DNA of 64,000 nt from the NCBI GenBank assembly GCA_037043015.1, contig CM073323.1, forward strand, positions 8,618,001 to 8,682,000. The letters run 5' to 3'. The notes beneath the pieces are model-generated. The model was not told the origin of the DNA. It saw only the letters and a program-made list of their open reading frames with translations, and did no database searches. The translations under genes were made by a program, and so were the position numbers. Every line of letters starts with the position of its first letter. Position 1 is the first letter of the stretch. Below, in pieces: positions 1 to 64,000 of this stretch. Source of the stretch: Bryum argenteum (taxonomy: Eukaryota > Streptophyta > Bryopsida > Bryales > Bryaceae).

Positions 1-128
1 CTCGGCAGGTACTCCGAGATTGTGGGTTATCAGGAGCCTTATATATTGGGATGGATTTGCTTGGAGTTTGCCCTTGTAACATGGTCTTTGTCATATGCTA
101 CAAGAGGGTAGATTTCATATCGTCAATT

Positions 129-224
129 CACTACATCATGTATGCATGTGGTACATTTAAACTCCGAGGAAGTGATCACTACGTCATGTATGCATGTGGT
201 ACATTTAAACTCGGAGGAAGTAAG
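129..224. repeat. two-copy 48-bp direct tandem repeat
   Basis: Two adjacent copies (129-176 and 177-224) of a 48-base unit beginning CACTAC and containing TGTATGCATGTGGTACATTT. They differ at only a few positions. No coding potential was recognised. Confidence 0.8.
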
Positions 225-286
225 AGTGAAAATGTTCAATTTAACATCATAGTGAGATATTGGTGCACATTCCTTGGATGCTTAGT

Positions 287-649
287 TTAACCCTTAAATG
301 CCTATGGGGTCTGAAATGGGCAGCCCAAAATTGGATCAAAGCATCTTTTTGGCTTGGGCATCGTGAATAGTGCACTTTTTGAACTTGGGCTTTATGAATG
401 AAGCAATCAATGATGAGCTTGCAACCTCCTACAAGGTTATGTACAACCCCAATCAATCCTTTCAGAGCACAAAATCACTCATACAGATTGTGATTTGAAT
501 TGTAAAAATTTCACTTTTTGAATGCATCATAAGAAGGTGACAAGTTTGACATCAAAATATAAGTGAAAAGTTGAGTACTGTGAGAGCTACAGAGCAGGTT
601 CTATTGGCAAAAAGCTCCTCGGACTTGTTTAGGCGTTAAAGGGTTAAGA
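287..649. mobile_element. TTAA-flanked MITE, subfamily A (355-bp body)
   Basis: The body at 291-645 is bounded on both sides by TTAA (287-290 and 646-649). The ends are inverted: CCCTTAAATGCC at the left and GGCGTTAAAGGG at the right. Much of the interior reappears in reverse orientation in the element at 28150-28706, for example AGTGCACTTTTTGAACTTGG and the segment near 520 with CACTTTTTGAATGCATCAT. No ORF is present, so it is non-autonomous. The TTAA duplication with CCC-starting ends resembles the piggyBac superfamily; that assignment is an inference. Confidence 0.7.
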
Positions 650-769
650 AATTGGTGTACATCCCAAGCACATTCCTTCGATGCTTAGCTTTCCAAGTAG
701 CTCAAATCATGTTTAAGGAACAAAATTGCAAAACTCCCCTTATGGACCTCTTGTACTTTGTGAGGATTC

Positions 770-1036
770 TTAACCCCTGAGCGCCCCTGCGGACTAAATG
801 TGTCCGCCAGGAATTCCGGCAGTCAGAAGTCAACCATTGTTTGACCATTATAGAAACCAGATCCGTGCGGTGAAATCCATCCCAATTTTTCCCACACCTT
901 CGCATCCCTGTTCTTCATGTTTCTCAACGGTGAAATTGAAAGTAATCAATTTCTGCAGAATTGGCACCCAATAAGCTTGGGCATGGTCTGCACACCTTGA
1001 TTTTCGGGCTTTTTGGAGGGGGCGCTCAGGGGTTAA
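770..1036. mobile_element. TTAA-flanked MITE (259-bp body) with strong terminal inverted repeats
   Basis: The left end CCCCTGAGCGCCCC (from 774) is mirrored by GGGCGCTCAGGGG ending at 1032. TTAA lies directly outside each end (770-773, 1033-1036). The right TTAA also serves as the left TTAA of the next element. No ORF. Confidence 0.75.
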
Positions 1037-1112
1037 CCCTTAAACTTCAGAGCATGCCCCTCGGGCTTGGTTTCCAGTGTATTTTCAGAGGGGCTTGACG
1101 TTTAAGGGTTAA
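1033..1112. mobile_element. 72-bp TTAA-flanked palindromic mini-element
   Basis: The body at 1037-1108 starts CCCTTAAACTTCAG and ends GACGTTTAAGGG; TTAA flanks both ends. It abuts the preceding element and shares one TTAA with it. That is expected if an element inserted into the TTAA duplicated by an earlier insertion. Confidence 0.7.
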
Positions 1113-3211
1113 CTCCTCATTTGCTTTGGAGGCAACGATGGGTTTGATTTTTTTTCACATAGAAATTAAAATTTGTGGGAAATAATAATAAAAATCTAAT
1201 AAAGAGATGGTTTTTTATTTTAAAAAATCAAGATTTGAGTTATATACCATAAATTAAATGGTGGTGTGTCCAAACTTTCATGAGTGCTACTAGATGCCAT
1301 AAAAGTCCATCTTTGAATCTCCATGAGTGCCTAGCAAATAGTACTACAAAATATTGTAATCAAATTATTGTAGTCTTTGAGTGTTTGTTGCATTTTGTTC
1401 ATATGTCAATTTGAAAATAATATCTAAAGCCTATTAACGGTATAAATTGAAGTTCTATGGTACATACTAGAAGTACAAGACTAATTATTGATTTCCTTTT
1501 TGTTTATTTGAGAACCAAACAATTATTGCCTTCAATGTAAGCATGATTTTTGTGTTTGTCTTGTGTTTGTGATGTGTTTGTTCTTTGGTTGTCCTTGTTC
1601 CAAAGAAATGTACTTATTTAGTGTATAAGTTACTGAACAAGAACGCTTTTCATAATTTTTACGTCAATTTCAATAAAATGGGGTTATTTCGCTGAAATGG
1701 CACATTTGGGTGTTCCAAATGTCACATTAGGTATGTATATATTGACCATTTTTGACCCATTAATGTTTTTGAATGACCCTTGAGAAACATTGGATGGTCA
1801 AACGTTGTCAAATTGTGTGATGATAGGGAAATTTTTGGTGATATTATAAGAATAAAGTGATATTACAAGATTAAAATGATTCTACAAAATTTAGGAGTGA
1901 TAGTAGAATAACATGCCATTTTGGAGATATAACTAGATATGCCTTTAAATGGTACGGAGGCCAAATAGCACATTTGGTTCAAGCAAAGTGGCACATGGAA
2001 TAATGTCACTTGAACTATATGGAGGTGTTGGCATTAATAATTGAAAAATTAATTTCGGCAAGAAGTTCATGACATTCATCACTCTAATTGTCTAGTAGGA
2101 TTTATTTTTTTTAAAGTTGTGGATATAGTTATGAAGTCTTTCAAGGGCTTTGGCAAATGTACACCAGTCATAGGAGGACTTAGAATCAGTTCAATGGAGA
2201 AATAGCTAAGTAATTCTTAATCACTTGAGGAATATGGCTTCAAGTATATAATAATGAGCTTCAGAAGTTCACTTTTTAATGTTATATTTTCAACAATCAT
2301 CTATAAACAAATTATTTATATGATGGACATTTATTGAGCCTTCTTATACTTATTTTAGATTTTCAAACACAAACATGTAATTAGATTTTCTCCGAAAAGA
2401 TAATAAGGTTGGAAGGTAAAAGTAACAAAACTTAAGCTGAAAATGGGATCTTACTCATTTAACTCTCCAAACTATATATATCTTCTAGAATAAAACTTCA
2501 AGCTTTGAATTCATTTTAGTTTTAAAATTGAAAAGTTAAAACTGGTGTACATTAGCCTAAGATCGTTCCATTATCAAATTGGGTTGGTTAGAAAAAATGG
2601 TTGAGTAGATAGGAATGAAAACTTTGGGTTGCTCTATAACGTCAATGGTCATTTTCTTCTAGATTTTTATTTATTTTATAATAATAAATTTTTTAAAAAT
2701 TAAAAATTTTTCTATAAAAGAGGTTTTTGTATGAACATCATAAAGTTTTTTTCTTAAAAATATTGCAATATATAGAGTTTAGTGAATGGATTTTGTCAAG
2801 CAATCCTACTACTCATTTCAAGCTTAACCCTTTATCCCTTGAATTCCAAGTGTATTTGACACTTCAAAACTATAGACTCCAATTTTCTACGACCTTGTTG
2901 AAATTGAGGTATGGTAAACAAATTTACCCTCTTTGATCATAGCGTTCAAAGTTGATACAATACATCTTTTGGGAGACAAGATTTTATTTTTTTGCAAAGG
3001 AGAACTTGATGATTGTTACCCCCAAAACATTTTTTTCTTAGAGATAACTAAGTTGAGTATACCCATACAACACATCCTAGACTCTTTTGGCATCATGTTG
3101 ATTAGAACCGTGTGGAAATTCCATATAACAAATGGAGTTTGAATGACTATCTTCTCACTTTTGTTGTAAAACCATTGCTATCACTCTTGTTGTAAAACCA
3201 TGGCTAGTATC
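1113..3211. other. AT-rich spacer without recognised genes
   Basis: Short ORFs only, none with a recognisable motif, and no clear splice-linked exons. I see nothing functional here. Confidence 0.5.
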
Positions 3212-3220
3212 TTACCATGA

Positions 3221-3576
3221 GGCACCACACGCCTTGGCTTGGTGGTTGGGGCTCATGGCCCCCAATGAGGAAGTCGTCGGTTCTCTTCCCCATACCAGTG
3301 TGGTGTTCACCACCATAGTCCACCCAACTATGGTAGGGGGTCCTTGGACCTTGTTTTATGGGTACCTCAAAGTCCTTTGGGGGGTTACTATGTCAAGTAT
3401 CTTCAAGGCACTAGTAACTAGCTAGAAACTAGCGTAGTTATAGTGTCCACCCTTGAGAGGGGGAAGTAGTATTGTTCCAGTTTCCCCTTGTCCGGTGGGC
3501 ATCGGGATATTAGCATTACGAACAGATACTTCACTCACGCCGATCCCTTAGAAAGGGATTGGAGTTTCTATCTATC
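3221..3576 (+). mobile_element. tRNA-derived SINE, full length (copy 1)
   Basis: The 356-bp element is flanked by a 9-bp direct duplication TTACCATGA (3212-3220 and 3577-3585). Its head is tRNA-like, with an A-box-like TGGCTTGGTGG and a B-box-like GGTTCTCTTCCCC, the internal promoter of RNA polymerase III. It ends in a short TCTATCTATC tail. It is highly similar over its full length to 26686-27043. There is no ORF, so mobilisation would depend on a LINE reverse transcriptase elsewhere. Confidence 0.85.
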
Positions 3577-3676
3577 TTACCATGAAGGCCAACAAAAAGA
3601 ATCAAAAACTTTAGTCCCCCCAAGCAGAAATCTTAGTCCCCCTAGCAATAATTTGGTATTGTTTACAACAATAACA

Positions 3677-3865
3677 TTAACCCCCTAAAGATCCAAGAAA
3701 GCCGAAATGATTGTCTGGGGTGCTCGCAAGGGAAAAAATCAGCCAACTTTGACCATTATAATCTCACAAATGAAAAAGAATCGACGGTTCAAATTTCACT
3801 TGCTCGTGAAAAAGTAAGATAACTTTAAGATCCTACGGTTGGAGCTTTTATGTGATACTTAGATT

Positions 3866-3900
<35 letters not shown>

Positions 3901-3972
3901 GCTTGAAGTCTGTGAACAAAGGTCATTTTCTGTAATTTAAGCAATTTTGCATCAAGGATCTTTAGGGGTTAA
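3677..3972. mobile_element. TTAA-flanked MITE, subfamily B (288-bp body)
   Basis: The left end CCCCCTAAAGATCC (from 3681) is matched by GGATCTTTAGGGG ending at 3968, with TTAA on both sides. The interior carries the subfamily B signature CAACTTTGACCATTATAATC, shared in either orientation with 4485-4753, 32358-32604 and 35049-35275. A run of 31 T (3869-3899) lies inside. Confidence 0.75.
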
Positions 3973-4484
3973 AATACAGAATCCCTAGAAACAAAAGTAT
4001 AGTCAAGGAGTTGACTAGAGACTTTTGAAGAGAGTCCAATAAACAGCGGGCAGCTCAACGTTATTGGCTTATGTCATTTTTATAATCACCACCACTTTTT
4101 ATTTAATGTTTTAGTACTGGTGGACCACATATATGCCCTTTTAATGGCTTCTTACTAGTAACTTACCTGTCCCCGGGTACAGTACAATGATACAAGAAGA
4201 AAATTTCCAAGCTGCCCCCCTCATTTTGATGAGATGATTTCCAAGCTGCCCCTCATCAAATTATTCAATTGGATCAAAAATTAAGGTAGAGTACATTAAA
4301 ACGGAGTAGTATCAATAATAGCTTCGCAATCCAATTTTTTAGTGGGGTGTCAATATAGAGCACCCACTTCAAACCAAGATTATGAAATATGACTTTTTGT
4401 GATCATTATGTTTCATTCCTCGAATAAAAATGGGTTTTACTCATCACATTGAAGATGGTCGTTGTAAAACATATGAGTAGGTTT

Positions 4485-4753
4485 TTAAACCCTAAATTCC
4501 CTTGTTGCAAAACGGTCTAAGTCACGAACTTTGACCATCCTTCAGATTGAGCTCAAAAATATCTACATCTAAGTGTTATTTAAAAGATTCAACCGTAAGA
4601 TCTCAAAGTTCGCTTGACATTCTTCTCACAAACCAAATTTGAACCGTTCATTCTTCCTCATTTGTGAGATTATAATGGTCAAAGTTGGCTGAGTTTTTCT
4701 CTTGCAGGATCCTCCAAACCCGGTTTCGGGGTTTTAGGTAAGTTAGGGGTTAA
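4485..4753. mobile_element. TTAA-flanked MITE, subfamily B, opposite orientation
   Basis: The ends are ACCCTAAATTCC at the left and AGTTAGGGG at the right, with TTAA at 4485-4488 and 4750-4753; the left end is one base off the consensus. The interior is the reverse complement of the subfamily B element at 3681-3968 (TTATAATGGTCAAAGTTGGC near 4670). A close relative is at 35049. Confidence 0.6.
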
Positions 4754-4939
4754 ACATTTCGACGTCATGTTTTGGACGTTGGAGAAATGATTTTTGTTTC
4801 ATAACAAATTCTCATTTCCACTAATCTAGCTACAAAAATCAGTGGTAGGCTTTCTAGCATGAGTATAAGGCTATTTTATTTTACCACTTTATAAAAGGCA
4901 AAAACATATGGTACTAATAAAAAAAAAAACTCTTCCCAA

Positions 4940-5310
4940 TATGAGGCAATGAAAGGTGGTGTCAGAGGGGGGCATTGGGGACGGGCAGCGGGCAGAGGGG
5001 GGCAGAAAAGAGAGGGTAGCGGCTGCTGGCGGCAGAGCGGCCGTGGTGGGTATTAAAGAAAACAGTAATACGGGTGGGGGCCCACCAGAAAGGATAGCGA
5101 CCACGTGGAGCCCACCACCACGGCGGTCAAAGCTGCCCGATCGGTCAAAGGGCCCTTCCCCAGCTCGCCACGCGCCTCTATTTCCCGTATCCTTTGACCG
5201 TATCCCATCCCTTTGAATCCCCCTTTTCCGCGCACCCTGCCCCCGGGCAGACGACCGTATCTTATCCTGGCGGGCAGCTACTGTAGCCCCCCTCCCGAAA
5301 ATACCTCTCT
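4940..5310. other. GC-rich island, no gene recognised
   Basis: A purine/GC-rich stretch within AT-rich surroundings, with open frames on both strands rich in Gly, Arg and Pro. These look compositional. It could be a promoter-like island or an old gene fragment. Confidence 0.3.
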
Positions 5311-5701
5311 CTACCCCCCTTTTAATTGATTTTGCCGAGTTTGCCAAGCCCCTGAATTTCTTCCTAGGTAGATATTAGATAATAATCAGTACCCCCATTT
5401 AGCACCCTGGCTTACTTGGCACATGCAATATTGGCCTTTCCAAGATTTCTATTGTAAAATGCTTGGCAATTTGCCCTTCATTTTTAAAATTTTTAAAAAA
5501 GAAAAAGTCAACGACCCCTTTTGAGTCAAACGTCGGTGAGGTGTTGCGTACTAATGAGGTGAGTGTTATGCCAGCTGTGCATTCACTTTTTCTGGAAATT
5601 AGATGCTGGTTTTGTTTCTCTTTGCACCCCCAAAAACTACAAAAATTGGGGGAGGGGGGTGGTTCATTCAATGAAGTTGGTAACTTTAATTTTCGCATCG
5701 T

Positions 5702-6372
5702 GAAGTGGAAACTTCAACGTCACGCAATCGAGTCGCGTGCGTTCGTTGTGACAACTCGCTCTTTCTTTTAATGTAAACAACGGCGTCACGTTCATTGTGA
5801 CATCAACTCTTTCTTCAATGCAAAAACGACATCGCCTTCTCTCTAGTCCGTTGCTTTTTACTAATGATTATGTCGAATGAATACTCTTCTTACCATGCGT
5901 TCATTGGTGACGACACGAAAGATCTGTCACATTCCCAATGTAGTACGTATCGAATCTCACGCAATGCCATGTCACCCGAGACGGTAGTGTGCTCAAAGTC
6001 TTAACTGTGTCTGTCACTAGCTCCATCCAAGCAAGAAAAACTTTATGAAGTGGAAACTTCAAAATCACGCAATCGAGTCCCGTGCGTTTGTTGTGACAGC
6101 TCTTTCTTTCTTTTAATGTAAAAACGGCATTGTGACAACTCTTTCTTTCAATGCAAAAACGAAATCGCCTTCATTGTGACATCTCTCTAGTCCATGATCG
6201 CTTTTTTACTTATGATTATTATGTTGAATGAATCTTGCGTTCATTGGTGACGACACGAAAGATCTGTCACATTCCCAATGTAGAACATGTGCAATGTCAT
6301 GTCAATGTAGACGACGATAGTGTGCTGCTCAAAATCTCAACCGTGTCGACACTAGCTCCATCCAAGCAAGAG
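5702..6372. repeat. two-copy tandem duplication of about 345 bp
   Basis: Copy 1 (about 5702-6046) and copy 2 (about 6047-6372) both begin GAAGTGGAAACTTCAA and both contain CGACACGAAAGATCTGTCAC and CTAGCTCCATCCAAGCAAG in the same order. Small indels separate the copies. Neither encodes a recognisable protein. Confidence 0.8.
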
Positions 6373-7400
6373 ACACATTCTAACTTCCACCTTTGAATGC
6401 ATTGTATGTATCGGTACACCTATGGATGCCACTTCCGAATACGGATACCGATTCCCAAATCTATGATTCCAATTGGTCCAAATTCCTGCATACCTTACCC
6501 ACTCCAAATGAGCGTGGCAATTTGAAAATTGAGCTTATCGAGCCTCCTACGTTATGCATTGATGACGGCCAAAAGTCCTCGCTCACACCATATAATAATA
6601 ACAGTAGTTTCAAATGTAAAACCTAGTAGGAATATTGTTCACAACCAATGAATTAGAAAATTATGAAATGAGAAAACCAAGTTTCTCATTTGCGCACATG
6701 GTTTTGAACATCCGTCCACCCGTGAATATTCTAATTAGTTTTCTTGCAAAATTGGTGATGAGGGAGAGACAATTTAGTACATGAAAACATGTGTTGAGTG
6801 TATGATTGCCACATGCACCGCTTCCCGAGAGCGCAAAGACGAGGCCGCAATTTGGGTCCGGTCGATGTTGCGTGAAGGTGCAGAGGACAGTGACAGTGAT
6901 CTCAAACCCAAACTTCTTCGTGCATCCGCTTTTCTATTGTCTATCCATCCCATCCGCTACCATCATAATACAAACAATAAGTGCAAGCCAGTAAAATTCT
7001 AGGTGGATGCATTTTACTCAAAACATCCATCATAGGCATCATCTTTGCATCCAAGATGTGCATTTCTGCAGTCAATCAATGGGTCGCACACTAAATTTAA
7101 CCCCTAACGATCCAAGAAACCCGAACCGGCTATTTGGGATTTCCGCTTTAAATTTCCATGGAGAAGCCCCTAGGGTAAATGAGGGCATAGACACCAATTT
7201 TAAAAGTAATAATTAATTAATTAATAATTTCATAATTAGATTAAATTAAATTTTAAAAAATTAAAAAAAATACTTAAGGGGGTCAAAATTGAAAAAATAA
7301 AAAATTGGGACCCGGATTGAATGTAGTGAGCGGCATCAATGGGGACCATACCATGACAATCTAAAGCATACAAGTTGCTTACTTTGATGAACCCAGCTGT
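6373..7400. other. spacer with one orphan TTAA-element end
   Basis: No gene is recognised. TTAACCCCTAACGATCCAAG at 7097 matches the left end of the subfamily B TTAA elements, but no matching right end is seen within 300 bp. It is either a degraded copy or a fragment. Confidence 0.4.
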
Positions 7401-7468
7401 CTATGGGCAGCCAGAAACATTCGTTTTCACACAGACAGGAAATAATTGGTTATATGATTGTTTCGAAA

Positions 7469-7627
7469 AGGAAAAAAACAAAAAAACAAAAAAATAAAAA
7501 ACAAAAACAAATATAAAAATATAAAAACAAAAAAAAACAAAAAAGAAAAAAAGAAAAGAAGAAAAAAAGAAAAAAAAAGAAAAACAGAAACAGAGAAAAA
7601 CAAAAAAACAAAAAAGAAACAAAATAA

Positions 7628-7714
<87 letters not shown>

Positions 7715-7863
7715 AAAAGAAAAAAAAAAAAAAAAAAAACAAACAAAAAAAGAAAGAAAATAAAAAAAAGAAAAAGAAAATAATAAAAGAAAGTAAAAGA
7801 AAGTAAAAGAAAAAGAAAAAAGAAAAGAAAGTAAAAGAAAAAGAAAAAAGAAAAGAAAGAGAG
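7469..7863. repeat. A-rich simple-sequence tract with an 84-base A run
   Basis: About 395 bases almost entirely of A with scattered C, G and T. The longest pure run is 84 A at 7629-7712. Poly-Lys and poly-Phe frames here are artefacts of composition. Confidence 0.9.
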
Positions 7864-8361
7864 AAACTTATTATTTGGGTTAAAAAAAACTATGTTCTCT
7901 TTTTTCAAATTTGATCCATTTCCAAAATGATTATTTGGGAATATGGTTTACCTAGATGGTAGTTGCTAAGAAATACGAGGAGATTTGTGAACCTTGTCTA
8001 CCTTTACCCATTTTTGGACACTTGAAATTTGGTTTTGTTTGGGAAGGTCCCGGAACCAATTCTCATTTCCGATCCACTTTGATGAGTTTATCTTAGTACC
8101 AATAAATATGAGGATTAAAAGAACATGTAATATCTTGATTGAATTGAGTAAGTTAATTGAGATTTCATGAAGAAGAAAAGTTAAACTTACGCAACTTTCT
8201 CAAACTATTATAGGTAGAAGTCTTTACGCCTATGTTTAGGCCATTTGTGTTTAGGAGGGAGAGCTAGTGAGTTAGAAATTCTCGGCTTGTAGAAAGCCTC
8301 TCAACTTGTAGAAAACTTCTCAGCTTGTAAAAACCAAACCAATCAAGGAAAGCAGGGCATA

Positions 8362-8462
8362 GATAGATACATAGAAACTCCGGTACCTTTCTAAGGGGCC
8401 GATGTGAATGAAGTGTCCGTTTGTAATGCTAATATTCGATGGCCACCGGACAAGGGGAAATT
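8362..8462 (-). mobile_element. 5'-truncated SINE copy with 15-bp target-site duplication
   Basis: Only the last ~100 bp of the SINE are present, on the minus strand (TTTCCCCTTGTCCGGTGGCC through the TCTATC tail). The copy is flanked by a perfect 15-bp duplication GGAAAGCAGGGCATA (8347-8361 and 8463-8477). The tRNA-like head is missing, as expected when target-primed reverse transcription stops early. Confidence 0.85.
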
Positions 8463-8479
8463 GGAAAGCAGGGCATACA

Positions 8480-10600
8480 AATAGTACGTTGTGAACCACA
8501 GTTACTCTTACGGGGTACAAAAAGTCACATTGGACATGAAACTTAGCGACGTTTTGAAGGTCAAATGTTTCTCAATGGCCGTTGAAAAACATTCGCCATC
8601 AAAAACAAGTGTTATTATCGATTTTGTGATGATATTACAGAAAAATATGCTAACATATGAAGGATATTATAGATTGTGATATCAGCTCCAACTCTCTCCA
8701 AAATGAGCTAACCAATATATTAAATTTTTGCTTTTTGTACAATTTAATTTGAAAAAGGAATATTATAGGCTCTTAATGTGTACTAGTATGAGAATTTCTC
8801 ATAAAAATTTAAAATTGAGCCGATCGGGAAATTCATGCATTGAAGGAAGAGAGTCATTAAGTTAATAAATAATTAAAATAAAATAAAATAAAACAAACCC
8901 GATTATCTTTGAGTAAACAACTTAAATACAACACTCTTATTTCTTGATAAAGCATTTAATTTAGCGGATAAAAAGTTCTTGAAGAATAAAGAAAGAACAT
9001 TATGAATGGTATATTGTTTAAAAAATGAATGTGTAGGCATTTGCAATTTTATTCTTTGTATTTGTTTATCTCTCCCATTGTCTCTTTTGTCCCTTTTGTA
9101 CTTCCTTTTCATTTTTTTCTTTCTTTCTCTCTCTATTAACTCTATCAATTGAAAATTATGTTAATAACTCCATACTATAATCAAAAGTAGGGGTTATAGA
9201 TTCCCCCGCCCTTCTTACTATACGTAACAGTTTTCCGTCATATAGCTCGGCACTGAGTTACTGAAGCGCTTTACGGGGTACTTATTGAAAGAGATCATTG
9301 CAGCATTTAAGTGTCTACTATAATCAAATCGTATTCTCATAAGAGTTGAAGTGTCGCCGCCTTCACTATATTTATGGCAAGGAAAGGGCTACGTCCTCCA
9401 CCATCGAATCATGATTGCAGCCCTTCATAACCCGTTCTTCTTCACTCATATTAACACAATTCAAGAATACAACTACCCTTATATCAATAATTTTGGCATT
9501 TTCTCACTAACCAAACTCACCCACGTTACCGCCTTCTTAAACCCTACCACATTTTAGATCGCACCGCCTTTTTGAAGCACGCCGCCTCACCGCATTCATT
9601 TGGTTTTCCGAGCGGCCTCACGACTTCATTTTTTTTATTTATTTTTTTCAAACATCACCTCACCACCTTTTCAAAGTACACCCCGCCTCACTCCCTTTAC
9701 CGCATCACTCTATTTACATAATTACTTCTAAACTCTCACAATGAATCATCATATCTCCAAAGAATAAAATCTTATTTTTATTAAAAAAAAAAACAATTCA
9801 TTCAAAAACCAAACCGTTCCTACCATCCATGAACAAAAAATTCCTTGAATGGGACAAGAGCGGTGATTGGAGGAGCTTTTATGGGATGAATAATAAAAAT
9901 AGGTAGTCAACGGGTCGTGTGGACTACGAAGCACCTACTATACGGGCAGCAAGGTAGAAAATACCGTGAGAAGCTGCCCGCTCCGCCCCGCCCCGCCCTC
10001 CGCGGACGATGCTTCCTTAGAGAAGTTAGAATGGTGTCGCACGCTCGTCACCCGGATTTGCGATTGATCGCTAATGAGCCCTCTGTGATCCATCCAGGCA
10101 GCTTCGATTCGAGCCTCGATTGGGCAATTGCTAGTTTCGGCGCTGAGTGCATTGCAATTGATATTTCACCCACTGACGGAGCGGCAACGCTGTTTGCTTG
10201 CTTGCAGTTGATCGATCATCACATGATCGTATGTCTTAGCAGCAGTTTCGATTGTCGGAAATCGAGGAAGGCGAGAGACGATTTTCCTCCTGGAGACTGT
10301 AGATCCGTGGAAATTCATTCTGCCTGCCCCCGACACGCGCCGCTGCTGCTGCTGCTGCTGCTGCGACAGTTGTGCTGTTGCTGATGAAAACGGTTGCGAT
10401 TGATTGTGCCTTGATTTGAGCGGGGGAATTTAATTCCTGGGTCATTCGTTGCTGTCTGTTCTTGTTCTTGTTCTCGCTTAAGTAGACACACCGAGCGAGC
10501 TCCCACGAGCTTCTTTCCGTCCAAAGTAATCAGTCAATTTTAGTTTTGGTTCAAGGAGCGAACTCCTGCTGCAGCTTCGTTCGCGTTCCTTGTATTGCAG
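8480..10600. other. spacer and distal upstream region of the VQ gene
   Basis: No gene recognised. The segment 9340-9700 has repeated CCGCCTCACCGC-like words. From about 9930 the sequence becomes GC-richer, and a short CTG run (10342-10363) occurs. This part probably belongs to the upstream region of the gene at 11017. Confidence 0.35.
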
Positions 10601-10715
10601 GAGGTAATGAATCTTCTCGTTCTAGTTCAGGAAAGTTTTTTATTCCAACGGCATTTGTAGCGAAGTTGCAGTTTTGGGTTTGTTTTTTTGGTCGTAGTGG
10701 AGGAGAGAGGTAGAC

Positions 10716-10730
10716 TGCGATATAAGAACG
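10716..10730 (+). promoter_or_regulatory. possible TATA-like element upstream of the VQ gene
   Basis: GCGATATAAGAACG lies about 295 bases before the ATG at 11017. A start shortly downstream would give a leader of roughly 260 bases. The motif alone is weak evidence. Confidence 0.3.
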
Positions 10731-11016
10731 TCGGTTGCTCACTGGTTTGGTTTTTTTTTTTCGTCCGCCAATTCGGAGCAGTTTCAGAGCAACTGGAGAT
10801 TGTCTTCTTTTGATACGCTGGAATCCGTGTGCTAGTTTGGAAAGCAGGGAGATTGTTGACAGTTTTTTTTATCTGGTTTCCTCACCTAAATTTTTTTCCT
10901 TCCACCGCTAGAGGGGAAGCAGTAATTTTCTTGTTCTTGGTAGAACTGCAACATTGCGAATCAGTTGTTTCAGGAGAAAAGTGTTACCGCTCCATAGCTA
11001 GAATCGATTCATTTCC

Positions 11017-11737
11017 ATGCCTAGCAGGCTGATCACATACGAACTTGGAGGAGGCATGGCAGCGCCTATGGATATGTCAGATTCAGAGGGCGGGGGTAGA
11101 GGAGGAGGAGGAGGAGGGGGAAGAAGCAGTTCGGCGCTTTCAGTAAGCAGATCATCATCGAAGATCAACAAGAACAATTTGCGGCGAGCAGTGACGCAAC
11201 CACGACCAGCACCGCAAGTGTACAAGACGGACCCTAGTGACTTTCGTACGCTGGTCCAGCAACTGACAGGAACGTCACCTCCCCGGGAAGCTTCAAGCTC
11301 CATCCTCACTCCCAAGCCATTGAACCCGCGTCTCTCAAAAATCGCACCACCACCGCTGCGGCCAACTCTCCAATACCCCGGGCCGCAGCAGTCGTCGTCG
11401 CATCCTCTGCAGTCACTGAGCGGATTCAATCCCGGACCAAGAAGGGTAATAAACCCGCTCAGTACTCCCCTACACCGTCCTTCCAACTTTGCAGTCTCCC
11501 CGTTATCATTCTCCCCGCTCCCGGCTCTCAGCCCCGCGGATCAAATCTGGGCCAACATTATGACGCAATCGCCGCTCGAGAGCCCCGGCACCGTCGCAAT
11601 GCGGCAGTTATCGCACTTCATGGCTGGCGGCGATCATGTCCGAGGTACCGCCTTACCGCCATCGACGTTGATGCCGCAGGCTCAGCACAACAACAACAAC
11701 TATCCCCAGGAATTTTCGAGGTTTGCTGGACAACAGC

Positions 11738-11780
<43 letters not shown>

Positions 11781-11952
11781 GCAAGTGCAGAGATTCCACC
11801 ACTCGCCTTCTTCATTCAATCCCCCATTTAGCCCCGGGATAATACCACCGGGATATGGCGGCTTCGGCGCCCAATTCTCGCCTACTTCGCTTACCATGGA
11901 CAATCCCTTCACTTTTCCCGACTCCGACATCTCCAGGTCTGCTTTCTCCTGA
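11017..11952 (+). CDS. VQ-motif protein (intronless, 311 aa)
   Basis: Plant VQ proteins are nuclear cofactors that bind WRKY transcription factors and are often phosphorylated by MAP kinases in stress and development. The defining motif F-x-x-x-V-Q-x-L-T-G is intact at residues 76-85 (FRTLVQQLTG), preceded by YKTDPSD as in many VQ proteins. Residues 25-35 are a Gly-rich tract, followed by a Ser-rich and a basic segment. The rest is Pro/Ser-rich and disordered, with several Ser-Pro sites that could be MAPK targets, and a run of about 22 Gln encoded almost only by CAA near 11731-11783. The first ATG in frame is used; M14 is an alternative start. One exon is typical of many VQ genes. The VQ assignment is secure; the partner is unknown. 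Confidence 0.9.
11731..11783 (+). repeat. CAA microsatellite coding for poly-Gln in the VQ gene
   Basis: An almost pure CAA run with a few CAG codons inside the VQ ORF, giving an uninterrupted glutamine tract. Its length is likely to vary between individuals. Confidence 0.85.
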
Positions 11953-12169
11953 GCCGACAAATCATCATCTTCTTCTTCATCTTCTTCACGATTTTTCTCT
12001 TCCTTGTCTGGCTCTTGTTTCCCTGACAACACATCCGGCCACTTTCAAAAGGTTCTTCGAGCTTTTTAGAGCTTCATGTGATGATTGATAGCTTAGTTTC
12101 AGGTTCTGGGCACCAGATGAAGTGTGACCCGAAGCCTCGAGAGGGAAAGTAGCGAGCGCTCCTTTGTAC

Positions 12170-12197
12170 ATACACAGACAGACAGACAGAGACAGAC
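12170..12197 (+). repeat. CAGA microsatellite in the 3' region of the VQ gene
   Basis: Short run of CAGA units about 220 bases after the VQ stop codon, probably in its 3' untranslated region. Confidence 0.6.
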
Positions 12198-12839
12198 GAT
12201 TGAAATGAGCAGTTATTCTTGTGGCCTGAGTACCCAAAATGATGGTACTACGCTGTAACACCAATTTTTGAGTTCAAGCACTTTGTTCTTGAATCTTTAC
12301 TAATTTTAGCTCATTCCATCTCTGTAGAGAAGGGTTTTTTATTGATTCTCCTGTGCATGCACGGAACTATCAATGTGGGTGGAACCTGATTGCAACGTTG
12401 ACCTGATTTCGACGATTATGGCAGGTTTGTTTCTATGTATGCATGAATGTCAAACCTGGTTTCAAAGTATGAATAGTAGAAAGTGTAGCATTCTCAAATG
12501 AGGAAGACTGACTTCTCAGTGTCTGTAGTCTGTACACTCACGGCCACTACGCCGCTTTATGTAGATTGGAAGAGCCAACCACCGCGATTGTAGGAGCCGA
12601 TTGTTGCATTGTCTGCGTCCTTGTTATGTGGAAATCATGCGATTTTGAGAAGCGAGCTCTTGCCTAGTCTACTTTATTGTCATAAGATATGCTTTTATGT
12701 GGCAACATTGTTTGTGAATTTTACCTTTAATGTTGAAAGGTCTCAGAACTTATGTCCTATGATAATTCTTGTTCTTCTACAAGAATGTCCTTTTCATCTT
12801 TCTTTGTTTTCATTTATGACAGTTTTTTACAGATATGTT

Positions 12840-15800
12840 TTTTTGTAGATATGTTTTTTTCTGCCTGCGTCCTACGTCTGGATTTTTTACATTTTTTTTA
12901 CAATTTTGATATGACCTTTTTGATGTCCGTGTCCGGAGAACATATGTGAGGACTTGTATATACCCGTATCCTCCGGACATCAAAAAATAGAAGGATTTAA
13001 TTAATTTGTGAGTAAGGTCTCCCTTGTCCTATGGGTGAGCTTTTTATTTGGTGCTCTTAAAAAACTACACACCTACACACTTCTAAACCTACAACTTAGA
13101 GATATTTTCACTTGGACTTCTGATTCAGGTTATAATGGTTTATGAGATATCCCCTCACTTCTATCCCATCCTCATTTTTCTTTGAAATATTCTTTTCAAA
13201 CCGATTTTGATTCCATCCAAGAGTGTTGCTTCCAGTAGTATCCCTAATTCCCTATTCAATCATTTTCAAGAATTTATAACTATGTCAATAACAACCTAAC
13301 AATTGAGAATTCTTTTAAGTTGATCTCTTTCAAATATGCTAATGCAATACATATAAAATCACTTAAAGCAATTCAAATTATTCAAAAATGTAAGAAAAAA
13401 TATAGGCTTCAATGTAAGGGTCGTAACATTGGTTCAATGCTTTACTCAAGTTTCGGATTACATAGCATTAAAATATCAAAAATGGAATGTTCAATTTTAT
13501 TTCCGCACAAGTCTTTACTCGTGTCCTACGTATGGATGTTTTTAAAATTTCGATATGACCTTTTTTGATGTCTGTGTCCAAAGGACACATGTAAGGACTT
13601 GTATATACCTATGTCCTCTGGACATAAAAAAATAAATGGTATTCAATTAATTCGTGAGTAAGGTCCCTCTTGTCCCGATGGGTGAGCTTTTTATTTGATC
13701 CTCTTCAAAAACTACCCCCTATCCTTGCTTCCCTCGTCGATGGTCCTTCTGTTTTTTAAGATTTATAGCATGTCCTCTCTTCCCTTCTCCTCGGTTCCCC
13801 ATGCTTTGTCTAGTTCCCCCTCTCACAACTTTCCTTCTTGGTTTCCATCATTCGTTCTCAATCTTCATCATTTGTTCCTGGTTCTCATTATTTGTTCATG
13901 GTTCTCATCCTCCTTTCGCAATTCTTATCCTTTGTTTCGGGTTCCTAGTTCCCCTCCGATTTTCCCTTGATCTCCCGTTCACTCCTTCTTTGCTCTCATT
14001 CTCATGTTCCATATTCCTTGTCCATTTGACTCCTTGTCATATTATTGGAATCTAATAAACTCTTAATAACAATCAAATACCACTTATAGAAACTCTTCAA
14101 AATCTTTAAAACTCTTCATGCCTGTATAGAAGACCAAATTATGATGGCCATGACCATGACCATACATGTATTTGATTAATTTGTAAGTAAGGTCCCCCCC
14201 CTCATCCCAATAGGTGAGCTCTTTATTTAGTGCTCTTCAAGTACTATCCCTATCCACGTTTTCCTCATTGATGATTGGTCCCTCTCCTTTATAAGAATTA
14301 TAGCATATCATATATTCCCTTCGTCTTGATTTCCTATATTCTTAATTCTTTAAGATTCATAGCATATCTTTCGTTCCATAGATCCCTTGTTCCTACTTCT
14401 CTGTCTTTTGTTCTGGTTCCCCATTCTCCTTTTCTATATTAATGGTTTCCTATCTCTAAAGTCTTGTTCCCAGTATCCATCATTTGTTCCTGGTCCCCCC
14501 CCCAACTCTTCTTCTTGGTTCCCATCGTTCGTTCCTAGTTCCCATCATTTGTTCCTACTTCCTATCATTCGTTCATGGTTTTCATTATTTGTTCATGGCT
14601 TCCATCCTCCGTTTCCATTTCCTATCCTTTGTTCGAGTTTCTAGTTCTTGTCCCATCTTCCCTCGATCTTCACTTGATTGTTTAGTTTCCTTCCATTTAA
14701 CATGTTCTAACATTCCTTGTCGCTTCAACTCCTTGTTATATTATTGGGATCAAGAAACCCTTAATGACAATCATATACCACTTACGAGAACTCTTCAAAA
14801 TCTTCAAAACTCTTCATACTATATACATAACCAAATGATGATGGCATGATCATGACCATGCATGGTGGATTACCAAGGACAGATAGAGAGATCGTTTTCT
14901 TTTATATCTCTACAAGTCCTTATATGTATCCTCCCGACACAAACATCTAAAAGGTCATATTGAAATTTATAAAATGTGTAAAAAATCTATACCTAGGTTA
15001 AAAAAAAGGTACAAAGTTGGAGGTTTTTGGTGATGTTGAAATTATGAGATATGCAATCAATATACAAGTTCTCCATGTTGTCCATGTTGTTTAAGATTTA
15101 TAGCAAGACCTACGTTCACGTCTTTTTGGTTCCCAATGCTTTTTAAGATTTGTAGCATGTCCTCCATTCCCTCGTTCCATTGTTCCTAGTTCCCCGTCCT
15201 CTATTATAGTTCCCTATTCTCCAATTTTTCTTTTTTTTACTGTTCCCTACCTAGAAACTATAGTTCATGGTTTCCATCGTTTGTTCTCATTTCCCCATCT
15301 CCCAACTTCCCTTATTAATTTCCATCATTCGTCCCCAGGTTCCCATAATTTATTCCTAGTTCTTATTATTTGTTCCTGGTTTCCATCCTCCATTCCGAGT
15401 TCCTATCCTTTGTTCCTCGTTCCTAGTTTCTTTCATCCCCCCTTCACTTCTTCTTTGCTCCCATTTTGATGTTTCATATTCCTTGTCCCTTTGCCTCCTT
15501 GTTATATTCTTAAGATCTAATAAAAAAATTAAATACCACTTATGAAACCCTTCAAAATCTTTAGAACTCTTTATACCGTGTATACACGACCAAATGACAT
15601 GACCATGACCATGCATCGCCAAGGACAGACAGATTGTGTTCTTATTCATATAGAGATATAAATAAAAGAATAGGATTGTTTGTCCGTCCTTGGCGATCGA
15701 TACATGCATGGTCATGGACCATCATTTGGTCATGTATACACGGCATGTATTAAAAAATTTGAAGAGTTTCCGTAAGCGGTATTTCATTGTTATGAAAAGT

Positions 15801-16310
15801 TTATTAGATCCCAATAATATAACAAGGAGTTAAAGACATGAAAACGCCAACAAAGAAGGAGTGAACGGGAGATCAAGGAAACATCGGAGGGAACTAGGAA
15901 CCAGGAACAAAGCATCAGAACTAGGAACAAATGGGAACGACGAACAAATAATCAGAATTAGAGAATTAGAAACGAATAATGGGAACTAGGAACAAATGAT
16001 GAGAACCAAGAACGAATGATGGAAACCAAGAAGGGAAGTTGGCGGACAGGGAACTAGTAAACCAAGAAGGGAAGTTGGCGGATGGGGAACTAGGAACAAA
16101 GGATGGAAGCCGAGAACGAGATTTTGGAGGTAGGGAACCGGTGACAAAGATATGTAGAATGGGGAACTAGAACAGAAGACATGGAACTCAGAAGTAGGAA
16201 CAAGAAAACAAGGGAATAAAAGACATGCTATAAATCTTTAAAAGCATGGGGGAACCGAGAAGAAGGGAACGGAGCTTTAAGAATATCAAACAAAGTCAAA
16301 ACTTACGACT
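12840..16310. repeat. mosaic of inverted and direct pyrimidine-rich repeats
   Basis: Three copies of a block with ATATGACCTTTTTGATGTC followed by GGACTTGTATATAC occur: direct near 12905 and 13548, inverted near 14915-14990. GAGTAAGGTC..GGGTGAGCTTTTTATTT blocks recur near 13010, 13655 and 14185. Between them lie long C/T-rich tracts made of GTTCCTGGTTCCCATCATTTGTTCC-like words. The segment 15110-15630 is repeated in inverted orientation at about 15700-16270 (G/A-rich words, AATAATATAACAAGGAGT). A hairpin around CCAAGGACAGAC (15615) and GTCCGTCCTTGG (15681) sits at the centre. No transposase is seen. It looks like a foldback element or nested miniature elements. Confidence 0.6.
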
Positions 16311-16419
16311 GGAAACCTTTACAGATATATTTTGTTTGGAGGCAACTCAATTGTAAGTATCACTTTCTTCAAACAGATACATTTTATGAATCTTTTACAA
16401 GCTAGTTAGTCGCTTCCCC

Positions 16420-16728
16420 TTGCATCCACTTTCTATCATTTATGCTTCTTTTTCTCATTCGCTTCCGCTTGCATTTGGTTCTTCTGGCAATCGCTTCCTC
16501 ATTGTCAAAATCCTACGAGACTCTAATGTCTCTAGAGAGCAAATGAACGCACTAGGGCAAATGGCGGAAGAGTTGATGATGGCAAACGTGGAGATTGAAG
16601 AACACCATGTGCTAGAGATGCGGAACATGATGGAGGGGGATCACAGATTTGCACTAGAAATTGGACTTGGTGCACTATTGCTCTTTGCAATACGTCGCCA
16701 ATGCAAGGAAGATATTCATGTAATGTAG
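16420..16728 (+). CDS. unrecognised ORF, 102 aa
   Basis: An open frame with a mildly acidic, Met/Glu-rich central part (residues 40-72) and a hydrophobic end. It matches no family I recognise. The downstream frame 16809-16994 could be part of the same degraded unit. It adjoins the inverted-repeat mosaic, so a transposon remnant is as likely as a gene. Confidence 0.2.
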   Translation: MHPLSIIYASFSHSLPLAFGSSGNRFLIVKILRDSNVSREQMNALGQMAEELMMANVEIEEHHVLEMRNMMEGDHRFALEIGLGALLLFAIRRQCKEDIHVM

Positions 16729-17712
16729 CAAGCCGACCGCTGCAAGCAATTGGAGATGGTGGATTGCATCTTCAATCAAATGTGGCCAGAGTTGCACAAC
16801 ACACATAGATGACGGTTTGTTGTATTTTTCAAGTCCTAGGCTATACTCGTGTGGTGGTTTCACATTTATTTGTGTTTGCATTTGGTATTGATAATGTGAA
16901 GGAGTTGTTGTTGTGGCATGTATGGAGATCAAGGACCAATGTCATTGAGTTATTGTCCCAATGTTGTACACTGCCTATTGAAATGGATTCTTGAGACTTG
17001 TATAGTCGGAGGTTAAAGTAGGTAAGAAATACGGTTGTTTAGATAGACAAGAAGAAGGGTGGCTATGGCATTGGATGATTGAAGTAAAACAAGGGCGGTG
17101 GTTTTGGTGACCAAGAAGAAGGGTAGCCAATATAAAAAGGAGGTGCTTGAACAGAGTGTGTAATTCACTTTCCTTTCACCTTTGTCTATTCGACGTTGTT
17201 GCATCCCTAAGAGAAACAAGTTTTCTTGAGTTGATTTTTATTCATGTAGCAAGACTCTTATTTCTTTAAATTTGTGTTTTGCACTCAAAATTGTCTTGTT
17301 TCTAGTCTTTCCTTTCAAGTTTGTTAAACTTGTAGCTTACCGGTGACAATTGTTAAACTTGTCAATTGCTAAAAATGTCCTAGACTACAATTTGTACTTC
17401 TTATTTAGTCTACCATCTACAACATCATTTTAACATATATTTCATAGTTGAGTTTTATGAGATGTAAAAATGTTGACTCTTCTTATTGAACAAGAACCAT
17501 TGAAAAAATCAAGTTAGTAAACATAACTACTCCATTTTATAGACAATACTTTCAAAAATTGAAGAAGTCCCCAAAATTATTGGAAATAAAATATCCTATC
17601 CGCTACAACCGATATCTAAAGTAGCAAAGAAGTCTATTCAAAAAGAAACAGAAGGCCTCAAACATTGTCCTTCCCCCTAACGTAAGTTCACTCTAATGAG
17701 CGGGTTGTGCTT

Positions 17713-18065
17713 CACCTAAAAAAGAAAGAGAAACTCCAACCTATTTAAAGGCCGACATGAATAGAGTGTTCGTTCGACCTATTCTTGAATGTATGCCCGG
17801 ACGTCATCACACCAATGGGGAGACTACTAACTCCTCTCGGGGTGAACACCATGTTAATACCTACCTAGCCGCTAGTGCCTTATAGATACCCGACAAAATA
17901 TCCCCCAAAGAGCTTTGAGGTACCCATACAACAAGGTTCAAGAACTCCCCACCATAGTGGGGTGGACTGTATGGTGGTGAACACCATGCCTGCATGGGAG
18001 TACAACCCACGACCTTCTCATTGGGGGCCATGAACCCTAACCACCAAGTCAAGGCTTGTGGTGCA
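17713..18065 (-). mobile_element. tRNA-derived SINE, diverged copy
   Basis: Minus-strand copy. The tRNA-like head lies at about 17990-18064, and the body is similar to the copies at 3221 and 26686. Its 3' third differs (ACGAACACTCTATTCATGTC) and defines a second subfamily, shared with the fragment at 22777-22845. A degenerate duplication with TGTGCTT (17706-17712 and 18066-18072) flanks it. Confidence 0.75.
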
Positions 18066-18309
18066 TGTGCTTAGCTGACATGCTAATGAGAAAGAACATA
18101 GGCCTACTTTGAGGTTGAGAATTTGTGATCATGCCAATAACTAGGTCTTATTTGAACCAAGTGAGATTCTACCATTTGCTTTTAGGTTGCTATGAGAATG
18201 TTCAAGGTATGAGAAATGCATCAATTGTATTCCTCACATCAACATCAACCTCTACCATTCGCACTCAAAACCAACATCACCAAATAGCATTCCCTGCCTC
18301 AAAGAACCA

Positions 18310-18465
18310 ATATCACCATATTCGTTTAATTGGGAATTTCTGCAAGATTGGGACTCTCTACAATCTACAATTTGTATAGATTTTTCCACAAAATCTATGG
18401 TAGTTATAGATTTTAGAGTCCCAATCTCGCAGAAATTCCCAATTAAACGAATATGGTGACCAATG
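18310..18465. mobile_element. palindromic hairpin element (MITE-like)
   Basis: About 45 bases including CGTTTAATTGGGAATTTCTG and GATTGGGACTCT (18320-18357) recur as a near-perfect inverted copy at 18413-18457. A loop of roughly 55 bases separates them. RNA from either strand would form a long hairpin. It lies downstream of the DCN1-like gene, outside its predicted transcript. Confidence 0.7.
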
Positions 18466-18469
18466 TTGA

Positions 18470-19333
18470 TATTATCATTATTTTGTAGACTAGAATTGTA
18501 AGAGTTTCAAAACATAAATTACATATTATCACTCTAATACTAAAGGTTCTATACTACATCCTCGCTCCAATTCTTTGAATGCAATCTTGTAAGAATCAAA
18601 ATCCAAAAATGTAGAAGTACGTACTCATATAATAATGAAATCATGAAACGAGACACCATAGTACACTATCTTCTTGTACATACAGGCACGTCCTTAAACA
18701 ATGTACTTGGTAACCCTGCTTTCCTCCAAAAGTGAGAACATACATACACAGCTTTTCAGAAAATAAACTCAGTAGCAACAACCAAGTTCGAAACTCATCG
18801 TCCTCTTCTAATTAGAAGTGCTGTCGACTGAAGCGATCGTGTATGATAACAACAAAAACTGCACTTGATGCAAAGGATGCATGAATGATTGCAAGCAAAA
18901 TCAGATGACCTGAATCATCTCAGCATGAGTCCAAATTATTAGAAAAACAGTACACCTGAAATCATCTCTTATTCAGGGACATAACATACTTGTGTATGTT
19001 GTCCAATCAAGTGACTAACAGCGTGACTAACATCCACAATATCCCCTTAAAATCCACCGACATTTACATTTCCACAAAGTAGCAGGCAGCAGGTATAGTC
19101 AGATTCCCTGCACCATGAGTGGTAGACAACGGAGCGACCAATTATCATAACATGTGGCCACAATCCAACCAGTATATTATCCGAGCTTTAGCGAGATTTA
19201 AGATGGCGATTGTCGGTGTTGATAGCGATAAGGAACAATCGCAGTTCTCGGAGCTTGGATCAGAACACCTCTCATGTTTGCTTTAGATCCTCCCCTGCCA
19301 CGAAGATACTTAAGCACAAACAGGCAGCCGAGA
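18470..19333 (-). other. 3' flank and likely 3'UTR of the DCN1-like gene
   Basis: No further coding exon was found after the stop codon at 19334-19336. The polyadenylation site was not located. Confidence 0.4.
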
Positions 19334-22066
19334 TCATGACATGGTTAACATGCACTTCCTGGCCCACTCCACGTAATTATCCAAAAGCAATGGCCATGCT
19401 TGACTCTCATCGTAGTTGCTGAGATCGGACTTGATCTGCAAACATAGTCACAACAGTGGATGTCAGGAATGTAGACTGCCAAAACATAGTCTTCTGAAAG
19501 ACATATTTTGGAACACAAGCGACAACCAGAAACAAGCAGAAATTCCGAAATGAAACGAGAAGTTGAAATTAAGCTGAATATCTGGTATCAGGGGAAATAA
19601 AGCTGTAGATAGTCTGAAGTAGTTTTGGATGTGGATGGGTATATTTTGCATTGCGCTAGGGAACAAGCACGAAAGACTGGTACTACATGAAAAGACGCCC
19701 TCTTATTTCATACCTCATCACAAAACCGAAGAAATGCAGACCACTGGTCTAAATTCATGGCTTTGTACTCAGTTTGTTCCTGCATAGTTTCACAGCAAGA
19801 AGTGAGTTTTGGTAGGATGAAATGATCAGCTGGAACGAGATGACCACGGGCAACTTACTAATAATATGGTAGCGTTTCATGATGAACCTATCTCGCCCAA
19901 CTAAAAATGCGAGGTAACAAGACCAGGAAAATACCAGGTCAGGTCCTGAGTGAATACCTGTAAAAACTGAAGGAAAGTGTTCACATGTGGCCGAGAACCC
20001 AGCACCAACTCCAACATCTGACATGCTGTCTCTAAATCCAATGTTTTCTGACGAGGCTCTGTAGAGATCAGATGAAAACAGTTCACAGAAAACAAAAGGA
20101 TACATCAGAACAGTTTTCTTCGTAACAGTCGGCAGAAAGACGACAAAATTCAAAAAAAGCGTTGACCAGAGCTATTACAGTGGCACGCAATATAAGGACA
20201 GCGGACAGTACTTTCTCATACTGTAACATCGTTAACACATTCACACAACCCATCGTAATGTAGCTTATCACAAGAAATATCATAACAGGTACCGCCGTCT
20301 TTCTTCTTTACTTCAACTACAGTAGTGCAGAAGGGCACCCGATACCACTATTTGAGCAATTGAACAAAGAGAGATCACTAAGTACAGACTACATAAGTAG
20401 ATGAAATAATGATATAGCATGGACAAGAAAATGTACCTGTTAGACAGTACTTGAATGAGAATGTATAGAAGTCTTTGAAATGATACGGATTTCCAACCTG
20501 CAAATCGCTAAAAAAATCTTAGAAAAACTGCGATCTTACACATCTGCTGAATTCAGGAAGCTACAAACAATAATCACCTTCCAAGAACAACTCCTACTAT
20601 CACACTTCCAACTGTCTTAGGCAGATGTGACATTCAAAATATGATACATATGATTAAGTTCCCACACCTCTTGTTGCAATGTAGGGAGTGCCTTCTTGAG
20701 CTTATCAATGCTATCCACTCGCATAGCCCTCAATCCCTTCCTCCATTCCTCCTGCAAAGCGAATTTGCATCAAAAAAATCAAACCCCTGGTTTTGCTACT
20801 ATTTTCCACGTCAGAACTCAATAACGATGAGCAAACATGGACCACATGTTCATGCTCCTTGAAATGTTATGAACCCTAGGTACTCACCAAAGAAAAATAT
20901 CCCTGTCGGGCAGCCTGCAACTTCCTACAAACGCAATAAGAAACACATATCAGTAAGGCTAACTACTGCATAAGACAGACTACTGAGCTTGTTCTCTGTT
21001 CAAGTTATAGATCATGGTGTCATACAAAAAGCATACCATGCAAGAAGCAGAACTTTAAAGTCTGCAGGAGAAACACCAAGGTCGTCACACAATGCTTCGA
21101 TGCCTTCAGGCCTGCAAAACCGCCCACAAGATGACGACTTTATTAAAAAGCACGTACACAACAGCCAAAATCAACGACTCCAACAACAGCAAAATCACTC
21201 ATTGACATGTCAATGACGAGGAAAATATAGAGACGGCCGAACAATTCCCACTCACCCTATGCAATTCTCGTCGGTTTTGTCGGCATATTGACTGAAGAGG
21301 CCATCGATTTTCTCGAGCTCTTTCGCAGCGGCTTTGTTACCTGTCCCTACCAAAAGTTGCGATCAATCACTTTCCATACCAGTTCCGACTCCGCAGTCCG
21401 ACCTTCCAGGCATAATTCACTCTTTGACTCTCAACTAGATCTAAAACACTAGACCAATGAACACGACACCAGATTATGGCCACGTAAGACCAGATCCTGT
21501 GACCTGTAACATGAAAGCTGATGCTCTCCAACAAGACACGACACAATCTTCTCACGATCCACTCTCTAACGGAAGGGACCAACCTTTGACACGAACGAAA
21601 AGCAAATCTCATCAATCGCCAAACAATCAAGCACGCTCACATCCACATAGAACCAACACAACATGTTGACAAGGACAGGAGCTCATCAATTACACACTAA
21701 CCGCACGTCACAAAATTCACTGTGATGCAGCAGCAATAACGGAAAGCAGGCTACAAGAGACCAAGAGCGGCGGCGCCATCCGCCGAACAAACAACCTGGC
21801 TCTTTAAACTCCCCAAACACAATAATTAGGGATTCCAAACCGATCAGCGTAAATCTCACGCAAACATCAAAAGCAGCACATTCTCAACTCCTCCAATTAA
21901 GCTCAGACCCACACAATTCGGTTCAATCGAAGAATTAGGGCTTTGAGGAGTGATCAAGCGTCAATTGCACGCACACGAAAGGCTGTAAATTACCAGCAGC
22001 GACGCCGACGGCGATGGCGGGCTGGAGGAGCACCCCGGTTCTTCTTGTCGAGGACCTCCGCATCAT
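19334..22066 (-). CDS. DCN1-like protein (cullin neddylation co-E3), 9 exons, 227 aa
   Basis: DCN1-like proteins help transfer NEDD8 (RUB1) from the UBC12 E2 to cullins and so activate cullin-RING ubiquitin ligases. Exons (transcript order, minus strand): 22066-21994, 21340-21256, 21111-21037, 20924-20888, 20751-20668, 20497-20437, 20058-19958, 19779-19714, 19435-19334; all introns are GT-AG and phases join exactly. A basic, low-complexity N-terminus (1-24) is followed by a complete PONY (cullin-binding) domain, about 30-220: GIEALCDDLGV (56-66), LLLAWKLQAA (74-83), FKDFYTFSF (125-133), DLETACQMLELVL (146-158), and the conserved C-terminal DLSNYDE..AWPLLLDNYVEWAR (198-220). No UBA domain is present, as in the short plant and animal paralogues. 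ATG-ATG opens the frame; the upstream Met is taken. The assignment is strong. Confidence 0.93.
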
Positions 22067-22331
22067 CCCCCGCTGGAATCACGAATCGAAACCCTGAGGA
22101 AGAGAACGGAAGTGAAGAGAAGGAAAAAGCCAGCAACAAGGAGCTGCACCAAACGAGGCACAATTGCTGCAAGAGATTCACGGCGCTGAATCGGAAACGT
22201 GCTCGGAATCAATGGACGGGCGAGAGAAAGAAAAGTCTATCTTATTGCAAGAGAGCAACAGCAGGCGCCGGCCTTGGCTATGTCGCTGGCTATGGCGGAA
22301 TAGTTTTGCCGGGCAGGCTACTCCGGGCCGC

Positions 22332-22338
22332 TTATATA
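22332..22338 (-). promoter_or_regulatory. TATA box of the DCN1-like gene
   Basis: Read on the minus strand, TATATAA lies in a GC-rich context about 266 bases before the start codon at 22066. The position fits a core promoter with a leader of about 230 bases. Confidence 0.5.
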
Positions 22339-22776
22339 CTGTACCGTGCCAACCCCTCGAGGCTCACCAATTTACTCTTCGCGGGCCCGGTACACTAACA
22401 GACTATGCCGTGCGCTTTTGTGCGTGAGTAGACAGTTACATGCTTATTAGTGTGGAGAATTGCAGCGGCCAATAGATTTGCAGTGGCAAGTTGTGACAAC
22501 AGAGTTTTACTAGAGTTTATGCTCAAGATCCATTCATAAAGTAAAGAGGATGTTGGATTGCACTTTATGAGCCCAATCAAGCATTTTATGCTTGATCATG
22601 AATTTTGAGGAGCTATACCCAACTATTTTTTATTTTATTTTTTTAAAACCTTCTAGAAGAATGGTGAGTTGGGGAATCACACCCAATTTACAGAATTTTG
22701 TTTGGAAGCATAGATTGTTCACACCAAGCCTTCAAACAAAAATCAAGAAAGGTTTACTTAGTGCTAAAACCTTTCT

Positions 22777-22845
22777 CGCCTTTGGTGTGATGACTTTCGG
22801 GCATACATTCAGGGATAGGTCAAACGAACACTCTATTCACGCCCC
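22777..22845 (+). mobile_element. SINE 3'-part fragment (second subfamily)
   Basis: GTGTGATGACTTTCGGGCAT through AACGAACACTCTATTCACG matches the reverse complement of 17755-17825. Only the 3' part is present, and no duplication was found. Confidence 0.55.
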
Positions 22846-22927
22846 TTTCTTCTTTGCTAAATAGTTTCCATTAGTGAAAACACATAATATTCTTTGTAAG
22901 CTAGATTCATTAGTAGCTTTACCATAT

Positions 22928-25900
22928 AACGTAACCCCCTCCTAGAAATAAACCTTTGGAGTTTGTGAGGCCCTCCCTTTGTGGAATGATCCTGAAGCAT
23001 TGTGGTTTCGAATAGACTCACAGGGTATTCCCCTGTGAGCCTACATGAAATTTTTCCTCTTTGATTTGGTAATAATAACTTTTTCTTTTGGGCAGCTTGG
23101 TTCATTATTACTTTTCTGAGCTAAGGAATAAATTGAATTTCTAAATATGGTATCAAGAGGTATAGATTATTCAATTAGCGGTTACACTGACAAGTCTTCT
23201 GAACAACTCCAATTGCAATTTTTTGTGTTCAGAGTTTTTCATAATGTATGTAGCAAAAACCTTAGTGCTCTTTCAAATGTATGCCCAAGTAGAGTAACAA
23301 TGAGAAACTAAACAACTATGCTACTATGGCTCAACGTCTACTTTTCCATCATTTTTTTTAAGACAACTGCAAAGCTCGAATCACCACCATTGATATTGAA
23401 AATCTGGCAAGAACTAATTTAGCAACGACTTCATGGCTAAAGATTGGGCGATGCATCATCTCTTTGAAAGTATTTATCAAATTGCTCATAGCAATCAATA
23501 AGTTTTTGCAAACTACGGGCTGAACAAAATGAATGTCTATTTTGTCATTTTTGGCCATTTCAGGTAAAAAATTGTTTTAAAATATACATTCATAATTGAT
23601 TTAATTTAAAATCATAGTATTGTATACTAAATTACTAATGCTTAGTACAAGAAAGAGCTTGGAGAAGAACATACCGTAAGAATTCAACACCGTCATTGTT
23701 CCAATGAAGCTCAAATTGGTTCTTGTAAGTTAACCTTAACCCCACCATTCCTCGAATAAAGAGGTTCTTGCATGACAAATAGACGAATCTACAATTTATA
23801 CCTTTTAGGGTTGCCAATGAACACCCAGAAGCTGCAAGCATGAGGGCTTCCTCTTTCCGATTCAAAATGTCACTAGAAGTGAATTCCTTGCCCAAGCCGC
23901 CCCTACTCGATTCTTTCGCCGCCTTAGTTCCCACGTTTCTTACGTCTGCAAACCTTGGGTCCTTCATGATGTCAAATGGGACAAGATTAACTCCTATTGA
24001 CTACCGAATACAATCTTCTTGCATGTGACATATGACCCTCTCAATGGCACGCAAGTGCCAATCATTCAAATTGCAAATAATTACAAATACATTAGCATAT
24101 AATTACAAGCAAAATATAAGCATGTAGGCATTTGACTAAGTAAAGATTCAAGTATAAGCTTACTTATGATGCACATAATTCTATAGACACAAAATAAGTA
24201 AATAAATGAAGGATAATTACCTTAGAGGCGGATAGAGACTACCATGAGATTTTGTGATCTCCCAAAGGAAGAATGTCAACAATTCAACCAAAGGTCTATC
24301 GTCCATAACTCAACATGCCTACTTTTCCTTTGATCACCACTCTTCACGTTAACAATGTGGAGTGGATCGGCTTACTTAAACTCATGAGTTGCACTTGATA
24401 TACACTTAGCATTTGGAGCTAGTTCAGAATCCAATTCCTTTCTTTCCCCTGCATCATAACTTGGATTTAGAAGCACGACATAGATTTCCATAATAAACAT
24501 ATACATCAAAAAGAATATGTAAAGGCTCATAAAATTTACCTTTATCACTAGTTATATCTTTTATACCTTCATCTGCATCTTTTGTATTGTCTTCATTCAA
24601 TGCATTTTCATCAAAGTCGAAAACAATTTGAAGTTTGAGGTTGAAACGTATCCTTTGCTTCCACCTCATCCAATACTTGGCTACACAATATATCATTTAA
24701 TTCTTCTTCAAGTAGAGTCTCAGAAAGTTGAATATCTGCTTATAGAAGGCAATGAACTTGTCAAGAACTGTAGCAGAATGGAACAAGAATCAAATTGGAA
24801 AAGTAGTTTGGTTACCTACCCACCAGTTGCTTGAGTTGATCTTGCTCAATGTGTCAATGTCTCACATTGTATTTCAGCCAAGGACTTCAATTGCATGAAT
24901 CGACCAATTCCGAGGTCAAACAAATTGATTGCCACTTGAGAATTTCTAACTTCCTCGACATCAGGTGACTCTACTTGTTTACGCTTTCTCAAATGTTCTT
25001 CTTCAAGAACTGACATCTCTACAAACGACATGTGAATCTACTTTTGCTTCCACACGCTTAAAAGACTTATGCGAAAACTTTGCACTCTATAACCAGTCGA
25101 TAGCCGAGACCTCTTGGATAACTTGCACTCCATGGCTCAAAACAAGCACATGCTCTAAAACCTAGTCGAATCTTGTGACTTCTAATCGATAATGTCTAGT
25201 CAAGCGTATCAAACGAAAACCTCACGAGATGATAACCTTCTACACTCCATCGCTAAAGAAGCATGACAAACTCACAAAAGCACTGGATCCAAAACCTAAT
25301 TGTCAGCTGAAGCATTACAAACTCACAAAAGCACAGGCTCCAAAACCTAATCGACGGCCAAGACCTCGAATCTACAATATCTAATCAATCGCATAAAGAT
25401 AACCGTTCGAAAGGAAAACCTCTCGCATAGTCGCATTCCATGGCTCGAAACAACATCATGCTCCAAAACCTAGTCGGCTGCCGAAACCCCTGCTCGTCAA
25501 TGTCACGCAGAGAAAACCTAGAGTAAGGAAAACCGCTCCCGCTCGCACTCCATGGCTAAAAACAAGCACAACAAAATCACATTAAGCGCACCAAAAGAAA
25601 ACCTCACAAAATAAGAACCCCTCACAGTCCATTGCTCACAACAATCACAAGAAAAGCACAAGCTTCAAAACCTCGTCGGCTTAGTTGGCGGCCAAGACTC
25701 ATCTTCCACTAAGTCTAATTAAGCGCACCAACAAAAACCTCAAAAGAAGAAATACTCTTACACTCTAACTCCATCGCTCACTTAGAGCAGCAAAAGAAAA
25801 CCAGTAAAACAAAACTTCCATCGCTCAGAAAATAAATAAAATACACACTCCAAACCCTAGTCGACCGTACGTGATTGCCCACGTGGCAAGACTGCCTGCC

Positions 25901-25945
25901 CTACCCAAATCTGCCCATGGTTTTATTTCTAGGAGGGGGTTACGT
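22928..25945. mobile_element. candidate 3-kb element with 22-base terminal inverted repeats
   Basis: AACGTAACCCCCTCCTAGAA at the left (about 22929) and its reverse complement TTCTAGGAGGGGGTTACGTT at the right (about 25926-25945) face each other. The interior has minus-strand open segments (23967-23635; 24725-24610 with an acidic Leu-rich peptide; 25031-24846 with EEEHLRKRKQVESP). The interval 25060-25870 carries irregular repeats of AAAACCTAGTCG and CCATGGCTC words. No transposase motif was recognised and flanking duplications are not evident. Confidence 0.35.
23635..23967 (-). CDS. unrecognised ORF inside the candidate 3-kb element
   Basis: 110 codons. The first ~65 residues are Lys/Arg/Glu/Ala-rich and look protein-like (VGTKAAKESSRGGLGKEFTS). 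The remainder may be intronic. No family assignment. It may be one exon of a transposon gene or of a captured host gene. Confidence 0.2.
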   Translation of the reverse strand: MKDPRFADVRNVGTKAAKESSRGGLGKEFTSSDILNRKEEALMLAASGCSLATLKGINCRFVYLSCKNLFIRGMVGLRLTYKNQFELHWNNDGVEFLRYVLLQALSCTKH

Positions 25946-26685
25946 TGGGTGAGGCCCTCATCGTCGGATTCCTAGCTGCTCGTGTCCCTCCCTCATCGGG
26001 CTCCCGCCCTCCTCGGATCGGGTCCCTCACATGCCAGAAGTCCCTTCGAGGGGGGCTCCCCTTTACATACAATTTTCAAGAATTAATCATAGAAAGTGCA
26101 ATCCTTATCGATTTTCAAAGTTCTAGCCTCTTTCATTCATTGCAAAATAAATAGTAATTATTGTATGGAATTCAACCATATCAATATAATCTAATCATTA
26201 AGTTTTTCAGATTGTCTCTTGAAAAAATACTTTGTAAAAGTCGGAGAACTCACATTTCATAATACATATAACCTTTTTCCAAACCCCTTGAGTCAATAGG
26301 GATTAAGGCAGATGTTTGTTTGATGAAAGTGGATACTATAATAAAAGTGCAAGGAACATATAGTGGATTGGATGGGTGAGATATTAAATTGAAGTATTTA
26401 TGACCTTGGAAATTACAAAAAACGACCTTATTTTAACTCAAGATCATTAACAAGAGAAACACGACCTTGCAAAAATCACGTTGTTTGGAGTCTAAGATAA
26501 ATGATCAAAAATAGAAACATAGGTCTACAAGTTTGGTAGTTTGTCTTTTCAAAACAATAACACGGACGGGGGCGTAGATGAAGATGCTTGGCATGATTAA
26601 AGATGGGCATCGACATGATTAAAGTATTCATATAGGCACGACAAACATTGTGCGAATATTCAAGTTTATATATTTGATGCATATA

Positions 26686-27043
26686 AGGCACCACAAGCCT
26701 TGGCTTGGTGGTTGGGGCTCATGGCCCCCATTGAGGAGGTTGTGGGTTCCATTCCCCATGCCGGCGTGGTGCTCACCACTATAGTCCACCCAACTATTGT
26801 GGGGGGTCCTTGGACCTTGTTGTATGGGTACCTCAAAGTCCTTTGGGGGGATACTATGTCAAGTATCCTCAAGGCACTAGTAACTAGGCTAGAAACTAGC
26901 GTAGTTATAGTGTCCACCCTCGAGAGGGGGAAGTAGTATTGTTCCAATTTCCCCTTGTCCGGTGGCCATCGGGATATTAGCATTACGAACGGACACTTCA
27001 TTCACGCCGGCCCCTTAGAAAGGGACCGGAGTTTCTATCTATC
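26686..27043 (+). mobile_element. tRNA-derived SINE, full length (copy 2)
   Basis: The 358-bp element is flanked by a perfect 13-bp duplication TTTGATGCATATA (26673-26685 and 27044-27056). The A-box-like TGGCTTGGTGG lies near 26701 and the B-box-like GGTTCCATTCCCC near 26745. It ends with TCTATCTATC. It is very similar to 3221-3576, so this looks like a recent insertion. Confidence 0.9.
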
Positions 27044-27056
27044 TTTGATGCATATA

Positions 27057-28145
27057 GTTGATTCGTTTTGTAACAACACCCTGATCTTGAGCATGGCGGG
27101 TTGATTTGGATGCAGAAAGTTTCGCTGAGAGGGGGTGTTTGTGGAAGGGTGTGGGAGGTGTCGTTGGAAGTGGGTGTTTTGTAGGAGTGCGGGAAAAATC
27201 GAATTCCACATCCAACTTGCACATATCGAAATATTGAATTTCAAAGTATTTACAACCCCAAGCAATATTAGAAATTTGAATGACTTAAACTATTTTTTAA
27301 GGCTTGTTTCTTTTTATATTTCTATTAATTTTTTAATTTTTAATTTATTTTGTATTGTGACATGCAATTTATTTTCTGAAAGAAGGTATGAAATCAATGA
27401 TGTAGAAAAACTTGAAGAACGTCAAATATATGTGGTTTAATAGAAATCTGAACAATGAGAAGTTGCCTTTGTATTCTTGTGAATTTTAGAAAACATAGAA
27501 TTGAGAAATACGTAAATCTCAAATTTTTTACAGATTAAAAAAAAAAATCAAATATATATTAATAAATTAATTAATAAATTGAAGCTCTTTTGTAAGTTTT
27601 GGAGGCTGCCCTCATTAAGGTTTCTTACATGACCAACCCCAGCCACTCTTGAAATTCTCAGCCTCCATGTGACGATGGTCATGTCAAAACAAAAAATAAA
27701 ATAAAATTGTCAATACAAAAAAAGTTAAAAATCTGCCCCAATTGGGCCTACAATCAACAATTTGCTTCCAATTATTCTTATACTACAAGTTGACTTTGTA
27801 CAATTCTTGTACATACACTTCGTAGTATAGAGAGCAACTACTGAAAATCTCAAGCAAAAATATTACTTTTCACCCCTTCATCTAAGATTTCCGAAATCAC
27901 AAAAACCCATCTTGAATTTTAAGGATCTTTAGGGGTTAACTCCTCAATGCAAAAAGAACCAAGTCAATGCATATTGCATAGAAATACAACACCTCGCATA
28001 TCAAGCTTTCTATCCTATTAAGCTTGGTGTATTTCATGTTTGAACAAAAATAGTTGAACTACGTACAAATAGCCATGGTACAATACATGAAAATTCTTTT
28101 AGGAGTAACTATTCCATTAGTACATCTTTGGATGTGGAATTGGGA
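27057..28145. other. spacer with repeat fragments
   Basis: No gene. GATCTTTAGGGGTTAA ending at 27939 is an orphan right end of a subfamily B TTAA element. The stretch 27115-27185 (GTGTCGTTGGAAGTGGG) resembles 29850-29880 and marks another dispersed repeat. Confidence 0.4.
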
Positions 28146-28710
28146 TCAACTCCTAAATGCCCATGGGTCTTTTTACTCAAAAAGTATCATCCCGTCTGGA
28201 GTGTCCTTAGAATTTTAGATCTCAATTGTACAATCTTATAATGGTCTTACCGTAGTTCATGTAAATGAAATTTGGACCCTTCACGTCTCATAGTTTTCTA
28301 GATGAGGGTAAATTTGTACTAAAAAATATCATGAAACTTCATCATTTTCACTTTGAAGTGGATATGCCTCCAACAAACCAACTGCTATAAAAAAAATCTC
28401 CAACTGGAAATTTGTTCACCTTCATCTCACTTTTCACTTATATTTTGATGTCAAAGTGGTCACCTTCTAATGATGCATTCAAAAAGTGAAAGTTTACAAT
28501 TCAAATCACAATTTGTGCTTTGAAAGGATTGTGGTTGGTAGGTTGGGGTTGGACATAACCTTGGAAGAGGTTGCAAGCTCATCATTGATTGGTTCATTCA
28601 TGTGATGCCCAAGTTCAAAAAGTGCACTATTCATGATACCCAAGTCCAAAAGATGTTGTTATCCAATTTTGGGCTGCCCGTTTCAAACCCAATGGGCGTT
28701 TAAGGGTTAA
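28146..28710. mobile_element. TTAA-flanked MITE, subfamily A, long form (557-bp body)
   Basis: The right end GGGCGTTTAAGGG is followed by TTAA (28707-28710). The left end CTCCTAAATGCCCATGGG is preceded by TCAA, one base off TTAA. In reverse complement the body aligns with 291-645 but is longer, so that copy is an internal-deletion derivative. No ORF. Confidence 0.65.
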
Positions 28711-28888
28711 CACCAATCATTCCTCAACTGTAAGGTAGCAACTGATAATTAAATTCTCAATACTGAAATCTGATAATTTAAAATAATTTAAATTAGTCTC
28801 AAGTGGGAACACTTGTGGAATGTCTAATACCAACAGTAGAAAGAAGAAGAAGAAGGATAAAAGAATTTAAAAAAAAAAAAAAAAAAAA

Positions 28889-29434
<546 letters not shown>

Positions 29435-29503
29435 AGAAGAGAGGCAGCATCGGAATTTTCTGTTGAGTGGCATTTGGTTAAGGGATGCATTGGAATAAAA
29501 TAA

Positions 29504-29781
29504 GGGGGAATGTCATACAAGGGAACACTTTTGTGAATATTTTCAAACAGGGGAACAATCACAAAATTATCTGTAAAGAGGGGAAGGAAAAACGTTTCAT
29601 TGAGCAAGTAGAAGAAACTATATATTAACTTTGAATTGCTCGATCTTCTGCGTAATTAACTTCAACTTGTTTAAAAGTGAAACCAAAAAGAAACAGTTTG
29701 TTCCCCTCTGTGCAAATATTTTGCACTTGTTCCTTATTTGAAAATAATTTACAAAAGTGTTCCCTTGTATGAAAATTCCCC
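29504..29781. mobile_element. 278-bp MITE with ~50-bp inverted repeats
   Basis: The left end GGGGGAATGTCATACAAGGG and the right end CCCTTGTATGAAAATTCCCC are inverted copies, and similarity extends inward (GGGAACACTTTTGT). ATAA flanks both sides (29500-29503 and 29782-29785). Superfamily unknown. Confidence 0.65.
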
Positions 29782-29785
29782 ATAA

Positions 29786-32353
29786 TTAATGGTATGATAT
29801 GTACATGTTACAAGCGATGGGATGTTGGCAATCCTAGAGTGGATGGGGGCGTTTGAGATGTCGTTGGAAGTGGGATATTTGAAGGCGTTGGTATTGTTGT
29901 ATTTATTATGTACTTACAACAATTTGATTGCAAGTCCGGCGTGAGGATTGAGAAATATGAAATATTAGAATATATTTCATCAAGAAAATTACAAAACTTC
30001 AAAATAAAGAGAAAGTTGAAGCTTTTAAGTAGTATTTTGGAGGTAACAAAGTCATGAGTGAAATGAAGGGTGAGACAATCTTGTGTGTTCTTACAAAGCA
30101 ATTAGAACTACTAGTTATAAAAACAAAAGTAAAATTTTATTACTAAGCTAGAATATAAAGTGGGACCATGCACGGGTTTATGAGGAAAAATTAACCCCTA
30201 GAGATTCATGATGCAAAATTGCTTAAATTACCAAAAAATGACCTTCTTTTATCTCATGCCAAGAAAAACTCAGTATGATCATTATTTGGTAACTCCAACT
30301 ACAAGATATTAGAATTAACCTAACATTTCGTAACATGTTTGAGTTCGATAATTGATTCTGCTCGATTTGTGAAATTGTAATAATCAAAGTTGGTTTAACT
30401 CGTAAGAGCCCAATCCACCATTTTATGGTCGATCCCAGATTTTGAATAGCTGCATGACACTAATTTTTGTACTTTTAATTTTTTTTCTACTTTCCAGTAG
30501 TTTGAAAAGTTGAAAACAACATTCAATCTACACAACATTGTTTGGATTCATCGAATGTTCACAATAAGCCTTCAAACACAAACAAAGCAAGGTTTTCTTA
30601 GTGTTGGAAAACTTACTATTCTACATATTTAATAATTTTTCGCTTAGGTTACGAGTGACCTTTCTCTACATTATCAAATAATAGGTTATTTTAGCCAATC
30701 ATAGTAATTTTCATCTACTAATTAGAGAAAGAGATTTTTCTATTGATTTTCAAAGTTGTACTCTCTTTAATTCTTTGTAAAATTAATGGTTACTATTTTT
30801 GAGAATTTAGCCATATTGATATGATTTCAACATTTTGATGCAAATTAAACTATAAGTCTTAAAGATTGTGATGAAAACACCTTCTAGTTTATGGTCTTTG
30901 CATTGGTTATAGTCAAATCTTTGGCTTGTATGTGTTATACATACATTAATCTAATTGCTTCCAAACTCATGAATAAAAATCCTTTCTCTTTGTAGTAAGT
31001 TCAAACTTGCAAGTTGGTGCTTTTCTTACTAGCTTAAGGAATTGTAATCTATAATAGTACAAAATAACGTAAAATCTTATCTTACTCGTGCCTACAATTC
31101 ACATACTAGTGGGTAAATGGTGTTCTTTACAACCAACATGCAAAACAAGTGGGACATTTTAAGGGTTAAGTGCTTGCTCTACATCTCAAGTAATATGGTT
31201 GGAGAAAGTGGTTCCTTTAACCCGTGATCATCCTTGTATTTTTTTTTAGAGTTGTCAACCTCAAAATTGCAATTCTCTACCTCTACGGATGTTGACCATT
31301 TTCTTTTTGTTCTTGAACTCCAAATGTAAGATATTGTACCTAAGCCTATTTTTAATGTTTCTTCAAAAAATTGACCATTGGATGTTTACAATTTGATACA
31401 TAATAATATCCAAATTCCAAATTTTCTTCTTGAACGAGCCTGCCCAAAACCTTGAAAAGCTTAATATTCGACTTTAACAAATCATTTAAGGTCAAATAAT
31501 TAATGACTACTTACTCCATGATACAATGTATAACCCCTAACACTAATAAAAAATTGCACTTTACCCACTAGTACACAATGACTTAAATAGTCATAAACTT
31601 GTCATACTTAGGTAAATATTAATAACTTGCTTGACTTAAGTAGATATTAATTACTTGTTTGAGTCATAATGTATTAGTCATAAAACATTTTTTCTACATG
31701 TGTAAAGGCTTGCGGGGTACCAAATTTTAACTTTTCCCCATAATGAGCAAGTCACCAAATAATTTTTAAAATTATTCAAAAAACAACTTAAAAATTTGTA
31801 ACCATATGAGCTTGTAGAGCGCTAGTATGAGATGCTTCGTAATTCAATTGATAATATTTTCACCAAAATAAGTCATGTAAGAATTTTTATGAAACTTTTG
31901 GGCAACAAACTTTGACCAAGCACTAAGACATTATACTAAGTCAAAAATGCATATTCCCTCAAAAAGAATTCAAACCATAGAGCTATCTACTTTTTCTTAA
32001 TCAATCTTGGTATAAGCATTGGAGGTTTACAAAATCATTGAGAAGGTTTGCGATAGGAAAGGTAAACAAATACTCAACAACTAATGAAAAATACTAGAAA
32101 ATATCATGAGAAGTTGGGCAAGCTCAAAATAAAGGGTCACTCTATGGGACCATTGATTTTACTTGCATTCCCCTACTTAAAGAACAAAAAAGTGAATAAG
32201 AGCAAACATAAGTAGAGATAGAAGTACCTCATTTGTTAAAGAAAAATGAGATCAGACAAAATGATTTAGGTTTGACTCTTCCACCCTTGTTCTACATATT
32301 CATAAAATTTTAATAATAGGTATTTGGAGGGGTTGCCTATAGATAGCCGATTC
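29786..32353. other. AT-rich spacer with orphan TTAA-element ends
   Basis: TTAACCCCTAGAGATTCATG at 30191 and AAGGGTTAA at 31161-31169 resemble TTAA-element ends. Subfamily B interior similarity is seen up to about 30410. No gene recognised. Confidence 0.4.
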
Positions 32354-32608
32354 TTAATCCCTAAAGATTCTCAAAACCCAAAACGGGATTTGAACAAAGT
32401 TTACTCAACTTTGACCCTTATAATATCACAAATAAAGAAGATTCAATTATTCAACTTTTGGCATGTAAGTAGTTTGTTGAGGTAACTTTAAGATCCTATA
32501 GTTAACCCTTCTAAATATTGCTTGGATTGAGATTGTTTGGTTTCAAAGTAGAAAGAAGTCATTTTTAGTAATGAAGGCAATATTGCACCAAGAATCTTTA
32601 GGAGTTAA
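32354..32608. mobile_element. TTAA-flanked MITE, subfamily B (247-bp body)
   Basis: The left end TCCCTAAAGATTC (32358) is mirrored by GAATCTTTAGGAG ending at 32604, with TTAA on both sides. The interior contains CAACTTTGACCCTTATAAT and GGTAACTTTAAGATCCTA, as in the copy at 3681. Confidence 0.75.
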
Positions 32609-32929
32609 GTTTAACTATTCTATATAATGGCCTTAAAACTCCAATATTTTTTTTTGCAATGTGGATGCTTCAAAAAAGTACAGAGCATACTTCAAATATA
32701 GATATGTAAATTCCATATGATGGCTGAATCACCAATCTTTTGCTCCTTGTAACATTTTTGATTAAAATTCTTCGTGTAGCAACATTCCAAAATTCCATTT
32801 AACCACAAAATGGTAGGATAAGCTTTTGGAAATTAAATTCATTACTTAGATCACTTGCAACATTGGCATATGTTGTTGAAATGTATTGTTGGATACTTTT
32901 TGGTATATGCTTTTATTATGTATAAACAA

Positions 32930-34165
32930 TTGTTGGCTATTGAAAAGTATCTTTGGCTGATGTTTGCTCTTGAAAACTATCTTTGGCCAACTGTTTGCAT
33001 ATGAAGTATCATTGACCAACGGCTCTTGAAAATTATTGTTGGCGATTGTTGGCTCCTAAAAATACTTCTTGCTAACTTCTTGGCTGTTGAAATGTAATGT
33101 TGGCCAACTCTTGGCTCTTGAAAAGTATCTTTGGCTCATGGTGGCTCTTAAAAACAATCTTCGACGAGCTATTTGCATTTGAAAAGTATCCTTGGCCAAC
33201 TGTTGGCTCTTGAAAAGTATCTTTGGCTCATGGTGGCTCTTGAAAACTATCCTTCGCCCACATGTTTGCATTTGAAAAGTATCTTTGGCCAACTTTTCGC
33301 TCTTAAAAAGTATCTTTGGCTCATGTTTACTTTTGAAAACTATCTTTAGCCAATTGTTTACATTTGAAAAGTATCCATGGCCAACTGTTTACATTTGAAA
33401 ATTATCTTTGCCTCATGGTGGCTCTTGAAAAGTATCCTTGGCTCAGCTAGTCAGCTGTTTGCATTTGAAAGTATCTTTGGCCAACTTTTGGCTCTTGACA
33501 AGTATCTTTAGCCAATTGTTTGCATTTAAAAAGTATCCTTGGCCAAACTGCCAAATTGTTGGCTCTTGAAAAGTATATTTACCTCATATTTGCTCTTGAA
33601 AACTATCTTTGGCCAACCGTTTGCACTTGAAAAGTATCTTTGGCCAACTTTTAGCTCTTGAAAAGTATCTTTGGCTCTTGTTTACTTTTAAAAATTAGTT
33701 ATGGCCAACTGTTGCATTTGAAAAGTATTCTCGGCCAAACTTTTGGCTCTTGAAGAGTATCTTTGACTTATGATGGCTCTTGAAAACTACCCTTGGAGCT
33801 GTTTGCATTTGAAAAGTATCCTTGACCAACTGTTGGCTTTTGAATAGTATTGTTGGCAACACTTGGCCCCTAAAATTTTTTTGGCTAACTTTTTGGCTGT
33901 TGAAATGTATTGTTGGTTGATTGTTGGCTTTTGAAAAGTATCCCTTGCTAGCTCCTCGCATTTGAAAAGTACTCATGGCCATCTATTGGTTCTTCAAAAG
34001 TACTATAAGCTAACAATTGGCAAATGATATTGAACAAGATTGTTGGCTAATTGTTGGCATGTCTTATTGAAATATATTGTTGGCCAACTATCCGCTATTG
34101 GAAGGTATTGTTGGCTAACTGTTGGCATATGTTATAGAAAAGTATTGTTGGCATATGCTATTGCC
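32930..34165. repeat. degenerate minisatellite (units of about 30 and 60 bp)
   Basis: Dozens of imperfect units built on TTGAAAAGTATCTTTGGCCA, alternating with CTGTTTGCATTTG and TCATGGTGGCTCTTG, often as a ~60-base dimer. Units in the centre are most regular, and the edges near 32930 and 34100 are more diverged. Open frames across it are repeat artefacts. Confidence 0.85.
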
Positions 34166-36580
34166 AACCAACTACAACGACAACATCATTTCAAAATGAC
34201 CATTCAATACATCAGATGCAATATTAATAAATAATAATTAATTAATTAATTAATATTAATAAATATCTCTAAAACAACCCTATTGCCCTATTGCCAATCT
34301 ACCACAATGATAACATCATGTTCAAAGGAATAACCATCCAACATATGCTATGCACTGTCAACTAATGTTTCTAAAACAACCATGTGGAAATTGTGAAGAG
34401 AGATGTTGCCAACCCACTATAATGACAATATCTTGTTCAATTGACCATTCAATATATTCCATGCAACTGTAACCAATATTTGGACAAAAACCTTATGGAG
34501 ATTGTGAACATAATAATTGGTAAGCCACTCGTAGGTGTTTACCAAATGTATCAATTCAATATATCCCATGATTCAATATATCCCATGCAATATTAAGCGA
34601 TATATTTATAACAATGAAGATTGTGAACATACCTCCTTGTTCACGTGTGGAGATTGTAAACAAATCTCTTGCCCACTTGTGGAGGTTGTATAGAGATTTA
34701 GTCCCACCCCACTATAATGACAACATCGTGTTAATTTGACAATTCTGAACATTCTAAGCACAGTTAAATGAATATCTTTGATACAACCGTGTGGAATCAT
34801 GAATAAACTACAATTTGAGCATAATTCGGCATACTTCAGATGCACCTTACGACATTAATGGTGAATAACTACTAATGAATGAGGAATTTGCTAGGTAAAT
34901 ATGGTCTTATTGGAAAGAAGTGAAAAATTCTATATATGTATATCATCATTTTGTAAAATTTGAAGGAATGCAAGACTATCCAAGACCAAAAATCCCAATA
35001 TGAGCCTCACTTGAAGTTACAAGTAATGTCATCGTGAATAATAGCACTTTAACTCCTAAATTTCCTTGTTGCAAAACGGTCTAAGTCATGATACTTGACC
35101 TTCCTTCATATTAAGCTCAAAAAAATCTCAATCTAAGCATTATTTAAAAAAATCAACCGTAAGATCTCAAAGTTCACTTGACATTCTTCTCACATACCAA
35201 ATCTGAACCGTTCATTCTTTCTCATTTGTGAGATTAAAATGGTCAAAGTTGGCTAAACCCGTTTCGGGTTTTAAATAATCAGGAAAATTCGACCTTGAGT
35301 ATCTGCGCAGTTGTTTGAAATGAGGAAACACAAAATTCAAGCAACTATTCGATGATTAGAACAAGGAAGGACCTTAATTAAGCGAAGTCAGAAGGGGCAC
35401 AGTAAAAGAGATTCAAGGGAATCAACAAGGGGAAGGCATGGAATAAGGATTGGCGAATAGAAGAGGCCCCATGGCTGTTGGGAGATTCGAGGCTTGCGAG
35501 CTTTCTCGAAATAGCTTGTCTGGTTTGTTTTGCTTTGCTTGGCTCGGCTCGGCAGGGCTTGGCAATGGCTATGGCTATGGCTGGCCACCAGCAGCAATGG
35601 CAGTACAGTACTTGTAGTGGAGCTTCGGAGCAAGCAGCAGAAGATCCCTCGTCGCTGTCTGTCGCGCGGATTCTCGGCCTTCGCCTACTGCCGTGTCCAC
35701 CTCGCCTCTCTCTGCCATTGCCATAACCATTGCACTCTCCAGTTAAAATTTGCCATACTGCGGTCATTCGCAGTCAGGTGTCATCCGCATTGCGCTCCTG
35801 CTCCGTTCATGATTGTCCGTCCATTTGGCGTGGCTACGGCGAAAGTTCCCCCTCATCCTTGGTATTTCCACTGACTCTTGTTTCGTATTTTCTTGTGCAT
35901 TGAGTGCGAAGCGTGAAGCTCGGATGCAGTGATTCTTTTTTTACTTGCACTAATAATGTGAAGAAATGCGCCGATGTAGAAAGATCCTGTTGCGTTCTGA
36001 GACATGGAAGTGTGTCCTTGTTAGCCAATAGGAGACGAGGAATTCTTGAAGAGAGAGGTTAGAATCCTTCTGTGCGTTGTGTTGTGTTGTGAGGAATGGA
36101 AGGCGTTGGCCTGCTTAGTGTATCTTTAGAAAGAGCGAATGAGAGAGGAGCAATTGCTAGAGAGGAAGCCTTTTGTAGGCTGGTTCTTTAACTCTTTTTA
36201 CTTTCATAATAATGTTTGGAATTGTTGTGCTGTGCAACACACGCTCGCTCGTCCGCAGTCTGTGCTCCGCCTCTCTCATTAGATTCTTTTTCGTCTGTCT
36301 AAAGTAGAGAAAAGCGAATCGTTGGGAGATTAGTTGTCGTTTGCTAGTTCGTCGAATCTTGAGGCGATATTTCTGAGCAAGATACTAGTTAGAACGAAAA
36401 TACTTGATAGAAGGTTCAGCGATCGTTCTACCGTTAGACAACGTGGACGCTTACAGTTATGTGTGACGGTCTGTTTACTATGCCTCGTTTTCTTCCTCTT
36501 CCATTGTTGAAGTTTTGTTGGTTAATGATTCTGTATTCTGTCGTCTGTGGCTCACGTGTTTTGAATACTACGGTGCAGAG
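34166..36580. other. spacer, a subfamily B TTAA element, and the upstream region of the ACR gene
   Basis: TTAACTCCTAAATTTCCTTG at 35049 begins a subfamily B element with a degraded right end near 35275. From about 35450 the sequence is GC-richer; open frames there look incidental. The stretch 36200-36580 is probably the 5' leader region. CGGTGCAG just before the ATG at 36581 looks like a splice acceptor, suggesting an intron in the leader. Confidence 0.4.
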
Positions 36581-39150
36581 ATGTTAGGTGCACCGATGTC
36601 TTTCGGCACAATGACGCCGAGCAAGAGTTGGCCTTATTTTGATCCTGAGTACGACACTATGAGCTCTATCATAGACCCCCCTCGGTAAGCAGATGAATTG
36701 GTTGTGGCATCTTACTACAATGTGCTGATGATTTTACTGAGGAGATCATCCTTCTTCGTTTTGTAGGGTCGTGATTGACAACGATTCTGACAAAGTTGCC
36801 ACTCTCGTCAAGGTACTTGATGAGCTTCCGCCAGTATTTTTAGAGGAGGAAATGCCTCCATAATTGTTACACATGTTTCACAATTGGTTCAGTTCAAGTC
36901 ACACATGCTCTACTGGCAAGTTCTCCACAGGCTTCTGACCAAATTAAATCTGGTTGCTGTTGAGATGGTCATCCGAGGATGCAGAGCAGACAGAGTTTTT
37001 GTAATTTGGAGTTTAGTTTGTGATGATTTGCTACCTCAGTGTATGTGATTATGAGTAGATAAGACATATAAATGTAATGCTTTAAAGAGTTTTGTGAGCA
37101 TAAAGTTGAACTTTCCTGCAATATCATTAAAGACGACAGTTCTTCAATATTTTAGTCAAATCGACTGTTGAGAACGTAATTGAAATCTGATGCAGGTCAG
37201 CAGCCAGAACAAGCAAGGTACTCTGCTCGAAGTCGTGCAAGAATTGATGGACATGGATCTAACCATATCAAAGGCTTACATCTCTTCTGATGGGGGTTGG
37301 TTCATGGATGGTTAGTGTTTTCAATATTCATCACCACAATTTCTTTTCTTTTGAAGTTCTAGGATAAGTGCAGTCCTCAGTTTAATGAAAGCTTTCTGAT
37401 ATTGACCTCTGCGACCTGATTTTTGACACGTACTCTCCTTCGCAGTATTTCATGTGACAGATCAAAAAGGAAGAAAGATCCGTGATGAGAAGCTGATGGG
37501 AAACATACAAAAGGTGAGCACTAGGAGCATTCGTCCTCAGAGCTGAGCTTTATTTCTTGCTCTATCCGTTTGAACAGTCGAAAGAACATGTAATGAATCC
37601 GAGGCGTTACGTGCAGGCTCTGACGATGAAAAAGAAGAAATGGACGGCTGAGTTTCAGAAGTGTCCGGGGAGATGCATCGGTACACAGACTATTTCAGAA
37701 CACACAACGATAGAGCTCACTGGAGCGGACAGACCTGGCTTGCTTTCAGAGATTTCAGCTGTCTTGGCAGAAATGAATTGTCGAGTGAATGCTGCAGAAG
37801 CGTGGACTCATAAGCGGCGGGTAGCTTGTGTGATATATGTGACAGACGAAGACACCTTAGGACCCATTGAAAATGTCAAGAAGCTGGATAAAATATTGGA
37901 GAAATTGAAGCCTATTATGCAAGGATATGACAGCGGAACTGCTGTTCGATCGGTCGTGGCGGAAAGCTTTACTCACGTTGAAAGACGTCTGCATCAGCTA
38001 ATGTTTGCTGATCACGATTTCGACTTGTCAGATTCACAGAGCCCATCGCCCATGAAAAAACACGAAAAGCCGGAGATAACAGTCAACATGGGCAGTGAGA
38101 GGAATTATTCAGTTATTAATGTCAAATGTGTAGACAGACCTAAGCTACTGTTCGATACTGTTTGCACTTTGACTGACATGCAGTATGTAGTTTTCCATGC
38201 CACTATTGATTCCTCTGGTCCCTATGCTCTCCAGGTAAATCTGCATTTCAACGTTCTCTATAACCAAATTGGGATGAGAGGGATCACATATTTGCTGAAT
38301 ATCTGGCGAGAGAATGCAGTTTTATCTTTATTGTCACTTGTATTACAGACATGGTCTTTGGCTTTCCATCAATGTACTGTGTTACGAGTGTTTCCCCCTG
38401 TTGCCTGTACGTCGTGTAGTATGCTGCATCTGGAGGATTTGTAATTTATCCATGTCTTTTGGCTGTACAGGAGTACCATATCCGTAAAATGGATGGCCGA
38501 ACTCTCGACGCTGAAGCCACCGAGAAGGTCAAAAGATGCATGGAGGCAGCTATTGAGCGTCGACCCTCAGAAGTAAGAACCAACTCTGAGCAGAGATTCC
38601 AATTTTGGTAGTACATTACTATAAGTCAATATCGTCTCTATCGATGCAACTCAGAAGAGTGGGCGAAGAGCAAGCATCAGTCCATATTTATCAAATCTGC
38701 AGAGTATGCAAGTCTTTAGCATTGAGTGAGGCTGGCATTAGTGAAGTGCATCTCTTTACGTTGCACTCTTGGTTATCACGCACTGAGTGTCGATTGATTT
38801 CTGATTATACCAAACTCTATTTTCAGGGCTTGCGGCTAGAACTCTGCACAACCGACCGGGCAGGACTTTTGAATGACGTGACAAGAGTCTTTCGTGAGAA
38901 TGGTTTATCTGTTACAAGTGCCGATGTTTCCACTCGAGGTGACAAGGCTGTGAACACCTTCTATGTGACTGATGTAAATGGGGGCTCTGTTGACCTCAAG
39001 ACAGTGGAAGCCATCCGCAATGGCAATCCGTTCTTGGGGGTTAGCGCAGTGACACCAGTTTCTGAAGTGCCTCGTGTGGATACATCTCCGTTTTCCAAGT
39101 TCATGAAAACATCCGAGCGCTTTCTTCAAGGTCTTGGCTGGAGGGTATGA
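36581..39150 (+). CDS. ACT-domain-repeat (ACR) protein, 7 exons, 471 aa
   Basis: Plant ACR proteins resemble the C-terminal part of bacterial GlnD uridylyltransferase and are proposed amino-acid or nitrogen-status sensors. Exons: 36581-36684, 36767-36812, 37196-37310, 37446-37513, 37578-38234, 38471-38572, 38827-39150; all GT-AG and in phase. Four ACT domains are visible: about 36-110 (VVIDNDSDKVATLVKV..NKQGTLLEVV), 152-225 (TTIELTGADRPGLLSEISAV), 288-355 (INVKCVDRPKLLFDTVCTL) and 365-435 (LRLELCTTDRAGLLNDVTRV). The conserved linker ERRLHQLMFADHDF is at 246-259. Start: the first ATG, directly after a likely acceptor. The exon 5 start is uncertain: the acceptor at 37576-37577 follows a good pyrimidine tract, but 37617 also keeps frame. 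No catalytic domain is present, as expected. Confidence 0.92.
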
Positions 39151-41768
39151 ATTAAGGCTCAGACGCAGGTATCCAGCTGTCTAACTCTCTGAAGCGAGCA
39201 TGACTTCATCCGACATTTGGAGGTCAATAATCGGCAGCACGAGAAAGGCACTCAACAATATTTAAAGATTACAGCAGGAGATAAGGTAATCTGCTTGCTA
39301 CTGATCAGAGCTACGATTCTCTCGGGTGGTTGAATTCATGAGTGAATCAACGACGGTCTGTCAACTTCAGTAGGTCTCCTCGCTTACGCCTCCCTCTCAA
39401 TGCTGGTTCTGTTCGAACCCATCGACTATCTAAATCAAGGAGGTATGGCAGTTCATCAATTTCAATCGGAATTAGTTACGCATACTTATGTTTATGGAGA
39501 GGAAGCAAGATCATGTAAGATTTGATGATCAGCTCCAAGAGAAACCTACACGTATCCAGACGATTGGGGATGGATAGGCCTATCATGGTCTTTGTACAAT
39601 GACAATTATTTGTATAATTCTTCTTATGACTTTCCTTACACTTTCGTTATTTGGAATGTGATTCTTGTTCTGCATTCTAAGCTATGATGCATTCTTTGTT
39701 GTGGTTTTTTTTAAATAGTTGTTCCATATGATAGTTGTAGTTCTCCACATCCTTTCTTGCTTGATTCTTTGCTCTTAATAGGTTGATATGTTAACATAGT
39801 TTGTAAATAAAGGTGTTTACTCATCTTTGTAAGTGTTCATACATTTTTGTGATGGTAGTTTCTTTATCCTTTACTTGGTCCAAGTATATGAGATGCAAGG
39901 TTTTTTCTAAAAAGACTATTTTCTGTTGTATTGAATGTTGCAAAGATCTCTCTATTCACAACATGCTATAACCACCAAGACACTTACTTGGTACCACCGT
40001 ACACGCAATTTGTTTTTGACAAAATGCTACAATTAACTACTTTAGAACAACTTCAAGTTAGAACTTCAAGCACTGATTATGAACAAGATTTGGATTGAGT
40101 AGAAAAACAAATCTAGATTTCCTAAATGAGTCTTGCTTCCTGCACTGTGAATATTATTCATACCTATATCTAATCCTAAGTTTTCACCTATATCTAATCC
40201 TAAGTTTTCGTTGAATATTTGATAAAACTATTTAAATATGATAATTACTTAAATTTGTGACTTCAGTATAAACAAGAACACATCACTCATCCCCTCCAAA
40301 CTTGGCCTCTCACCATAACTTAGTTGTGAAGAAAGTTTAGTTCTCAATCTATAAGATAAAGTTCAAAAAATGTGATTGATTTAGAAAGTTATGATTAATA
40401 ATTGAAGCAAAGAAAAGAGGTAATCATGATGAGGGCAAAGAAGATGCAAATTCTCCCGCATGGCCCTCAAATAGGAAAGGAAGTGATGAAGTCCTTACCA
40501 AGGCCCAAGAAGAGCCTAAGACAAAGTGAGAGTGCTCAAAAATGATTCATATTTCAAATTCTCAATCCGGAGTGAAGATAAGAATGAAAGCAATTTTCAT
40601 GATTGGGGAAAGTAAGTGGATAGAAATTTTCATGATTGGGAAAAGTAAGTGGATAGACATTTTCATGATTGGGGAAAGTAAGTGGATAGACATTTTCATG
40701 ATTGGGGAAAGTAAGTGGATAGACGGTCAAAGTGGAATCATGAATTTTGGACTCTTGTACAATTTACTATGAATTTTCGAAGGTGGACTTACATGTGTTT
40801 CTAAAATGTTGCCAGGTGCGAACAGGCCTTAAGGCACCTAGCAACATTCATTAGTAATTACCAATTCCACATGAATGTCCACATGGCACACTTTAAAGAG
40901 TAGGGTATTAGTAAACATTTAGGAGGACAAAAGAGATTTGAGCAATAGTAGGCAATACTTAAGGGAGAACCAATATTGGAAAAATTCTCAATTTTTTCTC
41001 ACTTAAGAGTGGTCTTATGTATTGTCTCACTTGAGGGGCCATTACGTAATCCCCCTCACCATTGATTACACCTTTACGAACCTCATTGATGACACCTTTC
41101 CTCAAAAGAAGGTATTCCTCCCCAAATTGTGGGGGTGTTAAATTTTTATCCACGCTCTTTGCAAAGGCCAGGTGCGAACAAGCCTTTAATTTGACACCTT
41201 GTAATGTCTGCGTTGAGTAGAATACATAGTACTATTGAGTGGAGAAGCTATTATGTACCTGTTAGTGAAGATACCTAGTGCTCCATTATTGGTACTGCTC
41301 CAGTTTTGAGCACTCACCCTGAATACAAATAGAAATGCAGTCTAAGAAAATGGCCACATAGCCTAGGAAGGGCGCCGGTCCCCCACCACACAGCACCCGC
41401 GGACCGCATCGCCAGCGGAATAGTCGGTCGCCCAGAAAGACGGGGCCGGAGCAGCAGCGACCGGGAGGGAAAGATGGAAGTGGAAAGAAATGGAAGGTGA
41501 GGCGCGGGCAGCCGGGGCGGGCAGGCGAAGGGGGGGGGGAAATGTTTTGGTGTTGTTGGTTCCCCTGGTTGCCAGGGGATGGGATGGCAGAATAAATGCG
41601 GGGGGTGTGTCAGGGCACCTGGTAGGCCTCTATGATACTTTTCAACTTCGCAAAACAACTTGTTGCCGCTGCTTCACTCGAACGAGCGCCATTCTCGGAT
41701 CTTAGTGCAATGCGATGAGGGACACGATTAGGGTTTGATACTGGTGCGGGTGCTGTGCTTCGCGAGCG
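39151..41768. other. 3' flank of the ACR gene, spacer and kinesin promoter region
   Basis: No gene recognised. It contains a 33-bp minisatellite (40593-40724), a pair of direct repeats with AGGTGCGAACA (about 40812 and 41169), and a GC-rich stretch from 41380 that probably forms the upstream region and leader of the kinesin gene. Confidence 0.4.
40593..40724 (+). repeat. 33-bp minisatellite, four units
   Basis: Four head-to-tail units starting ATTTTCATGATTGGGG and ending AAGTGGATAGAC, nearly identical. The unit is a multiple of three, so an open frame repeats an 11-residue peptide (IFMIGESKWID). Coding use is unlikely in the absence of other support. Confidence 0.9.
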
Positions 41769-44700
41769 ATGGCATTTGCATCGGGTCATAGCAGCAGCAG
41801 CAGCAAGAATGGGGTGCCGATGTCGCTGGCTCCGCGCGGGGGCACCAAGCCTGGCTCCGCGTCGCCCACATCCACCGGAGCTTCCCCGCCCGTGCGCCCT
41901 AAATCCGCTTCGCCCTCCCCTTCCCACAACAACTCCCACCGTCGCTCCTCCAGTGGCGCTCCCAATGGCGGCGTCGGAGGTAACACCACACAACACAACC
42001 ATCTCCCCACTCGCAAATAAAATCCCATGCATTCATTCATTCAATAATTCGAACTGCAATGCAATGCAACCTCCGGTCAGCAGTTTCCTGTGAAAAAGCA
42101 ATGGTTGCGGGCTGTGTAACTGCCTGCCTCATTATGCCCTGCCCTAAAGCGCTCCACAAACGCAAATTCGCAAAAATTTCAGTGAGCACATGCAAATTTT
42201 TTGCTGCTGTAGGGGTACGATGCACACTCATGAGAATCGTTGGATTGTGTAGTTCCGAATCGCGTCCGTGTTGCGGTTCGGTTACGGCCTCGCAATGCGG
42301 AGGAGCTGCAAGCTGATGTTGATTTTGCCGATTGCGTGGAGTTGCAGCCCGAGGTTAGTTTGCTATTACTCACACGTTATTGATGCAAGCATCGAAAGGC
42401 TAGGAGATAATCTTGTTCCTTTTTTGGCTTTTTTCAGCTTAAGAGATTGAAGCTACGAAAGAACAACTGGGACTGTGAGACTTATCAGTTCGACGAAGTC
42501 CTTACGGAGACTTCGTCACAGAAACGTGTGTACGAGGTGGTGGCCAAGCCGGTCGTCGAGGTAACCAAATCACTTTTTTTTGGTATGATATGGTAATGTT
42601 AGTTTATACTGCTTGGGGTGCGTATTTATCATAGATGTTTTGTGCTTTCAGAGCGTTTTGGAAGGTTACAATGGAACCGTTATGGCATATGGACAAACTG
42701 GTACTGGGAAGACATTCACATTGGGGAGATTAGGGGAGGAAGATTGTGCCGATCGAGGTATCATGGTTCGTGCCATGGAGGACATACTGGCCAATGTGAT
42801 TCCGGGTGAAGACACTGTAACAGTCTCATACTTGCAGGTAGCACCATCTTCATGTTCTACTGCATGTGCTTCTAGTTTGTTTATGGTCCTTAGGGTTTGA
42901 GGTCTTGGCCTTCTACTTCGAGAAACTGCATCTTGGTAAGCCATTTTCTGATCTTTCATTTCTTACATGGCCGTTTCTTGTGTGATTCTATAGCTGTACA
43001 TGGAATCGGTGCAAGATTTGTTAGCTCCAGAGAGGGACAATATTGCAATTCAAGAGGACCCGAAGACTGGTGATGTGTCTGTTCCTGGGGCCACTCAAGT
43101 TCAGCTGCAAGATCAGACCAGTTTTGTACGCTTGCTGGATGTTGGAGAGGCCAATCGGTTCGCTGCCAATACTAAGCTTAACACGGAGTCATCACGTAGT
43201 CATGCCCTTCTACTGGTGAGAAAATATCCCTACCCTGGTATCGAATGCCGCAACCTTTGCCCAGGAGGTTATTGTCCAAGCTTTTTGTGACATGCCTCGT
43301 TGTGCAGGTCCAAGTAAAGAAGACTGTTAAAACTAAGCCTGGAGATGCCAGTGCGCTTGAGAATGGAAATGGCAGCCCTCAGACGTCGAAGGGACTTCGA
43401 GCTCCGACTATTCGTAGAAGTAAACTTCTAATAGTCGATCTTGCCGGATCTGAGCGAGTGGACAAATCTGGTACACGCCATTCTTTAAGGAACTCGTTTT
43501 ATTTTAATTAGGAAGAAGGATGTCGTATGCTAATTACCGATTCTCGGAGCAGGAAGCGAGGGCCACACCCTAGAAGAAGCAAAGTCGATTAATCTGTCTT
43601 TGACAGCATTGGGGAAATGCATCAATGCTCTTGCTGAGAACAGTTCTCATGTCCCAATTCGCGACTCAAAGCTAACAAGGCTTCTCCGAGACTCGTTTGG
43701 AGGTGAAATCAGTGTATTTTTTCTGAATGGGTTGTTGCAGCATTACCTGCTTTTGTACTATATCTTGTTTTGTAGTGGTTTGCAACATTTTGCAAAAAGT
43801 TTTAATCTTCAGGGTGACAATATTTTTGCAGGTACTGCGAGAACTTCGTTGATTGTGACGATCGGACCGTCACCTCGGCATAGAGGAGAGACCTCCAGCA
43901 CAATCTTGTTTGGCCAGCGTGTAAGTTCCATAATCTGTTAATCACGGTTTTGTAGTTCGGATAAGAGAAAAGGGTTAGCTTCTTATATTCCTCAGTAATC
44001 GGAGGTCGTTTTGGTGCAACTGCATGTACGAAGTCTATTTTCGGTTACAATTTGACCTGTCTGACTTGTCAGTCATGTCATGCAGGCCATGAAAGTTGAG
44101 AACATGGTGAAGTTGAAGGAAGAATTTGACTACAAAAGCCTCTGTCGAAGACTAGAGGCAGAGCTTGACAGAATGACTGCAGAGAATGAGAGACTAGTAA
44201 AAATTAGAGAAGACACTGAAGACGAATGTGCCAGACAGCTTGATGATGCTCGCCAAGATGTTTATGAAGCCGAGAGCAAGCTTGCGCATGCCTTGGAGGT
44301 TTGCCTCAACATCCTTGCCTTTATTAACCATCAATACATGCCAGATGCTGTTATTTGCAAGTCCTCTGAACTCGCTGTTTTCGGATAGATCTTTAAGTAT
44401 GTAGTTTCGAGCTCAGCTTGAAAACCTTAACGTGGCTTAAGTAGGACTATGGATTTTCGCTGGCATATTAGTGTCAAGGCACTGCTTCTCTGTATTTTGG
44501 TTTGGAATGTCTGCTCTGGTTTGTTGAGAGTTAAGGTGGCGTGCAGTCAACGGCAGCAGAGAAGTCGCATAGCCGAAAAGATGTCATGGAGATGAAACAA
44601 AAACTGGAGGCTGAGTGCGCTCGGAGGGAGAAACTTGAGAAGGAGTTGCAAGCACTTTCTCTACAGCACCAATCAGAGAAAGAGGAGGTAGTACTCTGTA

Positions 44701-47700
44701 TTTTAAGCATTATCTCTTGCCAGTAGGTCTCGCTATATACCCTGTAAGGTTCTGGGCTTCAGGGTCAAGTCTCTCATTCATCTCTTTCTCCGAGACAATC
44801 CAAATCCCAACATGTATTCTCTCACAACGTAAAATATGCAAGATCCAGCAAATTAAGTCAGTCACCTAATCAAGAGGAAGGTACTGAGGATGGAGGAATT
44901 CACTAACTTGGAGAAATTAGATGTTAAATGAGCTCGGTGTGAGTGTTGGACTTGATTGTCTACGGCAATTAAATTCACCAAGAGTATGTAGCTGGAGTAC
45001 CATAGTATTTTTAAGGGTGGATTACGAAAGAGCTCAATCACTACAGGTCGTAATAAGGTTAGTGAGAATCGACACGTTTTACGGTGTGTAGAAGACTCCT
45101 AGGTAGTGTGTCGTTTGATGGGTGAAGGAGATGCGGGTATGCAACGTTTTCTCATGGTTGGGTAGCAAGTTGCAATTTGAATGTAGTTCAGTACTTTGGC
45201 TTTTTCCAACAATATTGAAAAGTTTGTGCCTGTAATTTCAGAGATCTTCTCAAACGGACGTTACCAAGCTCCTGAAAGAGTTGGCAGAGTCGACGGAGAA
45301 GCACCAGAAAGAGGTTGCAGAGCTGACGCAGAAGCACCAAAAAGAACTTGCGGAGGCTGTTGCCGTACAAATGCAAGAGCGAGCTCATCGGGAGAGGTTG
45401 GAGAACGAGCTGGCTAATCAGCAACAAGAGCTAGCCCTCTGCGAAAGGCTGGAAAAGGAGCTGCTTGACGGTGCTCAACCCCAGCACCAACGCCAAGAGG
45501 TGAATCTTGTCTACATATCTTGTCGATTATACAAGGTTCTGATATACCGAAGAACGGAAATGTTATCTAAAGGTTAAGAGAATTCAAATAGAGGTATAGA
45601 TGCCTTATTAGTTGTTGTCGCTGGGCTTGTATTATCGGGTATGCAGTCAATTGAGCACAGTGGCGAAGTGCTGAGCTTAAGATTGTCCCTTGAGAAGGAA
45701 ATTCAGAGAACGGAGCAGTTGGAACAGGAGTTACGCTCGTTCAAGTCGTCAACCTCAAGAAAGAATCTGAATGGAAATCTTCAGAAACAAAGTGATGAAC
45801 TTCTCACCGTTAGACAACGGCTAGAAGATGAGCTGAAGGAGAGAGAGAGACTCGAGGCCGAAAACCAAGCCTTGAGGGAGCAAATAGGTCTGCTCGGTGA
45901 AGACGGAGACGAGGTTCGCTTTTCCTCACGAATGTCCTTTTTCTCAAATTTGTCTTGCCGTCCTAGCTTCTGGCTCTAAATAGCCGTGCCTCAACCTCTT
46001 GCTCCGCAATACAAGCCCTGAGAATCGATGAGCAGACTACTCTGGTGCTGGTTCAGTGCTTTTCTCACATGGTGTTGTTTGAATGTGGTATTTCAGCATA
46101 CCAGGAGGATCTCTGACAGAGGAGGCTCAGAACGAAGCTCAGTGGGATCTGAAAGTCCCCGAGTGAGTGCCTCCAAGCCTAATCACATGCGTGACACGAT
46201 CAATGGTCAGCGTGCAACTATTGCGAAGCTCTTTGAGCAAGGTACACACCAAGCTCTTCTCTTACTCTCCGAGGATAGTAATGGCTGTAATCACTTCGCT
46301 TACGTGCTCATCTTTCATAGCATCGGGTTCATGATTACTTCTGTACTCTTTTTGGCAGTGGGATTGCACAAGATTCTCTCGCTTTTGGAGTCAGAGGATG
46401 TGGATGTGCGGGTGCACGCTGTCAAGGTTGTGGCAAATCTTGCTGCTGAAGGTAAGATCAGGCTCTAGGCTTAGTTTTAATATCATCAAAGAGCGTGTAG
46501 AGCGGGTTTGTTTTCGGTTCGGTCTACATGCCTGTTTTGAAAATCAGTCTCACGAGGACGTGGTTTCTTCTTTAGAACACATCAGAAGTAAGTAAACTGG
46601 TATCTCTTCCTTACTTTGGACGCTGCATGGGAATAAACGTCATTTTCAAGAGTTCGAACAAAGTGCACTCGCTAAAATACCACAAAGGGCTAGAAACATT
46701 TTAGCAACGAATTTGATGCAAAAAGTAACTGGATCCTTGAGTCTTGGAATTGCAAGGGTAAGACCAAGACACCAATTCAGGGGAGAAGTGTACTCATTGT
46801 TGAAGAATTGCATGAAACTATGAGTCTTGTAAAAAGCACAAATCAAACACGAAGTAAACATATCTTAGCTGTATAATTTGGCATGGGATCAAGTTCTGCA
46901 AAAGAGGGCTAATTCGTTAAGTTCTATGTGTGCTTGTTCTTGTTTGATCCGCAGAAGCAAATCAAGAAAAGATTGTGGAGGCAGGAGGTCTGGGTTCTCT
47001 TCTCAACCTGTTGCAAAGTTCTGAGGATGAAACCATTCGGCGAGTTGCAGCTGGGGCTGTGGCTAACCTTGCTATGAATGGTAAGAACTCAATTTCGTAT
47101 TTGTATTTCCTTCGGTTTCGTGCTCAATATCACTAGTGTATCCAAATGTGGGTTATTTGCGCAGTCAGCTTCAGGTTGTAGTTTGTTTATTGTTCATAAA
47201 TTTACCACTAGAAAATTTTGCATATGTCTTCAAACATGCAGATCTTGATTTATTTATATTTCAGTATACTCATAAGTCATGTGTCTATTACTTAAACCAT
47301 TTTCTGTTGAGCTCAGAGACAAACCAAGAGCTCATCATGGCACAAGGCGGAATAGGTCTGTTAGCCCGAACTGCAGATGACGCAGAGGACCCTCAGACAC
47401 TAAGGATGGTTGCTGGAGCCATAGCCAATCTATGTGGAAATGGTATGTCAATCGCTGGCAGAGGCTGTCATAAAGGCAAATTTTGGTCTTTCGATTTAAG
47501 CATGTCTAATTGTGGTTGCTTTTCTCACTAGGAAATCATCTTTTCTATTGTCTTGAGAACAATTTATAAATCGGTGTCAAATTTCTGAACAGACAAGCTG
47601 CAAATCAAGTTGAGGGAGGAAGGTGGTATACGCGCATTACTTGGAATGGTGCGATCAAGGCATCCAGATGTACTGGCTCAAGTTGCTCGCGGAATCGCAA

Positions 47701-48649
47701 ACTTCGCTAAATGTGAATCTAGAGGTGCTGCTCAAGGTAACAACATTATATTCTTGATATGCGGCAAGTTGTTGAATCGCTTGTGTAGCCGAAATCAATC
47801 ACTGAAACAGCTGTTTAAGTCTAGAAGCAGAAAACATAACAGTACTCTATCAAGCTATCGACTCATGGGCTTGTAGATAATGTGGCGGACCTGTTAGAGA
47901 ATAGACTAACATCTGATTCACTCCATTTTAGAAATTACAATTAATTGATGTTGTAGTTGCAGGGTACAAGACGGGAAGGTCATTACTTATAGATGATGGG
48001 GCATTGCCATGGATTGTTGCGAATGCCAACAACGATGCGTCACCCATCAGGCGCCATATTGAGCTAGCCCTATGTCATTTAGCACAGCATGGTAACTCCC
48101 CTTTTCATTCTCTTTTGCATACAAAGGTTCAGCATGAGCAGTACCAAAAATGGGTGAACTTTGCAGGAGGTACATAATTGCTTCAAACGCTGGTACTCAC
48201 ATCACTACGAACATTTAAGGAATACCTTTGAGTCCAACTTCAGTTCAAAAATTCATAACAACTTTTATGAGTCAAAATGAATCTACTAAGGTTCAAAATT
48301 TGATGATACCAGTAAGTCCTACCTTCTACTTACCTTACTTATGCATAACAATCTCCTTGCAAAGCTGCCTTCACTACAGATTCGCTATGCTAAAATTTGC
48401 ACCATCATTGAGCAGGTTATCGTAAGGCTAATTTTGCTGGATCAAATGCTTGCTTGCTAAGGAAAAGAATGCTTGTGTGTATGTGCAGAAGTGAATGCAA
48501 AAGATCTGGTGGCTGGTGGAGCGCTATGGGAATTGGTGCGCATCTCTCGAGAGTGCTCAAGAGAGGATATTCGCAACCTGGCGCAACGCACATTAAATGC
48601 CAGTGGGACGTTCCAATCAGAGTTGAGACGCCTGCATTTGGTGTATTAG
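41769..48649 (+). CDS. ARK: armadillo-repeat kinesin (ARK), 19 exons, 1015 aa
   Basis: Plus-end kinesin of the plant ARK group, which regulates microtubule growth and tip growth. Exons: 41769-41979, 42253-42353, 42438-42560, 42652-42837, 42994-43215, 43308-43470, 43553-43702, 43832-43920, 44086-44298, 44547-44687, 45242-45499, 45647-45913, 46097-46241, 46359-46451, 46955-47080, 47317-47442, 47593-47736, 47963-48091, 48489-48649; all phases join. A Ser/Pro-rich N-terminus (1-70) precedes the motor (about 72-412): P-loop GQTGTGKT 159-166, switch I NTESSRSH 270-277, switch II DLAGSE 325-330, and [15 protein letters not shown] beyond. The post-motor [19 protein letters not shown] is a hallmark of ARKs. 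A long coiled coil runs about 430-705, then about five armadillo repeats (757-1015), mostly one per exon. Motor residues are intact, so an active ATPase is expected. A small internal exon could have been missed in the coiled-coil region. Confidence 0.93.
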
Positions 48650-49589
48650 ACAATGCGACAGACAATCAATTTTGGATTGAATGGATGGGAGTGATTGAAT
48701 GTAGAAGTGAAGTGACTTTACCCTTTTTCTGAAAGTGTTGTATAATGAGGACAGAGATCTCGATTGATACAAAAAGCTGGACTACTGGTTGCATTGGCCA
48801 CCCGTTAGATGCCGGCCATTAGATGATGAACATACCAACTATGGATGAACCAATTCGGTGCGATGTTAGGATGTTTTCTTCTTCTTTTTTCCTTTCCGTT
48901 CCCTTCCCTTTCTTTTCTCTTCTCGTGGTGATGATACATACAAACTTGTGCTGCAATGGCCGTTTTGGAGTTCTGCCGTTGGTGACCTTTTCCATGGTAG
49001 CTCTGATTCTGGTCCTAGTTTAGGCAAACTAGTGTAGGTCTTCATAATCATTTGCATTGGCACAAGCCATCTTGTACAGAACCCTCCAACAAGTCTTGCA
49101 ACCATTTTGTGAACTCTTGAAATTCTCTAATTCATTTTCAAAATGGGAGGATTTTATCAAATTTATCCTATTAAATCTTTTGTGTTATGGACCCTTCACG
49201 TGTTCATAAAATGTCAATGTTAAAAAACAAAATCTCTATTTTTGATGAATTATTTTATCTTTTTCACTTAATTTCAAAAAAAATTAACTGAGAAATATAT
49301 ATGATGATTTTTTAAAATTTGATTGCACCAATCTATAGGATATATCATTGTTCACATTCTTGGTATTACAAAGATGCATACTATGTAGGTAAAATTCTCC
49401 TCTATGTGGCTCTAAAGTATTTTCATAGTTTCCATTCATTCATATTCTAGGCTAAGGAAATCAAACTCATATATTAAATCAAAATTTGATCAAATAAAGT
49501 CAAATAAGGTATCATTACAAAGCTATAGTAGTATAGAAGCCTAATATGATATGAAGTTTACAATATGTCTTACTCACTAACAAATATTC
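48650..49589. other. 3' region of the kinesin gene and spacer
   Basis: No coding sequence recognised. The first few hundred bases are probably the 3' untranslated region. The remainder is AT-rich. Confidence 0.4.
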
Positions 49590-49610
49590 TACAGTAAAAT
49601 GGAACACCTA

Positions 49611-51243
49611 CTACCATCGAGTGCTACCACCTTGAGCTGCTATTACAGCTTTCATCCGGGTTGGCATTGTTGAAATCAACTTCTTGATGCTTTCTTGAGG
49701 TATATCCTCCCAAGCCAGATTGACTGATGTCCACATTTCGTCTTTGCTCGTGGTCTATTTCTCTGTTGCACTTGATCTTTAACTTGCTTCCAGACATTCT
49801 CTATATGATTAAGGTCAGGAGAATTTGGTGGCCATTCAAGCTTTTTCAATCCAAGTTGCTGTCTCCAATCTTTTTGTATATTACTACCATGTACTGGAGC
49901 ACCATCCTCCATTAACCCTTAAGCGGGCCGAATGTCGAAAATCGACATTCTGGATGACAGAAACTTTGGAGAGCCATAACTTCTTCATCCGGACTCCGTT
50001 TTGGACGAAATCACTTGGGTTGGGTCCCAAATCAAGTTTAGTTCATGTCATAAAAATCTCAGACCCACACAATGAAGTATGAATTAATGGCATGCATTTC
50101 AGTGACAGCAGCCTAGCTTTAGACATTTTTTCCTTTGTAAAATTTAGGGCAGTTTTCACCATTGCAGGGCCATAATTTGCACAAAGAAATTTTTCTCATG
50201 GTTTTTTTTTGTTCAAGGATACTACTGAGATGAAGGTGAACAACATTCTAATTGGTGACTTTTTCATTGCAATAAGTCTAATGGTAGCATTTTCACTTTA
50301 AAGTGAAAATGATGAAATTATGTGATCATTTTTGAGTATTAATACATTATGATCTCGCAATCTATGAAGCCTCATGACTCAAAATTTGACCCACATGATG
50401 TTCAATATGTCTACAACAAGATTGTACGGTTGAGATTTGGATAACACACTTTTACCTCCACCTATGACAATGCTTTTGAGGATGTGTTCATTTTACTACA
50501 AATGAGTCAAACCATTTAGGGGTTAAAATGAGGTGCTCATAGTGGTCATGGTGCCAATAATAATGCTCTAATGCTCCTTGAGATACTATCTCTACAAAGT
50601 CTTTGGCAGTGCGTCTATTAGGAGGAATTAACACCAAATAAGACTTAGAAGAGCCAGTGATAGCACCCCATACCATAATTGAAGTCCTTCCGGATTTGAA
50701 TGTAGGTGCTAAGCAATTGTAGTTGTAGCGTTCATATGCTTTTCGCCAGACACGAATTTGGCGTGATGGTTTTCCAACTTCAAAGGATGACTCATCGGTC
50801 CAAATCACATTACTCCAATCGTCAATCGTCCAATGCAAGTGCCCCTTTGCGAAAGCCAACCTCTTTGCCTTGTGTATGTCACTCAAGAATGGTTTCTTCA
50901 CCGCAATGCAATCGTAATACCAAGCTCATGAAGCTCTTTACGTAAAATTGACATGCCCACTTAAGATGTCACATTGCCGCACAATTCTGCGCAAGAGAGA
51001 GCACGACGATTACTACTAAGATCTCTATGGAGCCTTCTCCTATCTCGATCACTCATGTTTTTCGGCCTACCGGATCTACTTGTTGGCAATCTGAGCCACT
51101 AATTCTAAATCGCTTGAGAATCCTTGAAATAGTCGATTTTGGCCTTCCTACAATGTTTCCAATTTCACTCACCGACATGCCGACTTTTCTCGCATACCAA
51201 CTATCATGTGTCGTATATCATTTGATACATAACTCCTTGTCAT
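49611..51243 (-). pseudogene. Tc1-type (DD34E) transposase pseudogene, split by a TTAA element
   Basis: Cut-and-paste transposase remnant. Reading on the minus strand: a helix-turn-helix part near 51195-51080 (GMSVSEIGNIVGRPKSTISR), then the catalytic domain with VIWTDESSF near 50810 (first Asp), ILMEDGAPVHGS (second Asp) and SPDLNHIENVW near 49810 (Glu, 34 residues after the second Asp), and a C-terminus with KLISTMPTRMKAVI near 49680. Frameshifts near 51205 and 49755 and stops near 51050 and 50970 break the frame. A 607-bp element (49916-50522) interrupts it exactly at the second Asp motif. A possible element end TACAGTAAAATGG starts at 49590, just past the stop. The matching right end was not found. 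Not functional. Confidence 0.88.
49912..50526. mobile_element. TTAA-flanked MITE inserted in the transposase gene (607-bp body)
   Basis: The ends are CCCTTAAGCGGGCC (49916) and TTTAGGGG (to 50522), with TTAA on both sides (49912-49915, 50523-50526). Removing the body and one TTAA rejoins the flanking transposase frame at the conserved second-Asp motif, which shows that TTAA is a true 4-bp duplication. The interior is related to subfamily A (GATGAAGGTGAACAA..; compare 28280-28440). Confidence 0.88.
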
Positions 51244-52206
51244 GGTGCACAATCCTCAAACAACACTTACATCCACAAAAAGTTTGATAAAAAAGGTCCT
51301 AACAACAACACAGAAACGATATGTTTGACAAACAGGACTTGTTGCACACAACTTTTCTAAGAAATGTGTACCATCAAGATGACTTACAAACAAGTATGTG
51401 TATCTCTGGACCCTCCCAAGCTCAAACATACTCAAAATCTGATATCCTAGAGAAGAAGTGATCACATTAAGAAGGGTACCCTTTTCCAAGATTTTTAAGC
51501 ATGATGGCAATTTTGGTAGACACATGGCAATGGATGCCTCTTTATATTTAGAAAATGCTTGGTGTATGAAGGTAACTGGAACACCTTCCATGATGCAAAA
51601 AATCTCATGGAGATGTGATGATTATCATGCCAACACCACCATTCTAAAACAGGCCATGGGATATATTTTAAGTGAAAAAACAGAGTGTGTTGCAACACTT
51701 GTTGGAGGGTACTGTACATGAGTGATGTACTCTACAATGTTTCCAATCTTTCAAATTTGGTGTGTTTGATTTCTTCCAACTTCAATTTCTGCAAGTCTCT
51801 GGAGCATTGAGGAGTTCTAGGATTTGCTTCCCTGGGTTTCATGTAATTAAACTCGAAACTCTTCATTTCCTTTCTATTCATTTCTTGTGGCTTTTGTGGT
51901 GAGTACTAATTTGATGATTATTTTGGAATATCAGGTCGTCTTAGTTCTGAATCTATTTATAACCTTGTGGTAAATTGAAGAGACTAAACCTCATACTAGA
52001 ATGATACATTGTACTTCCCTTGGAGATTAGATACGCAAATTTTTCCAAAGTACTAAAGATGAAGATGAGGATGTGTTCTCTAGATCTCAGCTGTACAATC
52101 TTGCAATAGACTTGTTTTAGATCATGTGGATCAAATTTGGAACCTCATATGTGATGAAAAAAAAACATACTAGTGTTGTGTCTTTACAAGTAAACGTGTA
52201 AAGATG
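51244..52206. other. spacer between the transposase remnant and the long-TIR element
   Basis: Short ORFs only (for example 51591-51256 on the minus strand), none recognised. This may include the far end of the Tc1-type element. Confidence 0.35.
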
Positions 52207-53142
52207 TACAGTCGGGTACGGAAATAATTCGAACTGCATTTGAAGGCAGTTTTTGAAAAAATTTGAAATGTGCCTGTATACTCAAAAATGATCAGAATTG
52301 CAATCTGTAAAAGGTATTGGAACCATCGGAGTGTTTTATACTATCATTGCAAAAAATTGCTTTTTTTTTGTAAAATTGTTCAAAGAACTACAACTCTACA
52401 TGTTCCATCCACAATTGATCAGCGTCACTTTGTGCTTCAATTAGGATGTTCATTTTCACTTGCAAAATTGATATGAGTGCCATAAGTTGTTCTTTAGATA
52501 CTTGAGCCCATGCTTATTGAATCATTGATATGTTCCTTGTTTGTTTCTTGGGTAGGAGGAATGTCTTAGAATGTGCTTGTGACTATTCAAGTTTTCTCAA
52601 AACTTTGTGAAGCCATTCACACCACTAGAAATGTTCTAAAAGGACTTAAAGGATGGTTTGATAAAGTTAGGGTGATTACTTTCATAAGCTCATTGCCAAA
52701 CTCTAATTATTTTAGCATTCTTGTGGAGTTTAAATCAAAGTTCAATTTCCCACCCTAAGTGTTGATTGGAAACTTATCACACAATTACTCCAACTCAAAA
52801 GTTTAGAGGGAGCAAGTATTTTTGAACATTCAACAATGAGCCCAAGTATCTAAAGAACAACTTATGGCACTCATATCAATTTTGCAAGTGAAAATGAACA
52901 TCCTAATTGAAGCACAAAGTGACAGTAGCCAATTGTGGATGGAACATGTAGAGTTGTAATTCTTTGAACAATTTTACAAAAAAGAAGCAATTTTTTGCAA
53001 TGATAGTATAAAACACTCCGATGTGGTTCCAATACCTTTTACGGATTGCAATTCTGATCATTTTTGAGTATACAGGCACGTTTCAAACTTTTTCAAAAAC
53101 TGCCTTCAAATGCAGTTCGAATTATTTCCGTACCCGACTGTA
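52207..53142. mobile_element. Tc1/mariner-type element with ~300-bp inverted repeats (932-bp body)
   Basis: The left end CAGTCGGGTACGGAAATAAT (52209) is mirrored at the right (ATTATTTCCGTACCCGACTG, to 53140), with TA outside both ends. The inverted arms extend to about 52515 and back from about 52838, with high identity and small indels. The central ~320 bases contain no transposase. TA duplication and CAGT ends fit Tc1/mariner. It is non-autonomous. Confidence 0.88.
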
Positions 53143-53340
53143 CATGTAATATTTACATGTAAACATGTAATCACTACAAATTCCGTAATTATGTGAAAAG
53201 TTTATATGATGGTTTAAATAAAGTCATTTTTGGTGCTTTCTTGATTTTCACCTTCAAAAGACTACCGGTATGAAAATTTAGGAACATGGGATCCAAACGA
53301 GCATGTGTAGATGATTTTGGCCCTAAATTTAGAAAAATAC

Positions 53341-53344
<4 letters not shown>

Positions 53345-53388
<44 letters not shown>
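53345..53388. repeat. TA microsatellite
   Basis: About 22 uninterrupted TA units. Confidence 0.95.
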
Positions 53389-53390
<2 letters not shown>

Positions 53391-54234
53391 ATTTGCATGA
53401 AAGAAGTGCTATTTAGTTCCGGTTTGCATTGGTAATAATTTGTTGTCTATGTGCATGCAATGTATTTTCAAGATGTCAAAGATGTGCACATGATATACAT
53501 CATCAAACTCCATTAACATTTCACAAATTAAAATTTGCCAAGACTTATTTTTCGAGAACATTTTTGTGATTCCAAGTTTATGAAAGTAGTTGAATTCAAG
53601 TCACACAATAGCAGATCTCAATTCATAACGGTCATAACATGTTGTCTCTTTTGACGGTAAGTCATACACAATATGGGAGCTTCTCTTCATTGTCATGACG
53701 TTTTTATATCTATTATGACAACTTGAGTTTTTTTTAGTTTGCACGGTGCAAAAAAGTGAAACTTTTGGTATAACTTCTCACACTAATACCCTACAAGATC
53801 CTATTATTAACATTCTCAACTATTCTAATTATCAACTTGAACATTTTGGAGGAAAGTTCAAGCTTCCTACCCTCCCTTCTGAAACTTGTAACATTCTTTG
53901 ATTTACAAACATATCTTACAAACTCAAATAACATAGATAGGGTTTCAATATAGCTAGAAAACTTATAGAAAGAAATAAAGAAATAAAAAAATAAATTAGT
54001 GATGTACACAATGCCCATAAGTACAAAGCAATTCACCAAATTTAACATTATTCATTTACTTACTAAGACGTAAAGAACCATAGAGCATGCAAACACTAAT
54101 ATGTCAATATAGCTTTGAATGACATAATTATCAATTTGGTTGTTCATAATTAATTGTAGATACAAGCCTAAAAATGACAACTTTACTAATGTGAATAGGA
54201 TCTCATGAACTATTTAAAAAAGCTATTTATTTAT
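53389..54234. other. spacer downstream of the aquaporin gene
   Basis: AT-rich, no gene recognised. The part nearest 54234 is expected to hold the aquaporin 3' untranslated region. Confidence 0.4.
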
Positions 54235-57200
54235 TTATTGAGCTCCAAGATATTGCATAAATTCGGTAATTTCTTTGTACAAAGCTGCTCGCAATATATA
54301 CTTGTAGTAAAAAGAAGCTAGTGCAGCTCCAAGAAATGGACCAACCCAAAAAATCCACTGAAAATACCACACATCACTAACGTTAGAATAACTTTGATTA
54401 CTTTGGGACTATGCCAGAATAACATAGTGATGTGTCGCTTTACATGGGGAGTCAAGCTGTACATGGGGTCAAGAGAGGGGAAAAAATTCTGTCAACGTGA
54501 ATGGTTCATTTCTTGTATATTTTTTAAAAAATGAACCAATCATGTTAAGAGGGATTTTTGCCTCATGTACAGCTTGACTTCTCATGTAAAGCGTTCCTTA
54601 TATACACATGTAACTGCATATGTATATGTATAAGGAACTTACATGGTCTTCCCAATATTGTTGCGCTACTGCACTACCGAAGCTGCGAGCTGGGTTTATT
54701 CCTGTACCAGTTATAGATATTGTTGCGAGATGTACCATGAAAACCGCAAAACCAATCGGAAGTGGAGCCAAAACCTGAAATAAAATTTTTAATATTTTTC
54801 ATTTATAAGCCGATCTCCATTTTGAAGAAAACAAAGTGCTTGTAATTATACTAGAAAGTGTGGTATTTCCACCAAACTGAATGACTCATTCCACAAGGGA
54901 TTTCACCAAGCTTGATAAAATGAGACATTCTAGAAGAAAATCTTGATGGAAATATCACACATTTTGATAATAGACTTATGTGAAAACTTTTAACAAATGT
55001 TATTGTTGGAAGTTTATTGTATTAAGGGTATCTTGAAAAATTTGGGTTCCCGAAATAGAGGATTGGGATAACAAGGCTCATTGACGCTTGCATATTCTAG
55101 TGCATGGTTCAATATGTGAGCTTCATTGTTACTTTTTTTTGGCTTATATTCTAAATGATCGTGCTCTTTTGTCACAATAAATTTGTTCTTCCCGGAGTAA
55201 CACAAGTAATATAAAGGCATGTCAAGAACGAGGGCACGGTTCAACATTAGAGAGGCCGCAACTTGATGGATTAGATTTAAGAGGCATTTGCACGAGTGCA
55301 AAGGTGGTCCTCCTATACGAGAGGATTATACCCGTAGTGGCACACGATACCACGGGCTTGCGTATGTTTTGCGACTATGGGTATACTCGTTCCGTATGGG
55401 AGGACCACCTCCGCACTAGTACTGAGGTGAGGGTTTCGTGGCCCTCTTTAGAAAGAGGCATTAATCTGGTTGAAGGTTTCGTGGATTGATAATGTTCTTA
55501 GGGACGCGTTACATGAGGAGTCAAGCCGTACATGGGGCCGGCACAGAGCAGAAATCCTCTCAATGTGATTGGTGTTCATTTCTTAAACCACAAGTAATGA
55601 ACCAATGACATCGAGAGAATTTTAGCCCACCTCTGGCCCCATGCTTGGCTTAACTCCCCATGTAAAGCGTCCCTTAGTATGTTATATGAAATATTTTTGC
55701 ACATAAAAATGTCGGTTTTACCGGCACGTGAGAATCACGAGCAGTGCGTTTTGGATCGGTAGCGGATAAAACGACATACATCAATAGGAAAGAACCCATT
55801 AGTTCCGCGATAAATCCCGCACTAATAGAATAACCCTCATGAACGGCATTGCAACCTCCATTGAACTCATCCCAATATATATTCGAAGTTTTTACGATAG
55901 CTGCTCCCGTTACCGCTCCACACATTTGTGATAGAATGTATAATATTGCACGATTGATGGTCACTTTTCTCGCTACCATCAACCCGAACGTAACCGCCGG
56001 ATTAAGGTGTCCACCTATATGAGTTCGACTAAACCCATGAATATCATTGTAGTAGAAGAAACACATATTTTGTTATAATGGGAATATTCAATGATTTTGG
56101 GAAAGTACAGTGTAGCTCAAGTCGAGCTAAATGTACCCACAGATTGGGTACTTCACTGAAACTCTACAAAACAATCAATCATCGATATGTTTAAATGGCC
56201 ATATCTTACTCAATATCTGTCCAAATTCAGCAAATGAGGTGTTTTTGGACATTCGCAGAAAGAGGAGATGTCCAAAAACACCTCATATGCTGAACTTGGA
56301 CAAATTTTGAGTAAGATATGGCCATTTAAAAATATCGGTGATTGGTTGTTTTGTCCAATTTTGATGAAGTACCCAAGTTGTGAGTACGTTTAACTTGATT
56401 TAAGTTGAACTGTCATTTAAGTGAGAATTTGAATATTCCCATTATAACAAAATACATGTTGAGAAGACAATAATATCATGTGTATCCTCCCTCCGTGCCA
56501 TGATAATGGTCTCGTAGGTTATCTCAAATTTGTCTCCGGATAGAGATTTGGGACACCCTATGCAAGATTTGTTATAGAACGGAGAGAGTAATATGTATAT
56601 TATAAGTAATTTGTATGATTATGTTGTCTTTAAGAATATATATATCAAAATGAGCGAGTATACAAATGTATGCACCTTGAAGATTAAACAACTATATCAT
56701 CCAAAACCGGGAAATTTATGCACCGATGTATCACAATCCATTGATATAACAAAACTCTAATAAATGATTTTGAATTTCCAATTTGAATGCGATTAGAAAC
56801 TTGAGTCATATAAAAGATACATTATGTACTTGGAATTCAAAATCTGTATTTAGAAGAAAAAAAATGATTATTAGAAGAAAAGAAAAGAAAAGAACATAAT
56901 GAAGGTTTATATAGGTAACAATAAATAAAGTGTCATCTTTGCACCTTAGTATATACTCCCTGTGTCCCATTATAATTGTCCAGTAGGTTCTCTTAAATCT
57001 ACCTCTCAAGGTATATGTCAGAGAACCTACTGGACAATCATAATGGGACGGAGGGACTGTAAGTTTTAGATGGAAGTCCATGTTATTGTTGCAAATGTGA
57101 GTTTTGTATGTACCTGATATTCCCGATGTACAATAACGAGTACAAATATCATGCCTCCGAAGGCCCAAGAAATACCAACCATGCCGATTCCTCCGGTCAA

Positions 57201-57560
57201 AGCAGCTTCGCGACCCGCACCGATAATGGTCGAAAGTCCGAAGTAGAGAAACATCATGGTCGCGATAAATTCCGCAATGGCTGCCCTGTAAAATGACCAC
57301 CGTCGCATTTCGTTGGTGTCGATCGGGACCACGGGGCCGGCATCGACATAATCTTTTTTGGGTTGCGCTGCCCAAAACGGCAATTTCGCCTCGGGATCCG
57401 TCCAAGTGAACGAAATGCGAGGCTCGGAACCCGTTTTAGAACGGGGAGTCATTGTTTTTGCTACATTTGTTGCATTCTTTGTCGGCGATACCGCGGAAAT
57501 TTCATTCCAAGTTGGGAACAAGTGGTTTGGTTCCTCTTGCAACTTTGATGAGCGTTGCAT
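54235..57560 (-). CDS. PIP-type plasma-membrane aquaporin, 4 exons, with an apparent 1-nt frameshift
   Basis: Water channel of the plasma membrane intrinsic protein group. Exons (minus strand): 57560-57114, 56014-55722, 54774-54643, 54357-54235; GT-AG introns. Both NPA boxes are present ([22 protein letters not shown]), as are [22 protein letters not shown], the loop-[21 protein letters not shown] and the pore-lining His in FMVHLAT. The family pattern [18 protein letters not shown] is found only by changing frame near 57135-57137, where one T (A on the plus strand) appears missing. Downstream phases fit only if that base is restored (331 aa). As read, the protein would stop soon after the third transmembrane segment. 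This is either a genuine inactivating mutation or a homopolymer error in the assembly. The N-terminus has ~65 residues more than usual; M37 could be the real start. The loop-B site is RKVTINR, with Thr where most PIPs have Ser. Confidence 0.88.
54430..54597. mobile_element. Tourist-like MITE in aquaporin intron 3
   Basis: CTTTACATGGGGAGTCAAGC at the left is the inverse of GCTTGACTTCTCATGTAAAG at the right. Same family as 55501-55673. The right end is followed by TTA. Confidence 0.7.
54851..54973. mobile_element. MITE of the GTGTGGTATTTCC family in aquaporin intron 2
   Basis: CTAGAAAGTGTGGTATTTCC at the left is inverted as GGAAATATCACACATTTTG at the right. Related copies lie at 60077-60194 and 62657-62720 in introns of the TMC-like gene. 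Confidence 0.6.
55295..55417. mobile_element. palindromic element in aquaporin intron 2
   Basis: AGTGCAAAGGTGGTCCTCCT at the left and GGAGGACCACCTCCGCACT at the right are inverted, and pairing continues inward (ATACCCGTAGT / ACTATGGGTAT). The whole 123 bases could fold on itself. Confidence 0.6.
55498..55676. mobile_element. Tourist-like MITE with TTA duplication in aquaporin intron 2
   Basis: GGGACGCGTTACATGAGGAG (55501) and CTCCCCATGTAAAGCGTCCC (to 55673) are inverted ends. TTA lies directly outside each in the same orientation (55498-55500, 55674-55676), which is a target duplication and not part of the inverted repeat. A 3-bp TTA duplication fits PIF/Harbinger (Tourist). It ends 46 bases from the exon 2 donor. 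Confidence 0.8.
56066..56454. mobile_element. 385-bp palindromic MITE (TA-flanked) in aquaporin intron 1
   Basis: TTTTGTTATAATGGGAATAT (56068) and ATATTCCCATTATAACAAAA (to 56452) are perfect inverted ends. A second inner palindrome surrounds GAGGTGTTTTTGGACAT / ATGTCCAAAAACACCTC. TA flanks both ends, as in Tc1/mariner-type MITEs. It lies about 50 bases from the exon 2 acceptor. Confidence 0.75.
56485..56590. mobile_element. Stowaway-like MITE
   Basis: CCTCCCTCCGTGCC at the left and GAACGGAGAGAG followed by TA at the right resemble the CTCCCTCCGTYCC end of Stowaway elements. About 103 bases, in aquaporin intron 1. Confidence 0.6.
56954..57057. mobile_element. Stowaway-like MITE
   Basis: TA then CTCCCTGTGTCCCATTATAA at the left, and TCATAATGGGACGGAGGGAC at the right. 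The arms pair over about 40 bases (CCAGTAGGTTCTC / GAGAACCTACTGG). In aquaporin intron 1, ending about 56 bases from the exon 1 donor. Confidence 0.75.
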
Positions 57561-59261
57561 GTATGTTTCTTTCTTTCAAATATTTATTATCAATATCGTC
57601 TAGGTCCTCGATCATGTCAATGTCTAAATTCTATTCTCCAATATCTTTTTTGTTTCCAACTCAAAGAATTAGGTCAACATTTGACATGAGAAAGTACTAC
57701 AAAATTTGATTATATGAGTAAATTAGGTCAAAATGCTTGTACATTAGGGATTGAAATCTTTATATCAATCTCCTTAATGAGTGTACTTATGCGCGTTGAA
57801 CATTGTTTTTATCATGAAATAATTATTAGAAAGATTAGGTTTGTTGGTTTTTACAATTCAATTATGGAAACTATAGAATCATTATTCATGATGTCAATTT
57901 TCTCTACAATGATGCTCTTAAACATTTCAAGTGCCTAAAAGTGCCAAAATTTAGAAAAGAGATCCTAGGACAATCAATGAAATTTTCTTGGTCTTGATAT
58001 CTCTTGTTAAAACAAAACTATTTGAGATAGCAACAAACAAGCTTTGCAATGAAAAATATAAATGTCGTCTGAAAATTGGTATATGATTTATTTATATATA
58101 TTTTTTTATATACAAAAAAGTTCAAGAATTGTGAATTCCTTCAAAATTCATCAATCACCTACTCATGGAAAATTAAAGTCGATAAGTATAGAAAGGCAAT
58201 AATTATGGCCATGTAAGCAATAGATTCCAAGAGACCTAAGTTATTACATATGGTAACAAATGTTCATTATGTATGATAGTATGCGACAATATACGAAAGT
58301 TTGTATTCGAATTGAAACGTAGTGAGCTTTCATCTTTACTTGACTTCTAACAAATAAAATAAATAAAGGTTGTCTACAATTTTCCAACATTCTTGTAGAT
58401 TGAAGATGAATAAGTGTGAACAACATAAAAGAATGATTTTACCTACCTACTATATGTAAACGAGTCACTTGAGAGTTGGAAAAATTATCACGTTAAGCAA
58501 TGTTTTCTCTTGTTAGGAGGCAATACCTACTGAATCAATTTTCTGTATTCATATTTCCCTTTTTCCTACTTTTGTTGGTTAGCCCAAAGTTAGTTAGTTT
58601 TTTCCTAATTAAGAGCCAAAGCTATTCAATAAATTCGTAATTGAAGAAGAGTTTATAACTTGAGCAAAACTTAGACTACTTGATATTGCAATATTTAGCA
58701 TGCATTGCTTCCAACCTTTACCAATACCAATTTCATAAGATTGATATCAACACAACCCTCATTTACAATCTAAAGTACCTCACATCATTCTTTTTTTGCA
58801 TTTTCAACATAAAATTGAAGATTCACACTCAAAACATGCAATAACAATTGAATACGATATAAGAAGTCTAAACGTTACAATTCACATGGTATAGCAACCT
58901 CTAAAAACATAATAAAAGTCTATTATTCTCCGTCATGTTGTGATGATCAACATCATCCATGAACAAAATCAAGCCTTGTGTACCAACCCAAAAGGGTCAA
59001 TTTCTCGTACGTATTTGGAGATATACCCAAAATCCTACACCCTTGTGTTTTATAGTGATACACCTCTAAAAGCAACGTGAGGTATGTTCATGCCAAATTT
59101 TCAATGCATTGCCTAAAAATCCTCTACCTTAGTCCATGTGTATGCATCAAGAGCTCTTTATTAATAGGAGGAAAACACATTTGATAAGAAAGAGCTTGCA
59201 AACTTAGTTTCTATTTCCAATTATTAGGGTGGTGATGCAAACAACATAAGAAGGGCCAATC
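57561..59261. promoter_or_regulatory. shared upstream region of the divergent aquaporin and TMC-like genes
   Basis: 1.7 kb between two start codons on opposite strands. AT-rich, no ORF recognised. Individual promoter elements could not be assigned. Confidence 0.35.
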
Positions 59262-62200
59262 ATGTCATCATCACCAAAAAGAAAGGAATCACATGGCGTA
59301 TTCAATGCCCCCAAAAAAGAAAAACGTTCTCACAAAAAGAAAAAAAAGGACGAGGACTCATCATCGTCATCGTCCTCATCGTCATCGTCGTCGGATATGG
59401 TGACAAAAAAAGAAGCGAAAAAAGAACCAAACCTCTCGCCAAGAAAACGAGACCAAATGAAAAAGGCATTGCTCGATATGGGACATGCCATGGAGACTGC
59501 AGTTTTGGTAGAGAAGACGAAGAAAAAGAAGGACGAGGAGCGTGTTGAAATTGAATTGCCACCATCTCCGGAAAATGAGATGGACTTTTTGCAACGTCGC
59601 AAGCTCGCGGCCGCCGAAATGAGGATCCGACGAGAGTTGGAGATTGAGAAGAAGCATCCTACTCGCCATCCTCTTTTGGACTTGCATCATTTGCCCCTCC
59701 CATTGCAAGATGCCAATAGGATGGACCTCACTCGCTTTCAGGTGCATTTCCATGTTTAGGGTTAGTAGGTAACTAGGGTTGTCTTATGTGAGACTGTCGA
59801 ATGTCAGACAAACATTTACCCTCGAACAAGGCAGACATCGAAGAGGCAATTGTTCCTCTTTTTACTATGCATTTTCTAGTATGATCGGACATTCCCCTGG
59901 AACATGTTGAACACAATAATTTAAACAGAGATTACTGAAAGTGTGTCATGTAAGACAACTATGGTCTTAACATCAAGGGTACGTACAAAAATAACCTCAA
60001 TGAAGTTTGGCAGTCTTCTTCTCCTTCCTTTTAGGGTTTCTCAAGTTTACACATCACAATTTTGCATTTGTTGGTCCACTACTAAAAAAGTGTGATATTT
60101 GCATCAAGCTCTTCACCACAAATTTCTCTATTTTACCCAGCTTGGTGGAAGTTCACCTTGAGAGCTACAACACTTTTACACTTTATTGGTAGTCATTGAG
60201 TTTGCACGCAAGAGAGAAGTAGTGTAGGAACACAGTTTATAATGTTAATTCAATTTTGATATATTTACATTAACCCCTAAAGTCAAACTAGATCACATTG
60301 TCGTTGATTTTTTTGAGAAAAATATGTTGTTTTTGCAAAAATTGGATCTTTGACTGATCACAACTTAAGATCCGTACAGTGAAATTTGACCCAAAAAAAA
60401 AGAAAAAAAAGAAGTGGTGGGTAAACTAATTAGATAGTTATAAACACGATCCTACGGTTGAAATTCCTAAAATCAAATTCTCGGATTTCAAGTATGGCCG
60501 TCTTGGAGGTCACTAGAGCTTCTCCTTTGGGAGGTCATAACACATAGAAAGTTTGAAAATTAAATAATTTAAATTGGTGTTGAGTGCATTGTTTTTAAAA
60601 ATGGTTATTGTCCCTCAGACAGCAGCTGCTTGGCAAAAAGCACAAGAGCGAGTTGCAGAGATGAAACTAACAAGAGAAATGCATAGGAGGCATGATAGTT
60701 TCATGAGCGAGACCAAAGAGATGATAAGAAGGACGTGGAGGTATCTCGAGATATCAACACATCATTTCGATGTGAGTTTGAGTTTGAGTTTGAAATTAGC
60801 ATACCTTCATGTGAATTATCAAGCATCTCGATCGATCGATCTTTAATTTTAAAAGGTCTGATAGAAAGGGTAAAGATTGCGTAGACATATTTCTAACTCG
60901 CCAAAAACAAGATTCACGAAGAGGAGCCTCGATTCACGTCTACTTTCAAAACTGATTAAAACGCTGCTTACCCTTTCTACAACTGAGGAAAAGTAGCTTT
61001 TGTTTTCCTAACTTTGAACATTGCAAGCTCTTATTTGTATTTGCGATTTGATGCACATGAAAAGTTAGTCACCACGTTCTACAATTGCATACTTGAAAGG
61101 TTGTCGTGCATTGAAAGAGGGCAATTCTGAGACGAGTTGGTTTTAAGGGTTGAGGTTGCTGAAGTCATAGTAGTACAAGTCGTACTAGTTGTCTTTCTTC
61201 CTACGTATGTGTATGTATAATTGTGTTGTGGATTTTGTGTACAGAGATTCAAACTTTGGGCAACCGATTTGAAGTATATGGAATGCACTTTTGGATCATC
61301 TATGATGATAACATTTGCCTTTTTGCGATGGGTGTTTCTCCTCAACTTAGTCCTCGGTTTGATATGGTTTTGTGCCATTGCTCTCCCTTTTATTCTTAAG
61401 CCACCAAAATCGTTTAGTTGGGTCAAATTCGTAAAGGATCTTCAAGCAAACAACTACTTAGATGCTTTGCAAGTATGTACTCATTTACAAATTTACTTGT
61501 CAAGTTATTCACCTTGTTTGGCACTGCATTTAAAAAGTCAAGTGGCCAAAAACAACCTCCTAATGCTTCTTTCTATATCAACATGTGTTCTTTTAGAGAA
61601 TTTTGTATATAGAATCTTCTTTAGAATTGTCCAAGTAGTGTATCTACAAGTTTGATTTGAAAGGGTCTTGAGAAATACATAGTCAAACTCCATAATGTGT
61701 AACAACTAAATTTCTTGATATGAGTTGAATCACGCTCTCAAGGATACTTGAACATCTGTAGTGAATACAATACAAATGTTCATTTAATTACAAACATTCA
61801 AAGTACTTTGATAGTATTCTACTTTCACTAAACAAGAGTTGTTAATTAGTGTTACGTGGAGATTAGTGTAACGGGTAACTTCTCGTAAGGAACACTATTC
61901 CTCAACTCTCTTGACATTAGTGTTCACTTTGGGCAGCCATTCCAATCAATGTCCCTAGTCTTCTCTTCAAGCCACCAAGTACACAACTTCGAATAAATTC
62001 TTTCACTCACAAGAAAGTTTGCATGCTCTCAGATTTAATGCTATGGTTCGACAATTAGTGTTGTAGCACTTAGACATTTAGTGTTACCGTTTGCAATTAA
62101 CATTTGTAACACTAATGACCAACTCTTGTGTAGTAGAAAAGTGGTTTGAGTAAACCAGCCAATACCCACAATTGGGTGTAAATTTCCGGGCATTTGTGTA

Positions 62201-62899
62201 CTCGTTTGTATTGTGGTTGATCATTTCAAACCACTTCTTTTTCTTTCTTTTTTTTTTGTTTTTTTTTCAAAACTTCACATTCCAATTTAGCTTCAATTAG
62301 TGCTAAAAGATTTTGCCATAATATTTAGATTGATTTTAAAGGTCAAGCTATTTCAAAATGTAATTAATTAATGCAGGGAATTGGGATTGATAAATCATTT
62401 CTCTACTACGGTGGATACATGTATGCCAGAAATGAACAAACTGGGTGGTATCACACAGATTACATGTATCCTCTTACAATGGTTGCAACAATTATTATAT
62501 CCTTGTTTGCTGTATTGGGCAGGTATTAAATAATCTTATTTAGGTTCAATATCATTATATTACATTTTCCACCATAGGAAAATAAATAGCTACAAAATAT
62601 TAGAATTTCATCGTCAATAACATACTTAACTGTGATAAATACCAGGTTGTCAAATTCAGTAGTGGAGAAGTGTGGTATTTCCACCAAGCTTCGTGAGAAT
62701 ATCACATTTTTTCATTAGTGATTTGAGCTTTTAAAATTGTAAATTAGTCCAAGACTCTCTTTATGATATAATTAGAAATTTGGTTAAAATGGTGGTATTC
62801 TTAGAGCCATTTTTATACACCAAAGTTTGCATTTATACGGCAATGAATTAGATTTACTTTTTGAAATATCACCCATATCATTATTTTTTCTAGAATATC

Positions 62900-62933
<34 letters not shown>

Positions 62934-63805
62934 TAAGACCTCTAAATTATGTAACATCACCTTGTTTTAGGGCGGCCGTCCTAAAAGTTTTGACCCAACA
63001 TTTTTCATTATTTTTAATGCAATTTGGATAGTATGATTTTATTTTTTATTAGTAAATTCTCAAATAATTACAGAATCACTGTTCGAATATTGGAATCTGC
63101 TTCAAAAGCATTAGGAGCATCTGGAAATGTACTTTATCCTTTTGCTACTCTAACATTTGCAACATGGGATTTTCATCTCACTTCATATGAGGTATTATAT
63201 AATGAATTGGTTATATGCAAAGTGTGTGAATTCACTAGTAGAAATACTGTCCAAAATGTTGTTTGGAATAATAACCTGTCCAAAATGATATAACAAGCTT
63301 ATGTCCAAAATGATATAACAAGCTTATGTCCAAAATGATATAACAAGCTTATGTCCAAAATGATATAACAAGCTTATGTCCAAAATGATATAGACTTGTG
63401 TCATTAGAAACATAAATATGCCTACAATGACAGATTTTTATGTCATGAATCTCTAATGACATTTAGGAGTTCAGACACGTTATTATTCCAAACAATATTT
63501 TCGGATAGTATTTCTATGAGTATTTTCTTTGGAAAGTTAGATACGCCAAAGTCAAAGTATTAGATACTAAGTAGTTATTTGGCACTAAAGGGTTAAGAGG
63601 TTCAATACTATAATAAGTGATCAACATTGTTATATTCATAGGCATGTAGAAGTGAAAATCCTTGTATCTAATAGTAAAACTATAGCTCAAATTGTAGGGT
63701 GCCACCATTATGCGAAGAGGTATAAGAATGCAATTTCGTGAACGCTTAGCTGATGATAAAAATAAAATAGTAGCAAGAAAAGAAAAGACTGGTATCCTTA
63801 TAAAG
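59262..63805 (+). CDS. TMC-like (transmembrane channel-like) protein, N-terminal part, continues past the window
   Basis: TMC proteins are multi-pass membrane proteins of the TMEM16/OSCA/TMC superfamily; animal TMC1/2 form the hair-cell mechanotransduction pore. Exons: 59262-59741, 60619-60771, 61245-61472, 62377-62522, 63074-63191, 63698-63805 (411 codons so far, all in phase). The N-terminus (1-160) is cytosolic-looking, with a Lys run, 12 Ser in a row at 33-44, and many charged residues. Exon 2 is a charged helix. Exon 3 holds FGSSMMITFAFLRWVFLLNL and the rest of TM1. Exon 4 has KSFLYYGGYMYARNE (the family's FYGxY region) and TM2 (YPLTMVATIIISLFAVLG). Exon 5 ends LTFATWDFHLTSYE, like the K-V-F-x-x-W-D-Y segment of animal TMCs. 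Exon 6 (GATIMRRGIRMQFRERLADD) matches the following charged helix. The diagnostic C-terminal CWET region lies outside the window. Confidence 0.82.
60077..60194. mobile_element. CACTA-ended MITE in TMC-like intron 1
   Basis: CACTACTAAAAAAGTGTGAT at the left (60077) and a degenerate inverted end CACTTTATTGGTAGTC at the right. Inner arms TGCATCAAGC / GCTTGGTGGA also pair. Same family as 54851 and 62657. Confidence 0.5.
60270..60618. other. intron 1 remainder with an orphan TTAA-element end
   Basis: TTAACCCCTAAAGTCAAAC at 60270 matches the left end of TTAA elements; no right end seen. Confidence 0.35.
61826..62135. mobile_element. CACTA-ended MITE in TMC-like intron 3
   Basis: CACTAAACAAGAGTTG..ATTAGTGTTAC at the left and GTAACACTAAT..CAACTCTTGTGTAGTA at the right are inverted over about 30 bases. 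The word TTAGTGTT recurs several times inside (subterminal repeats). No ORF. Confidence 0.65.
62657..62720. mobile_element. 64-bp mini-MITE in TMC-like intron 4
   Basis: CAGTAGTGGAGAAGTGTGGT at the left and ATCACATTTTTTCATTAGTG at the right are inverted. It shares GTGTGGTATTTCCACCAA with 54851-54973. Confidence 0.55.
62903..62931. repeat. poly-T run in TMC-like intron 4
   Basis: About 29 consecutive T within the intron. Confidence 0.9.
63233..63522. mobile_element. CACTA-like MITE carrying a 25-bp satellite, TMC-like intron 5
   Basis: CACTAGTAGAAATACTGTCC at the left and GGATAGTATTTCTATGAGTA at the right are inverted. The arms continue with TTGTTTGGAATAATAAC / GTTATTATTCCAAACAA. Inside, 63277-63394 holds about 4.5 copies of a 25-base unit ATGTCCAAAATGATATAACA plus AGCTT, whose first bases repeat a word from the arm. 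Confidence 0.7.
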
Positions 63806-64000
63806 GTAGAAACATATAGTATTTTGTCTCACACTCTTGTATGATGCAGATTTTGTTATATTATGGATGTATCATCATAGCTCTAAAACAAGCTAGCAAA
63901 ATTTCACTAGTGAAATTGATAATTATCATGTCTTCTATACATCAACTTCTAAATCACTTTGAACGTAACTTTGTATGTGGTTATATATTATAGAATCAAA
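63806..64000. other. TMC-like intron 6, running off the window
   Basis: No exon that continues the family pattern could be placed before the right edge. Confidence 0.4.

Follow-up and report, generated by a model that had tools for sequence, protein, structure and literature searches.

The distribution of TMC genes has been surveyed by Erives & Fritzsch (2019), who report a single Tmc in Coccomyxa and Klebsormidium, two green algae of which one is a chlorophyte and one a charophyte, as well as in Marchantia polymorpha, Physcomitrella patens and Selaginella moellendorffii (PMC7003098). The section of that survey headed gene loss implies that Tmc was lost in the clade with lignified walls that unites ferns, gymnosperms and angiosperms (PMC7003098). 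TMC is also reported to be present in choanoflagellates (PMC10770216). In the excerpts of the literature that we searched, plant TMC genes are treated by Erives & Fritzsch alone, and no function is reported for any plant TMC.

The closest described systems at the structural level are the C. elegans complexes of TMC-1 (7usw, 7usx, 7usy) and TMC-2 (8tkp). In C. elegans TMC-1, H3 and H4 are described as amphipathic cytosolic helices with H3 in the inner leaflet, N209 is glycosylated, and CALM-1 holds H1-H3 and H5-H6 (PMC9605866). For human TMC1/2, the N-terminus and the first intracellular loop, IL1, are described as clamping CIB2/3 between them (PMC11709434).

The gene described here was found in a window of 64,000 nucleotides, the whole stretch of DNA that was analysed, and is very probably the 5' part of an ordinary plant TMC gene, nuclear and inherited. 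Six spliced exons (59262-63805, plus strand; Table 1) form one open frame of 411 codons (1233 nt, 411 aa) without a stop. All five complete introns, which measure 877, 473, 904, 551 and 506 bp in order, have GT...AG borders, the exon phases agree, and exon 6 is followed by GT; the six in-phase exons proposed in the first-pass annotation are thereby borne out. An in-frame stop lies 12 nt before the first ATG, and further spliced 5' UTR exons may be located upstream of exon 1. The window end cuts the gene, and no next exon was found between exon 6 and this end. Its introns contain an inverted-repeat element and a 31-base poly-T.

Table 1. Coordinates of the TMC exons and of the neighbouring Pfam-assigned frames in the window.
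Feature	Position	Strand	Content or basis
VQ motif frame	11002-11949	+	Pfam
ACT domains, ACR type	37518-38441 and 38590-39147	+	Pfam
Kinesin motor frames	42589-42897 and 43534-43938	+	Pfam
Tc3-type transposase helix-turn-helix	50925-50491	-	Pfam, below cut-off
Aquaporin/MIP frames	57575-57069 and 56072-55677	-	Pfam
TMC exon 1	59262-59741	+	aa 1-160; start Met; Lys/poly-Ser low-complexity cytosolic tail
TMC exon 2	60619-60771	+	aa 161-211; cytosolic; 3' end makes up the greater part of the amphipathic aa 196-213
TMC exon 3	61245-61472	+	aa 212-287; ECTFGSS...FAFLRW and TM1
TMC exon 4	62377-62522	+	aa 288-336; extracellular loop with YYGGY, greater part of TM2
TMC exon 5	63074-63191	+	aa 336-375; remainder of TM2, then first part of IL1
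TMC exon 6	63698-63805	+	aa 376-411; second part of IL1 (...RMQFRERLADDKN...); then GT

The motifs on which the gene had originally been recognized, i.e., FGSS..FAFLRW with TM1, the YYGGY loop, TM2 and LTFATWDF, were all located in the spliced frame (FGSSMMITFAFLRW/TM1, YYGGY, TM2 and LTFATWDF). Its visible part has two hydrophobic transmembrane segments, with hydropathy peaks at aa 240-258 (TM1) and aa 321-339 (TM2), and the exon 5 part of IL1 includes F364, W367, D368 and F369. The Lys/poly-Ser tail was also confirmed; it is of low complexity, and its Ser run derives partly from a short TCA/TCG/TCC repeat at 59361-59389.

Assignment of the gene to the TMC family is based on a phmmer search of 177,635 distinct PDB sequences, with matches considered up to E=10. 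Residues 163-397 aligned with C. elegans TMC-1 (7usw, residues 96-342) at E=5.3e-11, and TMC-2 (8tkp) was matched at E=5.3e-4. These were the sole matches below E=1 for the 411-aa protein; three more were found at E=1.2, 2 and 10, and the two of them that were aligned fall in or beside the Lys/Ser tail. When aa 161-411 were used alone, TMC-1 and TMC-2 were the only PDB matches up to E=10. The Smith-Waterman score of aa 161-411 against C. elegans TMC-1 96-342 was 168, compared to a mean of 34 (s.d. 5.3) and a maximum of 56 for 1000 shuffles, and 67 of 223 aligned residues (30%) were identical. Both the E-value to TMC-1 and the shuffle control bear out the proposed TMC identity, and judging by sequence similarity, the gene almost certainly belongs to this family.

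The similarity is unevenly distributed over the exons. Exons 2-6 were each compared with 1000 shuffles, using segments trimmed by at most one residue at the borders. Exon 3 is the most conserved block, with a score of 92 that exceeded all 1000 shuffles (maximum 53). Exons 5 and 6 joined also scored above 1000 of 1000 shuffles (49, maximum 46). Taken singly, the scores were reached by 39 (exon 2), 104 (exon 4), 152 (exon 5) and 234 (exon 6) of the 1000 shuffles. As exon 4 is weak alone, its assignment follows from its phase and splice sites and from the alignment, which is colinear though gapped.

A Pfam scan of the visible 411 aa gave no TMC domain, and the hits obtained were all below cut-offs (SR-25, E=0.058; MP_p6, E=3.3; MFS_1, E=4.8). 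The TMC domain is reported to correspond to residues 512-631 of mTMC1, covering TM6-TM8 (PMC6067890), and would therefore be expected beyond base 64000, which explains why the visible half lacks a hit. Because TM3-TM10, the pore and PF07810 lie beyond the window, TMC membership is read from the N-terminal part. A scan of this part with NCBIfam, a prokaryote library, likewise gave no TMC model. Pattern matches were found in the viral (3) and prokaryote (45) contigs scanned, and tblastn confirmed none of them as relatives. An AlphaFold2 model from the single sequence without alignment was uninformative (pLDDT 56.5, pTM 0.28).

The plant protein resembles the C. elegans TMC-1 and TMC-2 structures in the colinear order of the pre-TM1 stretch, TM1, TM2 and IL1. 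It differs from them in the Lys/poly-Ser character of its N-terminal tail and in the TM1-TM2 loop, which is gapped and weakly alike. In place of the glycosylated N209 of C. elegans TMC-1, the plant protein has Ser269 at the aligned position. Its most amphipathic 18-mer, aa 196-213, aligns with C. elegans TMC-1 131-148, and this overlaps 128-145, the most amphipathic 18-mer of residues 96-342. The overlap is a match without a chance control, and residues 104-121 of the C. elegans protein come close to 128-145 in amphipathicity. Based on this alignment, aa 196-213 are the putative counterpart of H3.

In IL1, the last 78 aa matched a single PDB chain at E up to 10, namely the IL1 of human TMC1 with CIB3 (6wud), where F..WD(Y/F) and the following residues align gap-free over 42 residues at a weak E of 0.52. 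Six C. elegans TMC-1 residues, an incomplete list, are described as contacting CALM-1 (PMC9605866), and one of them, R780, falls outside the compared piece. Among the five placeable residues, E160, F309 and D313 are identical in the plant protein, Y314 is replaced by Phe and L308 by Thr. This gives no significant sign of special conservation of the CIB docking site, since at least three identical contacts of five are expected with P=0.16 at 30% overall identity. A conserved EF-hand partner is thus permitted by the contacts and not demonstrated by them.

The gene could alternatively be a member of OSCA/TMEM63 or TMEM16. OSCA proteins are common in plants, and Anoctamin, TMC and TMEM63 have been termed one superfamily (PMC13164078), an affinity that is also discussed by Erives & Fritzsch (PMC7003098). 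However, at E up to 10 the PDB searches gave TMC-1 and TMC-2 but not a single OSCA, TMEM63 or TMEM16 chain, with the limitation that the existence of such structures is taken from titles (PMC6235563, PMC10636204) and not from the PDB set itself. Plant OSCA and animal TMEM63 share a proposed superfamily with the TMC frame, but no chain of theirs matched it within E=10, and the IL1 block points, weakly, to human TMC1 only. An outcome restricted to OSCA/TMEM63, which the first-pass annotation had regarded as decisive against TMC, was not observed for the visible part, and we consider this reading hardly credible. A contaminating or chimeric piece of animal or protist DNA joined to plant DNA is only marginally less improbable. 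It would fit the position of the gene right at the window's edge, but intron 1 shares a repeat with positions 54901-54965 (79% over 66 bp, E=2.4e-8), on the side where the plant genes lie, which makes a chimeric join unlikely and counters the earlier concern about the contig. Plant TMCs are, in addition, already known (PMC7003098). That the surrounding DNA is from a plant was claimed from the outset and is supported by the neighbouring frames. Pfam was run on ten of these, of which two were without a hit, and the VQ, ACT-repeat (ACR type), kinesin and aquaporin frames near the TMC gene indicate land-plant DNA. Here, VQ proteins are what we take to be a pointer to a land plant.

A further alternative is a gene that is a true TMC by descent but is now truncated or decaying. 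The locus is seen only in part, and the repeat element and poly-T of its introns would suit such a copy, yet the six exons have neither stop nor frameshift, every visible splice site is intact, and the coding G+C of 0.41 is above that of the introns (0.26-0.37). Decay is therefore quite unlikely, although it ranks ahead of contamination. Ranked above both is a functional alternative, in which the plant TMC is mainly a lipid scramblase or a regulator and not a force-gated channel. Scrambling has been proposed for TMC4/5 (PMC11370596), and a common potential for scrambling is described for TMEM16 and OSCA/TMEM63 (PMC11534332). On the other hand, mouse TMC1/2 are reported to form mechanosensitive channels alone (PMC11892609). 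As the helices that line the pore lie beyond the window, the visible sequence does not discriminate between scramblase and channel. We regard a scramblase or regulator as somewhat unlikely, and the protein may well be a cation channel gated by force or osmotically.

For an ordinary inherited plant TMC, the following mechanism can be proposed. The gene would have descended vertically from a green-algal ancestor, most likely into a bryophyte or lycophyte, and the missing downstream exons would carry TM3-TM10. As in other members of the family, the protein would be a dimer in which each of the two subunits has its own ion path, and the amphipathic helix before TM1 would lie in the inner leaflet and sense tension or thickness. 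An EF-hand protein, CIB- or calcineurin-B-like, would sit between the N-terminal helices and IL1. Opening would admit cations, Ca2+ included, e.g., when cells with weak walls are stressed osmotically or mechanically, and the Lys/Ser tail may be disordered and possibly serve as a phosphorylation or lipid-binding region. That the plant TMC is a mechanosensitive cation channel by this particular mechanism is argued by analogy, and our confidence in it falls just short of even.

The first-pass annotation treated a TMC gene in a plant as surprising. This was not borne out, since a land-plant TMC is to be expected after the liverwort, moss, lycophyte and two green-algal Tmc genes published in 2019 (PMC7003098). 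The genes of Marchantia, Physcomitrella and Selaginella are alike to ours as land-plant TMC genes, a likeness drawn from the published survey. The absence of TMC from flowering plants that the first-pass annotation assumed agrees with the loss implied in the gene-loss section (PMC7003098). The suggested bearing on how early plants sensed mechanical force is a reasonable point, though not a new one. The locus is thus one more plant TMC gene, with its N-terminal part and IL1 readable. Still, plant TMCs offer a route to the role of the family before animal hearing and touch, and mosses and liverworts, with their easy knock-outs, are suited for asking about this pre-animal role.

Judging from the published Tmc distribution, the host is most likely a bryophyte or lycophyte. 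The Tc1-type transposase fragment of the window carries no clear lineage signal (PMC7325037). The locus would be important only if the host is a plant where TMC is thought lost. A fern, gymnosperm or flowering plant as host is improbable; it would mean that TMC survives in at least one lineage there, perhaps in a new role and perhaps with CIB replaced by a calcineurin-B-like protein, and it would contradict the implied loss of TMC with lignified walls.

Rfam gave no match at gathering scores and ARAGORN no tRNA. The DNA has a G+C content of 0.383 and a CpG o/e of 0.66, values that single out no lineage. The aquaporin and TMC frames lie in divergent orientation, with approximately 1.7 kb between them.

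Intron 5 of the TMC-family gene, between exons 5 and 6, contains an inverted repeat whose arms of ~43 bp are 91% alike and flank a 25-bp tandem array (63277-63392). The arrangement resembles that of a small DNA transposon of the non-autonomous kind. Pfam scanning of a separate transposase-like frame gave an HTH_Tnp_Tc3_2 match which is under Pfam's cut-off (E=1.1e-5), and the same fragment carries the motif WTDESSFE, which resembles the catalytic cores of Tc1/mariner. According to PMC7325037, none of the PlantMar elements is from bryophytes.

Features in the window
Feature	Position	Strand	Remark
Kinesin gene	42589-47873	+	Pfam on two motor frames
Tc1/Tc3-like transposase fragment	50491-50925	-	Pfam HTH_Tnp_Tc3_2, under the cut-off
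Inverted repeat with internal tandem array	63239-63516		within TMC intron 5
Dispersed repeat, three copies	3217-3578, 26683-27045, 17823-18064		third copy inverted

The Pfam scan of the kinesin gene covered two motor frames, and the frames downstream resemble, as judged by eye, armadillo repeats as in the plant ARK type.

The first two copies of the dispersed repeat are 92% alike over 363 bp, and the inverted copy is ~78-80% alike to them. A repeat of 350-600 bp is found at 13799-16241 in direct and inverted copies, which contain clustered tandem units of 20-40 bp. Diverged tandem units of 31 bp (also 61/92 bp) form an array of ~1 kb at 32927-33942. On the minus strand, two stretches without a stop codon (110 and 95 aa) fall within this array or extend across it. 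A very long AAAG microsatellite occupies 28870-29435 (~142 copies, match 97%).
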